A stretch of 64,000 nucleotides of DNA, taken from Kalaharituber pfeilii. Taxonomy: Eukaryota; Ascomycota; Pezizomycetes; Pezizales; Pezizaceae. The position numbers and the translations under genes are program-made. The stretch is from contig WHUZ01000091.1 in the NCBI GenBank assembly GCA_015179045.1, forward strand, positions 167,006 through 231,005, read 5' to 3'. The notes under the pieces were generated by a model. The model was not told where the DNA came from. It worked only from the letters and a program-made list of their open reading frames with translations, and did not search any database. Positions 1-64,000 of the stretch are shown here, piece by piece (position 1 is the stretch's first letter; each line of letters begins with the position of its first letter).

Positions 1-800
1 ACATTAGGACAGTACACTGTAAGAAGCTGTATAAAGAGGCCAAGGGCACCCATGATACCTATGACAGTAAGGGTGGCAGGAACACTCGGAATGCCTATGA
101 TACTAAGAATTATGGATATCCAGAGTGTGCAAAGCAGCCAGGAAATAGTCTATAGAGTATAACGGCATCCTGCGGTCAAGCTGGTAGCACTTAGCATAAA
201 TTTTTCCTTGCTAATACAATAAAGTGGTGAAAGAATTAATGTATTATACAATGACCATTCTAGTGCATATTTGCTGTACAAAACTTTATAGACTATAGGG
301 AGAGTATGGAAATACTGCTTAGAGTGGTATATGGGTCGCGGTAGGCTATATTATATCTACAATAGGACATATTGGCAGTTTCGGCATTTCCGGCACTTTC
401 GGACATTTCGGCTACTGCTTTTGAGCCCTTAAAAATCTACACCAACCCTATTCTATGATTGTATGAGTTAGCCAACCTTCCTTTATGGCCACTTGAGAGT
501 GCGAAGAGCCATAATTGAGCACAGTCATGTAGTACTTGGTATATGCTATTCTGTGGTATGCAAGGGGGGTAGAGAACTGTACTTTTTGTGCATATAATTG
601 AATGAAAAATGGTGTACGAAAAGTGCGGCAATCAGATGTCCTCCAAATATTCAGCTATGCCTGCTAAATATGCTGCACTTTACATGATGCTGCTAACATG
701 CCTAATGCTAGAGATATTACGTTTGGAAATATAGGAGGAGGGGTGCCAAGAAAACCTGCACATCCCGGTCGCCAGGCACTACTAGGTAAGCGACGGTAGT
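1..800. other. AT-rich intergenic DNA, nothing recognised
   Basis: No reading frame with a recognisable domain, no tRNA and no LINE tail was seen. The short frames present are unconvincing. Weak local repeats occur (for example TTTCGGCA/TTTCGGACA near 380-410). Confidence 0.5.
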
Positions 801-803
801 ATG

Positions 804-1679
804 CTATGTTAATAGTTTATGGATATCTAAATGAAGGTTCAAACATGCCTTGCTCCTCAGTGCATCAACCTCTTTGGCATCTAGGGACCACTTGAATCTA
901 TCCCACCGCTGCTTCAGCTCTGGCCTGGATGTGTTGCCTAGCTTGCGGTGCTTTTGAAAAATATCATTCAATGTATTTAGGGTATGTTCAAGGCTCTGAA
1001 GCATCTCCTTCAGCATGCGCTTTCGGTTCTCCCCTCCTTTCATCAGGATGGATGTGGGATCCTTAACCTCCTCATCAAATACAAACATCATCACATGGAG
1101 TCACTTTAGTTCATCAACTAGCAATCTGAACTCTTGAGGCGCCCCACGAGAAACACGAATTAGGTCATTGTAAATGGTCAATGCTGTAAGGGCGATGCTG
1201 GGATCAGTAGGCGAAGGCACGATCGCGGGTGCTACGAGACAGCAGGGACAGAGAGGGACAAGGTGGAAGAGAGAATGAGCGTACGTTGACCAGTGGAGAC
1301 TACATACAGGCGGGTAGAAGAGGTATATATAGACGAGAGAGATTTTTTTTTTTTTTTTTTTTTATATCATTGATCGCTGACGAGAGAGAGTGAACAGAAG
1401 TAGCAGGTACGAGTATTGCATGAACTTGGACATGACGACATAGAAGAAGACAGATGGAAATAGAAACATACATGACGACATAGAAGAGTGCTTGTAGAAT
1501 GCTGTAGAATGATGTGGAATGATGTAGAGCTATGGCGGCGGTTCGAGAGCATTCTGTGGTTCGGGTCGATCACTGCATGGTGGTTACCAAGAACTAATCC
1601 CTGTTATTTCCTATTGCGGCATGACAAATGCAAGCTTTCCCACCGTTAGAAAATCATTAACACCAAATCCGAATGACAT
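804..1679 (-). pseudogene. Decayed N-terminal part of a fungal STAND/NLR-type protein
   Basis: The minus strand starts at 1679 with MSFGFGVNDFLTVGKLAF, which matches the typical opening of fungal STAND (NACHT/ankyrin-type) proteins. A second stretch at about 1230-1115 encodes LTIYNDLIRVSRGAPQEF, followed by LVDELK, an in-frame TGA, and then a helix-rich block at 1094-804 (DEEVKDPTSILMKGGENRK ... WSLDAKEVDALRSK). This is the usual helical N-terminal domain, which signals or recruits partners in heterokaryon-incompatibility-like proteins. The two exons would be joined by an intron at about 1622-1235. The expected donor reads GTCATG, and the intron carries a LINE micro-insertion (1343-1378). The TGA, the poor donor and the absence of any NACHT or repeat domain downstream indicate a truncated pseudogene. 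Family assignment is by recalled pattern, not by a search. Confidence 0.6.
1343..1378 (-). mobile_element. LINE family A micro-insertion (15-nt body + poly(A))
   Basis: On the minus strand it reads AGCGATCAATGATAT followed by about 21 A. That is only the last 15 nt of the family A 3' end. It is flanked by a perfect 11-bp direct repeat, GACGAGAGAGA (1332-1342 and 1379-1389), as expected for target-primed reverse transcription that stopped almost at once. It lies in the presumed intron of the STAND pseudogene. Confidence 0.8.
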
Positions 1680-1849
1680 TGAGCGGGTTGTGTTGCAATT
1701 AGCAGTTTGGATTTGGAGTTTTTGCGAGATTGATGAGATGAAATTATGCGCGCTGTACGTTGCTATGATATTGCAAAACTTAGAATCCGCAACGTTCAAG
1801 TTGTTAAATTTGGACGCAGAATCGTGGGCTTATTGCAATGTTGGCTCCC

Positions 1850-2090
1850 CAGCCCGGGTCGGGAATTCAACGTAATGCAACAAGAAATTTTCGTTCCGGG
1901 CTGCGAAAGTGTGGAGGAAGGAGAGGAGACGGGAGGGGGGAGAGGTGGAGATATATATAGGGGAGCTTCCCCGTCCGGAAGTTTCTGGAATCAGGTTTTC
2001 TAGAAGGGGAGAGAGGGGGTGGAACGGCAACGTGTATGTAGAACTTTCTTTGTTAAGTCTGTCTCCGGGATTTGAGGGAGGCTGTGCGCA
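1850..2090 (+). mobile_element. Fragment of LINE family B 3' untranslated region
   Basis: This stretch shares ordered blocks with the 3' end of the large LINE at 58460-58690: GCGAAAGTGTGG, CCGTCCGGA, TTTCTGGAATCAGG, GAACTTTCTTTGTTAAG, and CTGTCTCCGGG followed by a TTGAGG/TCGAGG block. The poly(A) end and the terminal CCCTGCC...GCGGGG hairpin are missing, so it is truncated at both ends. It lies just upstream of the STAND pseudogene start. Confidence 0.7.
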
Positions 2091-2099
2091 AACCCTTGC

Positions 2100-3350
2100 T
2101 GTGCGTAAACCTAACCTGTACTGCATGTTTAACCCTTGTTGGCCTAGACACCTTGTAGACAGCGATACTACCTTAAGTGTACATCCAATTAGTCTAGTGC
2201 TAAGGATTCTTTGATCCCTGTGTATGCATGCATGTTTACTGGGCCATATCAATTTCGTACGCACGAGATCATGTGCTAGTATGGCGGCTTTTTGTATATG
2301 AGCTGACCAGTTGAAATCTTTTTTTCAGTAACATCGCTGAATCATCTCGATATATGCCCTGTAATCAAGATTTTATTTTTGTAATGGGTGCCTTCTCCTA
2401 AGGGTTTATGTGAAATTCAAACCCCGGCTTTGAAATAAAACCGGGTTCCGTATCCCTGTTTTATTGTTTGGTAGAGCGTTTGAAACAATTTTTGAAAGAG
2501 AGGTACCCCCTCCCCCTCTTTGAAAATACTCACTTGAATAAACAATAAACAATAAACGACAAAAGCAGTTAGTTAGAGTACACTACTGCTGAGGTAGCAT
2601 AGTTTATAATAACTATAGCATATAGAGGATATTTAAATTCACATTTGCATCATCCGCACCTATTCCTGTTTGCATATGTAATACCCAGTAATGCATTCTT
2701 ATCCTCCAGTGGAAAAGTTTCACTTCAAGAGTTCAGCGCCCTCTACGGAGTACTCTTTCGCTTTTTAAATACATCGATACCTGACTGCTACCTAGTGCTG
2801 GCAGAACTTTCTAGATTTATTACTTACTCACATCCATGTGCTTAGAGAAACTACCCGCTCCTTTGCGGTGGAAATGTACCCTAGTAAAATATGGTTTGAA
2901 TTTCACATAAATCCTTATGGAAATGTCTGAGAATCCATAATCTGTTTTGCGACGGTGTGATTGCGACAATGACCAATACAAGGCTGGCATTCGCTGTGTT
3001 GGCAATCTTCCAGACTGGCACCCCGCATTCATTGTCGCAACAGGGAGAATGCCAAGCTTTTACCCTGGTCAGTGGCCGTGGCCACATCACTGGCCCTGCA
3101 AACCTCACTTCACACAAACGTATGCTGTGAACGTCCGTTGGACAGTTACTACTAGTAGAAACAAAATCTGCAGAAAATTCATTTTTTGTTTTTACTTGTT
3201 TCAAAATTTGTTTTGGGTCATTACCCGTAGTAGCCCAATTAGAGCATGACGGGAAGAAAATCATATTAAAGGCACTTTGGACGTCGAAAAGTGACAAAGA
3301 ACGTCGACAAGTGACATAAGAATCGAAAGGTTTATTTTCCTTGTACCGAA
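2100..3350. other. Intergenic DNA without recognisable genes
   Basis: It contains short open frames on both strands (for example 2881-3297, minus) with no domain, signal peptide or convincing splice sites. No LINE tail was seen. Confidence 0.45.
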
Positions 3351-3351
3351 A

Positions 3352-3432
3352 TCTTCAGTAGTATAGTGGTTAGTATTCCCGCCTGTCATTGACTGTTCGC
3401 GGGCGACCGGGGTTCAATTCCCCGCTGAAGAG
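3352..3432 (+). tRNA. tRNA-Asp(GUC) with a 9-nt intron
   Basis: A complete cloverleaf is visible. The acceptor stem is TCTTCAG (3352-3358) with CTGAAGA (3425-3431) and discriminator G. The A box contains TAGTATAGTGGTTAGTA. The anticodon stem CCCGC pairs with GCGGG, the anticodon GTC is at 3385-3387, and the T arm is CCGGGGTTCAATTCCCCG. A 9-nt intron, TTGACTGTT (3389-3397), sits directly 3' of A37, the canonical site cut by the tRNA splicing endonuclease; removing it leaves a standard 72-nt tRNA-Asp. Eight T residues follow at 3434-3441, a good Pol III terminator. Nothing suggests a pseudogene. Confidence 0.95.
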
Positions 3433-3433
3433 A

Positions 3434-3441
3434 TTTTTTTT
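3434..3441 (+). terminator. Pol III T-run terminator of tRNA-Asp
   Basis: An uninterrupted run of T begins two bases after the discriminator base of the tRNA-Asp gene, the normal Pol III stop signal. Confidence 0.9.
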
Positions 3442-3629
3442 ATTCAGCGACAATCATTTCGATAGGACGAGCGCTTGGCAGCCGCTCTAAGCCAAAAGTA
3501 CCCGATTCAATTTTTTTCCCCAGCATTGAGATTTTGCATTTCCTCACTCCTTTGGCAGCAGATGGTGCGGAGTTATCTGTTATCCTCTATTCGTGTCTTG
3601 GTTAATTCCTTATCTCTTATGTACGTAAA

Positions 3630-3688
3630 ATCGCCGTAGCCGTGGTGCGGCACTCGATTAATGATAAAAAAAAAGAAAAAAAAAAAAA
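3630..3688 (+). mobile_element. LINE family A tail (short insertion)
   Basis: A diverged family A 3' hairpin (ATCGCC...CTCGAT) is followed by TAATGATA and a long interrupted poly(A). No clear target duplication is left. Confidence 0.65.
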
Positions 3689-3941
3689 GTCTACCTACCC
3701 GAAATCTCTACCTACCCGATTTCTTGGCATTCCCCACGTGTGGAGTGGGAGGGAGACTATTGAGGGGGCCACCTTCAGGTCATTTGAACGCGGATTTAAT
3801 ATAAGATTTCGATATTCTTGCATAACTATCTAGACTTTTTACTGAGAAGCGCTTTTCGTAGGTATTCAGGTACTGTACGTAATCTTAAGTATCCCTTGAC
3901 TATATACTAATGTCTTTTTTTAGCACAGGATGCAGACAGAC

Positions 3942-4001
3942 TTTTTTTTTTCTTTTTTTTTGTGTTCTTGGTCATGTAACCCCACATACAGGCATAGCAG
4001 G
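3942..4001 (-). mobile_element. LINE family B tail (short insertion)
   Basis: On the minus strand it reads CCTGCTATGCCTGTATGTGG and then GGTTACATGACC before an interrupted poly(A). This is a mutated copy of the family B 3' hairpin end. Confidence 0.65.
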
Positions 4002-4019
4002 ACCCCTTTGTTACCCGGA

Positions 4020-4480
4020 GACAGGTCTGTGACACCGGATTGTGGGTCGGATCACCCATGAGCCCTACAAAACTCCACAGGATCGCACAGGGACGCCCTA
4101 CCCATGACGGCGCGACACAGAAAGTTAGGTCAGCATGGGAAGGACGGGTAGCGAGGGGCGATCTGGACGTAGCAGCGATGTGGGTTAAAGGACACAAGGG
4201 TCTCCACGGCAACACGGAGGCAGACAAAGCGGCCAAATAGGCGCTTTCTTGCAATACGAACCGAAGTCATCACTGAGGCCGGAATGAGACAACACGCCAA
4301 AATCATGGAGAGCTGAACAGAGAGGGAGACTGGAAATGAGTTATAGACCACCACGGAGGCTCGGACATACGGTCTCCACCATGGCGGGTCTCCTGAGCGG
4401 CAAAGGCCTACGAAACTGGCAGTACAAACTGGGGAGATCCGACGGACCCGAATGCCGATGGTGCGGCGAAGCAAACTGAA
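4020..4480 (+). pseudogene. LINE family A fragment: RNase H and C-terminal zinc finger
   Basis: Frame pieces give MWVKGHKGLHGNTEADKAAK (RNase H, last catalytic Asp region), then in another frame YRPPRRLGHTVSTMAGLL and SDGPECRWCGEAN. These match the end of ORF2 in the copies at 39.6 and 46.2 kb. Stops and frameshifts separate the pieces and the final zinc-finger half is missing. The fragment has no poly(A) tail of its own. Confidence 0.75.
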
Positions 4481-4671
4481 TTCTCCGACGCCGGAATGAC
4501 TCCTACCGCTCTACCATTACAAGTAATTTTAGCGCAGGTGTCTGTGTTGATCCGTATTGATATATCGCAATGTTACATCGCCGACGGACGCGATAGTGTA
4601 CAATTTCTTCTACTATTCCGTCCTGTGCCATTTCCTATTTGGTAGATTTCACCTCCGCAACGGGCGGGGAG

Positions 4672-5334
4672 TGTTCATGAAAAGAAATCTAAACTGGAGT
4701 AAACTTGCTGTAAGGTGCTGCTCGTAACGATAAACGAAACAATTCAACTACCTGTCTCGACTATCGCTATAAAAGTGACTAGGTTTTACATGATCGCATA
4801 TTCACTTAGGGTTGCATAACCCTCCAACCGGACATTTTTTCGGTTCTTTAGCATGACATAGGCGCACGGGTACATACATTTTCGGGGACGGTTTCTATAT
4901 ATAGCAATGTCAATTGCCGTAGTTTTCTCTTCCGTGTTTCTATACACGCCACTTCTGGTATTTGTTTCCCAATTGTTGAAAATAGTACAGTACAACTTCC
5001 AGTCTTTCCACCACGTTCTGTTTCTGCTATTTCGTCTATATCATTCTGTAATGTTCTACCACTTTCTTATTCTATTTCTAGTTCTCTCATACATCATGTA
5101 TTCATCTCTCATACATCATGTACTCTGGATGTTTCTGTCTCTGCGTTCTTTACTCTTGATGCTTCTAGATATTTCTAAAGACATACGCCTGACTTGTTTT
5201 GTTTCCATTCCTTATTTGGAAATATCTACATTCTCTGTGTACTCGAGATTTCAAATATAAATACTATTTGGTCACGAAGTTCCTCCTGTACGTAGGTTGA
5301 ACTTCAATTAATCGATTCAGTCCTTCCTCTAACA
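4672..5334 (+). repeat. Candidate LTR (weak)
   Basis: A purine tract GGGCGGGGAG is followed by TGTT at 4672. A TATAAAAG box lies at about 4769, and the segment closes with AACA at 5331-5334, so the ends are TGTT...AACA. This would fit the 3' LTR of a plus-strand retrotransposon. No pol remnant, second LTR or target duplication was found, so it may be chance. A 22-bp direct repeat (CTCTCATACATCATGTA) occurs inside at about 5086-5125. Confidence 0.3.
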
Positions 5335-6627
5335 CCAATGAGTCGAATATCACCTTCTGATATCTCTGCTTCGCACACCGCTAGGAATCAGTCAAACGCA
5401 CCTCTCCAGTCCATCGCCCATCTAGCTTCGAAGCGCCCATGTTTCATGCCCATAATGTATAGATTATCCCAGGCCTCCTCCTGAAACAATTTAACAATAT
5501 CCTTATCCGCTACAGAGGTATCCAGTCTCCACCCCAATGCATTCATTTTCTTCCAAAATCTTCTCCTGCCTCAACAAGTATTTAACATATTTGTTTTTCA
5601 TCTTCTTTTCCACCCTATATCTCCCACATTCTCAGTTGCCCCCCCGCTGATCGCGCACTTTGTTGAATCGATCCTTTGTTCCCCATCCCGAATGCAACAC
5701 TGTAAATAGGTTAGTGAAACTTACGTTCATTGTATCCGTTGTAGGTCACCGCCCAAATCCTGGATCCGTACGCAGCACCAATCCGAACGCAGCACCAATC
5801 CGAACGCTATTCTTGCCCAAACAGTTGGTCACTACCTCCCTTAACCTACCCGCATGTAACCGCATCAAACCCGATTGCGGACAGCAGATAACCCCATCCT
5901 AGAGATATCTCCCTCTTGCATCTTTCCCACGTCGCCATTGGCATAATCAATCCGGCTTGTGCGACTCTCCCGCCTTCCCCAAGTCATGTAACTTTAAAGT
6001 AGATTATTGTGACAATCGTCCTCTCCACGGCCCTTATGCCTGCACCAGCAGTTGCTCCAAACTGATAAATTACACAGACAAAGAGCATCACTGGGGTTTC
6101 TTCCGCGGGGATTGCCACCGAAGTTTCTTCCTTGAAGAAAATACCGGGTAACACTGATTAGGGTTATTCACCATCGAAGGGCCACCGAAGGGTAAAAGTC
6201 AGATGACTATTGCCTCAAGGCTGCCGATTTACGCATCGAGCCATAACCCAAGGCTCCTGTGCATTAAAATTGTAATTCATCCATCCTAGGTCTAGATATA
6301 GGAAGATAATATACATCAGACTCTTTCTCATTCAGATGCCCATGTCACCCATCAACACAGCACCATGTCCTGACGTTCCATCATAAACAGTCATGAACAG
6401 CATTAAATATCCATCCACCACAACCGCTCTGACACCTACAGATGCCGTTCATTTAGGGGGCACATACATTCTCGAAATATTTAAAATAAGCCGTACTCGA
6501 GCTCCAGGCCAGACCATCAATACAGTCAACTTATTTACATCCTGGGTTCAAGTAAGCTTCCTTTCTCTGCTGCAAAACCCCAAGTGGACGAATAAAGGTT
6601 TGTAGTAAGTGGGGAAGCGGCTTAATC
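5335..6627. other. Intergenic DNA without recognisable genes
   Basis: A TCCGAACGCAGCACCAA duplication occurs at about 5778-5812. The short open frames have no recognisable content. Confidence 0.45.
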
Positions 6628-6635
6628 AAAAAAAA
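6628..6635 (-). terminator. Pol III-type T-run after the tRNA-like unit
   Basis: Eight consecutive T on the minus strand begin 4 bases past the 3' end of the tRNA-like sequence at 6640-6750, in the correct position for Pol III termination. Confidence 0.6.
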
Positions 6636-6639
6636 TTAT

Positions 6640-6750
6640 TGGCTCAACTGGGAATTGAACCCAGATCCCCCACCTCATACCTCAGCCCTGCTTTCACTTC
6701 ACAGGATGTAGCCTTGTCTAGTAGGTGTCTTACCATTAGACCACCGAACC
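6640..6750 (-). tRNA. tRNA-like Pol III unit, isotype unassigned (possible tRNA pseudogene or SINE head)
   Basis: On the minus strand GGTTCGG pairs with TTGAGCC (acceptor, with wobbles) and discriminator A. The D arm is GTCT/AGAC, the A box TGGTCTAATGGT, and the T arm CTGGGTTCAATTCCCAG contains a good B box. CCTAC can pair with GTGGG as an anticodon stem, leaving an insert of about 40 nt where an intron would be. The anticodon loop then reads TAGACA, which breaks the U33 rule, so no isotype can be trusted. A T8 run follows. Either this is a tRNA gene with an unusual intron, or a tRNA-derived element that kept its internal promoter. Confidence 0.5.
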
Positions 6751-7300
6751 TGATTGTTGATACATATGAGCGTGGCATGCTTATCTACAGATGGGCCTTA
6801 CGCGTGCCCTTAATGCTGCACCCTGTCCCGATTACTGTAAACGCTCTCCATAGATCTCTCACGCTTTGCAAAATTCTGAGCCAGTGATTGAGAATCCCGA
6901 CAGTACTACGTATTCAACTTCACTCGCCCGTTACCCTGACACTCCCGTCTCTAACCATCCCCACCACCAAGTCATAACACCGTGACAACCGTCTCTTTCC
7001 CCAGCCATCCCTTCCCTTGCCCTGCCGTCCTCCAAAACCTGAAAAGTCAAATATGAAACAAACGGCAAATGTTTCCTCCGCATGGATTATTGGGATTTAT
7101 TTTTATTACTATTATCATTTTCATGTTGTTCAGTAAATCGTATACGGCCCTGCTAGTCCATGGCGAGATCTATAGACGTGGCCACCTACGATTTTATTTA
7201 CTTATTTGACCTAACGGCCTAGAGGCCATTTTGGGACTGCTTATTGCAGTAAACACTGACACGAAAAGCTCACCCCGCACTAATAGTCCGTCAGTCGTTG

Positions 7301-7308
7301 AGCATGGC
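7301..7308 (+). repeat. 8-bp target duplication, left (hAT element 1)
   Basis: AGCATGGC here is repeated exactly at 8211-8218 on the far side of the element. Confidence 0.85.
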
Positions 7309-8210
7309 CAATGAATCCAACAGGCCAGGCCGGCCGACCAGGCCGCCTGGCCTGGCCTGACAGGCCGTGATCTGCATTGGACTGAAACCGCCTGGACCGG
7401 TCCAGGCCGGTATTCTCAGTGGCCTGGACCGGCCTGGACCGGCCTGGACCGGCCTGATCCACATGAATCAGGTCAACCAGGCCAGTCCAGGCCAATCAGG
7501 CCGGTTCAGGCCAATCAGGCCGGTTCAGGCCAATCAGGCCGGTTCAGGCCAATCAGGCCGGTTCAGGCCAATTAAACGAATCACTCCACAGCTATCCAGC
7601 TGAATTGAGGCCAGCATTTACCAGATTGTTTGAGTATTTAGATGAGTAGAATCTCCCGTATGTCTAGAATTTTAAACAGCAGCGGTCTACGACTTTTGTC
7701 AAGTATGTATCACACTTTGTATTCAAGTATATATACTAAGAAATAATTTAGAAATGATGGACCTTCCAGATAATACAACAGACTGGACCCAATTCTTCGA
7801 TGATGATACCTGATGCGCAACTGTCAATTACTGATAGTGGAAATATCCAGGATTATTAAAATCTAATTCACCTGGGTTAAATTCCAAAATCGCTTGAATT
7901 TACGTAAATGGCCTGGTCGGCCTGGACTGGCCTGAATGGCCTGAACCGGCCTGATTGGCCTGGACCGGCCTGAATGGCCTGAACCGGCCTGAATGGCCTG
8001 AATGGCCTGAACCGGCCTGAATGGCCTGAACCGGCCTGATTGGCCTGAACCGGCCTGATTGGCCTGATTGTTTCAGGCCGCCTGGGCCGGTCCAGGCGGC
8101 CCTCACGGCCTGGCCTGATTGTTCAGGCCAGGCCAGGCCCAGAATTTCACGGTCCAGGCCAGTCCAGGCCTCCGGTTGGCCTGGCCTGGCCTGGCCTGTT
8201 GGATTCATTG
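7309..8210. mobile_element. Non-autonomous hAT-type DNA transposon 1 (902 bp)
   Basis: The element starts CAATGAATCCAACAGGCC and ends with the exact reverse complement, GGCCTGTTGGATTCATTG. It is bordered by a perfect 8-bp duplication (AGCATGGC). The 8-bp duplication and the CAATG terminus fit hAT elements, whose ends follow (T/C)A(A/G)NG. Both subterminal regions (about 7322-7575 and 7908-8195) are arrays of GGCC-centred units such as GGTTCAGGCCAATCA with a 19-bp period, the style of transposase-binding repeats in hAT elements. The 300-bp core holds only a 19-codon frame at 7755-7814 (MMDLPDNTTDW...), which a second copy at 59.2-59.77 kb also keeps. No transposase is present, so movement would need one supplied in trans. 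Confidence 0.85.
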
Positions 8211-9734
8211 AGCATGGCGTTACCCCTGATTTTCCTCTCTCCGCACATCGCCAACATAAACCCTCGGGTTTCTTGAAGGTTATACCATCGAGACTACCCC
8301 CCCTCCCCAGTCCCCTGCCCCACAACCGTCAAAAACTGACGCTGCAAACGACGAAGAGAATGGTAGACAATACCTCCGCCTGGTTTCCGATAAATTATTC
8401 AGGTATAAAGAAAAACATTCAACTTTTCCGATTTTCCTTGTTCCAAAGGTCCACCCCTCGACGCTTTCACGACGTATACGCCTCATCAACGGACGAATCC
8501 CCAACCAAGTAACTCTGTGAGCCTACCTCCCCCATTATCCTTACTCCTCCCATTTGCACATAGTGAAATTCCGCACAACGAGATTCCGAGAACATACTCC
8601 ACTCTCAAACCACGTCCAACTGCGCCTCCGCCAAGTTAGTCCACGATAAGGTAAAGCTCCACACGTACTTACAAAATCTCAAAACTAATAATATTCAACC
8701 TTTATCCACCCTTCCTCCACCCCCACGTTCCGAATCTCAGAAACATAGTACCATGACCACCCTCCTTTCCCCTACCCACGCAACTACAGTCGTCCCAAAC
8801 TACAAGTGCAAAGACTACTTCACCAAATGGAACCTTCCGCAAATCTCCCTCCATTCGATCCAGCGGCATAAGCTGCTTACACTGTCACGCTTTCCGGTTT
8901 TTCGATTCCTGCCAAGGATCTTGTCCAAGTCCCACGCAGTGAGCTCATGTACTGTCCGTGATGTAGGAACCTAAAGTGCGAGGAAAAATGTTTGGGACAA
9001 CGTAGATAAAGTATATTTAGCTTGAAAGTAGCTAACCGTCCTTTGCCCATCCCTTGCCCCGCAGGTCGTCCTAAATTGAAGTGAACGAAGTGAACGAAGC
9101 GAATGACAGATGTTTCCTCTGCTTGGATCCCCGTACGCCTTTACTCGACCCCAGCGTCATATCCCATGCTTTCCGCTGTTCCCGTCCATTATACCGTCCC
9201 ATGGAAGTCTAACGACGCAAGCACGCCATGCAGCTTCCCTAGTCAGCTATCTCACGCCCCCCCAAAATGTCAACGCAAATCACCACAACAACAAAACTAA
9301 ACTTAGCTCCACTTACCCGGTACCCTAACCGTCCCCTCCTCACCCTTCTGCCCCATCACAAGACCCAAGAACATAATCTAAATTCCTCGTGGATAACCCC
9401 TCTGCACCCTCCCCAACTCACCTCATCCATCACAAACGCAACCTCCAGATTGCAAATCTTCAAACACCCTTTTCCAAATCCTGCAGCTTGGGGGTTATAG
9501 TACCATGACCACCGTTCTTGTCCCAGTTGCCCACAATCTCGATGCAAAGATGAACTCTCCCGTTGGGGTATCCATTTTGATCCAAACATTCAAACTGCAT
9601 ATCCTATCAAGTCTCCCGATCTTTTCGATTCGTACAAACAATCTCACTCTGGAGAAAAACACGCTGTGCAACTTTCCGAGTCAGATGTAATGTACAAGAA
9701 AACAACGCTGCAGAACGACCCCTCCCTCTCAAAA

Positions 9735-9767
<33 letters not shown>

Positions 9768-11990
9768 TACATATCACCCTGATCGCTCTTCCCCATTTCC
9801 ACCGAGAACATGTACAATCCCCCCCCCCCCCCCCCCCCCACTCACATTCTTTCAAACTATTTCCCCAATACATCATTCCCTCACCTATACTCCATTCACC
9901 ACACGACCACGGGAAAATTCCGCAGCAAAATAAAACATGAAAAATTGACCCACTATCGTATCCAGTTTACCGACCCCCCCCGCGCTGCTCCTCCACACAC
10001 ACATTCCCCCACCTCGTATACTTGGAAGTATAGTACTGTGACTATCGACCTTCGCCCAGGTAGCCGCTTAACCCCCCCAACCACCGGCGGTAACAGTCTA
10101 AATTGAAGCATGCAAATACAAAGTAAGACACTGGGAGGCGTATCCTCTGGACCCGCAGCAAAGTATGAGACAACGACCCCAGTCCCGTACCCCCGCCCCA
10201 GCAGTCGTCCCCGAACTGAAGGTTCAAGGGCAAAAGAAACTTTAATCGCCGCCGTCTCCTGCTTCACAACCTCCATCCAGTTAACACCCCGGTTTATCAT
10301 CTCATGGCGTTGCGACCGTAGTGTTGCAAATCCCAAGAGTCGAGCACCGGCAAAAAAAAAAACGTTCTGCGTACCGTCAATCCCAAATACAAGGCCCCAT
10401 CAGTCTAAACTTACCCTATCACCCTGATTCTTCCTGTCTTTCAGTTTCCCACACTTTCTTTGTACGCCGATCAACACATGTAAATTGCAGAAATAAAATC
10501 CACGAACTTACCCTATAATATTTTTAAAGAACCCCGCACACCCAAATCCATGTATCCATGATCGTCCTTCCCCCCCATCTAGTCCCCTTCCCACGAAACT
10601 GAATATTTCGTTATTTTTCTCCGCGAGCATTAATACGACCCAAATCCTAAAGTCCGGCTTCCGATTTTTGTTTAATCATCCTCCATGAACCATCCCACCG
10701 CGTAGACCGGCTTTGCAAGTTCCCCGCGTCAGTAATGTCTAGCCCCCAAAAGCTAGCAGAGAAAGCGTAACGTACCTGTTACCCTGATACCTAGGCGTTG
10801 CCTTCCTTCAACACCTTGTATGCGACAGCATCGCATTCTCTGATCAGAAGTCAGTACGGAAATAAACACCACTCTAACCTTTACATCACCCCCTCACCTC
10901 AGCTCGCTTTTCCAGATATTTTCAATCGCTTTGGTACCCCTTTTGTGGAAAGTCTCCTGAAGTAACACACACGCTGCAAGCACATCTGCAAGGTCAGCAA
11001 ATTCTCTAAATCCGCAAGCCCACCGACAACGTAACCTCAGCTTACCCGCTTACGCTGAGGCTGCCCCAAAACGGCACGGCGTGCGAGAAACATAACCTAG
11101 GCCCCCACATACCCCGCTACATCAGCACACCCCTACGCCAACCTCAAATCCCACAAAATCCAAACATACCTTGCACCCCTTCCCCTCCCATCGCGAGCTT
11201 TCACTTCCAATAACTCCCCATCCAATGGACAGCATCCTTGAAAAAGTCCCATTTCCCAAACTTTCATGCTCTTAACGTTTTCTTCCTTTCTTTCGATCGA
11301 CACAACCTCCGGCAACCAGTATCCAAACGCCAGGTATGTATGCACGGTCAGGTGACGTCAGGCGGCGATTATTGTTTGTTCCAATTCCCGCTGAACAGCA
11401 AAACAACCTCTAAGCCACAAAACTGAGACAACCAGAAGAAATTGACCCCCACCAACCACCGGGTGTCCCTCCCCAGCGCTGTTCAAGTATCAACCCTCCT
11501 AGTTCCCAATCCTTAGGCCCAAAAGCCCATGAATATCCCCCCCCCCCCAACTCCGGAGCAAAAATGAAATCCCTCCCACCCCCGGGCGTCCCTTCCCGTG
11601 GTGCTCAGTATATCATCACCCCTTCCAGCACTAAGCCAACATCAACAACCACACACAACCGTGCAATCGCAAGACTGAACATCCAGAAGAATCCGAAACT
11701 ACCTCAACCACCGAGTGTCCCTTCCCAGAGTTGTGCAAGTTCTCACTCACTCGCAGTTCCTAAATGTTATAGCCAAGCAACGCGAATCAAAAATAACAAC
11801 CTCCAATTGTAGGGTAGCCCCCGGAGCCAACAAAATCCCTCACACCGCTGGGCGTCCCTTCCCAGGGTGATCAGTGTTCCGTGACTCCTTCGAGCGCCGA
11901 GCAAGATCACCAGCCATAACTGTGCAATGCATGACCGAAAAATGGTTTTGTTATTTCATGTACCCTCCGCTCCCTCCTCCCTCCGCCACA
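8211..11990. repeat. Diverged C-rich tandem array
   Basis: The plus strand is strongly C-rich and the same signals recur at irregular spacing. One is TTACC...CACCCTGAT or similar (near 9315, 9768, 10412, 10775). Another is TATAGTACCATGACCACCGT or variants (8745, 9496, 10028; also 6974 and 14752). A third is GGGCGTCCCTTCCC or variants (11465, 11585, 11720, 11852). The first signal, read on the minus strand, resembles the exon end and donor of the gene at 11997-14047 (GGTGATAGGGAG then GTAAGT). I therefore read the region as eroded tandem copies of that gene family. No intact gene is visible. Poly(A) (9732-9764) and poly(C) (9818-9838) runs interrupt it. Confidence 0.45.
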
Positions 11991-11996
11991 GCACGC

Positions 11997-14047
11997 TCAT
12001 AAGACACCATCCTCATGCTCGTCCTGTCTAGTCAAACGCGACTGTAACAGCCTGTACCGCGTCCCCGCAGCGTCACGAGAGTTGAACGAGACTTCGTCCT
12101 CCTCCTCTAGCACATCATCGCCCGTATCTCCGTCCCCGTCCGAGACGTCGGCCACCGAAGGGTCAACTGCCTTCCGCGCCTCTTCGTCCACCTCCTCGTC
12201 CTCGTAAATCTGCACTAGGTCTGGTCCCTCGTCATCATCGTTTTCGGAAGTCGAGTAATCATACAAGTCAAATACGATGTCCTCCTCCTCCAAAATATCA
12301 TCGCTCATCTCCTCGTCCCCATCCCCGACCACCCCTTGTAGTGTAGCTGCCGACGACGGCGGCACCGGTGCACGGTCGCCTAATTCCACCCTCGATTCAT
12401 CCCCTTTGTAGCCGTCGTCGTAATCGTCGTAAACTGGTACTCTGCGGCTCCCTAGTTGTAGAGTCCCAGACCATTCTTGCTCTTCATCAACGTCGTTTTC
12501 GACATCATAGTCCCTATTTCCTGCTGGACTACACCACGGAGAAACGGGCGACGATGGCGGCACCGGCGGAGGCTCCACTGACTCCAGCGACCATTCTTCC
12601 ATTCCGTCATCGTAGTCCTCGTAAATCTTTATTGGCGGCCGACGCGCCTGCCTCCTGTCATCGTCATCTTCATCATAATCCTCATCCACCTGCACTTTGC
12701 GCATGGGAGGAGTCGTGACAGCCGCCGCATTGCGGTTCTCACTCTCACCGCCCTGTTCTTGACCCTGTGTCTGTATCTGAACCACTTGCTGTACCGGCAT
12801 ACCGCGTCGCGCCCAGCGCAGGGATGGACGATCCGGGCAAGGCCTGTCGAAATTGTCAGTATGTTAATTTGCACCACCCCAACATCGCACGCACCTCTTG
12901 TTGGCCTCAAACTCCTCCGCCGTCTCCACCTTCCTCTTTCTATGCCGTGGACGTCGGCACGGGGTTTCCTATCAAATTCTATTAGTCTCACGCACACATC
13001 CTTACACACGCACCGAAAGATGGCATCGTGGGTATCGAAAACTTACATTTTGCCTCTTCCTCATCTGTGGCCACGCCTCCGCCATCTCATCGCCGTCCTG
13101 GCGCAACCACTCCATGCATTCCAGCTGCGAGTAGTAAATCATCGCTGCGTACTATATATCTCCCCCCATTCATCAGTCCACACTAACCCGCGCTCAAGCA
13201 CACACCCGAGAACTTACCTCCCTATCACCCATAACCTCCATCTCCTCCCCGTCTTTCAGAATCCCCGATTCTCCGGAATACGCGCCGCCGTCCTGCAAGT
13301 TGCGGTGCACTGCGTAGGAGAGCGAGTATGCGCTAGAGCGGCGGAACGGGTCTCGGGCGGGGGCACCAGGGAAGACGTTCGGGGTCGTGAGGGGCGAGGG
13401 CACTAATTGGATGTTTCCGCGAAGGAGCGGGGATGGGGAACTGTGGTCGAGCGGGGTGACGGGTTGTCGTTGTCGTCATCGTTGTTGTTGTCATCGTTGT
13501 CGTTATCGTTGTTGTTGTCATCGTTGTTGTTGGTGGTTGTGGTTGGTAGTGGCTCTAGAGCAGAAGGAGATATGGGCTCTTGCTTGATGGGAGGCTCCTG
13601 GGATGGCGGGGTTGGAGCAGCTGGGGCGGCTGGTGTCGGTGGAGGAGACCTCTGCTGAGCCTTGCCCTTGCCCTTCCCCTTCCTCTTCCCCGTCCCTTCC
13701 CTTCGGCCCGTCGATCCACGGCCGTGACTCGAGCGTCTGCCGGCAGCTGCGGGCCGGGGCTCCAGTACCGCCCTCACCTCCTGCGCAAACTCGATCTGCA
13801 CAGCATTGGGCCGCCCAACATCATTCTGCTGATCCCCGGCCTCTGCAACGGGATCCACCGGGGCCTCAGAACACTGCTTCCTCTTCGGCCTCCTTCTCTC
13901 CCGCTTCGGCGCCTCGAGCTTGAGAAAGCGGGCCTCAACATTCTCCCCATTGGCCCGGGCGGCGCGCGCAAGGCTGCGGGTGAAGGGCCGCTTCGCTACG
14001 GCGGCTGCGGCTGCGGCGCGTCGAGTGGAGCTGCGGATAGCAGGCAT
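11997..14047 (-). CDS. Multi-exon gene 1: basic N-terminus, acidic C-terminus, function unknown
   Basis: ATG at 14047 opens MPAIRSSTRRAAAAAAVAKR, followed by a basic, KGKGKGK- and Pro-rich low-complexity tract with one IKQEP (a SUMO-type site). Clear downstream exons: one ending at 13218 (donor GTAAGT); 13047-13151 (35 codons, YYSQLECMEWLRQDGDE); 12895-12968 (ETPCRRPRHRKRKVE, a likely nuclear signal); and 11997-12843, an Asp/Glu-rich C-terminus with repeated YDDYDDG/YEDEEVDEE-like blocks. Donors are GTAAGT, GTAAGT and GTGCGT; acceptors are ATATAG, GATAG and GACAG; phases agree from exon to exon. The join between the first exon (frame open to 13403) and the exon ending at 13218 is unresolved: a donor GTGAGG after ...EFAQE is possible, or the gene has a frameshift. 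The composition suggests a nuclear, chromatin-associated protein, but no known domain was recognised. It is a paralogue of the genes at 16.8-17.4 and 21.9-24.5 kb. Confidence 0.65.
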
Positions 14048-14075
14048 CGTTTGTGTGTGTGTGTGTGTGTGTGTG
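14048..14075 (+). repeat. (GT)n microsatellite
   Basis: About twelve GT units lie directly upstream of the start codon of gene 1, within its probable 5' leader. Confidence 0.85.
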
Positions 14076-14699
14076 TGGAAAACTGCGGTCGGCGGTTAGA
14101 GGACCTGCTTTTTGTGCACAATGGGGAGTGGGGGTGGGTAACTATACGGACTGAAATTGACTGGGAGTTGTATGTTCGATAGAAACTTGATTTTTGCAGA
14201 CCTACGCGCTGCGGTCAAGAAATTGGGATGATAGCTCAAGTAATCGATAAATAGGAGGCTGGCTGTGCTGCTGTGAGGATTGGAATTGGATACTTGACAG
14301 TTGTAGAGGCCGTCGACGATAGCGCTTGCAAAAAAACGAAACTACCACCTGGAAAAAAAAAAAAAAAAAAAACAACACAACAGCACACACACCCAACCCA
14401 CCCGCACGCACAAAATGGAAAAAGACAGTCACGGCACAAATACCGCAGGTCTCCGCACCCCCCGCACACACAAACGCGACTTTGCGCGTACATAGCCTTG
14501 CTTCGCACAACTAACGTATATAACGCCAAAGCACGACTCATTGGCCAAATGGCTTGCTTCTGCGCACGCCGGCTGGCCCGACAGACCAGGCGAGCTGCGG
14601 TCTGTGTCTTCGTTGTATAGGCCGGGCGGGTGTGCGGGATACGATGCAGTGTACATTGACGTCTCAATGAGGGGGAATGCTCTCCTGAACGCTCTGCAG

Positions 14700-14991
14700 C
14701 ACACCGCACTCCCGCCCGGCCCGGCCCAGGCTCATTGCCCCACCCCCACCCACGAGTAATACCGTGACAGTCGTCATCCACAGTATCCAGCTGCAAAGCA
14801 CTCGTCAACTTCCACGATACATATGCCTGATCACTGTACCGCCCCCTCGCTCCCCGTAGCCCGTCACAAAACGGAAACCCATATTGCTGCAGAGCTTCTT
14901 GCGTTCTTTCAGTCACGCAATGCGGGATCACCATAGTGCCCACTGACCTGCTCAATCCAGCAAAAGGCAACACAGCGGAGGTCAGATGCAA
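14700..14991 (-). other. Open frame related to the tandem array, uncertain gene fragment
   Basis: A minus-strand frame starts MHLTSAVLPFAGLSRSVG and runs through YVSWKLTSALQL and DTVDDDCHGITRG. The DNA around the last block matches the repeated CCGTGAC signal of the 8-12 kb array. After about 100 codons the frame enters low-complexity sequence and poly(T), so a longer protein is not credible. It may be a relict exon of the same family as gene 1. Confidence 0.25.
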
Positions 14992-15379
14992 ATGTATACT
15001 TACACGTGATTATTGGTTTCAAGATTCGTTAACAGTTGACGATTTGCTATACCGCAAAAGCAGTTGACCTGAGATGAACGAGGGTGGCTCTCCTGTATTA
15101 GGATAGCGCTAAATATATCAATCGACATTCTTCCCATTTGTCACAATGATCTTTTTTTCTTTGTATCGCATGTCAATCTCGCACCATTGCAGCTTTTGCT
15201 ACGCAATACAACATATGTATGTAACCCATTTCACGCACATTATTCGTGCCTCGTGGTAGTCCAGCAGGGCTCCATACGAGTATTGAACGGCCTCGGGAAA
15301 AAAAAAATCAGAAAATAAAAATTACTAGTATGATTTGGATAAGTTTGATTCCCATGGGGCACTGATAGCGGAGAAAATC

Positions 15380-16763
15380 TCGCGCCTGACACTCCCCGTC
15401 GTCGTCCGGTTCACTCAAACACGACTGTAGCCGTTCCTCTAGCTTGCGCGAGCCCTCCCCCACAAACACACTTCGTCCCCCTGATCTCCCTCATCCCCGT
15501 CCGGGGGGGCTCCGCCGGCGGAAGCCCAACTACCTCCGACGTCATTCCCACCCCCCCCGTCCTCCTAACTCCGCACTAGCTCCTCTCTCTCGTCGTCGTA
15601 CGAAAAACCTGCCCCCATGACGGAGAAACTCGCTTTAGACTCCCTGCTTTGAATTGCGGTGTCACTCACTCGGCGCACGCGAGGCGGGTCAACTGAGTCC
15701 AGCGCGGCTTCGTCCACCTCTTCATTATCCTCGTAAGGCACCCCGTTTTGCAACTAGGCTCCAGACGATTCCCGTCCTCGTCAACCGCCGTCTTCGTCAT
15801 AATATATCTCATTTTCCTCTGGGCCTATAGCGTCCTTTCTCCATTCTTATTATTACTATTATCATTATGTTGCGGTGTCTACGATAATGTAGGGTGTAAC
15901 TTGGGACATCTCTCGATGGTAGAAGGCCCTCCTTACATAGCCAGCCCCCCGCGCATGCCTACTGTATATTCTACTGCTTATGCTAGCTATGCTTAACAAT
16001 CAATATCGAACGTACCCTTGCCACCCAATGGCGCAGCTCTTGCCACTCACTCAATCCATGCGCTGTCGCAAAACCCTGGAGAGGACCTTGGCATTTCACG
16101 TGCCCTGGTAAAGGAGGGCCCGAGGAGAGGGTACTAGAAGGTTCGGCGGGTTGAAGAACCGGGAGACTAAAAAGGGGAAGTGGGTAACTTGAGAATTACG
16201 GGTATATCAAGAGGGGCGAGGAGGAGGCCTTCTCTGTAGCATACAATAATCATCGCTACAAGGTTGAAGAAAAGTCAGATTCCATAGACCTCGATCAATT
16301 CCAGCTATTTGCTCCTTCTTCCCTCTAGTCCAGCGCCCTGCTTGTGATACGCTTTAGATATCCCCTTTCCGGGTAGACGCTGACAGTACTCGCATGCCGC
16401 CTATGCCACGTTATGGGCTACGACGGGAATCAGTACACCTGTGATGAAAAGAATAAAAGGGAACGCAAAATCCCACTTCAGACACGAACCAGATAACCTC
16501 CGAACCCCCCCCCCCCCCCCCCCCCCTCCGGCGGCCGACAGCTCAGTTGGTGGGTCCTCCTCGCCCTTCTTGCCCGCCGGCGGCATCCGTGAATCGTCCG
16601 CCGACCCCAGTGTCAGTTGTTCCGTTTCGTCTTTGGCCGAAGAACTTGTGGTCTCCGTCATCGCCGTCGTCACCGCAATCCTCATCCACCTACACCTTGC
16701 GCATGCATGGATGCGAGCGGCAGGCAGCCACTGCATTGCCGACCTCATCCTGGCATTGTGGTC
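15380..16763 (-). pseudogene. Broken terminal exon of gene 2 with an internal insertion
   Basis: Two blocks match the last exon of gene 1. About 16740-16540 aligns with the CGCAATGC...CATGCGCAA(A/G)GT(G)(C/T)AGGTGGATGAGGATT region, where gene 1 has CAG (Gln) and this copy has TAG. About 15790-15380 aligns with the YEDEEVDEEA...SRLTRQ end (here YEDNEEVDEAALDSVDPP). Roughly 450 bp of unrelated DNA separates the blocks. A poly(C) run (16506-16526) and several stops confirm decay. The CAG-to-TAG change is the CpA-to-TpA type expected from RIP. Confidence 0.6.
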
Positions 16764-17386
16764 CTAATCCCGCATCCTCCTGTTTCGATGCAGCGCGCGC
16801 CGGCACGGAGATTCCTTTTCAAATCTATCAGCCATACGCTCACATACATACATACAGTACACCCAAACGACTCCATGCACTAACGTATAAGAAAGTTGAT
16901 TTAGAACTTACATCCAGCCCATCGAGCCACGTGCTCACCAACTTGTCGTCCAGCCCGGCCTTCGTAAACCACTCCTCGCAGTCAAGTTGCGACCACTGAA
17001 GCATGTCGTCGTACTATATACACCCCATGCATTAGTTCCACGCATCCCTCATCAAGGACGACGAGACTCACATCAGCATCATTCATAACCAGTATCTCCT
17101 CCCCGTCCTGCACCATCCCCGAAGTTTCGGAATACGCGCCAGGGAACACGATGGGTGCCCTCCCCTCCTGCGCAAACCAGAACAGTGCGGCGTTGGGCAG
17201 ACCATCGTTCCGCAACTGTTGAGCCCTCTTTACGCGCTTCGGAGTGTTTACTTTCAGAAAGCGGGGCTGGATGTCCTCCCCATTCGCGCGGGCGGCGCGG
17301 GTAGCACTCCGGGTGAAGTGATGCTTCTCTGTTGCTGCTGCTGCGGCGGCTGCGGCGAGTCGAGTGGACCTGCGGGCAGCCGGCAT
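16764..17386 (-). CDS. Gene 2: paralogue of gene 1, shortened
   Basis: ATG at 17386 opens MPAARRSTRLAAAAAAA, then FTRSATRAARANGED, RFLKVNTPKR and FAQEGRAPIVFPGAYSET. Exon 1 (17072-17386, 105 codons) ends GAT before GTGAGT. Exon 2 (16912-17013, 34 codons) begins YDDMLQWSQLDCEEWF and ends before GTAAGT. Exon 3 starts ESPCRR at 16814 and meets TAG after 17 codons (16764). All junctions are phase 0, as in gene 1. The conserved FAQE...VFPGAYSE region is continuous here, which suggests the low-complexity tract in gene 1 is an expansion or intron. The acidic tail is missing because of the stop, so the product (about 155 residues) is either a truncated functional form or a pseudogene remnant. Function unknown. 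Confidence 0.5.
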
Positions 17387-17399
17387 CGTTGTGCGCAAC

Positions 17400-18450
17400 G
17401 CGATTGAAAGAACTGGATCACTCGGTCGGTGTTGGTGAGTTTTTCGCTCCGGATAAATCAAAGCAAGCAGTTGATGGGAAGTGGGGTAGGTGGGTAGGGT
17501 GGGTGAGGTGGGGTGGGTGGGGCATACGGACGGAAATTAACTGGGTGCAAGAGTCGATAGACTTGACTTGTCGGCGCGCGCTGCTGAGAGATAGATATTG
17601 GCGTCGAAGAATCTGAATACTTTGCTGTTCGAGGTGCGCTCCGCTTGCTGAGGAGGGAGAAAAAAAACCAAGAAGCAGCACAACCCGCCGGCACCTTATT
17701 TTCAAAAAAAAAAAAAAAAAAAGGACAGATAGACAATAAACCTACCCCCCTCCAAAATTTGCCCCCAACACACAAACGCAATTGCGCGTATCTTACTCGT
17801 TGGAAAAAAAATATTTCACATCTGTTTGCCACTCATATGCAATCCTGATTAACTTGCATATGCGTGACTCACCCCTCAATAGCTGTTGCTGTTCTCCTAC
17901 TGGTTCATTCATCACGTACCGGTATGTATGCCGGTGGCGGCTGAAGGCTCAGGTGACGTCACTGACCGGGTCAGGCGCACCTGTGGAAAAATCCCTGTCA
18001 CTTACGGAAAATTCCCGCAGAAGCGGGGACTTTTGGTCTCATGCCAAGACCTTGTTAGGCGAGCGCAGCGAAGGTCTTGATTTGTTGTTGATTATGCAAC
18101 GAGCATCACGGGACATATCACGTGAATCTATCATGGCCGAGATCATGGTATGCGGTAATTCTACGTGATGCGATATAGGAATTAGCAACGTCATACTTCC
18201 ACCAATTTGCTGGCAGCTCATGTCTATATATACGGGTGTTAGGAAACGCATATTGTACGTAGTTTATGCTGAAGTTGATAAGAAGAGAATGAGAATAAGA
18301 GAGGTTAAAAACAATACGTATCCCTGCGCACTTTATATGTTGCTTCATGATCCTTATGTATTTTCCAGTCGGCTAATTTGAATCTAAGACTTAGTACTAC
18401 CCCGCAGGTGTGATTTTGGCCCCCTTTAGATCCAAGTCTCAGGGACAAGC
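17400..18450. other. Intergenic DNA with an inverted AAGACC hairpin
   Basis: It holds the upstream region of gene 2, a poly(A) run (17702-17722), and a hairpin at 18045-18079 (CAAGACC ... GGTCTTG). A similar hairpin lies at 19851-19894. No gene is visible. Confidence 0.45.
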
Positions 18451-18454
18451 TTCG

Positions 18455-19310
18455 TGACCAGATGCAGGCAGGGGTAAGCGACGCTAGCCATACCGTATAT
18501 GTATTTTAAAGCGACGCCCATTCTAGTAGTGCGTACAAATCCATGCTCAGATCCATGCAAGGATAGATTGGAAAAAAAGAAATTGGTCGATGCTTCTCAT
18601 GCGACCTCACCTCTACCCACTGGTATTGCTTCAGCTCACAAATTCTCACCTCCTACTGCCTCATCTCGTATCGCATCACATCGGCTCGCTTCACACCCAC
18701 GTATTTTCAAAATTGCCGACAACATCTGCTTTCCCTGCCGTAGGCTGGTAGCCTGTGTGCGGGGCTACTTGACCCAAAAAAAAACAAAAAAAAAGACAAT
18801 GTCCGCATCACTCCTACGTGCACGTGAACTCATTGCCGCTTTTGCCGGCTGCATATTTGAAAAGGGGGAAAGCTATGGGCTAAACCGAGACCCCGACTAC
18901 AAGCCTATGCACTTTCTCAAGGCTTCTTGATTTCGGCAGTAAGTAGCTCGGTATTCAAGAATGTGATGATATTGCTGAAAATCACACTCGGGACGATATC
19001 ATTCCATACGCTCGGCTGAAAGTGGCTGAAGCACCAGAAAGTTCATGACTTGACGGAGGAGAGTAACTGAAACGCCGGAATACAGTATTAAGGAATGCAG
19101 GAGCGTATTGTTCTGCACTCTTTCAGGACAGTTAAGGAGGATACAGTACCGAAGTAGATATCCAAGTATTGGATGGAGTAGGTGGCCTGGCAGCGCCCTA
19201 GAAAACGGTGGGCATGGATCTGAACATGTGTTGTACGTACTACTAGATTGGCGGTCGCGTTTAAATACATATATAGCTAGCATCGCTTACCCCTACCGAC
19301 ATCCAGTCAG
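18455..19310. mobile_element. Candidate DNA element with ~100-bp inverted termini
   Basis: 18455-18560 (GACCAGATGCAGGCAGGGG, TAAGCGACGCTAGCC, TCTAGTAGTGCGTACAA, CAGATCCATGC) matches the reverse complement of 19213-19310 with mostly C/T and G/A differences. The core has no transposase frame and carries a family B tail (18733-18794). No target duplication was found, so exact ends are uncertain. Confidence 0.5.
18733..18794 (+). mobile_element. LINE family B tail (short insertion)
   Basis: CCCTGCCGTAGGCTGGTAGC then CTGTGTGCGGGGCTACTTGA and poly(A). The outer stem CCCTGC/GCGGGG and an inner stem GGCT-GGT-AGCC are both intact. A degraded duplication (GACAACATCTGCT / GACAATGTCCGCA) may flank it. 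Confidence 0.7.
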
Positions 19311-19319
19311 AAAAAGTGA

Positions 19320-20120
19320 CTGGACAGAGACATTTCGTCCAACCGTTTTAGTCACCGTCTGGTTACGAGACTATAGTAAGGCTTCTACTTGTAGAAGCCC
19401 CCAGCGCTTGAAGGCAAGCACCCAGCAGTATTCTTAATAGTACCTAAGCTGAAAGATACCTATTGTTCTGAGAATCAAGCCTACGGGAACTTTGAAATTA
19501 ATACAGACCTTACTTCATACATGAACATTAGCATAAGACTTAAGTATAGAACTAATATATGAAACTACTCCTTATACAGTATATGGAAGTATTTTTAGAT
19601 ATGCTGTATACATCGGAATATATGAGGTTAAGTACAAATTGGATTTATCTATGATAAAGGAGTATGAAGAAGTTTGTGCTTGATTATTACGTTCTACGTG
19701 TATCTTGATATTTTTGTGCTCTGAGTACCATATATGTGGATACGAGACTATATGTGGATCTACCTAGTACAAACCGTAGCTAGCTAGGTGTGCTTAGCGC
19801 TTGGCTAGAGAACTCGGTTGCTAGGCAAAATGCACTGCCAACATAAGAATCAAGACCCCCGCTGCGCTCGGCTTTTCGCAGCCAGAGGGTCTTGGAGAGC
19901 GCGATGCAGGGGCACTGCAAGACAGTGTTAAATCCCTCTATAACGTAACCATCTACACTTTCCAATATAAAAGAGACGTATAGGAATCAGTAAAGTCCTG
20001 CCAGCGAGATCTCCAGCAGCACTTAACAAAATCGAGTTTGGGATGATCCGGCCAATAATAGTTAATGACGAGAGATACTGCAACTTGTGTTTTAATTCAG
20101 ACGCACAAAACCGAGTCCAT
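19320..20120. other. AT-rich intergenic DNA
   Basis: No gene was seen. It includes the hairpin CAAGACCC...GGGTCTTG at 19851-19894. Confidence 0.4.
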
Positions 20121-20129
20121 CAACAAAAA

Positions 20130-20590
20130 AACAAAAATGGACATTCATAACAACTTAAAAAGGACCTTGACAAAGCCACACCAAACAAAAGCAGGAAAAA
20201 CCAGAAAACGAACGAGATAAGACACAAGAAAACTAAAGCACACAAAGCCAAGTACACAAGCTGTACACAAAACAAAAAATAAAAATAAAAACTTAAAAAG
20301 GACCTTGACAAAGCCGCACCAAACAAAAGCAGGAAAAAGCAGAAAACGAACGAGATAAGACACAAGAAAACTAAAGTACACAAAGACAAGTACACAAAAC
20401 TGTACACAAAACAAAAAACAAAAATGGACATTCATAACAACCTATAAAGGACATTGACAAAGCTACACCAGACAAAAGCAGGAAAAACCAGAAAACGAAC
20501 GAGATAGGACACAGGAAAACTAAAGCACAAGATAACTAAAGCACACAAACTGTACACAAAACAGCCGTACACTAGAAGCTCAAAACACAC
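20130..20590. repeat. Minisatellite of three ~140-160-bp units
   Basis: The phrase AAGGAC(C/A)TTGACAAAGC...AACGAACGAGATA recurs at 20160, 20298 and 20457 with its flanking A-rich text. The long hydrophobic minus-strand frames across it come from the A-rich repeat and are not genes. Confidence 0.75.
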
Positions 20591-20601
20591 AAACAAAAAA
20601 A

Positions 20602-20636
20602 GGGGGGGGGGGAAAATCATTTCCCCCCCCCCCCCC
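20602..20636. repeat. G11...C14 homopolymer palindrome
   Basis: Eleven G (20602-20612), a 10-base spacer and fourteen C (20623-20636) could form a very stable hairpin. It could equally mark an assembly weak point. Confidence 0.6.
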
Positions 20637-20974
20637 ATCATCAACATCGGACCCATCAGGGGTTACCAGTTTTCCCCGTCGAAATTTTTCCCTATGTTGA
20701 GTCCAATTAGTCCGAGATATGTCAACCGGTGAGGAATCTGGCTTACCTCAACTTGTCCTGACAGAAACTGCTTGGAGCTTCTTCCATCATATTCCACCCA
20801 CTCTTTCCTACCTCCCATCCCCATCCAAGCGAACAAACCTCAAAGAAGCATAACGTAACTCAAGGAATTCATCTGGAAGCAACCCAGCGCCCCCGTCTCC
20901 TTTTTCTCCGCATGTCAATCTCCATCTAAACACCCACCAAACCATACAAAGTATCCTCTTTATCTCCCGTTACT

Positions 20975-21650
20975 CACTCAACAGCTGCCCACTTGGCGTG
21001 CCTTCCAAATGTGCAGTGCGAGGGGTGGGGAGATTGGGGGTGGTCTATGGTATAGAGGCAGGATATAGAAGAAAGGCAGCGAAATGAAGGAAATTAGGAA
21101 GAAATGAGAAGTAGCAAAGCTAAGCAAGAACGAATATAAGGAAATCGAAGCTTGCTTATTGCAAAGCCATCCATACAACCAAAGCACAACCTAGCTCTCC
21201 CGTCTCCCCATGATTTCTCAACCCCCGTACTGAACCGCACAGAGCATCCCTTCATCTCCTGCCACTAACTCAACAGCTACCCACCTGGCGTCCCTTCCAA
21301 ATGTGCAGTGTGAGTTGTGTCTGTCGATGAGGTTGGTGTTTGGTATAGATTTTTCAATCTCCCCGAAACCGTACAGAGCATCCCTTCATCCCCCGTCACT
21401 CTCTCAGCAGCTACGCACTTGGCGTCCCTTCCAAGCGTGCAGTGTGAGTGAGTTGTGGGTCAATGGGGCTGGTGTTTTGGTGTTTGTGGTACGTGGGTTT
21501 GTGAGAACGGAAAGTAGGAAGATGAAAGGGAAGAAAATAGGAGGAAGGAATCTGAAGCTGTAACTGCACAATAGAGGTAATAAGAACAAACAGCAGCAAA
21601 AAAGACCTTAGAAACCTTTTTCCGGGTAGCCAATAAATCCGACTAATCAA
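20975..21650. repeat. Three diverged direct repeats (CTTGGCGTCCCTTCCAA units)
   Basis: The segment CAACAGCT(G/A)CCCAC(T/C)TGGCG(T/G)...CCTTCCAAATGTGCAGTG occurs near 20981, 21272 and 21410, with flanking GCACAGAGCATCCCTTCATC shared by the last two. On the minus strand each gives a WK(A/G)RQV peptide. The units resemble those at 11.46-11.95 kb. Confidence 0.6.
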
Positions 21651-21930
21651 CCCTTACTCCTCTCCACCCGCACCCCTGGCAATCTCCAGTCCCGGAAATT
21701 ATAGATGGGTGTCCCAAGCCCAGATATAGTCCCTGAACTGTAGTCGCTAAGTAGATGAAGGCTGAGATCTGTTCAGGGCCACTTAATTCAGCATAGCATC
21801 ATCATCATCTTCAAAATGAAGAAAACGAAAACGTAAGCAAAGAAAGAAGAACAGAGGAGCAAATAAAACATCACCAAAATCCCGGCTATCCCTCCCCACA
21901 CTCCACTTGTAAGTAAAGCAAGCTCCCGAA

Positions 21931-24532
21931 CTAATACCTCCAGCCAGGCGACGTTGGTGGTTGCCAATCCGGATAATCTCTCAGGTCCGGCGACGTCGGC
22001 GAGTACCGGCCATACCAGTCGCTTCCGGACATTTCTGCATCCTTCCCCTCCACTTCCTCTTTTACCACCTCCTCAGCCGGCTGAGGAATCGGGTTTTGGA
22101 GAGCGGGAGCTTGGAATAGGGCCCTGTATAGTTTTCTCAGCATAAGTATAGCGGTGAATGTGTAAGCGGCGAAAAAGGATGGATGCTTACCTTAGCCTAG
22201 TTTCCTGATTATTTGTGATTACGTCCAAATCGTCGTCGTCGTAGCTGGCGTTGTCGTCAAAGGTAAAGTTAGAGATCGCCGGAGCTCGGGACCTGGTATT
22301 GACGTCTTGATAGACGATGCGGTTATCGTTCACTATGTCATTGACGTCGTGGAAACCCATATCAGAGTCTTCGGTTTCAACGTCTTCGTTGACATTGGTG
22401 TTGTGGTCGTCAACTTCCATATCAGAATCAGCGTTATCTTCGACATCGGCGTCATGTCCTGCGTCGGGCATATTCGCAGGATCTTCATCAATTATATCGC
22501 TGTAATGGTCGTAGTTATCGTCATTGTTTACGTTGGCGATATTCGCGGCGGCAGCCCCCGCCCTGCGAGCGCGATAGATCTTGCGGTTTCTCATGTGCAT
22601 TTTGCAAGGAGATTCCTATGATTTCAAGCCAACAAATTAGCATCGAGGCGTTGAGGGTAACGAGTGCATACTGGAGTTGAAGGGAGAAGGAAAAACTTAC
22701 CAAAGTCGGTCTATCAATAGACCTATCAAATTGTCGGTCCTCACTGTCCAGCATTCCGTACCTCAAAAATTCTCGGAGTCTTTTAGGCTCGAGCTGTGCA
22801 TTCATCAGTACCACATCCATCCGACCAAACCAAAATAAACAAAGAGAAAATCAAAAGATGCACATACCTGAGCATCACCCGTTCCCAGAACCCCCCCCCG
22901 CTTGACTACCCCGCTCGAGCGACTGTAGGAATTCTTCCTAGCCCTAACTTCACGATTGACTTCCGCGACGGTCAAGCGTCTTTTGAAAAAGAATGGATTA
23001 GCCGGCAGCCCCATATTTCTAACGAATTCAGGCGACGTCATAGGAGAATTCCTAGGTCTGCCGCGAGACGGACGTCCAGCTCTTCTAGGTGGGGTAGCTG
23101 GTGGCATTGGTGGTATTGGGGCGCCAACCAACGGCGCGAGTGCAGCGGAAAGTTCTTCTGCTGTCAATGGCGCGATGATCGCAGCAAACTGTGCAGCTGC
23201 TCTGATAGCAAAATCGTCCATGGGCTCCCCTGGATCTTGTTTGATCTCCGGGGTCTCCTCCTTTGGCTCTTGCTTGACCTCAGGTTCTACTTTAATTTCT
23301 GGGTCTTGCCTGCTCTCTGGATCCGGTTTGATTTTTGGCGATTGAGCACCATTGTCATTTTGGCCTTGTGGTGCGACCTCTGGCTCTGGATTGATTTGTG
23401 GAGCTGTTTGAATTTCCCTAGACTGAGCATATCCCCTTCCATTGTTACGTTGGCTTTCTGGTTCTTGTTTAATTCTTGGCTCTGGTGCGATTTCCGGCTC
23501 TGGTGGGGTTTCTTGCTCTGGTTTAATTTTCGGAGCCTGGGCACGTCCCTTGCCATTGCTGTTTTGGCTTTCTGGTTCTTGCTTAATCGTTGGTTCTTGC
23601 TTCACCTCAGGGTCTGGCTTGATTTCTGTATCCGGTTTGATTTCCGGAGCCTGAGCACGCCCCGGTTCTTGCTTAAACTGGGGACCTTTCGGATTGACCT
23701 CCGCAGAAGTGGAAGTCGTGTTTGTGCGCGTACCAGATGTCCTTGCAGTTCCGCTGCCGCTTGCAGTTGGGCTTCCGTATCTAGGCCAATTGACGGGGCG
23801 CCTCACTCTTCCTCCATGTCTTGACCGTCCACTGCCTTGCTCGTTTTGTCTTTGTTGAGCCTTCTGAGTCTGCTGCTGCTGACCCTGCAAAATCTGCTGC
23901 TGCTGGGGCTGCTGAATGTGTTGAATCTGACCCTGTCTTTGTGCTTGTCGTTGATTCTGCACCGCCCCCGGAATTCTCCCCCTCCGCTTCACCCACGGGG
24001 GCGACTCGCCTGCCGGCAACTCTGTATCCGATTTTGTCGCGCCCTCGTCTGCTGGAAGCCCATACACCTTCATAACTTCAAGAAGCCTCAGCCTCTTGTT
24101 TGGACTGGGCTGCTCTGTGAAAAGCTTTCGCTTGCAGACCATAGCAGTGGTACCGTAGGTGACTCTAGTTGCGGTGGTCAGAGTGCCACCTGAGTTAGAA
24201 GGAGGGGCTAAAGAGAAGGAGGAGGCCAAGCGGGCCATGTTGTTGTGGATGTAGGACGTAGGGTTTTGCGGAGCGGGGCGAGAGGGGCCAGCGACGGGGT
24301 GTCCGTAGTTGCTGGTAATGGGGTTGTGAGCCCTACTGGCACCGTTCTGTTGGTTGTGAGAGACGGCCGGGGCCATTGGAGCCGCGGGGGCGTAACTGGT
24401 GGGTTGGGCGTTATTGTTATTCAAGTTGTTAGGATTGTTATTGTTATGATTCTGGGTCCCCATCATTGCCGCGTTGGCCGGGGGTACAGCAGGCCCAGCA
24501 TAGGGAGGAGTTGGAGGTGGTGTGAGCTGCAT
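21931..24532 (-). CDS. Gene 3: large low-complexity protein with many KxEP sites, function unknown
   Basis: Four exons on the minus strand: 22868-24532 (ATG at 24532, MQLTPPPTPPYAGPAVPP), 22701-22793, 22191-22615 and 21931-22123 (or 22135). Donors are GTATGT, GTAAGT and GTAAGC; acceptors are CACAG, CATAG and ATACAG; branch-like CTGAT and CTAAT are present. Frames are consistent, giving about 791 residues. Order: Pro/Asn-rich start; KRKLFTEQPSPNKRLRLLE (likely nuclear signal); Gln-rich tract; about a dozen repeats of the type EIKPDPEVKQEP, i.e. repeated psi-K-x-E SUMO consensus; an Ala/Pro block; a basic block; then LEPKRLREFLRYGML, ESPCKMHMRNRK, a long Asp/Asn-rich acidic tract, and a Ser/Pro end. 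Exons 2-3 align with those of genes 1 and 2 at the same phases. Probably a nuclear scaffold or transcription-linked protein; no known domain was seen. Confidence 0.75.
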
Positions 24533-24599
24533 CGTGATTCGATCGTTTGCAGTTGTAATTGATGTATTCTCCAATTCTTTCTTGTACGAAAGTGAGCGT

Positions 24600-25910
24600 C
24601 TGCAGAGGGCGCGAATGTGTTAGTGAAACGTTTTTATGATTTTGTGCAGATGGAAAACTGGGACGCTAGTGGCGGAGATGGGTACCTACAGTACAATTGA
24701 CTTGCGCTCTGAGAACGTGAGATGTAGGTTTCGGAGTACTTGAATCGATATGCAGAGAACAACGAAAGTAAGATGAGTAATTCAGAGAGTTCCTCGTTGA
24801 CTTGAGAGTCCCTCTGGCGATGGTCGAGATGAGAATGGACGGGTCCAAAGGATTAAGCAGGTAGATGAGTAACAGTCTTTGGTCAATATTGTCTAAAGAG
24901 AGCGAGAGGATGTCTTAGTACTGGCTTTGATTTTTTTGTGGGAAGCAAAGAAAGACTCGGGCGCTCGGGGGGGACGTACGATATGTTTGTTTTTTGTAGA
25001 TTCTTCCGTTTTCGAATCAATTAGTTGAGAACAAGGCAGAGTACTTGAGTCACTGAGAGGACTTGTTTGTCGACTCGACGATCCCGCTTAAGATGGGATA
25101 ATATGAGAAACGTGATATGTCGAAAGGAGGATAGATAGGATAGAGATAGGTGGGGGGTGTAGATTTCAAATGAGCGTTCGAAAGGGTAACAGAAGGTAGA
25201 TAAGTAGCAGTCTTTGCTGGGCTTCTTCTACGAATTGGGGAAGAGAGTGAGAATTGCCCTGTTATTGATGATATTGACTAGTAGTGAGAGTATAAAGACA
25301 GGGGACGAGCGGAAATGTAGCTTGAGAAAAGGAATGACAAAAGGGTAAGGATCCAGATAAGTCGCAGTCAGGACTGAGATTCCACCAACAATTGGGGGAA
25401 GGCCGAGCTGTAGATACGGGTTACCGTTGGCTGTCGATACCTACGTTGCGCTGCGAGTGCTGCTGCGGAAAGAGATGGCGGTGAAGATGTTGTGCCGGGA
25501 ATTGTGGCAGTGGGGTGTTGTGAGTGTGGGCCGGGCAAAATCAGGGCTCAAACCTGAAGTGTTGTCGCCGCCGTGCCGAGTCTGCTGATTGGCGGGCGGG
25601 GGCTCGTCCGCACAAACGAAACAACAACCAGGGCAGCGCAGCGTGAATGGGGCCATTGTGACTCGAGTAGCCATTGTGCATCAACGCGTTTGTAAGTGAC
25701 CTTTAAATGGGTTTATTAGCGGATCCCGTACGCGAGGGCTTGCAGACAAGAACACGTGCACGGGGCTTCATACGTCGACGCATGAAAGCCGAGCAGCGCT
25801 GACGAGTTATGATTTCGGTAAGCAGAGAGAAGGCAGGGCAAATATGTGGTCTGGAGGCGCGGAAATGGAATGGCTGTGAGATTGTAGTGCGGATTTGGGA
25901 GGTACGGGAA
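24600..25910. other. Upstream region of gene 3, no gene recognised
   Basis: A phrase of the type AAGGGTAA...AGGTAGATAAGTAGCAGTCTTTG recurs near 24854, 25186 and 25340, so the leader or promoter region contains short diverged direct repeats. A 78-codon frame at 25441-25674 (minus) has no support beyond being open. Confidence 0.4.
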
Positions 25911-25914
25911 GTAC

Positions 25915-25974
25915 TTTTTTTTTTTTTTAATTTCATTACTCGCGTGCCGCCTGGTAGGCTATGGCGAGGTGTAA
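25915..25974 (-). mobile_element. LINE family A tail (60-bp insertion)
   Basis: The minus strand reads CTCGCCATAGCC, TACCAGGCGGCACGCGAG, TAATGAAATT and poly(A). A 9-bp duplication, GGGAAGTAC, flanks it (25906-25914, 25975-25983). Confidence 0.85.
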
Positions 25975-26254
25975 GGGAAGTACATTAGGTACTGAAATCT
26001 CAAGGATTGAAGTTTGATGGATGCAGCAGCGGCCACTAAGATCTACAACGCAAATCAGTGGCCATGATGTTGTAGTATGCACTGCTGACGCTTGCAGATA
26101 GGCGGCTAATCCCGAATCACGACGTCGCAGCTGTCATTGGACAATGCTAAAACGTTCACACATACTTTACCGGCAGAGGCCAAGCTAAGGCGAGAGTAAA
26201 TTGTGGATGGGCTACTTATTAGAATGTCTGGTGACCACCCGAAGACATGCATAT

Positions 26255-26309
26255 ATCGCTATAGCCCCTAGGGCGGCACGCGATTACTGAAATAAACAAA
26301 AGAAAAAAA
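26255..26309 (+). mobile_element. LINE family A tail (55-bp insertion, ATCGC/GCGAT stem)
   Basis: ATCGCTATAGCCCCTAGGGC then GGCACGCGAT, TACTGAAAT and an interrupted poly(A). The 14-bp duplication GAAGACATGCATAT / GAAGATATGCATGT has two transitions. Confidence 0.8.
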
Positions 26310-26329
26310 GAAGATATGCATGTCTCGAG

Positions 26330-28200
26330 AATATTCTGTTATGTGGAAGCGAACTGGCGCGAGGGCACGCAACTGTACATGCGTGAATGTGCTGAGTATG
26401 CAAAGAAGTAGCCTCGTCCCTTAGTCCTGTGGCACGTGACACACTAGTAACTTGGTTAGTAAGCAATGAATTATCTTGAGCGAGAACCAAACCCTCGAAT
26501 GTCAGTTTAGTATGTTTACAGTTCTTGGCAAGTCACGTGATTATCCGATTAGCTAATCTCAGGCCTGGGGACGAGGCTAGCCTCAAACCAGGCGCTTAAT
26601 ACATAAGTGCGTTGCTACTGAAGCGTCTTGGCATATGTGTTATGTAATCAATCTTTGGTTTTGGTGTCTTATATATAACAGACGAGGCTATCATAGCAAG
26701 GAAGAAGGTCGACCAATATGACATTGCTGATTAGTTATGCGCTGTCTCAACTGCTTGCTGCATGCGCAACCAGTTATTGACTTGACCACTAGTGCAACCG
26801 GACTATTCAAACTGCAAGTGCTCTCCATACTATGTGGCGCTTACACATGCCGTAGATTCGTGTTCACATAGTTATGCTATCTCGTAGTACTGCCTGCCTT
26901 CAGCTTATTGAAACCATTTCTTATAAGCGACTTATAGCGGGAGAAGTGCTAGACTAGGGGTTACCGCCTCCAGACATACCTCAAGGAATGTCCCTTTTGA
27001 ACGAATTTTTACGGTACTGCATTTGAAAGGCCGCATCGAATGGGTACTTTTTTCCATACTTATGTTGCTCCCAGATCGTTTTGTGTGTATTGGTGAATAA
27101 TCCCTGTTCTCGTGCCCAGACTCTAATAATACCGTTCACTGAGTATGCAAATATTTCCATCTGGTTCGGTAGCAGACCTTAGAAGCTGCTCACTAGCAGG
27201 GCGGCATTCAGGTTCTGAATGCAACGATGACTTTACCCCTCAGCTCTCATATGAGGTTACGCCGCCCACGAGTAAGGGAATGATTGAATGAATAGTGTCA
27301 CGCGGGAATGGAGCAAGGTCTTGCTGGAGGTTACGGGCAGGGACTCGGGCGGTGTGCAGTTAAATTTATAATTTACAAATATCGCTTTGCGCCTATATTT
27401 GGTTTTTCCGGCGATTGCTTGCATAACTCGTCGTGACCTGGCTTTGTGGAAACATTCCTCCGCTTGAGTGACAGACTGGATAGTATCCGGAGAAAAGCAT
27501 AATATACTCGGACATGTCTTTTGCGGTCGGCGGGGTCTACATGCTGGTAACTGTAGAATTGCGAACAAGTTTCAAAATCACGAGATTGGGTAATGCAGTG
27601 CTCATCATTGTGGAAATGCTTGGTTACCGCAAGACTATCGTGTTGATGCCCTGGTCAAGTTGCACTACACCCCCCCCCCCTTCCCTCTCCCGTGGAAGGC
27701 GAAGTAAGTGCTAAATTCAATAGAAATTAGCAGTACTCGTACACAGTTAGCTACTTAGCACCAACGCAGTTCCCCCACATCTTTGGATATTGGAATGCAT
27801 GCAGGATATTTTTCGGTTCAGAATTCTTGGCACCCCTGTTGTATCGTGTAATATGCAAAGGTAGCAGGGAGGCCCTACTGGCACTTGACAGGGTCAAAGA
27901 GTAGCCATCAGCGAGAGCACTGACAGGCAAGCGTAATGTAAGAAGGGTTACTAGACTAAAAATGCATCTGTGGTTTCGTTGTTTTGTTTCCTTTTCGTCA
28001 CTCACTACGAATTAATTTTACAACCCAGTGATTTTGATGCATTTACTGATATTGCCATCTCCTTGGCCCGACCATTCCCGGACTTGAACTCTCAGGCCTG
28101 AAACCCTCCCGGTTCCCAGGGCTCAAATTATCCCAGTTCCATAGACGATGTATAGTTTGTCTAATCGTTCGGCAAGAGTTGGATATGAGACCACCGAGGT
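26330..28200. other. Intergenic DNA, nothing recognised
   Basis: No domain-bearing frame and no splice-consistent exon pair was found in this 1.9-kb stretch. Confidence 0.4.
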
Positions 28201-28202
28201 TG

Positions 28203-28255
28203 CCCTGCGATGGCAAACAGCTGCAAGTGCGGTTACGTGATCTTTTTAAGAAAAG
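28203..28255 (+). mobile_element. LINE family B tail, old
   Basis: CCCTGCGATGGCAAACAGCT, GCAAGTGCGGTTACGTGAT and a degraded A-rich end. The hairpin is still recognisable. Confidence 0.55.
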
Positions 28256-28659
28256 AGGCTACAAATCAGGTTGTAAGGCGGATGGTACAAATGTGCATGC
28301 TGTGTAGGCGGACGCACTGGCCTGCCCAACCCCTCGCCGGCCACACCTTCACTTGGACCGAAGCGAAAACTGAGCGCAAGTGCAGACCTGGTGTGCCATC
28401 GGAGGTCGAAATCGCCTCGCTAGGCTCCAGTTCTATTTCAAAGATTGCCTCTCTATACATATATATCCATCTCATGCAACGAAGGAGGATCAAAGTGACA
28501 GGATTCAAACGTTCGCAGAAGCTGGGGCGCAGGCTTTGAAAAAGGGGTGGTTGGGAAAAGAGGGTGGTCACGTGTTTTGGCAGTCCATTTCTATTGCTTG
28601 CTAGTTTAGTCTACTTGCTTTTGTGATGCAATATTATGTATGCTCAACATAGTCTAACG

Positions 28660-28726
28660 GCCCTGCCATGGCGAACAGCTACAAGCGGGGTCACGTGAAA
28701 TAAAATAAAAAAAAAAAAAAAAAAAA
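28660..28726 (+). mobile_element. LINE family B tail (67-bp insertion)
   Basis: CCCTGCCATGGCGAACAGCT, ACAAGCGGGGTCACGTGAAA and poly(A). It is flanked by the duplication ACATAGTCTAAC (28647-28658 and 28727-28738), so the unit inserted by itself. Confidence 0.9.
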
Positions 28727-30147
28727 ACATAGTCTAACAGGTGAATGAAGGAAAGAATTATTTCGGCAGCGAAGGTCACTATGTGCAAATGTGTTATATG
28801 TTACCGCGTGCAAATTTGTGAATATACATTACCATTGACTAACCTTCGGGTTTTGCAGATATCTCTAACCTGAAAAACCGTTTTGTACATCTTTTCGTGC
28901 GTGCTTCGATAGATATGATTTTTCCGGCCTTTTTTCTGAATACAGTAGGGTTGGTGCGAGCAAACACCCCAACATCCAAGAGCCCTAACAATAGTGTTGA
29001 GACAAAATGCAGATAGTATGGGTAAGGCTGTTCTCGTAGCCAGGGATAAGGCGGGAATCCGCAGCTCAGACTAATAAACCTCTCCTGGCCCGTCTCTGGG
29101 GCGACCGGATTCCTGACAGAACCTCAACACCTGTCTAATTCCACTGCCACTCCCCTTTCGTTTCCTTCGACCGCTCCCAAACCGGCCCTGGTCAAGATGA
29201 GATCTAGGAGTTCTTTCCTGGCTCTGCCTTCGACGATCCGTGTCCATGTCGGCGTCCTGGTTCCAGTACACTCCTGCTATTCTTCTGCCCTTCATTTCCA
29301 CTACTGCGTGCCCTCCTGCTCCTGTCGCCTTCACCCCCTCTAGTTTATCCTTCCGAACGTAAGCTGCGATCCTTCTCTCCTGTTGTGCTGTGTAAACTGT
29401 CGAGAACGCCGGGTAAAAAGTCGTTCCTCTCGCCTATGCCAGTGAACAAAATGTCTACCTTGCTCTCCGCTGCCTCCCGTAACGCGAGATCGGTGCTTAT
29501 TACCGATCTCCCAACGTTCTGGTAGGCGACCCTTAACATGACGTTTCTCCTGTCCCTGGTGCCCTTGGGGACGTTGTAGTGTTAGTTGTATCTCGGTTGC
29601 CCGCCTTTTCTGCTCTTTCGCAGCCACTTTCGTGTCCTGCTTTCTTGCCGCAGCATTGGCATCATCGCCCCCAGCGGGTCCCCCTCCCCCTCCTTTCCCC
29701 GTGGAGGCCTCCTAATCTGCTCCTCCCCTCCTGGCCACCGCCGCCTCCATACCCTACACTCCGCTAGCACGTGTCTCGTCGTCTCTTCCTCTTCTCCGCA
29801 CCACCGGCACTCTGGGCCGTCCCCTTCGCCTAGATGCCACCTCCATGCCCCTCAGCCCCTTGCCCCCCAGGAGGCCCGCATGGAACTAGCGTGTTCTGGG
29901 TGAGCTTTTGAGATGTTCCGGCAAATTCCTCTGTTTGGGTACCCATTCGATCACCTGCCCCACGACAAAGAACCGGCAGAATCCGTCCGGTGTTATGTAT
30001 ATATATCTCCTTGCCTTGCCGGAGTTCTCCTTTCCTAGGACTTCCCTGAGCTACATTTTGACCTTTGTACCTCAAAAGAGCAGACCCGACTTTAGCGTTT
30101 CCACTACACCATCCGTCACGAAAACTGATACCGCCTTGTTCGAGGCT

Positions 30148-30804
30148 TTAACTGGTATCTGCTGATCTCTCAGCCATCTTATCGTTCTCGCCGATATGAC
30201 TCCCGGAATTCTCGATTTTCAGGTCTTTCTCGATTCTTTGTAGTGACTCCTTCGTGTTAATGTCGAACATGACCAGCTCGACCATCCTGTTGTCCCAATC
30301 TACCGTTAGATGCAGGTGTCCCTCCCTTTCGGCCTTTTCCAACGGCGCCATCTTCCGAGGGCCTGTCTTGTGTGAGGTATCCTCGATGAGTAGAATCCTC
30401 TCCTTGGGGAAGTTCAGGTCCAGTACCGTGAATCTCACTTTGTATGGGGCTTCTGGTCCTAGGTTTTTGTTTATCCTGTCTCTCATCATCTTCTTGTGTT
30501 CGGTGAGGCTCCTCGCGGCCGGGTCCTCGTCAATCTCCTTCCAGTTTTGTGTGCCGACGATCCTGGCTTGCCATATTCTCTTTGCCAGTGGCGGTTTATT
30601 GCTCTCTGTCTTTTGCTGGTTTCCTCCCAAATTGCTCTCGTCCGGTGGAGGTGCTGATTTTTTTGTCTTGGGGCCTGTTTGCGGGTTCTTTTCGCTCGTT
30701 GTCGGCGCTGGGTGTGCGTGTTGCTGGGGGATGTTCACGGTGGCCGAATCCTCTTCCTTGTCATTCTGCTGTTGTGGTGTCTGCTGAACTGGTGTGACGG
30801 CTGG
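30148..30804 (-). pseudogene. ORF1 segment of the scrambled family A LINE
   Basis: The open stretch includes VNIPQQHAHPAPTTSEKNPQ, a Lys/Pro-rich linker, KRIWQARIVGTQNWKEIDED and GHLHLTVDWDNRMVELVMF. Across the insertion at 30819-31290 it continues with the segment at 31303-31500 (ending PPQNGEKAV), which shows the two were one ORF before the insertion. Probable role: RNA-binding ORF1 protein of the LINE. Confidence 0.6.
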
Positions 30805-30818
30805 GACGGCTTTCTCGC

Positions 30819-31225
30819 TTGGGAAAGGTGAAGGCGTGGCTGGAAGCCGCGAACCGGGATTTGGGAAGGATAACCGGGATTCGCTGGCTGAGGAGGAAGA
30901 CGATTTTGGAAGGGGAGGGCAAGAAGACGAGTTCGGTGGTGGTGTACTTGGACAAGGAAATGGAGGTTGACAAGGTGAGACTTAGCGGGCGATGGCTGAA
31001 GTCGGTCCGGTATGAGCCGGAGAGAGGACGGGAGTAGGGGATTGTACCGGGCGCCACCCGCGATAGTGAAGAGTCCGCGGGTATCACATGTAGTTAAGTC
31101 AGAACGGATAGTGGGGTTAGGATTGGTGTTTTTAGGCGGGAATGTTTCTGTTGTGGTTTTTTAACCTTCTTTTATTTATTTAGCATAACATCGCCATAGC
31201 CCTTAGGGCGGCATGCGATAAATGA

Positions 31226-31290
<65 letters not shown>
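30819..31290 (+). mobile_element. ORF1-only (half-LINE) element, copy H1, 5'-truncated
   Basis: Body: a 73-codon frame to 31037 (LGKVKAWLEAANRDLGRITG, IRWLRRKTILEGEGKKTSSV, WLKSVRYEPERGRE, stop), about 150 nt of 3' UTR, the family A hairpin in its ATCGC/GCGAT form (31192-31221) and about 60 A. A perfect 13-bp duplication, ACGGCTTTCTCGC (30806-30818 and 31290-31302), shows clean insertion into the ORF1 of an older LINE on the other strand. Confidence 0.9.
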
Positions 31291-31291
<1 letters not shown>

Positions 31292-31829
31292 GGCTTTCTC
31301 GCCGTTCTGTGGAGGCGCGGTGTTATGCTGGGGAGCGCTTTCACCGCCCTTCTTTGCCACCCTTGGCATGGCCTTTTTGTTGGCTCTCGCTTTACCTTTT
31401 GGGCCCTTTAGGTGGTGTTGTGATCTCCCAATCTCGTATTGTTGTAACTGAGCCTTCCATCCTCTCATCCTCTCTGGGGTTCCTTCGCTGCTTCGTATTG
31501 TTAGGTTAACGATGGCCGGTGTCGGTGTGGCTGGTTGTGTTAATGGGTGATGTTCCCCCTTTCTTCGTCCTAGTGATGGGAGAGAATGTATTAATAACCA
31601 TCACTAAGCGGAAGCTCGAAACGGTATCCTCCGCTGCTGGTACAATGGACGCGCAAAGAAGAGACTTTTTAGAGCCCGTCTCCTCCGTATAGCTTCTGCG
31701 CGAGTGATATGGAACTGCCCTCCCACGACAGCTCCATCCTGCCAGTTGAGTTCCGCTCCCGACAGTCGAATTCTTCTTAGCCCTTGACCCCAATACTTGA
31801 GAAAGCCGTAGCCACACTCCCACTAACTG

Positions 31830-33200
31830 CGTCTACCCACTTTCCCGATCACATCACCACTAGCGGCAGGATCCCATGACGTCCCGCTGGTAGTAAATTC
31901 TCCATCCAACACGAGGCCACAGTAACTCCGTTATATCCGCATTAAGTATATAAAAGGCCTCTCTCTCACCTAGCCTGCGCAAAAAGAAAGAAAACCTTAT
32001 CGACCTATCTCAATTCCATCATCGACACGGCGTAACCAAAGCGCAGGATCTAACCTTCGTACTCCCTGACACCCAACTGGGCCTAATGCTGTGCAACAAT
32101 TGCGAAGACGAACATATCGACTCATTATATGAGGGATTTGTTTGGAGAGCACAAAAACTCAGTTTTCGCTCTCACATATGCTTCATACCGGTTTGCCCGG
32201 CAGGGAATAGGGTCCGAAGGTAATAGAGACTATAGAGAAGTTTTTTTTGTTTTTGTATTCATGTGCCCTCACCGCGTATCTCCAGGAGCTGCTCGTACTC
32301 CAGGTCCGGGGGAAAGAGGTATCCGGAGTTTCAAATGCAGCTTCACGTGTATCTTTGTATTGGTATCCTCTTGGGCTGTCGTCTGAGTACATACCCTTCG
32401 AAAATCGACATCTCTTTTTAATCCTTCATTGAACATCATTTAGACCTCTCATAGCCCTCTCTTCCCGCATCACCCAACTCCGCTGACCTCCATCTCTGTG
32501 CACCCACAGTAGTACCTTTTTTTTTTTTTTTTTTTATAATATCATTACCACAGTAGTAGGTTATACCATGCCACTACCACACGAAAAGCAGCAGGATACC
32601 TCGTACTGTAACTTTCCAACAGTTTGTATAAGACCATGAACCTTTGCACGACCTCTCAGTACTTTTTTGCATCATTTCATCTCTCCCACCCTATTCGCTG
32701 CCTTTTTGGTTTATTTTGTTTCCTAGTTTCCTCTCTTTTTACTTCTCCCTCTTGTTATTCTTTTTCCTGTTTCCAAGAATAGATTTACCTCACATCCGCT
32801 GTGCAGTCGCACGCAGAATACTGTGGCTTTAGGTTTCACACGAGCCCAAGTTTCGGCCTGCGAAGGTTTGCGCCTCCAAACCTTGCTAGAAGCCCAATAT
32901 CCCTCTCGGAGGTCGTACCGATTGCAAGCGGCAAATCGATGATGACGCCCAGCCGGTACCACCAATTGCTGAGGATCAGAAGATTTAACTCAGCAGGACG
33001 TGGAACAAGTTCTTGCGCATATATATATATGTAGGTCGAGTCATCCCGTTCCTTCTCATTCTGCCGGTTCCTCTTCAGATTTAAAGCGCATCTGCAACTC
33101 TTCATTTGCTCCGCTGTGCCTCTGAATCCGCATCAACCCTCTCCATCTTATTGCTAACTTCATCCCGGCTTTGCCTGCGTCCTGTTTTTGTTTTAGATAC
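31830..33200. other. Intergenic DNA with one LINE micro-insertion
   Basis: Apart from the insertion at 32515-32547 no mobile element or gene was recognised. The distal part is the promoter/leader of the gene at 33212 and includes a (AT)n stretch at about 33018-33030. Confidence 0.45.
32515..32547 (-). mobile_element. LINE family A micro-insertion (about 12-nt body)
   Basis: The minus strand reads TAATGATATTAT, about 19 A, then GG. It is flanked by an 11-bp duplication, CCACAGTAGTA (32504-32514 and 32548-32558). This is the shortest body seen in the window. Confidence 0.7.
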
Positions 33201-33211
33201 AAGCACCAACA

Positions 33212-34436
33212 ATGGGCGGTCTGGTCCTCTGGCTGATTGTGGTCATCCCATTCGCGGTGATCATCGTGGCAGCAATAGGGTAAGCTCGCATTCCGATTCA
33301 CCGACCTGACTCACCCCTCCCCTCCCTCCCCCGTTTTTTTTATCACTACTCGTATAGCGCCGCGAGGACCCCCCCTTGTTAGTGGGTGTCTGTCACCAGT
33401 ATATAAGGCCCCCGCTAACATCCTCTCCTCCCCCAGCTTCTCCCTCATCGGCCGGCGGCTCCGTCACAGGTATCACAGCCGGTTCCACCTTCTTCCCCAT
33501 AGCCGGCAAGGACACCTCCGCCTCCCATCGGACGTCAACATCACCACCACCCACAATCCGCACCCTTCCCCCTCACAATCAGCTGCCATAGAGCTCACCT
33601 CGATGCCCCCTGGCGGCCCATCCGTGGCCACCCGCACGCCCGCTGCCAACCGCCCCCGCCGCCTCTCCCCTGTCGACGAGGAAATCGCGCTTGCGGTCCT
33701 GGAACTCCAGAATACTGACCTCTTGCGCAGGCACAGGGAGCGGATGGCGGCGTTACAGCAGCTGGAGGGATTTCTTCCTCCCCAGACCACAGCACCTGAA
33801 TGGGAGGAAGTGAAAACAGAGACACCGCCTCCAGCGTACCTCCGCCACTCGCTCTCTGCTCCTGTTGGGCCGGTGGGACACGTCTACCACCACCACCGGC
33901 ACTATCATAACCACACTCACCTCTATCGGAGGTCAAGTGCCAGGCCGTGGAGAGGAGGCCGGAGTTCACATGCCTCGAACTTCCGAGCTCAGGCGGCTCC
34001 CCCTCAGGAGGGTAGTATCAGGAGAGAAGCGGGAATTCCCAGCGTGGCGGTTGACGTAACGGTCGCTTATATAACACCCTCGCCTCACCACACTCCCTCT
34101 TCTCCTCCGAGCACCGACGTGACTGTTCCCTGGCCCGGTCCGCTTGTCGCCTCCAGGAGGAGCTCAGGGGCTCGCGAGAACTGGTGGGCCTCCACCCACC
34201 GAATATCCTCCGCCGAGCCGCCACAGATCGACCTGGAAATAGACTCCGGGCCGGAGTTCCAGATCGATCTGGAGCGGACGATGGCGGGGGATCTGGAAGT
34301 GGAGGAAGTCCCCGTGGTTTTGTTGCGCTCCCCTTCCCCTGTCTGGTTCGGCCCTCGCGGCAGCGGAGTTCTGCGGGGAAGAGGCAAGGGGAAGGGAAAG
34401 GCGGCAGAAAAGCCGGGCCGAGGGGGCGAGGGTTGA
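33212..34436 (+). CDS. Single-pass membrane protein, unknown function
   Basis: Exon 1 (33212-33279) encodes MGGLVLWLIVVIPFAVIIVA; the donor is GTAAGC. The intron (33280-33436) has a CTAAC branch site and CCCCAG acceptor. Exon 2 (33437-34436) continues in phase 2 to GFSLIGRRLRHRYHSRF. The product is about 355 residues: a hydrophobic N-terminal anchor (residues 4-27) followed by Arg/His-rich positive charges, so the bulk should face the cytosol. Residues of the type DEEIALAVLELQNTDLLRRH form a predicted helix. The rest is Pro/Ser-rich, with a His cluster (YHHHRHYHNHTHLY) and a GRGKGKGK end. The splice pattern and continuous frame make it a credible host gene. No family was recognised. Confidence 0.7.
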
Positions 34437-34439
34437 GCA

Positions 34440-35676
34440 TTCGTGGCTCGGCTGGGGGTGCTGGGAGGTGTTTGGAGGTCGGAGATCGCTGGAGGCAGGC
34501 CGGCGGAGGAAGGTGGGATAAATCCCTGGGTAGGTAAGGAGTACCTGGAGAACCTGGGGAAGAGGAAGAAGGTCTCAACATCCAGGTAACCGTGGTGGAA
34601 CGAGGATGTAGAGAGCGGAGAGTGTCCACTACCGCGGTAGCGTGCGAGGGGGCTAAGTGAATTTCCGGGACGAAGGGGAATGCCCTCGAGGGAAATATAT
34701 ACATGTTCTTCAATTGGAGGAATTCCCGGAAGTCAGTCTCTAGGAGTATGACATTATAAATAAATGAAAATCAAAGCCCATCAATCAGATGACCAAATCC
34801 AAGCCACTCAGACTTACCTAGCTCGCTGTCTTCCCCATAAAGTTATCGTGCAGTCCATAGCAACGTAAATGTAAAGCCGTACCGGAGCTCATCTGGATAG
34901 CTGTCATATGTATGACAAGCCCCGTTCCTTGGTCAGGGAATACATCCTTATGTGTACGTCAAATCGAAGCAGTTGGGCGAGAGCCCCCCAGAGCATTCAA
35001 ATTCCAGTAATCCTTGCTCCATTCTCAAGAAGTCTTCTTCGGCTAGTCTCGTGCCGTTCTTGTCTTGTCAAGGCAATCATGTTGTGCTTCGTCCCCTAGA
35101 CACAAAACTTTGGTTAGTTGGGAAAGAATGAAAGAAAACGGCCTGCGAAGGGGATTCTCTCGTTTACCAACCGTGTGTCGTGTCATCTGGTCGTGCTCCT
35201 CCGCTCTGCTCGTCTGCATTGGCGATCTCTGCGATATTCCGCTGATCTCCTCTCATCGTTCTGTCCTCCCCGATTCCCAAAGTTGCTGACGTGTATCCTC
35301 CCTCAGCCGATCGCTTCTTCAGCTGCCTCTTTTCGCGAATGAAAATTCGACACGTTAGCTGGTGTAAGACGTAAGTTGGTGCCCCAGTACTGGAATCCTG
35401 GATGGATGCCGCGACGCATGCGGGAGTGATCAGAGGCATCGTAGGCTTGGCAGCTGTCGTCGGCTACATGACACACAGCGAGCGGTAGAGCTGCATCATC
35501 ACGTACACAGCGGCCCCGACTTCAAATGAGACATTATATTCGAAGGACATATTTTCAACAAGTAAAGCTAAGTATATCACCATCTCACTGACAACCGACG
35601 ACACTGACTCATTTCAATTCACCCAACCGAATCCTCATTCTTACCCCAATTCTGGACCATACCATCCTCCCTGCCT
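34440..35676. other. Intergenic DNA; possible small gene on the minus strand at 35164-35439
   Basis: A minus-strand frame opens with MPLITPACVAASIQDSSTGA at 35439 and stays open for 91 codons to a possible donor (GTAAAC). A CTAAC branch and TCTAG acceptor lie about 60-75 nt on, after which only a few codons remain. This is suggestive of a short two-exon gene but far from proven. Nothing else was recognised. Confidence 0.25.
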
Positions 35677-36287
35677 TCCCGGCCATTGAGCCACAGACAA
35701 AGCCACCGGGGCTTAGCCCCATCACGTGCGTGGATACCCCACTAGAGGAGACAACACCGGAAGCCCTAAGCTTCCACTCCTACCAGCTACTCTCGGAGGA
35801 ACCCGTCCCCGAGAAGGCCCCACCAGCAACTTCGACCACGAAGAAGACAACTCCGAGGAGAAAAAAGACAAAGAGAGTAGGAAAAACCCCCCTCACGGTC
35901 GAAGAACGGGAGGTTCCCCCAACCCCCGCAACACCAGCACCAACCCCTGACTCGACACCCGCCCCTGCACCATCCCGCCCCCGCAATCAGACCAGGCACA
36001 CCAGCCGACCCTCTCCCCGAACCACGAAAGGCATCGTCATTCATGGCGTTGCACTCAGAAAGGATTTGGAGAAAGTCAGGAAATGGCTGGAAGAGGATAA
36101 TAAAGAACTAGGAAAGACGACCACGGGCATCAGATGGCTGAGACGAAAAACGACACTGGAAGAAGAAGGAAACAAGACAAGCTCCATAGTGTTGTATACG
36201 AAGACAAGAGTGGAGATTGGGAGAGTCAAACTTGGGGGGAAGTGGCTGAGATCGGAGGAATACGAGCCAAACAGAAGAAGGGAATAG
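35677..36287 (+). CDS. Partial ORF1-like protein of half-LINE H2
   Basis: The frame is open from the left edge of the element without an ATG at the edge, so the 5' end is probably truncated. The N-terminal half is Pro/Thr/Lys-rich (TPRRKKTKRVGKTPLTVEE). The C-terminal half holds GIVIHGVALRKDLEKVRKWL, GIRWLRRKTTLEEEGNKTSS and LGGKWLRSEEYEPNRRRE, then a stop. The last half matches H1, H3 and H4 and has the pattern of the RNA-binding core of LINE ORF1 proteins. The CCHC knuckles usual after this domain are absent; the stop falls at the same place in all four copies. Confidence 0.7.
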
Positions 36288-36414
36288 ACAGGCTCGGGAC
36301 CCCGACTCAAATACCATGTACTTAGGCTGCGTATTTTCTTTCTTTTAGTTAACTTATATACATCGCCATAGCCCTTAGGGCGGCATGCGATCAATGAAAT
36401 AAAAAAAAAAAAAA
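35677..36414 (+). mobile_element. ORF1-only (half-LINE) element, copy H2 (738 bp)
   Basis: The insertion is bounded by a perfect 13-bp duplication, ATCCTCCCTGCCT (35664-35676 and 36415-36427). It contains an ORF1-type reading frame open from its first base to 36287, about 75 nt of 3' UTR, the family A hairpin in the ATCGC/GCGAT form (36362-36391), TCAATGAAAT and poly(A). There is no endonuclease or RT sequence between ORF1 and the tail. Confidence 0.92.
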
Positions 36415-36524
36415 ATCCTCCCTGCCTGTTCCTCTCGAGAGTTCATACACGTCTGGGCTAAAGTAGCTATATACAGACCAACAGAGACATGTATATATAT
36501 GTGCACCCACATCCACATCACCAG

Positions 36525-36580
36525 CCCTGCCATGGAGAACAGCTGCAAGCGGGGTTATGTGATATAAAAAAAAAAAGAAA
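36525..36580 (+). mobile_element. LINE family B tail
   Basis: CCCTGCCATGGAGAACAGCT, GCAAGCGGGGTTATGTGATA and interrupted poly(A). No clear target duplication was seen. Confidence 0.75.
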
Positions 36581-36738
36581 CCTCCTACAAGCTCATCTAT
36601 ACCTCATCCCCAACTCAGCACAGCACCACACTCAAATCATCTTTGTCCTCTACCATCCACCTCCTACAAGCTCATCTATACCTCGTCCCCAGCTCAGCAC
36701 AGCACCACACTCAAATCATCTTTGTCTTCTACCATCCA
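36581..36738 (+). repeat. Tandem duplication, 2 x 79 bp
   Basis: CCTCCTACAAGCTCATCTAT...CTACCATCCA occurs at 36581-36659 and again at 36660-36738 with few differences, directly after the family B poly(A). Confidence 0.85.
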
Positions 36739-37040
36739 CACTCCTGTCGCCGTCGCCATCGTCGTTTTCTGGCAACCTCCTCCACTCCACCCCACAATCA
36801 CAGGAGCACAGTGGGATGGAGCGTGTTGTTGTTGTTGTTGTTGGAGGAGAAGCCAGATCCATGAACTTCGCATAGAGTCGAGGACATGAACAAAGATAGT
36901 ACAGGGTACATGAGACAACTTGAAGGCAAGAGAGACGAACAAAGGAGAAATGTCAAAGGAAACTCAAAACAAGATTGATACAAGCCTTCCCACCGATCTT
37001 CATTTTCTAAAGTACCGGGAACCTCAGAGTCCTGCAAGCT

Positions 37041-37781
37041 TCAGCCGGAGACACTTCTGGCGGCGCAGAAGCAGGCAGGGCAGGAGGCAGGCAGATTTCT
37101 CGGAGATATTCCCTGGGGCTCACGACCCAGGGGCACCCCGACTGCACAAGTGAAAAGACACATTGTTAGTCAAATCGTTAAATTGGCCAAGTCACAAGTT
37201 TCAGATAGAAAAACAGGATATGAAAGGAACACTTACGAATATCTTTGGCAGACTCATTTTGTGCGAGGTCTGTACAGGATGTTGCTGGTGGGTATCCAGC
37301 AAACAGAGCCCGTGTCCCTTACACAGAGAAACACATACCCCAAGAGGCGGCTCTTGTGCTTGTGTTAAACCTTCGACTTGTAGGATGCGAGATTCCGAAG
37401 AAATCATGGACTTGCGAAAAGGAACGTCTGCTATAGCTGCAGTTCATATACCCTGTCAGTCTCTTGCAAAAAATAGAAAAAAAAAAACAGTAGGATAAAA
37501 CTCACCATTGACTTCCAAGTCGCAGGAAAAAAGGGAAGGATGAAGATGAGGCGGTGATTAGGTTTCGAATAAACCACGCGCCACGTGAGAGAAAGTTCGA
37601 CGGGACCGGAGTCGAAGAGAAGTTCTGATTTAACTCCTCTAGCACTGACGTTCGATGAAGACCACGACGCAGACCGCAATGGTGTTTCTATTGGTATTGG
37701 AGGCTCCTCGATGAGGAATTGGAGGGGGATCGGAGGGTGAATTGAGCAGAGAAAGGCTGGAAGACTAGCGTCGGATTCCAT
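37041..37781 (-). CDS. Probable small four-exon gene, unknown product
   Basis: ATG at 37781 opens MESDASLPAFLCSIHPPIPL. Exon 1 ends at 37506 before GTGAGT. Three downstream exons have strong signals: 37339-37451 (acceptor GACAG, donor GTATGT), 37237-37269 (acceptor TACAG, donor GTAAGT) and 37041-37141 (acceptor TGCAG, stop TGA). Exons 2-4 share one open frame (phase 1 at both inner junctions; SRRSFSQVHDFFGISHP, then LAQNESAKDI, then LGVPLGREPQGISPRN). Exon 1 joins one base out of that frame, so either its donor is misplaced or the gene carries a frameshift. No domain was recognised. Confidence 0.4.
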
Positions 37782-37799
37782 CTTTTTCCAGCTGACCTG

Positions 37800-39550
37800 T
37801 GGTCGTGTACATTACCTCTGGTGTACATCATCATGGGGAATGGGTATAAAGTTCATGCATGCTTCGGGGATTAAGTCTGGTGTCTCGATGGAGTCTGAGG
37901 AGGGAACGAAAGAGAAGAGAAGGGATAGGAGGCATGGGTATTTAAAGGGCGTCTGTTTGCGCGATTTTATGTGCGCGTAGGGCACAGGGCTTATCCGCGT
38001 CGGCCTTGGCCGAGGTGTTTACGTAAAGATAATGGAATGTTGGGTGGCAGTGAGCTGTCACGTGAGTGGGAGATTGGTGGCGCTCACTGTCATTATCGGG
38101 GGTGGCTTTGGCGCCAGTGGAGTGGTGATGGTAACTTGAATAGGGGATCTTAAGGGACACCAAGGAACGTTCGGCGATGCCGGTGAACGACAGAAGAAAA
38201 GGTACATCCACGTTCTCAGTCGTCAATATACGGGCCGCTAATGTCCTAAAGGCTATTAGCCCCCTTGCGTCAGGAGACTAGTAATTATGAAAGTCATTCA
38301 TAACTGTCAGAGACCCGGGCAGCCAGGACAGACAAGGATAGCTCAGACCCGTTCATTACCTAAATATATTACCAACGTTCCTCCCTACGAGGGATCGAGG
38401 AATGAGCAGCCTGAGTGCACTACGTTATATTTGGTAGAATGAGGCTCGATTTTGATCGATTGAGGTATGTAGAAGAGAGTCTGTGTTGTTTATTTGTTCA
38501 TTTATTTGTTCGTTTACACACCCCTAATAGAGAAATCTTCGTTTTTTATGTTATTGTTAACTGTCAAGTCACGAAACCCGCATACAGCAAGCCCACGGCA
38601 GGACCACATATACAAAACTATCCATATACCTCCCTACGGGGGGGGCAGTGCAACCAGACTACCATATACCCAAGTCATTTACGCATATATTTTCCCTAGG
38701 TAAAGGGTCTCCTCTTCCACGGGCCCGCACACTGCTGGGCTATGACCGGGCACGAGTGATTCCCCGTCGTCAAGGAAGCTCAGTACGTACGGACAAAAGT
38801 CAAAACCAAAAAAAAAAAAAAAAAAAAAAGCAAGGTCTACAAACGTTATGGCCTACGACCCTCACTAGTGGGAAACATATTAAGCTACTTACAAGAGGGG
38901 GATGGAGTCAAGGTGAACGGAGTGTCGTTTGAGTAAGTAATTAACACGCGGGCAAATGGGTCAGTACAGACTTCTAAATAACTTATTTAGGCTACTGGGG
39001 GATTTTTGAGTTGTTGATATGTCGACCGCCGCCTCGTGCTTCGATCCAGCGACTGGAAGGCTATTTTTTTTTTTATCATTACTTGAAGGTACCTTGATGG
39101 CTACGGAGAGGTGACTGAAAAGGTACAGTAGTCGAACGATTGATTGTGGAGAGACGATATCCAGGTCAATCTCGAGAATCTGCATGTACGGGACGTTGGC
39201 ACTGGTAAGTTGAGATAACCTAAATATCATCTGTCCACGACTTATAATTTTTTTCTTCGTCTAGGGGGGGGTGGTCATGTACCTCCGCATACAGCCTATT
39301 AACAAGGAGGTGAGATGGATCGAGAACGGAGATGTATTGGGCGGAGGCGGTTACTGAGCTGTTATCTTTACCTCTAATTGATTTGATATTATTAGCTTGT
39401 CCTCCTACTCCAGTCAGAAATTTCCACCGGAGATGGGCGAAGAAGAAGGGGATCCATTCGGGGACTCATGAGGTGGATAGAACATTAGGGTGGGAGCGGC
39501 GCTACTCAGACTTAAACTTTGTATTCAATTTTCCTATTACATTTCTCTCT
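37800..39550. other. Intergenic DNA with one degraded LINE tail
   Basis: A minus-strand family A tail remnant lies at about 39064-39110 (ATCATTACTTGAAGG...GGCTACGGAGAGGTGA after a T run). A poly(A) at 38811-38828 has no recognisable body. No gene was recognised. Confidence 0.45.
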
Positions 39551-39554
39551 TTCT

Positions 39555-39625
39555 TTTCAGATTTATGTACCTAACCTCGCCATAGCCCACAGTGCGGCAC
39601 GCGAGCAGAAAAAAAAAAGAAAAAA
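39555..39625 (+). mobile_element. LINE family A tail
   Basis: ATGTACCTAAC, then CTCGCCATAGCCCACAGTGC, GGCACGCGAG and poly(A). It sits immediately upstream of another family A insertion whose target duplication begins in its 3' flank. Confidence 0.75.
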
Positions 39626-39643
39626 TCAGTCAGAAATTGCGCT

Positions 39644-40409
39644 GGACAGGACAGAAGGAGAGCTGCTCATCCTCACGGACTCGAAGTTTGCGATTTCCAA
39701 AATGTCTGCCATTGCGAGGGGACTCCCAACCCCGGAAGGGGTGACTCAACGGCTCAGAGAAGTGTGGCAAAGAAGGTTCGAGAAAGGAGACAGAGACATA
39801 ACCGTGATGTGGGTCAAAGGCCACAAAGGCATACCGGGAAATGAAGCAGCAGACATGGCGGCGAGAGTGGGCACGGCGCTGCAGTGTGCACCGGAGGTGG
39901 TGACGGAGGCAGGACTGAGACAAGAGGCGAAATGGGAGAGAGCGTGGGAGAGGAGCAGACTAGGACTGACATTTCGGCCTCTACAGAGACTCGGCACACA
40001 GGTGACACGATTGGCGGGCCTATTGGGGGCGAAAGGGCTGCGGGCATGGAGACATCGCATAGGGGAGGCGCCAGACCCGGGGTGCAGGTGGTGTGGGGAG
40101 GCGGAAGAGACCACGAGACACTTACTTGAGGATTGCAGGGTGTGACAGAGAAGACGGCCCGGGGGCATGGGGGCGATACGTCAGCCCCCCAAACCCGGGG
40201 AAGGGGAAGATGACCCGCTGCAGGGGCTGATGGAGATGCTGGGGGAGGACGGAATGAGAGATGGAGCCACGCATTCATTTCCATGTACCTGACATTTTGC
40301 TGTTTATTCTGATTCTTATGTCATACAGTCATTTACATGTACCTAAATAAAGACCTCGCCATAGCCCATAGGGCGGCAAGCGAGTATTGATATAAAAAAA
40401 AAAAAAAAA
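39644..40409 (+). mobile_element. 5'-truncated LINE family A copy (766 bp)
   Basis: Flanked by GTCAGAAATTGCGCT (39629-39643) and GTCAGAAATTGCACT (40410-40424), a 15-bp duplication with one mismatch. It contains the end of ORF2 to 40145: LLILTDSKFAISKMSAIARG, MWVKGHKGIPGNEAADMAAR and CRWCGEAEETTRHLLEDC. The 3' UTR ends with the CTCGC/GCGAG hairpin and poly(A). The RNase H active-site Asp residues in the retained part are present. Confidence 0.92.
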
Positions 40410-40568
40410 GTCAGAAATTGCACTGCTAGTGTAAAAACGCATCACGACATTACATTGTGGGATCACATCTTGCCGCCATGCCTTCGTCGTATCTTGACGC
40501 CACAACGTTGCACTACTGACAGGAAAAAACAAACAATGGATGCGAATCTACTTGTTTTATACACGGAC

Positions 40569-40604
40569 TTTTTTTTTTTTTTTTTTTTTTTATATCATTA
40601 CTCA
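40569..40604 (-). mobile_element. LINE family A micro-insertion (13-nt body)
   Basis: The minus strand reads TGAGTAATGATAT plus about 23 A. The flanking 14-bp duplication TTTTATACACGGAC (40555-40568 and 40605-40618) is perfect. Confidence 0.92.
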
Positions 40605-40619
40605 TTTTATACACGGACC

Positions 40620-41790
40620 GAAGGCGCTCATCTTGGACAGCTATCAACACCAGTACAGCCGTCGAGCGGGGTATAAACATCAACCGCTGCAGCTAATTCA
40701 TATCAGTAGCCTCGATTCAACAAAAACTGTAAGGGTGGGATTGGGTTGGAGTGCTGATTAGCCACCTACAGGGGACGCACCAGCATGCAGAGGTAGGATG
40801 GTTGGTGGAAATGATGGCCACAGCAATCAGGGGCAAAAGAGAGATCGAGAATGGGCTCACCGCTGCTGTTTGCGAGAAGCTGTGTTGTTCTATTGGTGGA
40901 GTTGGACTCGGGAGTGGAAGGAACAAGCTAAGTACCTACAGTTTTTGATCTGAGGTGAGAAGGAGAGCAACGGGGAGACAAGGGAGGAGGAGGGAGGAGG
41001 GCTTTGGAAGATGAAGAAACTTTGACGCCGATAGTGTTCTGAGTCGCAGGAACATCCAACTATGAGCTGCTCATAGCAAAGCAATCTCTACACGCTTATC
41101 CACAATCGCCTCAGTTTCCTGTTCCTGTCGATGTAAATTAGTCTCTTCGACGCCTATACATGCCCAAGTTGCAGTGTGGATCTACTCGACTATTTCATAC
41201 ACAATGAACCCTAGACTTCTGGGCGACAGCAAGGATAGGAAGGGGAGATGGGGAGAGAGTGCATCTAAACTAGTACACGGTGACTCTTTGGAAATATTGG
41301 AGTGCTAAATTGGCGAGGGAGTTAATGCTCTCTTGTGGGATGAGGGCGGCGGTTGACATAGTATTATCTCCATTAAATTTCAGGGAATTATGTGTACTGA
41401 TAGCAGCAGTGGTAGACGATAGCAGGCTGAGTGCACATTATTTCAACAAGACTTATGAGGGGGCATTGGTTATGGGACCGCTGAGTACGCACGGGGGTTG
41501 CTGGGGCTTTTGATGGATGGGAGAGGCCGCCGGAAAGCACGGGACAAGCGGACCCATCCAATTGTCCGGTACAGTTGGCTGCTAGGCGTGTAGCAGAGGT
41601 GGTGCGTGGGGCGTGCTCTCGCAAGTTGATATAACACCTAACTATCTAAAACAGACAAATTCTTGCATTCGCAAGCTCGAAAGAATTCACGCTGTGCATC
41701 ATCTAATATAACGGATATAATAACCTCTCCCAGTGGCTATTCAACTACGGCGACTTCGAATTTGATTTAGCTCCTCGAAGGCTTTGGTTG
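40620..41790. other. Intergenic DNA, nothing recognised
   Basis: Short open frames only; no splice-consistent gene or element ends. Confidence 0.4.
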
Positions 41791-41801
41791 AGTAAGGGGG
41801 C

Positions 41802-41851
41802 TTTTTTTTTTTTTTTTTTTTTTTATCATTTGATCGCATGCCACCCTATGG
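41802..41851 (-). mobile_element. LINE family A tail (50-bp insertion)
   Basis: The minus strand reads CCATAGGGTGGCATGCGATC, AAATGAT and poly(A). The duplication GAGTAAGGGGGC is perfect (41790-41801, 41852-41863). The 5' arm of the hairpin is missing. Confidence 0.9.
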
Positions 41852-41999
41852 GAGTAAGGGGGCATATCCAGCAATGAGAGCAGGGAAGCAGGGGTTACGT
41901 GGGTGAGGCACTGAGCATTGACCTATTAGCAAGGAGGTGACAAACAAGGGGTAAGTACTTGGGGATAAAAGGAGAGGGGGAATGCTTCTGGCTAGTGAG

Positions 42000-42686
42000 T
42001 GTAACACTTAATCTAGCTCACAGGGTTCTCGAATTCGGATATGGAAGATTATTCGTTGCAGCGGAACAATAGGTGGTGCAGAAGGATAACCCAGTGGAAA
42101 AGCAGCGGAAGAAAGCACTGGACTCGTCGTGTATTTGAGCAAGGTTGCTAGGTATGATAAACAACTTGGGAGTGGGGGAACGGGAGTAGAGTCGCTAATC
42201 ACGTGAGTGTGGTACTATTCTAGTCAATTGTGGCGACGCAGAGGCATATTGTGGGAGGCAATCGTGAAATTCTCCTTACTAATGCTGAGAAAGCTAGATA
42301 TCTGATATCCAATGGCTTCAACTCCGAAAGCGCTGGGTTGTGATCTACTTGGGAAAATATTTGGATCTTGTACACACGCCAGGACGATTCAAAATGAGGC
42401 AAGCTACTAAGTACTTTATTTTCATTGTTAGGCTGGTGCTTGCCGAAGGAGGGAATGATCGCCGCACACGTCTTCATGCGAACTACACCGAACACGCGGA
42501 GCATTCGCTGGTGGGACCTCTTTAGGTGGGAGCACGTAAGAAATACTACTTTTCTCCCCCTTTTTCCTCAGAATATTTTTTAATTTTCTTGAATTTTTCG
42601 ATATCTTTTCGGGTATTTGTATTTGCTGCGCTTACATAGCGCATCCACTTTGTCTCTCGCATACCAAGGGCGGCACGCGAGTAATG

Positions 42687-42725
<39 letters not shown>

Positions 42726-43540
42726 TCTCTCGCATTTGCATTCTTTCGCGCCCCCTGATGCTAAATATTTTATCCCAATTTATTTCTTTGGCTACGTATA
42801 CGTTTTGCTTATGCAACTATCCAGTCTCCGCATAAGACTAACTTGCTAACTTCAGATCGGTGCGACAAGCGGTGGGCGGCTTTACTAGACTGGGGACAAA
42901 CTTATAGTTAATGTTTGCGCGCACGAGTGGTCAACTTAGAGGTGTCAGCAGGGGAGCTTAAATCCCCGCATAAAGCTAGTTTAGATTGCGCGACAAGGGG
43001 CAGACGCTATTACTCGAGTGGGACAGATTGTACTTAGTTTCCAGGTGCGTGAGAGGGGTTCTACAAATATGCCAGCAGGGAAGAAGACAACTCAAACTCG
43101 GAACAAAGTTCCGATGGGTATGGGATTTAGGAATAGGGAATTCAAATAAATTACCCACAGGTCAATCGGTGCTAAATGGGGAGGAACATCGCAACATCAT
43201 ACATTATGGGTTGGATTCGGTCAAGGCACTGTGTAACACCATAATTCACACGCATATCGACATACATAATTTCCAACAGCATATCCCAGAATGCTGGATA
43301 CCATGAACAGCTAACTTAATTTCTTTCTTCTACAGAAATGTGATACTTGAATTTTTGCGAAACAACGGCTGAGCATGCACCTTGGCCTTCGTTTCCGGTA
43401 GGAATGAAGGAAGAGCCAGCTGAATTGCGTTGCAGCGAAAGCAGTCCTGCAATTCTACAAAACTGGATTCACTCTTTAGGCAAAGGTATTCCAGAGTAGA
43501 TGTTTCTACAGCGACTGTTCAGGGTAACGTGAACTAGTTT
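42000..43540. repeat. Segmental duplication, copy 1
   Basis: It shares ordered blocks with 44250-45385: CTATTCTAGTCA...GACG...GAGGCATA / GCGGAAGCATA; GCGACAAGCGG(T/G)GGGC(G/A)GCT; CTGTTCAGGGTAAC(G/A)TG. Most differences are transitions. This copy carries its own family A insertion at 42663-42721. It also has an internal second version of the GCGCGACAAG block at about 42987. Confidence 0.5.
42663..42721 (+). mobile_element. LINE family A tail (59-bp insertion)
   Basis: ACCAAGGGCGGCACGCGAG, TAATGATATT and about 30 A, with the perfect 14-bp duplication TTTGTCTCTCGCAT (42649-42662, 42722-42735). The target itself contains CTCGCAT, close to the CTCGCCATA start of the hairpin, so the 5' join probably used microhomology. 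Confidence 0.92.
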
Positions 43541-43546
43541 TTGAGG

Positions 43547-43547
<1 letters not shown>

Positions 43548-43587
<40 letters not shown>

Positions 43588-43990
43588 CAGTACTCGCATG
43601 CCGCCCTGTGGGCTATGGCGAGGTGTATATTTGAGAAGAAAAAACAAAAACTAACTGATGCCTAAATACATGTGGGCCCCGCGGATCTCGTGTGTGATGC
43701 GGGGGTCAATACGGCCTACTTCCTCCGCCTGTCCGGCTCGTATTGAGTGGTCCTCAACAGCCTCCCTCCCAACCTGACTCTGTCTATCTCTTTCTCCTCC
43801 TCCAAGTACACCACGACCGAGCTTGTCTTCTTGCCCTCGGCTAACAGCTCAGTCTTGCGTCTCAACCACCTTATCCCCACGGTCTTGCCCAGTGTCTTAT
43901 TCCCAGCCTCCAGCCACTTCCTCACCTTTCCCAAGTCCTTCCTTAAGGAGATTCCGTGTACGACGACGCCGGCTTTCGAAGTGGTGATGG
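43548..43990 (-). mobile_element. ORF1-only (half-LINE) element, copy H3, 5'-truncated
   Basis: On the minus strand the insertion opens in frame (ITTSKAGVVVHGISLRKDLG), continues to VGIRWLRRKTELLAEGKKTS and RLLRTTQYEPDRRRK, and stops at 43716. The 3' UTR ends in the CTCGC/GCGAG hairpin and about 35 A. A short duplication, TTTGAGGC (43540-43547 and 43991-43998), flanks it. Confidence 0.88.
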
Positions 43991-44027
43991 TTTGAGGCTG
44001 TGGGGAGGGGCGGGGGGTTCGTATTTT

Positions 44028-44084
44028 ATCGCAATAGCCCGTAGGGCGGCCAGCGATTAATGATATTAAAAAAAGAAAAAAAAA
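44028..44084 (+). mobile_element. LINE family A tail (ATCGC/GCGAT stem)
   Basis: ATCGCAATAGCCCGTAGGGC, GGCCAGCGAT, TAATGATATT and interrupted poly(A). It lies 30 bp from the 5' edge of H3. No clear duplication was seen. Confidence 0.75.
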
Positions 44085-44249
44085 CTCCTGTCGATATTGA
44101 CTCCTGTGGAGCTTTGGGACTATGACTATGACTATACACTGCTAACATGCGTGCGTTTAGAAACACCTCTCGCCTACCCCCGTTCATCCGCCGCCGCCCC
44201 TCATCGCGCGACAGCCGTCCTCCTAGGACGTCCGCCATATATTTAAGCG

Positions 44250-45385
44250 TAGTGTCCAAGGTAAGTTCTAGACAGGCGTGGGGGTATGGAAGTGGGGATT
44301 TAGTCACTAATCCACTGAACGTGCTTCTATTCTAGTCATTCTGACGAGGCGGAAGCATACGTAGGAAGCAACTGAAATTCTATATTATGCTCTTCACAAG
44401 TCGGGATAGGGATAGCTCCAACAGCATATACAGTATGCTTTATGAAATTATGATTTTGGCAATAATCCTTCAGTACTCTGTCCATCGCAGCGTCATCTAA
44501 ACCAATATTGATCTAAACGAGGCAAGATACCAAACCTGAATAGGTGGTGACGGATATTAATGCCCAATGCTTTTTTTAAGCTAAGATTTGCACAGTGGAA
44601 GGGAATGTTACTACCAGAAGGAAAGCCCTTATGCAAACTCGCAGTGAGCATGTGGAGACTTAGTTGCTGTAACCGGTTTTAGGTAGAGGTGTGTAAGAGA
44701 AGTCTGTTTCTTATCTTGTCTCTTGCATAGTGTTTACATATCATGATTTATTTTGCTAAATATATTTGGACCTATTCTTCGGCTGTATGCACCTTATCCA
44801 GTCCGTGCATAACGATAACTTACCTTTGCGCGACAAGCGGGGGGCAGCTGTACTTGAGTCGGGACAAGGTTAGAGTTGATGTTCACGCACCAGAGGTCAA
44901 ATCAAAGACCTCCGCGCCCTGCCATGGCGAACAGCTACAAGCGGGGTCACGTGAAATAAAAAAATAAAAAAAAAAGACCTCCGCAATGAAGCTGAAGAGG
45001 ATGATTGCGAAACTGTGCCTGAAAATACAGATGGTATGAACTTGAATGTGAAGTCATCCAGTATATTAACCTCCGCCGAAACGGCAGTGCACACGGAGGA
45101 ATGTGGGAATTTCATGCTGGGTGGGGGGGGTGTTGGTCAGGGTAATGTTGATTCTCCGTCATACAACAATACCATGAGCATATTTCTGGATGCTTGGCGC
45201 GATTGACAGCTAAGATGACTTCCTACAGCAGCAACTACTAAAATACCTGAATTTATAGGAAAAAAGAATGAATTGAGAATGGGATTTAGCCCTATTTCCC
45301 CGGTACGATTCAGAAAAAAGCAGTCCAGGGATTTAACTCAGTCAGCGTACTCACCTTGGGTTGCTGTTCAGGGTAACATGCTTTT
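44250..45385. repeat. Segmental duplication, copy 2
   Basis: Diverged partner of 42000-43540 with a different private insertion (family B tail at 44916-44973). No coding potential was recognised in either copy. Confidence 0.5.
44916..44973 (+). mobile_element. LINE family B tail (58-bp insertion)
   Basis: Starts GCCCTGCCATGGCGAACAGC, contains GCGGGGTCACGTGAAAT and ends in poly(A). An 11-bp duplication, AAGACCTCCGC, flanks it (44905-44915, 44974-44984). Confidence 0.92.
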
Positions 45386-45787
45386 TTAATGTGCATGGGT
45401 TTAGATACATTTCTCTCCTCCATCCATTGACCAGACACCCCCCTCACCCCACTACCGACCTCCCCCCAGGATGTAATGTTCTGGATCTTGTCTCCTTCCT
45501 CCGCCTTCGCCGCCAGCCATCGTCTTCACAGAAAGCTTTTGTAGGTCGTTTCCATTCCTCTTCAGCGCGTCGTACCCATAAATCTAAACCTGAGTGCCAG
45601 ATAGTGTTGAGCGCGGGGGGCATATAGCGATGATGAGAAGGGGACAGATTTTCGATTTCTGAATGAGGGAGGCGTAGAGATGTGCAGGCGAATTCTGTCA
45701 GGGGGGCCTACCCATCCGAGGGGGTATCCACAGATAACTTATGGTAGTGACAGGATGGCGAGGTGATGATGAGAGATCATGACCCAC

Positions 45788-45845
45788 TTTTTTTTTTTTT
45801 TTTTTAATATCAATACTCGCAGGCCGCCCAGAGGGCTATGGCGAG
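45788..45845 (-). mobile_element. LINE family A tail containing the complete hairpin
   Basis: The minus strand reads CTCGCCATAGCCCTCTGGGC, GGCCTGCGAG, TATTGATATT and poly(A). The duplication CATGACCCACTT (45778-45789, 45846-45857) is perfect. The insert begins exactly at the first base of the hairpin. Confidence 0.92.
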
Positions 45846-45965
45846 CATGACCCACTTGTTGTCAGCACTCAACGTCAGATAGAATAATGCAAGGAGTGAC
45901 TCGCTGGATAGAAGGCCTACGTAGAAGCCGGAGAATGGCCCCATGAGGGGGTCAAGGTCAAATAT

Positions 45966-46024
45966 CCCTGCCATAGGCTTGTAACTTGTATGCGAGGTTA
46001 TGTGAACCAAAAAAAAAAAAAAAA
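45966..46024 (+). mobile_element. LINE family B tail
   Basis: CCCTGCCATAGGCTTGTAAC, TTGTATGCGAGGTTATGTGA, ACC and poly(A). The duplication AAGGTCAAA flanks it. Confidence 0.8.
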
Positions 46025-46208
46025 GGTCAAACCAGTTCCCTAAGTTACACTTTACAATTTGCTGCATATGGTAGCTACCGTAACAAATTCGTCACTACGT
46101 AGCCCTTTTGTTGGTATACATGGGCGAAGGTAAGGCCTCACGGACCCTGATCTTCAGCAATGCCTTAAGAGGACACAAAACGAGCACCACAACTCGCACC
46201 TCTGATGC

Positions 46209-47621
46209 TTTTTTTTTTTTTTTTTTTTTTTTATATCATTACTCGCGTGCCGCCCTGGGGGCTATGGCGAGATTAGTTACATGAGATTAGATACATATGA
46301 AGGTAGAAGAAAAGGAATAAGAAAAGATCCTGTGTGTCTCCTATGCCCCTGCCCACTCCAAGATGTCTCTTAGTGGGTCTGTGTCCTTGCTCTTCGGAGG
46401 AGTGACCAAGTCTTGCATGCCTCCTGGCCACTTTCGTTTCCATGTCCTGCACCTAGTGAGCACATGTTCAGTAGTCTCCTCCTCCTCCTCACACCATCGA
46501 CATTCTGGGCTGTCTGCTTTCCCGATTTCGTACTGCCATTTCCGTAGTAACTTGCCGCCCAGTATTCCTGCTAGTGTGGCTATGTGTCGACTTCCAAGTC
46601 TTGTCGAGGGACGGTAGCTGAGCCCTAGCCGGTTTCTCTCTGTGGCGCGCTGATGTCTCGAGGTTTGTCGTATCCCATCTTCTGTTATGGTTTCATCTTG
46701 GTAGGGGAGGCATGTGCCTATTTTCGCAGCTGTGTCTGCCTCGGTGTTCCCTTTGACTCCTATATGGGACTTGACCCACATCACTGCAACGTCCCAGTCA
46801 CCTCGGTCTGTTCTCGCTTTCCAGGCGTCTCTAACCAGTTTTGCCGGTCCTTTGTGGGTGGGCTCTCCCTGGGCGATCTTTAGGAGCTTGGATATCGATA
46901 CCTTAGAGTCGGTTATGATCAGGAGTTCCCCAGCTTGATTGCGTAATGCTTCGCTCATGGCAATGAGTTCTGCATCATTGACAGTAGTCTGTTCCCCTAG
47001 GTATGTGGATGTAGAGGTGTCTTTTGCGTAGGTGCCTAGGCCTGTCTTGTAATCTATCCTGCTCCCGTCAGTGTAGACGGAGTTCCACCCCTCGTCCTCG
47101 GCATTGGCTATGGCATTCTCGAACTCGAGCTTGTCTGCGTCCGCAGGTAGTGTTGGTAGGATGGCTAGTGGTAAGGGGTTGTTGTGTGAGAGAGACCCCC
47201 GTAGGTACCTGCACTCATTATCCCTGTTTTGGATTATCTCATCGTGGAACCGTAGGGCCCTGGCTTCTACCCTCTGGCGCTCTCCTTCTAGGAATGTTTG
47301 GGCTGATTCTAGGTTGGCTATTCCTTCGACTACGTCTCGCCTGGTACCCCACGGGGCTGCAGTAATCTTCTGTGCTACTGTGTATTGCCATTTTTCTATG
47401 TCTTTGATCTTGGTTGCTGGTGGAGACTGTCTTGAGTAGTCCTGCCATGCCCAGCATCCCCATGTGGCGATTGTGCGTGCGATGCTTGTATGTATCTGTC
47501 GTTTTTTGCCTGGTGTGAGGCGAGTTAGTCTCGAAGCCACTCCCCATGCTGCCTTCCCGAGAGGTAGTCTCTTCTTATGATGTCGAGTAAATTTTAGCTC
47601 CCAATCTACCGTCAATCCGGT
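46209..47621 (-). mobile_element. 5'-truncated LINE family A copy (1413 bp)
   Basis: A perfect 12-bp duplication, CACCTCTGATGC (46197-46208 and 47622-47633), bounds the element. Its 3' end (plus-strand left) is poly(A) and the CTCGC/GCGAG hairpin. It keeps one long open frame from the truncation point, so it may be a recent insertion. Confidence 0.95.
46341..47621 (-). CDS. LINE family A ORF2, C-terminal part: RT thumb, RNase H, zinc finger
   Basis: About 427 codons, open throughout and starting at the truncation edge. The first ~190 residues are the region after the RT palm (ARTIATWGCWAWQDYSRQSP; EGERQRVEARALRFHDE). An RNase HI domain follows with all four acidic positions visible: VYTDGSRID, NDAELIAMSEAL, LLIITDSKVSISKL and MWVKSHIGVKGNTEADTAAK. 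The C-terminus has SPECRWCEEEEETTEHVLTR, a C-x2-C-x7-H-x4-C finger, then KWPGG. In the intact element this protein would degrade the RNA strand during target-primed reverse transcription. This copy cannot act alone because the endonuclease and RT palm are missing. Confidence 0.85.
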   Translation of the reverse strand, partial: TGLTVDWELKFTRHHKKRLPLGKAAWGVASRLTRLTPGKKRQIHTSIARTIATWGCWAWQDYSRQSPPATKIKDIEKWQYTVAQKITAAPWGTRRDVVEGIANLESAQTFLEGERQRVEARALRFHDEIIQNRDNECRYLRGSLSHNNPLPLAILPTLPADADKLEFENAIANAEDEGWNSVYTDGSRIDYKTGLGTYAKDTSTSTYLGEQTTVNDAELIAMSEALRNQAGELLIITDSKVSISKLLKIAQGEPTHKGPAKLVRDAWKARTDRGDWDVAVMWVKSHIGVKGNTEADTAAKIGTCLPYQDETITEDGIRQTSRHQRATERNRLGLSYRPSTRLGSRHIATLAGILGGKLLRKWQYEIGKADSPECRWCEEEEETTEHVLTRCRTWKRKWPGGMQDLVTPPKSKDTDPLRDILEWAGA

Positions 47622-47689
47622 CACCTCTGATGCATTGGGAGTGCACGCCGCTGGGGATTCGGATACGCTTATTAGCCTGATTTAGGAAA

Positions 47690-48090
47690 GGGCTAAATTA
47701 ACGTTGATATGCATATCCCTATCTATTTTCCCTAACTCATGCTCGTTGGGAAGACTGCTGGGTGGAAAAGGATCAAGGGCATGGAGGCATATGATAGGGA
47801 AGGCAGATGGGCCAGAGTCAAGATAGAAGAGGAGACATCTGCACACGTCTCGCCCAGGTGCGAGGTCTGGAGGACGAAGTGACCAGCGGGTCTGGAGGTA
47901 ATGAGGAGGCCCACAGCGAACAGCGAAAATGACCCAGAACCTCTGGTAGAGCTGCTGAGATGGGTAAGGAGATGACATTGGAGGACACCGCATTTTTTTG
48001 TTTTGATTTTTCTTGTTTTTACTTCCTTTGTATTTAATCTCGTCATAGCCCACGAGGCGGTATACGAGTGCTGCTATTTAAAATAAAAAA
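47690..48090 (+). pseudogene. Old LINE family A 3' end
   Basis: It retains diverged text matching the zinc-finger and 3' UTR of the copies at 39.6 and 46.2 kb (AGGTGCGAGGTCTGGAGGAC; GGTAGAGCTGCTGAGATGGG). The tail has decayed to CTCGTCATAGCCCACGAGGC, GGTATACGAG and A-rich sequence (48039-48090). Confidence 0.6.
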
Positions 48091-48312
48091 TACTCATTCA
48101 TCGTCTCGTGCTCCCTTGTAAAGTCTATATACTATGGTTGAGGACACTAATACAGGCCTTTTTTTGTTTTTTTTTTGGCCTCCTCACCCTTCGTTCCCCA
48201 GCCCCCTACCACACGGAATACCACACCTTTCGCTCCTATGTTATACGGAATACTGGGGCTCTTGCTTTTCGCTTCCTCCCGCCTTTACCTCACATAATAG
48301 TGCGCCTTTCGC

Positions 48313-48885
48313 ACGGTATATAGACACGCCACCACCGCGCGCCACAACACCACAGAAGACCGGAAGACGACACCCCCTCCCCCGGCCTCATCCGGACCTA
48401 CGACATCCACAAGGACGAAGAGGAAGACAAGACAAGGAAAGACGACACCCTCTCCGGTCCCGAAATCAGCTGGCACCCCTCCGGCACCAGCCCCAGCCAC
48501 CCCCACCCACACGGCTCCGGCTCCGACACCAGCCCCAGCCACCCCAACGCAGCCACAACCCCGTAGCACCCCGCCAAAAGACACCAAAAAGGATACCCCG
48601 CCGACCCCGCAGACGACGAAAGCCAAAATCGGACTAGTCATACACGGCGTTGCCTTGAGAAGGGAACTGGGCAACGTCAGAAGATGGCTGTCCGAGGACA
48701 ATAAAGACATGCCAAAGATCACCGGCATCAGATGGCTAAGAAAGAAAGACATACTGGTCGGAGAGGGGAAGAAGACAAGCTCCGTAGTTGTATACTTGGA
48801 GGAAGAAATAGGCAAGGACACGGTGCGACTCGGGGGGAAATGGCTCAAGGCGAGTCAGTATGAGTCTGAAAGAGGACGGAGATGA
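48313..48885 (+). CDS. Partial ORF1-like protein of half-LINE H4
   Basis: The frame is open across the element (about 190 codons) and probably lacks its true start. The N-terminal part is Pro/Thr/Ala-rich with basic clusters (TSTRTKRKTRQGKTTP). The conserved part reads GLVIHGVALRRELGNVRRWL, GIRWLRKKDILVGEGKKTSS, VVVYLEEEIGKDTVRLGGKW and KASQYESERGRR, then a stop. It agrees with H1-H3 in both the conserved core and the stop position. Probable role: RNA-binding and chaperone part of ORF1p, without zinc knuckles. Confidence 0.7.
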   Translation, partial: TVYRHATTARHNTTEDRKTTPPPPASSGPTTSTRTKRKTRQGKTTPSPVPKSAGTPPAPAPATPTHTAPAPTPAPATPTQPQPRSTPPKDTKKDTPPTPQTTKAKIGLVIHGVALRRELGNVRRWLSEDNKDMPKITGIRWLRKKDILVGEGKKTSSVVVYLEEEIGKDTVRLGGKWLKASQYESERGRR

Positions 48886-49046
48886 AAGATTCAGGCTGCT
48901 GACCGCTCTCCCCGCAACACCTCCTAAAGACCGCGGGCCTCATGTACTTAAGACAGTTTTTGTTTTGATTTTGTTTTAGTTAACTTAAACCCTCGCCATA
49001 GCCCATAGGGCGGCATGCGAGTAATGAAAAAAAAAAAAAAAAAAAA
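48313..49046 (+). mobile_element. ORF1-only (half-LINE) element, copy H4 (734 bp)
   Basis: Bounded by the perfect 13-bp duplication GTGCGCCTTTCGC (48300-48312 and 49047-49059). It has an open frame from the first bases to 48885, about 100 nt of UTR with a T-rich stretch, the CTCGC/GCGAG hairpin (48992-49021), TAATG and poly(A). It is almost the same size as H2 although the 5' sequences differ. Confidence 0.93.
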
Positions 49047-49059
49047 GTGCGCCTTTCGC

Positions 49060-49505
49060 TCTTCGCTTCGCTGTACGGAGTACTGTGCCTTGTTCCGCCT
49101 TCTACCATACAGTAGTACCATACATTCTCTCTCAAGTATACAGCATATTCCGTGTGATATCTCTCAGAATGAAGACTTATGAAGCACAGTACCTGCTGCT
49201 TTGCATTCTGTAAGTACTGCTTCTATCTTTTACTACTATGAGCACTGTATGCGATATCTTAATGCATACTCTAATGGATATACTTATGAAACTAAACAGT
49301 TTCGGGAATATGTATATAAAAATCATCGGCAAGTGGTGGATAAAAGCGAGTTGTAATTACATGTACTTTAGACTTTACTCTTTTAAGTAATTCCTCTTGC
49401 TTACTAATCTATAGTTTCACATTGGTAGTATGTAACTCGGTTAGGGGTCCCCCACCTCTCTTTAACCTAGGACCACTTTTTTACATAAAATTAGAAGTAA
49501 GACAT
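49060..49505. other. AT-rich spacer, nothing recognised
   Basis: No element ends or genes were seen between H4 and the long inverted repeat. Confidence 0.4.
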
Positions 49506-50525
49506 AGAGTGCTTCACCTAGAAGTCGATCATCACCGGGAAACCGATCAAATCCATAAACCTACATACAGAGCTGCTGTGAATGCAAATAACACTCAGGT
49601 GAGCTCAAATTAAAGCCAGAGCATGAGGGAACATAGTAAATTATTTTCTATACTTTCTTTTCCCAGTTTGTAGCACATGGGGGTGACAAATACTGGAATA
49701 TATGCAACCATATTCTAGGATATTCTTTTGAGTCACCATATGTGAATGAGATTACCTGAGGCCTTTGCATCTCAATATATCCTCTATTCCTTATGCTAAG
49801 TAAGCATACCAAGTTTTGTGACTATTGGACTTATCAGTACAGAGTTACTATCATGTCAAAAAATACACTTTCGCTTACTTGGATTGATAGTAGTATGAAG
49901 CTATTACTTGATGAGAAAGATGCACAGACACTCTGTAAAGCTATATAATAGAAATACAGGCATAGTAAAATGCTTTCTGAATGGATTGCAGCATTGACAA
50001 ATGGTTGAGACAGTTGAGTACTACAAGGTATATATATATGTAAAGCGTAACTTTCTTATATAGTACGTAGCAGTATACGCCAATATGAGTCACTTCAGGT
50101 TCAGAAACATGTCTAAGCACTATCATAATATGACTTGTAAGTTTTATATAGGATATACATAAATCTATCATTAGATCCTATAAGACTAATATAACTGCAT
50201 CAGTAAGTAAGTATAGAGTATGTATTGTAAGTAGTAAATAATACTCATTATACTTAGAGAACTAATACCTATGAGATACATGGCAGTAGAAATAAATTAA
50301 CTAGTTAAGTGTTATATTGTCCTTAATCTAATAAAATTCTCTATAATAAGGACCTTCATCACTATAGAAATAATACTTCAACAGTATCAGTAATGGAGAT
50401 AGTAAGCACAGAGAATTAACCTCCGCCAGGTGAAAAAAAAATTTGACTAGGAATTCTTACTAGTTCTTCTTAGTAGCTCATATCATGGCAACATAGGCTG
50501 ATAGCCTGTATGCGGGGTTACGTGA

Positions 50526-50562
<37 letters not shown>

Positions 50563-51312
50563 AACACGTTTTACTGCTGTCATCTATCGCATGCATGTTA
50601 TATGCATATGCACATATGTTGTATATGCAGCGCTCATTTTGAGTCAGCCATTTAGCACCCCGTCGAGTGGTAGCAGTGCCAATGATAGTACATGAGGCTA
50701 GCAGACTATGTTTCTGAACCTCTAGTAGCCCATATTAGCATATACTGCTATGTACTATGTAAGGAAGTTACGCTTTATATATATATATACCTTATAGTAC
50801 TCAACTGCCCTAACCATTTATCAATATTGCAATCCATTCAGAAAGCATTTCACTATGCCTATATTTCTATTATATAGCTTTACAGAGTGTCTGTGCATCT
50901 TTCTCATCAAGTAATAGCTTCATACTACCATCAATCCAAGTAAGCGAAAGTGTATTTTTTGACATGATAGTAACTCTGTGCTGATAAGTCCAATAGTTAC
51001 AAAACTTGGTATGCTTACTTAGCATAAGGAATAGAGAATATATTGAGATGCAAAGGCCTCAGGTAATCTCATTCACATATGGTGACTCAAAAGAATATCC
51101 TAGAATATGGTTGCATATATTCCAGTATTTGTCACCCCCATGTGCTACAAACTGGGAAAAGAAAGTATAGAAAATAATTTACTATCTTCCCTCATGCTCT
51201 GGCTTTAATTTGAGCTCACCTGAGTGTTATTTGCATTCACAGCAGCTCTGTATGTAGGTTTATGGATTTGATCGGTTTCCCGGTGATAATCGCTTTCTAG
51301 GTGAAGCACTCT
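49506..51312. repeat. Long inverted repeat (arms ~610 bp, spacer ~585 bp)
   Basis: The left arm 49506-50114 begins AGAGTGCTTCACCTAGAAG and the right arm 50700-51312 ends with its reverse complement. The arms align along their full length with scattered differences that are mostly transitions, many of the CpA/TpA type (for example ATACAGG versus ATATAGG; TGACAAATGG versus TGATAAATGG). The spacer holds a family B tail (50494-50557) and no gene. Outside the outer ends no clear target duplication is visible. It could be a foldback DNA element or an inverted segmental duplication. Confidence 0.85.
50494..50557 (+). mobile_element. LINE family B tail inside the inverted-repeat spacer
   Basis: ATAGGCTGATAGCCTGTATG, CGGGGTTACGTGAAT and about 35 A. 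A 9-bp duplication, ATGGCAACA, overlaps its edge (50485-50493, 50558-50566). The inner hairpin GGCT-GAT-AGCC is perfect. Confidence 0.88.
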
Positions 51313-51489
51313 AGATTGATTCTTTACTCAATCCTCTTTATATCTATGAGCAGTTTTAAATTTTTTCGATTTTTGTTGCATCGGTGATCAGTGTTGAAGT
51401 TTAGGATCAAAATGTGCCGGCTAAAGGTGTCCTCAACCATAGTCACCAACAACTTTTACAGAACGCGCGCTTGGAAGAAAACCATCTTC

Positions 51490-51727
51490 CCGGCGCACCA
51501 GAAACTTGAAAGTTACATCAATACGAAGCTCAGGACCGCCTGAGAAAGAATATCGACTCGAATTTACAGAAATCCAGAATCTACAGCACGCTTTTGGAAG
51601 GTTAAGTATTTGGAACTTTTCGAAGTTCTTCCCATACAAATTCTGGGAAGCGGGGGGCTCGTGCCTGATTGGTGCCAGCAAAGCCCCGCTGGTGCTGACC
51701 TTTAGGACCGATTTCGAGCTAGTGTAG
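51490..51727 (+). other. Short open frame upstream of LINE B, unrecognised
   Basis: A 73-codon frame (RSSGPPEKEYRLEFTEIQNL ... FWEAGGSCLIGASKAPLVL) has natural-looking amino-acid composition, unlike the purine-rich LINE that follows. It could be a relict host exon or part of the LINE 5' leader. Confidence 0.3.
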
Positions 51728-51926
51728 CAAAGACTTTGCGAACAGGTGTTAAATCGGCCGATCGGCAGCAGACGACGACCAAGAATAGAAAGCGAGCTAG
51801 ACGGCAGACTACCTTCGATTTTGGAATAGCGCACAGAGCTGCTCCCAAAGCGGCGACTTCCCGAAAAAGGGAAGTTACAATAGGAAGGCAGGAGAAGGAA
51901 GACAGGAAGGAGAGGAAAGGAAAGGA

Positions 51927-54900
51927 ATGTCGGTAGAAGGGGGAAACCCAAGGCTGGAGTTCCTTGGACCGGTGGGGGATCGGTGGACAGGGGAGGTTTT
52001 TGTCATTGACAGAAACGAAGTTTGGGGCATCGATGAGGTGCATAAGTGGGAGAGAAAGGAGTGGTGGCTGGCAAATGTGGGAGAGGTAGGGGATGTCATG
52101 ACGGTGAAGGAGAGAGTGGAGAGGGCGTGGAAAAAGGGAGGAGAATACGATGGGCAACTCGATATGATCGAGGAGCTGAGGAAGGATGCGGTTGAGGCAG
52201 CACAGAGGAGAGGGGTGCCGGAGGTGAGCTGGGTAAAGACTGAGGAGCTCAGGAGCATCACGGACGTGGCAGAAGTGGTGCAGGTCTGGAGTGAAGACGC
52301 GGCGATGTTTAGGAAATATAAGGATGGAGCAGATGGGATAGAGATACAGAAGGAAGTGGAAGTTCTAGACAATGCAACGCGGGAATGCATTGTGGTGAGC
52401 AGGGGGCCCCAGGTAGTTTTTGCGAGACAGCAGGAGACTCCGAGGACCACCAGGGTCATGATGAGTTGGGGGAGGAGGGGGGGCGAGAGAGGGAGGGACA
52501 GGAGTAGGAGCCCATCCCCGTGTGATGGCAGGGGGAGGGGAGCGAGCAGCGGGGGGACCTTGGAGATCCAGGACTCCCAACCGGAATATGGACCGGTAGT
52601 GCCGAAGGTGGACCTGCCGGTGGTAAGAGAGGAGGAGGGGGAGGAGGAGGAAGAAGACGAGGAAATGGGAGAAGAGGAAGGGGAGATGGAGGACGGGGAA
52701 GGGGAGGATGAGGAAGTCTCAGGGGAGGAGAGCAAGGGGGAGGAGGAAGAAGGGGGAGCTTTGGAGGAGGGGGCGAAGGAGGTTCTAGCGCTCATGCACG
52801 CAGCACAGGTGCTAAACAGGAGGGGAGAAGCACTGGGGAAGGAAGGGAAGAAGGGTCATCAGAAGGCGGTAAGAGAGGTGTGGGAGAAGGTAGGAGCAAT
52901 CTTGGGGACAGAGGTCTTCGAGAAGGGATGGGGGGAGCTGAGAGGAAGGGTGGGGAAAGGTGACACGGCTTTCGAGTATCATCGGAGGTGGAGGATGACG
53001 GGGAGGGAGGTAAGTAGCTGGAAGGAAGAGGCGAAGGCAGTTAGAAAGGGGGTGAGGGAGAAGGCGGAGACGGAGACACAGGAGAGGTTAGGGGCGTTGG
53101 AGAGGATGGTGGTAGAAATGCACGTGGCGATGGGTCTGGCATCAGGAAAGGAAGAGAGGAAGCTGGAGAAGGAGAAGAGGAGGAGGGAGGAGGAGAAAGC
53201 CGAGGAGGAGAGGAGGAGGAAAAAGGAGAATGAGATCCGGGAGATACGGAAGTGGCAGGAGGAGCAGGAAAAGAAGAAGAGGAGGGAAGAAGAGAAGCAG
53301 AAGGAAGCGGAGGTAGAAAGCCGGAGAAAGATTGAGGAAGAAAGGAAGGTAGTAGTGAGGAGGGTGGAGGTTCTGAAGAAGGTGACGCAGGTGGTAGGGA
53401 CACCGGGGAGCTCACAGGAAGAGCTCAAAGAGTTGGAGGAGGAGGAGAGGAAGCTGAAGAAGGAGGCGGAGCAAGCGGCAAGAGAGGCTGAGAAGAGAAT
53501 TGAGGGGGAGAACTGGACGATTGTGAAGGAGAGGAAGTTGTGGAAGAGGATGCTGAGGACCGTCCACAAGGCGGCGGTGCCTTTTGGAAAGGAGGGGACG
53601 GAGGAGAGAAACATCCTCATGAAGAGGTGTGAGTCTCTCTGGGAGGCAATGGGGAAGGGAACGGAGGAGAGAGGGTGGAGGATAGCGAGGGTAGAGAGGA
53701 ACCCGGCAGCATCCAAGTTCGAGAGGACTTGGTTCCTGGTGGATATAGAGGAGAAGGAGAGCCAAAGGGAGGTGATGGAAAGGTTTGGTGCATGGATGCG
53801 CCTCATCTTTGGGGAGGACCTCGTGAGGGTGGAGGTCCACAACAAAGACGCGGTCCCTCTGGTGCTGAAGGGGGTTGATTATGAGGAGGGGACGGAGGAG
53901 GTGGAGAAGATGAGGAGAATGCTGAGGGAGAAGAATCCAGACGTCAAGTTCGGCTCGAGACCACCGGTACGTTTTGGCGCTGTCCCACTCATGGGGAAAC
54001 CAAGAGTTTCCCAGGTAAAGTTTGAGGTGGTGGACGCGGACGAGGCGGTGAAGGTTTTGAAGAAGGGCCTGGTGTGGAGAGGAGTGAGGAGGGCGGTAGA
54101 GAGATACAAGCCAGGAGTGCATGTGCAGGGAGATGTGCGAGTAAGCTACGCCAACATGGCGGCAGCAGCAGCGGCGGGGCAGCAGCAGCAGCAGAGGCAG
54201 CAGGGAGGAGGAGTGGCGGCAGGGGGGGGGTACCCAGTGGGGGTACAGGTGGTGCATCCAAGCATGGGTTTTGGAGCACCAGGGGCGGGAGTGCAGGTGC
54301 AGGTAGCTGGGACGCAGGCGAGCAACCAGGGGAGCCTGAGCCAGGGGACGGTTTGCTACAACTGCGGGAAGAAAGGTCATTTAGCAAGAGAGTGTAAGTT
54401 GAAGAAGGGGGTGATGACCTGTTATTGTTGCGGAGGGTGGGGGCACATTGCAAGGATGTGCATGGAGAGGCCAAAACCGGTCACTCCAAATCAAAGCCAG
54501 AAGAGGGAGAGGGTGGAGGAGACTCCGATGAAGAAGAAACAGGAGGAGGGGAGTAAGGCAGTGAAAGTGGAGGGGGGGAAGGGGAAGGGGAAGCAAGCGG
54601 AGGCGGGGGGGAAGGGGGAGGTGAAGTTTTCGGGAGTCCTGTCAGAAGACTGGGATGCGAAGGTGAGAGCTTTGGAGCTGGCGGAGTGGATGAAGGAGAG
54701 GAGAGGAGGAGAGAGGATGGATATGGATGACAGAAGGGACATGGCGGGGTCTATGCATGCACCGGGGGTGAGGTTGGGAGATATTTTCGGGGACGGAGGC
54801 CTGCTTGATGAGGGTGGGAAGCAGAGAGCAGCGGGGTACCCAGACCAGTATGGTGAAGGTAGGGTACCAGAATGTTGGGGGATCGTCGGTGGGGGGGCAC

Positions 54901-54947
54901 GTGTGGAGGGAGACCGTCTTCAAGGAAGTGTGGGACTTGGGCTTTGA
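51927..54947 (+). CDS. LINE family B ORF1 protein (Gag-like, CCHC)
   Basis: A single open frame of about 1006 codons starting MSVEGGNPRLEFLGPVGDRW. Residues ~230-290 are Glu/Asp-rich. Residues ~400-560 are Lys/Glu/Arg-rich with strong coiled-coil character. Residues ~610-780 resemble the RNA-binding core of LINE ORF1 proteins (FERTWFLVDIEEKE; VEVHNKDAVPLVLKGVDYEE). Two zinc knuckles follow at about 810-823 (CYNCGKKGHLAREC) and 832-845 (CYCCGGWGHIARMC), both C-x2-C-x4-H-x4-C. The final ~40 codons overlap the start of ORF2 in another frame. It would coat the LINE RNA and aid strand transfer. It is unusually long for an ORF1, largely through the acidic and coiled-coil parts. Confidence 0.85.
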   Translation: MSVEGGNPRLEFLGPVGDRWTGEVFVIDRNEVWGIDEVHKWERKEWWLANVGEVGDVMTVKERVERAWKKGGEYDGQLDMIEELRKDAVEAAQRRGVPEVSWVKTEELRSITDVAEVVQVWSEDAAMFRKYKDGADGIEIQKEVEVLDNATRECIVVSRGPQVVFARQQETPRTTRVMMSWGRRGGERGRDRSRSPSPCDGRGRGASSGGTLEIQDSQPEYGPVVPKVDLPVVREEEGEEEEEDEEMGEEEGEMEDGEGEDEEVSGEESKGEEEEGGALEEGAKEVLALMHAAQVLNRRGEALGKEGKKGHQKAVREVWEKVGAILGTEVFEKGWGELRGRVGKGDTAFEYHRRWRMTGREVSSWKEEAKAVRKGVREKAETETQERLGALERMVVEMHVAMGLASGKEERKLEKEKRRREEEKAEEERRRKKENEIREIRKWQEEQEKKKRREEEKQKEAEVESRRKIEEERKVVVRRVEVLKKVTQVVGTPGSSQEELKELEEEERKLKKEAEQAAREAEKRIEGENWTIVKERKLWKRMLRTVHKAAVPFGKEGTEERNILMKRCESLWEAMGKGTEERGWRIARVERNPAASKFERTWFLVDIEEKESQREVMERFGAWMRLIFGEDLVRVEVHNKDAVPLVLKGVDYEEGTEEVEKMRRMLREKNPDVKFGSRPPVRFGAVPLMGKPRVSQVKFEVVDADEAVKVLKKGLVWRGVRRAVERYKPGVHVQGDVRVSYANMAAAAAAGQQQQQRQQGGGVAAGGGYPVGVQVVHPSMGFGAPGAGVQVQVAGTQASNQGSLSQGTVCYNCGKKGHLARECKLKKGVMTCYCCGGWGHIARMCMERPKPVTPNQSQKRERVEETPMKKKQEEGSKAVKVEGGKGKGKQAEAGGKGEVKFSGVLSEDWDAKVRALELAEWMKERRGGERMDMDDRRDMAGSMHAPGVRLGDIFGDGGLLDEGGKQRAAGYPDQYGEGRVPECWGIVGGGARVEGDRLQGSVGLGL

Positions 54948-57900
54948 GGGAGAAGTGTGGAAAAGGGAAGAAGTGGGGGGATGGAAAGTGGGGGGGCACC
55001 CAAGCCTGAAGAGGATCGGGGGGTCGGGAAGGAGACGAGGGTGGTAGGATGGAGCGGAGAGAGGGGAGAGGGGGGAGGAGGGGCGACGGGAATGTAGTAT
55101 GGGGAGAGAGGGAGGGGGTGGCAGTAAGGGGGTATATGTGGACGGGAGATGGAGGAACGAGGAGTTTGAGAGGTGGCTGGAAGGAGTGCTAGAGGTGCAG
55201 GGCAGGTGCGTCCTAGTGGGGGACTGGAATGCGCACAGCCCGGCGTGGAGTCTGGAAGGGGTGGAGGAGAGTGGGAGGGGCAGGATTCTGAGGGAGAGGA
55301 TGGAGGGGGCTGGCTTCACCTTAGTGGGAGAAAGGGAAGCAACGTGGAGGAGGGAAGTGGAGGGGAGGTTGAGAGAGTCGAGGATCGACTTGGTGTGGGT
55401 AAGGGGAGTGACGGTGGACCGGGTGGGCCTGGTGGACGTGGGGTCGGACCACTCGGGGCTGGTGGTAGAATTCAGGGGAGAGGGGGGGTGGAAGAAGGGG
55501 AGAACAGGGTAGTGAGGGTTGACTGGGAGAGGATGGAAGAGCAGGTAGAGGGGTGGGGGGGGGAGTGGGAGGAGGAGGAAAGGAAGGAGTGGTTGGAGAG
55601 GGTGGGGGGAGGGACCGCATACGAGAGGCTGAAAAGGTGGAAGAGGTCCCTAGAGAAAGAGGTGAGAGTGGGGGGGGGGGCAAGAGGTGGTGGACGGAAG
55701 AGATAGAGGAGATGAGGAAAGAAGTCAACAGGCTCGCACGGGGGGGGATAGGGGCCAGAGCAAGGTTGACGGAGGGGGAGAGGGTGAGGGGTTGGAAGGC
55801 GGCGGTGCAAAGGATGAAGTGAAAGTTCCGGGAGGAGAAGAAGTGCTGGAGGGAGTTCGTAGAAGAAGAAGGGTATAGCGACCCGTGGAGGGTGGTGAGG
55901 GTGGCGAAGGACCCTTTCGGAGGAAAGGAGAGGATGGGAAGGTTGAAAGATGAGGAGGGGAGGGAGTTGGAGGGGGACGGAGAGAAGGTGGGGCGCTGGT
56001 GGAGAGGAATTTTGCGTGGAGGGAAGAGGGGGAGGCAGAGGCGGGGGAGGAGGTGGGGGAGGGGGAAGCGGAGGAGGAGGGGGATGAGAGGGAGAGGGAG
56101 AGAGTAGAAGGAGAAGTGAGGGCTGCGTTGTAGGGCACCAAAAACAATTCGGCACCGGGACCCGACGGAATCGGATACCGATTGATCAAAGCTGCCCTGA
56201 AGACTCCCATCGGGGATGAGTTAGTGAGGGAGATCGCCGAGAACTGGATCCGGAACAGGACCCCAGCGGAGTGGAGAGAGATGAGGGTCGTCATGATACC
56301 GAAGCCGGGCAAGGACATCAAGATGGCGAAAGCGTGGAGGCCAATCAACCTGATCAATTGTATCGGGAAGATCGGGGAGAAAGTCATGGCCAGCAGGCTG
56401 CAGAAAGAAGACCGACTCTTCCACAGGCTCCAGCTGGGAGCACGCAAGGGGAGGAATGCGATCCAGGCGATGGCGAGGGCGGTAACAAAGGTGCAGAGGT
56501 GCCTGCACAGGGGGGGAGAGCAGCGTGGGTGACGGCGGATGTTAAAGGAGGCTTTAACATCGTGAGGAAGGAGGTGGTCCTGAGAAGGATTGAGGAGAAG
56601 GGGAGCGAGGGGGTGAGAAAGAAGCGGAGGTGGCTGGAGGAGTTTATGGGAGGCAGGGAGTTCGGAGTGTGGTGGGACGGCGAGGAGAGAGGGAGGGGCA
56701 GGTCGAACGTGGGGGTTCCGCAAGGGTCACCACTGTCACCGGTCATCTTCCTCATCTTCATGGCACCCACCATTGAGAAAATGGAGAGAAGGCTGAGGGG
56801 GGTGGCGATGGGGGCGGAGGTAGAAGTGCCATCGTATGTTGACGACCTGGCAGCAACGATCCTAGACTGGCACGGGTACTGGGATATGGGGCGGCTCAGG
56901 GAGAAAGTGAAGGTGGCAATGGCGGAGGTGGCGGAGGAAGACCAGATCCCGCTGGAGGAGTCGAAGTGGGAGATGATAACCTTCGGGGTGGGAAGGAGGT
57001 GGAAGAAAGAGGGGGAGATGCTAAAGTGGTTAGGGGTCATCTTCGATGAGAACTTGACCTTTGGCGCACATTGGCGAAACAGGCTGAGCCGAGCGCGGAG
57101 GCTGGCGGGGGCTCTCTCAGGACTGGGCAACCGGAACTGGGGGATGTCTCCACGCAGCTGGAGGCAAGCCTACACGGGGATGGTGAGGGCGGTTGCAATG
57201 TGGGGAAGCGAGATCGGGTGGAGGGGACAGAAGGAATGAAGGAGATGGAGAGAGTCCAGCTGCAGGTGTTGAAGAAGGCGGCTGGAGGAGGGAGAGGAGC
57301 GGGGGTAGGAGGGGTGAGTGCGGTGTGTGGGGTGGAGGACGTGGAGGCGGTCCTGGACGGGGCGCAGGCGAGGGCGATCGTCCGGGAAGTGGAAGCACCG
57401 TCGGAACTAGCGGAGCTATGCACGACGGACTTCAGGCCGGGGAATGAGGAGAGGGAAGACGAAGCGAGGGACTGGAAAGACTGGGGGGTGCAGTGGGCAC
57501 TGGGGAAAGAAGACGGGTATGAGGCGGTGTTGGACCGCTGGCAGAGCCAGTGGTCTAGGTTCTCAGAAGAGGGGGAGGAGATCTCGTGGGGGGGGAGTGT
57601 GAGAAGGGGCAGGTGGAAGTGGTGGAGAGGCGGAAAGGAGAAGTGGAGACGAGGGGGGAGTGGGAAGTCGCGATCGGGGAAGCCGGAAGAGAAAGGGCGG
57701 TCCTTTTCTCCGACGGCAGCAAGATCAAGGACAGCAAGGTGGGAGCAGGAGTGTGGGGAGGTCGGCAGCGGTGGCGGAGGTGGTGGGAGAACGGCGACGG
57801 TGTTCGATGGGGAGGTGAGAGGAGTGAGAAAGGCGCTGGAGAGTGTAGAGGAGGAGGTCCCTGTACTTATCTGTTTAGACTCTGAGGCTGCCATCATGGC

Positions 57901-58457
57901 GATCCGGAAGGCAGGCAGGGAGGGAAAGGGAAAAACCGAGGATGTGGGAGAGTGGTGGATGCCGTGGCGAGGAGAAAGAAGAAGGGAGGGGACGCAAAAC
58001 TGATGTGGGTCAAGGATCATATCGGAATTGCAGGGAATGAGAAGGCTGATGAGTGGGCAAAGAAGGGGACGGCGGTGGAAGGAAAGAGGTGGCCACCGGG
58101 AGCGGGGTGCGCCAGAGGATTAAGGCGTGGAGGAAGGAGAGGAGGGAGGTGGAAGGTTTCGGGAAGGGGAAAGTAATGGAGTGGAATAGGACAGCGGTGT
58201 CCAATTTCACAGCATTGCGACTGGAGAGAGGAAGATGCAGGGTGTGGTTGAAGAGGATGGGAGCGGCGGAATCGGAGAAGTGCGGCTGCGGGGAGGCACA
58301 TACGGGGGCGCACCTAGCCTTCCAGTGCAGTCAGCAGAGGTTTCGCCCAGAAGTATTTAGAGAGTGGGGGGATATGGAGAAGAACTGGAGAAGGACAGCA
58401 GAGAATGGAGAGGAGTGGGATGAGTTGGAAAGGTTCTTCTCCGGGATCAGGTTTTAG
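54850..58457 (+). pseudogene. LINE family B ORF2: endonuclease, RT, RNase H (frame-broken)
   Basis: The start MVKVGYQNVGGSS (54850) overlaps ORF1. Endonuclease motifs: GDWNAHSPAW, SRIDLVW and SDHSGLVVEF (about 55220-55480). RT motifs: NNSAPGPDGIGYRLIK, AWRPINLINCIGKIGE, TADVKGGFNIV (block A Asp), GVPQGSPLSP (block B), PSYVDDLAA (block C) and KWLGVIFDENLTFGAHW. RNase H motifs: VLFSDGSKI, ICLDSEAAIMAI and MWVKDHIGIAGNEKADEW. The finger is CGCGEAHTGAHLAFQC. The reading frame is lost at about 55047, 55512, an in-frame TAG (56131) and a G7 run (56510-56516), and again within RNase H. Catalytic residues are largely intact, so either the copy died recently or some breaks at G runs are base-calling errors. 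Confidence 0.85.
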
Positions 58458-58754
58458 TGCGCCGGGCGATTTACCGACCGGGTCGGGAAAAAATTCGCAG
58501 GTTGCGAAGGTGTGGAGGAAACTGCGAAATTTGCCGTCGGGAAGTTTCCTTGCGGGATGCGAAAGTGTGGGGAAGAGGGGAGGGGGCAGAAACCGGAAGG
58601 TCCGTCCGGAGGTTTCTGGAATCAGGTGGTAGAAGTAGATAGAAAGTTCTTTGTTAAGCCTGTCTCCGGGCTTCGAGGGCTTGCCCAGGGACCCTGCCAT
58701 GGCTTGGCGCTGTAAGCGGGTTATGTGATTTTTTTTTTAAAAAAAAAAAAAAAG

Positions 58755-58941
58755 CTAAATTGAGCATTTCGAAGGTGTTGGCAGGTCAGAATGAGCTCCA
58801 AGTCTCTAATTATTACTATATTAGGTATTTACAGTTTATGAACCTTGCACTGGCTAAGCATTTTAGCGAGCTGGCAAGAAAAACACTAGCATGATCTTGG
58901 CTCGTTTGAGCTCGAGCTGGCTCGGCTCGTGCCGCTCACTA
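58755..58941. mobile_element. hAT-type element 2, truncated copy
   Basis: It matches the right part of the element at 59894-60228 (GCATTTTAGCGAGCTG; GAGCTCGAGCTGGCTCGGCT; CGTGCCGCTCACTA end). Its left part is replaced by LINE B poly(A). The missing half is not found at the LINE 5' side. Confidence 0.75.
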
Positions 58942-59034
58942 CTTTTATCATACTATTCCAGTAATCCTGTGACATTTACAGTCGTTTATTGACGTTTTCA
59001 GTTCTCTAAGTTATTTCCTCACATGTAACTAAAC

Positions 59035-59168
59035 ATCGCCATAGCCATAGGGCACCTCGCCATAGCCTATAAGGCGCATGCGAGTAATGAAATTAAAAAA
59101 AAAAAAAAAATAGCCCATAGGGCGGCATGCGATTAATGATATTAAAAAAAAAAAAAAAAAAAAAAAAA
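59035..59168 (+). mobile_element. LINE family A tail inserted into another family A tail
   Basis: The outer tail begins ATCGCCATAGCCATAGGGC (59035-59053) and resumes at 59111 (TAGCCCATAGGGCGGCATGC, GAT, TAATGATATT, poly(A)). Between them lies a second tail, 59054-59110 (CTCGCCATAGCCTATAAGGC, GCATGCGAG, TAATGAAATT, poly(A)). The repeated ATAGCC(C)ATAGGGC on both sides is the target duplication. Confidence 0.85.
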
Positions 59169-59765
59169 TTCAGGCCGGTCCAGGCCAACCAGGCCGGTCC
59201 AGACCATTCAGGCCAGTCCAGGCCAATCAGGCGGTTCAGGCCAATTAAACGAATCACTCCACAGCTATCCAGGGTGAATTGAGCCAGTATTTACCAGATT
59301 GTTTCAGTATTTAAATGAGTAGAATCTCCGTATATCTAGAATTCTAAACAGCAGCGGTCTATGACTCTTGTCAAGTATGTATCACACTTTGTATTCAAGT
59401 ATATATACTAAGAAATATTTTAGAAATGATGGACCTTCCAGATAATACAACAGACGGGACTCAATTCTTCGATGATGATACCTAATGCGCAACTGTCAAT
59501 TACTAATAGTGGAAATATCCAGGACTATTGAAATCTAATTCACCTGGGTTAAATTCTAAAATCGCTTGAATTTACGTAAATGGCCTGGTTGGTCTGGACC
59601 GGCCTGAATGGCCTGATCGGCCTGATTGTTTCAGGCGCTGTGCCGGTCCAGGCGGCCTCACGGCCTGGCCTGATTGTTCAGGCCAGGCCAGGCCCAGAAT
59701 TTCATGGTCCAGGCCAGTCCAGGCCTCCGGTTGGCCTGGCCTGGCCTGGCCTGTTGGATTCATTG
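59169..59765. mobile_element. hAT-type element 1, second copy, left end missing
   Basis: The core (59240-59580) and right terminus (ending GGCCTGTTGGATTCATTG) closely match the element at 7309-8210, with fewer subterminal GGCC units. The left inverted terminus is absent and the copy abuts a LINE family A poly(A). The 19-codon core frame (MMDLPDNTTDG...) is retained with the same stop position. Confidence 0.85.
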
Positions 59766-59893
59766 AATTGAAGAAACCTACCTCTCCTCTCACTCATTTG
59801 CTGAAAACTTATACAGTCCCATGTAGACACCCCTGCAATCGCGGCCTTGCGGGCAGGAGAGGCCCCCCTACACTACCTATATGACCCTTGCTC

Positions 59894-60228
59894 TCGTGAG
59901 CGGCACGAGCTAGCTCGAGCCGAGCTGGAGGGTGAGCTCGAGCCAGCTCGTGGGTAAGTGAGCTCGGCTCGAGCCGAGCTCGTCAAATAGAAGGTGGGCT
60001 CGAGCCAGGGAGCCTTGATTACATGATATTGATAACTAATCTAAACTATTCTACAGCTTCATCCTCCTCTCCGCTTTCCGCTAAATTCAGTATTTCTTCT
60101 ACATTTACTCCTGCTGCAAGTTTATGAAACCCTGCGCTGGCTGAGCATTTTAGCGAGCTGTCAAGAGAAACACTAGCGTGATCTTGGCTGTCTTAAGCTC
60201 GAGCTGGCTCGGCTCGTGCCGCTCACTA
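59894..60228. mobile_element. Non-autonomous hAT-type DNA element 2 (335 bp)
   Basis: Termini TCGTGAGCGGCACGAGC and (reverse complement) TAGTGAGCGGCACGAGC, with an 8-bp duplication CCTTGCTC (59886-59893, 60229-60236). TAGTG fits the hAT terminal consensus. Subterminal arrays of GAGCTCGAGCC-type palindromes lie at both ends. There is no coding sequence. Confidence 0.85.
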
Positions 60229-60239
60229 CCTTGCTCCCG

Positions 60240-61079
60240 TATTCCCTCTGCCCTCAAAATCTTGATGGAGAAGAAAAGCTATTCAAAAATGTCCATCTCC
60301 TTGCCGTTCTCCTTCCTTTCCACTCACTTTCCCTGCTCTACGCTCTCTCATCTTTCCCACCCTTCAGGATACTCACTAGTGTTTGTCTTTCCCCGCACTC
60401 ACGCTCTGCCCCTCTCTCCTGCCAATTCTTGTATCCCAGTCCTTCATCGTCCCCTTCCAATTCTAAGCCTCATAAAGGTGGTTGCTGCTCGCCTACCCCA
60501 CCCCATGATCTTCCCCTTCCATGTCCTGGTAACCTGGTTCCCTCCTCGACTCTGCCATCACCTGTTTCCATTTCTGTTGCAGCCTCCTGTGACCACTGAC
60601 CTACCCCTTCTTGTCACCATCTTGGCTTCCTAATTCACCTTCTCATTCATTTCGATGCCTTCACTTACACAAGCTTCACCCTGCTGCCGGCCTTATTTCT
60701 TCTCGCAGTCTCGTTCCCCGCCCCCCATAGGTGTGCCGTCACCCAAGCAAGGAATAAGTCAGAATCACTTTCTCATGTAAATAATCCCTTTGGTGTCACC
60801 TTTGTTCAGTGAACCTCACGAGCAAAACTTATCCAAACATGGTCAATGAGCGGACTTGTACCCCTAAGGTGAAATCTTCCTCCTCACAGCTGGATGTCGC
60901 TTTGGAAATTCAACATACATATCGATAACGTAGGATGTTTTTGACCCAGCAGCCAACGAGTGAAAACTATCTTTCGCATTAAACGCACAATCGTATCTAA
61001 ACATGAATTGACGTGAGAGATATTTTACACCATTTCACACATAAGGCCTAACTAAGAGCCCAAGTGTTAAGCCCTAAAC
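60240..61079. other. Pyrimidine-rich intergenic DNA
   Basis: The plus strand is C/T-rich between 60240 and 60720, giving long but low-complexity frames on both strands. No gene was recognised. Confidence 0.4.
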
Positions 61080-61090
61080 TTCCTCTAGCT

Positions 61091-61144
61091 CCTCGCCATA
61101 GCCATAGGGCGACACGCGAGTACTGATATAAAAAAAAAAAAAGA
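61091..61144 (+). mobile_element. LINE family A tail (54-bp insertion)
   Basis: CCTCGCCATAGCCATAGGGC, GACACGCGAG, TACTGATAT and poly(A). The 11-bp duplication TTCCTCTAGCT is perfect (61080-61090, 61145-61155). Confidence 0.92.
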
Positions 61145-61476
61145 TTCCTCTAGCTAGACCAATGTATCACTATGAGCACTCATTCCTCACCTACATCCTT
61201 ATATATTCCTCGTCTCCCTCTGCATCTATTTCCCTTGTTACTCTCTAGTTGGAGGCAGGAGTTGGAAAGACGGTAGGGTACGGATATCCTGCACCCAGAC
61301 ACTGATAGAACGTTGCTATGGCACAGGTTCGTTAGTTTGAAAATTCAGTTTGTGACCTGCGGAATTAAATACAGAACGTACGAAGAATTGAATAGCAATA
61401 CAGACACCCTCCGCACGATGTTGGCCCTGTATAACCGGAACCGCCGCACTGCGAGAAAATCCTGGACCATCCAGAA

Positions 61477-61841
61477 TCACTTCCAGTCGTTACTGGCGAA
61501 TTGCAATCGTATGTGCGTGTTGACGAGCTTGGTGGCGCGGTGATTGTGCTGGCACTGGTTGATGTGCCAGTTGGAATATTGTCCCTGCAGGAGGAGGATC
61601 AGCGCTACGTCGTTACAGTCTAACAGGACAACTTGCCGGTCGATCAGCCTGTGAAGATGTGCATCAAGGATAGTGGGCTGTATTATAGGCAAAATTATTT
61701 AAAATTCATAATAATAATGAGCTCCAATAAGTGATGATAGCATATATATACCTCCGCTGCTGGTGTTGGTGCCCCAACTACAACCGTAAGCCATAACAAA
61801 AGTAGGACTGCGACTGAGAGATCCCAGCTCTTAAGTGACAT
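61477..61841 (-). CDS. Small secreted protein, two exons, unknown function
   Basis: Exon 1 (61752-61841) encodes MSLKSWDLSVAVLLLLWLTV VVGAPTPAAE: a short N-region, a strong hydrophobic core and a VVGAP/TPA cleavage area, i.e. a classical signal peptide. The 74-bp intron (61678-61751) has donor GTATAT and acceptor TACAG. Exon 2 (61477-61677) keeps phase 0 and adds 66 residues (PTILDAHLHRLIDRQ ... WHINQCQHNHRATKLV ... LQFASNDWK) before TGA. The mature part is about 70-75 residues with only two Cys and several His. Small secreted proteins of this kind are often candidate effectors or cell-surface factors in plant-associated fungi, but nothing here identifies a partner. An upstream in-frame codon could extend the start to 61931, which would weaken the signal peptide. 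Confidence 0.6.
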
Positions 61842-61849
61842 TGTTCGTT

Positions 61850-62817
61850 TTGAAAGGCGAAAGTAATAAGTCCCAATGGTGAGATAGAAGTCAAGTTTGA
61901 GTTGTTGCGGATCTCTGTCAATAAATAGCATGCATAGCTGGACCCCAGCACCACGTTTCTGTATTCTCGTTTAACACACTCAAGGTTTGCAACATGAGAA
62001 CATTTACTTGGCTTGTTGCACAAAAGCGCATCACCACTACTATACCCGCAGGGCAAACCTAGGCAAGTAGAGATTCCCGGAAACCTGGGCCGACACCCGG
62101 CAAGTTTATGATTCTAGTTGGGGGTAAATTCGACACTTTGGGGCTTAGTGATGTAGCACAACTGAGTATCATGCGTGCACCTTAAATTAAGTTACAAAGC
62201 ATGCAGGTAATTCGAAACTGCATATATACAATAACACATCTCATATGGAGGACGAATACTTGGCAGCAATGCCAAGAACTCACGACGGGTGCGCCATCCT
62301 GTCTTAAGTGGGACCTTCGATTTTGAGGGTGTAACGGAGTTGAATCTTATAAGTTCATTAGTATGACGGTAATTATGAAACGGTTAAAAGTGGATTTCCA
62401 AGGCTGATTGCTGTGATCATAAGTGAAGATCAAATATAGATTTGTACATCATTCGCTTTCAATGCAGATGTATCCTCCTCTCGTACATGTTTCCCTGGGA
62501 GAAATAAACAAACTATCTACTGAAGATGTATATAATCAATGATCCAATAACGGAACTTGTAGGAACTCAAAACAGACACTTTGAGGGTCACGGTCGGAGG
62601 GCTGAGTAAGTATGTGGGGCTGGGAAGTCTGAATAGAAAATGCTGAAACATAATTCATCGCCCGAGCTTGCATAAAAATAGTTCTCTTCAAAAATTGCAC
62701 ATACATACACCCATAAAGAGGCTACATATATACTTACATACGTACCTAGTTACGAGACTACATACATACTCGTCATACTTGTACTTAACATCACCCGTAA
62801 AACACCTACATACTTAC
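61850..62817. other. Intergenic DNA, nothing recognised
   Basis: AT-rich; TACATAC-type short repeats occur near 62700-62815. No gene was recognised. Confidence 0.4.
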
Positions 62818-63233
62818 TGTAAAAATTGACTTGTACCAGCAAAATACACTGACGCTCATCAGATTGAGAAAGACCCGATTCTTTCTCGCCTAACCGTATA
62901 TGTATCAAAATAAGCGGAGTCTTTTTGGTAAATGCTTGTATTCACGAAGGGAATGAAAGGCAAGCTCGTTGAGTCTGATCTATTAAGAAGTGGCAGAATT
63001 GCCCAACTTATATACACAGAAAGTGAGATATAACGTGACTTCAATACCATGACAGAAAAGGAAAACATAATCCAACCGAGAGGTGTGTGAGTCAACGCTA
63101 ATAATAACCGAAACACTATAAGCGCCAGACATGGTTCATATGCATGAAATAATCAAGTGAAACAAGTGATAACGGGGTGAATTACTATTAAAGGAAACCG
63201 CAACATAAGCGCAACGGATGTACCATTCCAACA
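62818..63233 (-). repeat. 3' LTR of a Ty1/copia element (approximate ends)
   Basis: On the minus strand TGTTGGAATGGTACATCC begins directly after a purine tract (GAGAGAGAG, 63234-63242) that follows the pol stop region, the normal polypurine-tract/LTR junction. A TATATAAG box lies at about 63008-63015. The far end is placed at TTTTTACA (62818) by the TG...CA rule; this end is less certain. The 5' LTR would lie beyond the window. Confidence 0.6.
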
Positions 63234-63240
63234 CTCTCTC

Positions 63241-64000
63241 TCAGACGTTGCAGCCAAGTTGTTGAGAAAAACGATTGTGCTTTACGAATTCCAAAGCCTT
63301 TGTACAGAGGTCAAGCGGGATTAGTGTCTGTAGGGAAGTAGTCGAGGTGTAAAGTCTCCAGCTGCTAGGTGTTCACGAGTGATATGATAGTGAACATCAA
63401 TGTGCTTTGTTCTTTGGTGATGCATGGGATTGTTGGATATGTCGATGGCGGAGGTAGAATCGGCCCAAGGTGTATAGGTATCTTGAATTTGAGTTCTTCG
63501 AAACCATGTTTGTACCAGATGGCTTGTCGTACAGCAAGTGAGAGAGCGATATATTCTGATTCCGTAGTGGATGCTGAGACACAGTTTTGTTTAACTGATC
63601 TCCAGGAAATAAGGCAGTCTCCAAGTGTAAACGCATATCCCGACCATGAGCGACGAGTATCCAAACAAGACGCATAAGATGCATCTGCGTAACCAGTAAG
63701 AACTAGAGATCTTCCACGAGGATAGGTGAGTTTCCATTGACGAGTTCCAGACAGGTACCTTAGTACGCGTTTGACGGCTTCGTGATGGGGCTTTAGAGGT
63801 CGTGAAGAGAACTGAGAGAGGAAAGAGACAGTATACGCAAGGTCAGGTCTGGTTCCGGTGACTAAATACATTAGCGAGCCAATGATCTGCTGATATAAGG
63901 TTGTATCGACAGGTTCATCATCTTCGGTAGCTTTTTGGAGCTTTTAATTTTGGATCCATAGGGGTAGTGACTGGCCGACAGGATTTCATACCGAAACGCT
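63241..64000 (-). pseudogene. Ty1/copia polyprotein, 3' end (RT end and RNase H), frame-broken
   Basis: Minus strand, entering from beyond the window edge: CRPVTTPMDP, then a one-base slip at a T5 run (63932-63936), then LYQQIIGSLMYLVTGTRPDL, FLSQFSSRPLKPHHEAVKRV, YADASYASCLDTRRSWSGYA and VSASTTESEYIALSLAVRQA (RNase H acidic residues visible). A second slip occurs near 63470 (after IPIHLG), followed in another frame by IDISNNPMHHQRTKHIDVHY and HITREHLAAGDFT. A third slip precedes the QQLGCNV-stop end at 63241. The order and motifs are typical of copia; with three frame breaks it is not functional. Confidence 0.85.

Follow-up and report, generated by a model that had tools for sequence, protein, structure and literature searches.

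An ORF1-only, protein-coding retroelement of Kalaharituber pfeilii with a LINE-like 3' tail, probably mobilized by a resident LINE enzyme

Are short insertions that encode an ORF1-type protein and no enzyme independent remnants of LINEs, or do they form a mobile lineage of their own, and if so, whose enzyme copies them? The question is raised by a window of 64,000 nucleotides from the desert truffle Kalaharituber pfeilii (GenBank assembly GCA_015179045.1, contig WHUZ01000091.1, positions 167,006 to 231,005 of the forward strand), a piece of contig C352 in an assembly of 78.0 Mb and 360 contigs. The initial annotation had described four insertions there with a shared frame end, stop, hairpin and poly(A), and with target duplications of 13, 13, 8 and 13 bp. 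On re-reading, all four proved real, each running from the frame through the common stop into the 3' hairpin and poly(A), and the duplications were read by eye at the same lengths (Table 1). The distance from stop to hairpin is 156, 78, 97 and 110 nt in copies 1 to 4, respectively, and copy 2 has a 97% identical relative on contig C68. The tail 12-mer TCGCCATAGCCC, allowing up to two mismatches, occurs 21 times in the window versus 4.3 expected (maximum of 10 in 100 shuffles). All four copies are 5'-truncated, because the leader of the complete element described below is absent from them; its 17-base motif has no match in the window at 0-1 mismatch, one at two and one at three mismatches.

Table 1. 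Positions of the four ORF1-only copies and of a family A LINE in the window. The family A LINE serves as a comparison element and is outside the ORF1-only family.
Feature	Position	Strand	Remark
Copy 1, 5' target duplication ACGGCTTTCTCGC, 13 bp	30806..30818	.	by eye; repeat at 31290-31302
Copy 1, ORF1-only element, 5'-truncated	30819..31289	+	nested in antisense LINE ORF1
Copy 1, open frame	30819..31037	+	ends YEPERGRE, stop
Copy 1, hairpin of tail	31190..31219	+	
Copy 1, 3' target duplication	31290..31302	.	
Copy 2, 5' target duplication ATCCTCCCTGCCT, 13 bp	35664..35676	.	by eye
Copy 2, ORF1-only element, 5'-truncated	35677..36414	+	
Copy 2, open frame and stop	35679..36287	+	RRM-like core ~36030-36275; ends YEPNRRRE, stop
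Copy 2, hairpin of tail	36362..36391	+	
Copy 2, 3' target duplication	36415..36427	.	
Copy 3, ORF1-only element, 5'-truncated	43548..43990	-	
Copy 3, 8-bp target duplication GCCTCAAA	43991-43998 and 43540-43547		by eye
Copy 3, open frame	43716..43990	-	ends YEPDRRRK, stop
Copy 3, hairpin of tail	43593..43622	-	
Copy 4, 5' target duplication GTGCGCCTTTCGC, 13 bp	48300..48312	.	by eye
Copy 4, ORF1-only element, 5'-truncated	48313..49046	+	
Copy 4, open frame	48313..48885	+	ends YESERGRR, stop
Copy 4, hairpin of tail	48992..49021	+	
Copy 4, 3' target duplication	49047..49059	.	
Family A LINE, 5'-truncated	46209..47621	-	ORF2 end with RNase H, tail hairpin, poly(A); limits from the initial annotation

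The window also holds other retroelement debris. Copy 1 splits a minus-strand LINE with ORF1 and endonuclease (EN) fragments (28800-31600), and the antisense ORF1 reading continues past the target duplication, with EKAV on both sides, through the duplication. At 39411-40440 (+), a tail-only hairpin copy stands immediately before a truncated LINE copy; GTCAGAAATT flanks and separates the two, which points to LINE insertions that are nested or came one after another (by eye). A Copia-like pol fragment lies at 63365-63943 (-; by eye).

The full 5' end, which the initial annotation had proposed to locate, was found in complete copies elsewhere in the genome. Between target duplications the complete element measures 1.27-1.41 kb (L003, L014, L017, L018-L020, L029 and L037). 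It opens with a conserved, folded leader about 250 nt long that nearly always lacks an ATG. The single frame after it has some 260-360 codons, its N-terminal half being rich in proline and its end formed by an RRM-like domain, and leads into a short 3' UTR, the hairpin and poly(A). The leader motif CAGGACGAGCGTTTGGAAGC occurs at 381 sites in the genome with up to two mismatches, and its reversed control at none. The alifold energy of 19 aligned leaders was -27.8 kcal/mol, as against -10.8 +/- 3.2 for 100 column shuffles, and single-sequence folds gave z = -4.2, -3.1 and -1.7. In 17 of 18 distinct copies (20 aligned rows, two copies being present twice) the first ATG lies at least 226 nt past the leader start; the exception is L073, at 14 nt. 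This ATG opens directly into the core-bearing frame in 11 of the 20 rows, and the other nine have frame breaks, interruptions or sequence that ends within the stretch analysed. An Rfam search of L018 (800-2400) for a 5' end of tRNA, 5S or 7SL type returned three matches, all far under the gathering score. In L018, L020 and L073, extra bases (ACATCCCC, more in L073) precede the shared start of the leader, which may mean that transcription starts slightly upstream or that untemplated bases are added. A separate leader-only or autonomous class was suggested by 25 of 40 leader matches without a frame match among the matches listed, and was rejected since the sampled L074 and L075 have the same frame in more diverged form; the missing frame matches are at least partly due to the comparison having covered only the matches listed.

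To follow the 3' junction through the genome, as had been proposed, we read the 3' sides of 42 copies: the best 30 of 150 listed frame matches (one window copy, L009, among them), the three further window copies, L073-L075 and L077-L082. A direct stop-hairpin-poly(A) junction was found in 38 copies (36 by script, plus copy 1 and, by eye, L035), with a spacer of about 64-156 nt from stop to hairpin, or 33-39 nt in L013 and L026, whose frames pass the usual stop. All four exceptions are interrupted: L012 is broken inside the hairpin, an inverted element is inserted in L025, the DNA after the stop of L031 is unrelated, and L075 has an interrupted frame and still a tail with its own duplication GCATGTTGAGCGC (by eye). 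A stop inside the match was seen by eye in 18 of the 150 listed frame matches; in some of them it is the regular stop, placed a few codons sooner. The shared junction agrees with the initial view of one propagating ORF1-only lineage.

No copy of the 42 runs continuously into an endonuclease or RT. When two LINE ORF2 proteins were compared by tblastn with 0.2-2.6 kb of DNA downstream of each, the only same-strand match was at L012, where a family A ORF2 from residue 55 (98.7% identical) begins about 1.06 kb past the core and beyond the cut hairpin; the ORF2 matches near L013, L014, L019-L021, L030 and L075 are on the opposite strand. Same-strand ORF2 was found within 8 kb downstream of only two of the 150 listed frame matches, L077 and L078 (against 98 listed ORF2 matches), and in both the hairpin and poly(A) come first. 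The element, as first described, carries no EN or RT of its own, unlike an autonomous LINE. These copies could in principle be products of separate family A deletions, each leaving an unrelated ORF1 stub before the tail. The tail is of the same family and LINE copies abound in the genome, and yet diverged copies agree in leader, start, frame, stop and junction, and neither blastn nor plain profile comparison identifies the protein as LINE ORF1; we regard this origin as next to impossible.

Evidence that ORF1-only copies themselves move came from L018, L019 and L020, which have 1-6 differences over 1,380 nt, unrelated flanks and distinct target duplications. L020 begins, ahead of the leader, with 22 nt that are the 5' flank of L018 with its target duplication; after these comes the junction of L018 itself. 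This 22-mer, CAGCAGCTCTAATACTCTCTTC, is found at 24 places, L018 and L020 included, as part of a host repeat (for example, C168:624046) that was targeted by L018; the piece of the repeat in L020 was copied. L076 is the host repeat without the insertion. Given the exact L018 insertion point and the empty L076, L020 was copied from L018 or from an unsampled insertion identical to it. Since L020 carries the L018 flank, an ORF1-only copy has served as a source of recent movement, which bears out the propagation proposed for the lineage. The 3' ends of L077, L078 and L080 are almost identical and lie at different sites. Of 30 loci, 24 showed target duplications of 11-14 bp, and one more showed a 22-bp duplication within a tandem repeat.

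The base preceding the target duplication is C at 17 of 20 ORF1-only loci, a hint of an endonuclease preference. At LINE sites it is C in one of four, or in two of four when an ambiguous A is taken as part of the duplication; the LINE duplications (family A at 2 of 30 loci and in the window copy, plus L071/L072) are too few for a comparison of target preference.

A host gene, or an effector-like family derived from LINE ORF1, could take on a mobile look if LINEs passively made retrocopies of it. EKA is a precedent, described as a large fungal gene family derived from truncated LINE ORF1s (PMC4641428). Here, full-length copies share one leader start and the LINE hairpin, the leader motif recurs hundreds of times, L020 was copied from an insertion within another repeat, and the protein starts (MPKGKKK and similar) do not look secreted by eye, all of which makes a passively copied host gene or effector-like family very unlikely.

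The initial annotation had taken the open frames as a hint that the protein matters in cis and had proposed a dN/dS analysis; this showed selection on the protein. The final maximum-likelihood omega of the core was 0.112 (GY) or 0.122 (MG), and pN/pS was 0.24 in the coding frame versus 1.03 and 1.49 in the other two forward frames. Pairwise dN/dS was 0.12-0.15 at dS > 0.25 and stayed near 0.12 up to dS > 0.8, so the frame has been kept through long copying and its RRM-like core is under purifying selection. These values argue against the protein being a bystander, that is, against movement that needs only leader and tail, with the frame surviving through the youth of the copies. Leader-bearing copies with a broken frame do exist (L073 and L074), in line with a bystander, but the depth of the constraint and its absence from the other forward frames leave this explanation highly improbable.

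The predicted model of the core (pLDDT 80) has RRM proteins as its best matches. No Pfam family matched two full-length proteins, and among 16 cores only six families appeared, each at E 0.056 or worse and in one or two members; zf-CCHC gave no Pfam match in either set. A PDB sequence search returned one match, at E 0.93. Three queries of a protein database each found one K. pfeilii protein, including one that contains copy L007 (contig C168); transposon proteins being patchy in the database, single-species matches are no proof of species restriction. In most aligned rows the stop follows a few codons past the core, just before the place where, we infer, CCHC knuckles would follow. Another conserved block, W...AALW....P..G..L.I.F, which varies more than the core, lies in the N-terminal half (L018, L021, L070, L074 and P0003; by eye).

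Which LINE could supply the enzyme? The genome has a candidate helper in L071 plus L072, a LINE open in both frames. Its ORF1 frame spans 1,056 codons between stops, and its ORF2 frame, 1,095 codons long, encodes EN, RT and RNase H; a 15-bp target duplication flanks the element, which ends in the same hairpin tail. L069 represents family A, with an ORF2 frame of 1,098 codons and an ORF1 open at its end only. By blastn, three leaders and the full L018 matched L071/L072 and L069 in the tail only; the leader and most of the protein differ, and on this evidence the element is not half of family A. Nor does the tail of L018, the one copy compared, point to family A as its source, as had been assumed: with 93% identity over 76 nt to the L071-type LINE and 86% over 59 nt to L069 of family A, it is nearer to the former. 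The usual tail reading, by eye, is AATGAAATAAA for ORF1-only copies and for L071 and AATGATATAAA for family A, the latter also occurring in window copy 1 and L074. The hairpin is retained in 34 distinct 30-mers (LINE and ORF1-only pooled), with paired changes of C-G to A-U and C-G to U-A.

Blastn and single-sequence profile comparison of the core with local LINE ORF1s gave no recognisable or usable similarity. Against a small LINE ORF1 profile, hhalign scored the core at 16.8, compared with 10.3 +/- 2.2 for 200 column shuffles (two as high) and 7.7 for the reversed profile; the margin is small given 13.7 for another LINE ORF1 part. In position, the core is collinear with the final RRM-like segment in the ORF1 of the L071/P0004 LINE, which precedes the cysteine-rich end, and on these scores the resemblance to that stretch appears weakly better than chance. 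The protein is not that of the LINE ORF1, although the two may share a distantly related RRM-like domain. A different LINE in the window (51801-58457, +) has a 1,048-codon ORF1 frame with two CCHC knuckle matches and, by eye, RT-like pieces in several frames; its ORF1 stretch LVLKGV...ERYKP is shaped like the ORF1-only core, without support from hhalign.

The collinear core, its score being reached by two of 200 shuffles, would also fit a true half-LINE by descent. The ancestor would then be a LINE, extinct or unsampled, that had this leader and this ORF1, lost EN and RT by deletion and retained its 5' end, ORF1 and tail. Such an element would work just as in our preferred explanation and differ only in origin. 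The narrow hhalign margin weighs against it, as do the lack of any LINE seen with this leader, the tail-only blastn matches and the rarity of ORF2 downstream of the frame, with L077 and L078 ending in the tail first. We put this descent somewhat short of an even chance.

Taken together, we consider it likely that the element is a non-autonomous, protein-coding, SINE-like parasite of LINEs that uses a LINE enzyme in trans and its own protein in cis. Its RNA would comprise the structured leader, the frame for the RRM-type protein, a short 3' UTR, and the hairpin and poly(A) of resident LINEs. The shared tail and the target duplications suggest target-primed reverse transcription in trans, in which a LINE ORF2 protein probably recognises the hairpin/poly(A) tail by binding it and copies the RNA. 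The element's own protein probably acts in cis, binding its own RNA as LINE ORF1 proteins do and either packaging it or passing it to the LINE enzyme; we infer cis action because selection could hardly maintain the frame if its product were shared by all RNAs. As to history, we see about an even chance that a SINE-like RNA gained an RRM protein, or an element kept its ORF1, and became a long-lived, diversified LINE parasite with a leader and cis-acting ORF1p of its own, stealing ORF2 through a copied hairpin, with subfamilies possibly tracking the tails of LINE subfamilies.

Such an element would represent a natural division of a LINE into its halves, the ORF1-type protein coming from one element and the enzyme from another. 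If the RRM protein must act in cis while ORF2 acts in trans, ORF1 function and preference for its own RNA become testable in a 1.4-kb system. It would also be a fungal ORF1-only lineage with signs of both recent movement and long-term selection. A literature search by title and abstract start found no ORF1-only lineage in fungi, which is no proof of absence.

Eg-R1 and ROPIP1 are names for the peptide-coding retrotransposon of barley powdery mildew. This non-autonomous element is presented as the source of a virulence peptide, and the portion of the source available to us mentions neither an RRM protein nor a shared LINE tail (PMC6022598). EKA and the LINE Satine of Blumeria are described as a fungal family whose very numerous copies are based on LINE ORF1 sequence; there, degenerate copies were co-opted as effectors, as opposed to the mobile ORF1-only lineage of the truffle (PMC4641428). 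The Gag-only HeT-A of Drosophila, a non-LTR element made of 5' UTR, Gag and 3' UTR (PMC3357415), resembles the ORF1-only truffle element. The truffle element differs in being dispersed, with ordinary target duplications and no Pfam knuckle. HeT-A is telomeric, has zinc knuckles in its Gag and, being without RT, borrows one. SINEs are short, usually non-coding and derived from Pol III RNAs, and in the UnaL2/UnaSINE1 pair the RT recognises a hairpin. In tail-sharing SINE/LINE pairs the 3' end of the parasite comes from the partner LINE (PMC3747384). The truffle element is likewise without RT and has a 3' end homologous to that of the L071 LINE, but it encodes a conserved protein (omega 0.11-0.12). 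HAL1 of mammals is a non-autonomous element with the ORF1 protein only and several independent origins (PMC5753468), and the truffle element, too, has an ORF1-type protein alone, without EN or RT. HAL1, however, derives from L1, whereas the LINEs compared here have neither the truffle leader nor most of the truffle protein; a 5' UTR and ORF1 shared with a helper LINE were not found in L069 or L071/L072. The analogy with HAL1 drawn in the initial annotation therefore holds for the logic of the element and fails for its descent, given a tail match of just 59-76 nt. Since kinship with the LINEs compared is confined to the tail, the truffle element would work like HAL1 and is built more like a protein-coding SINE.
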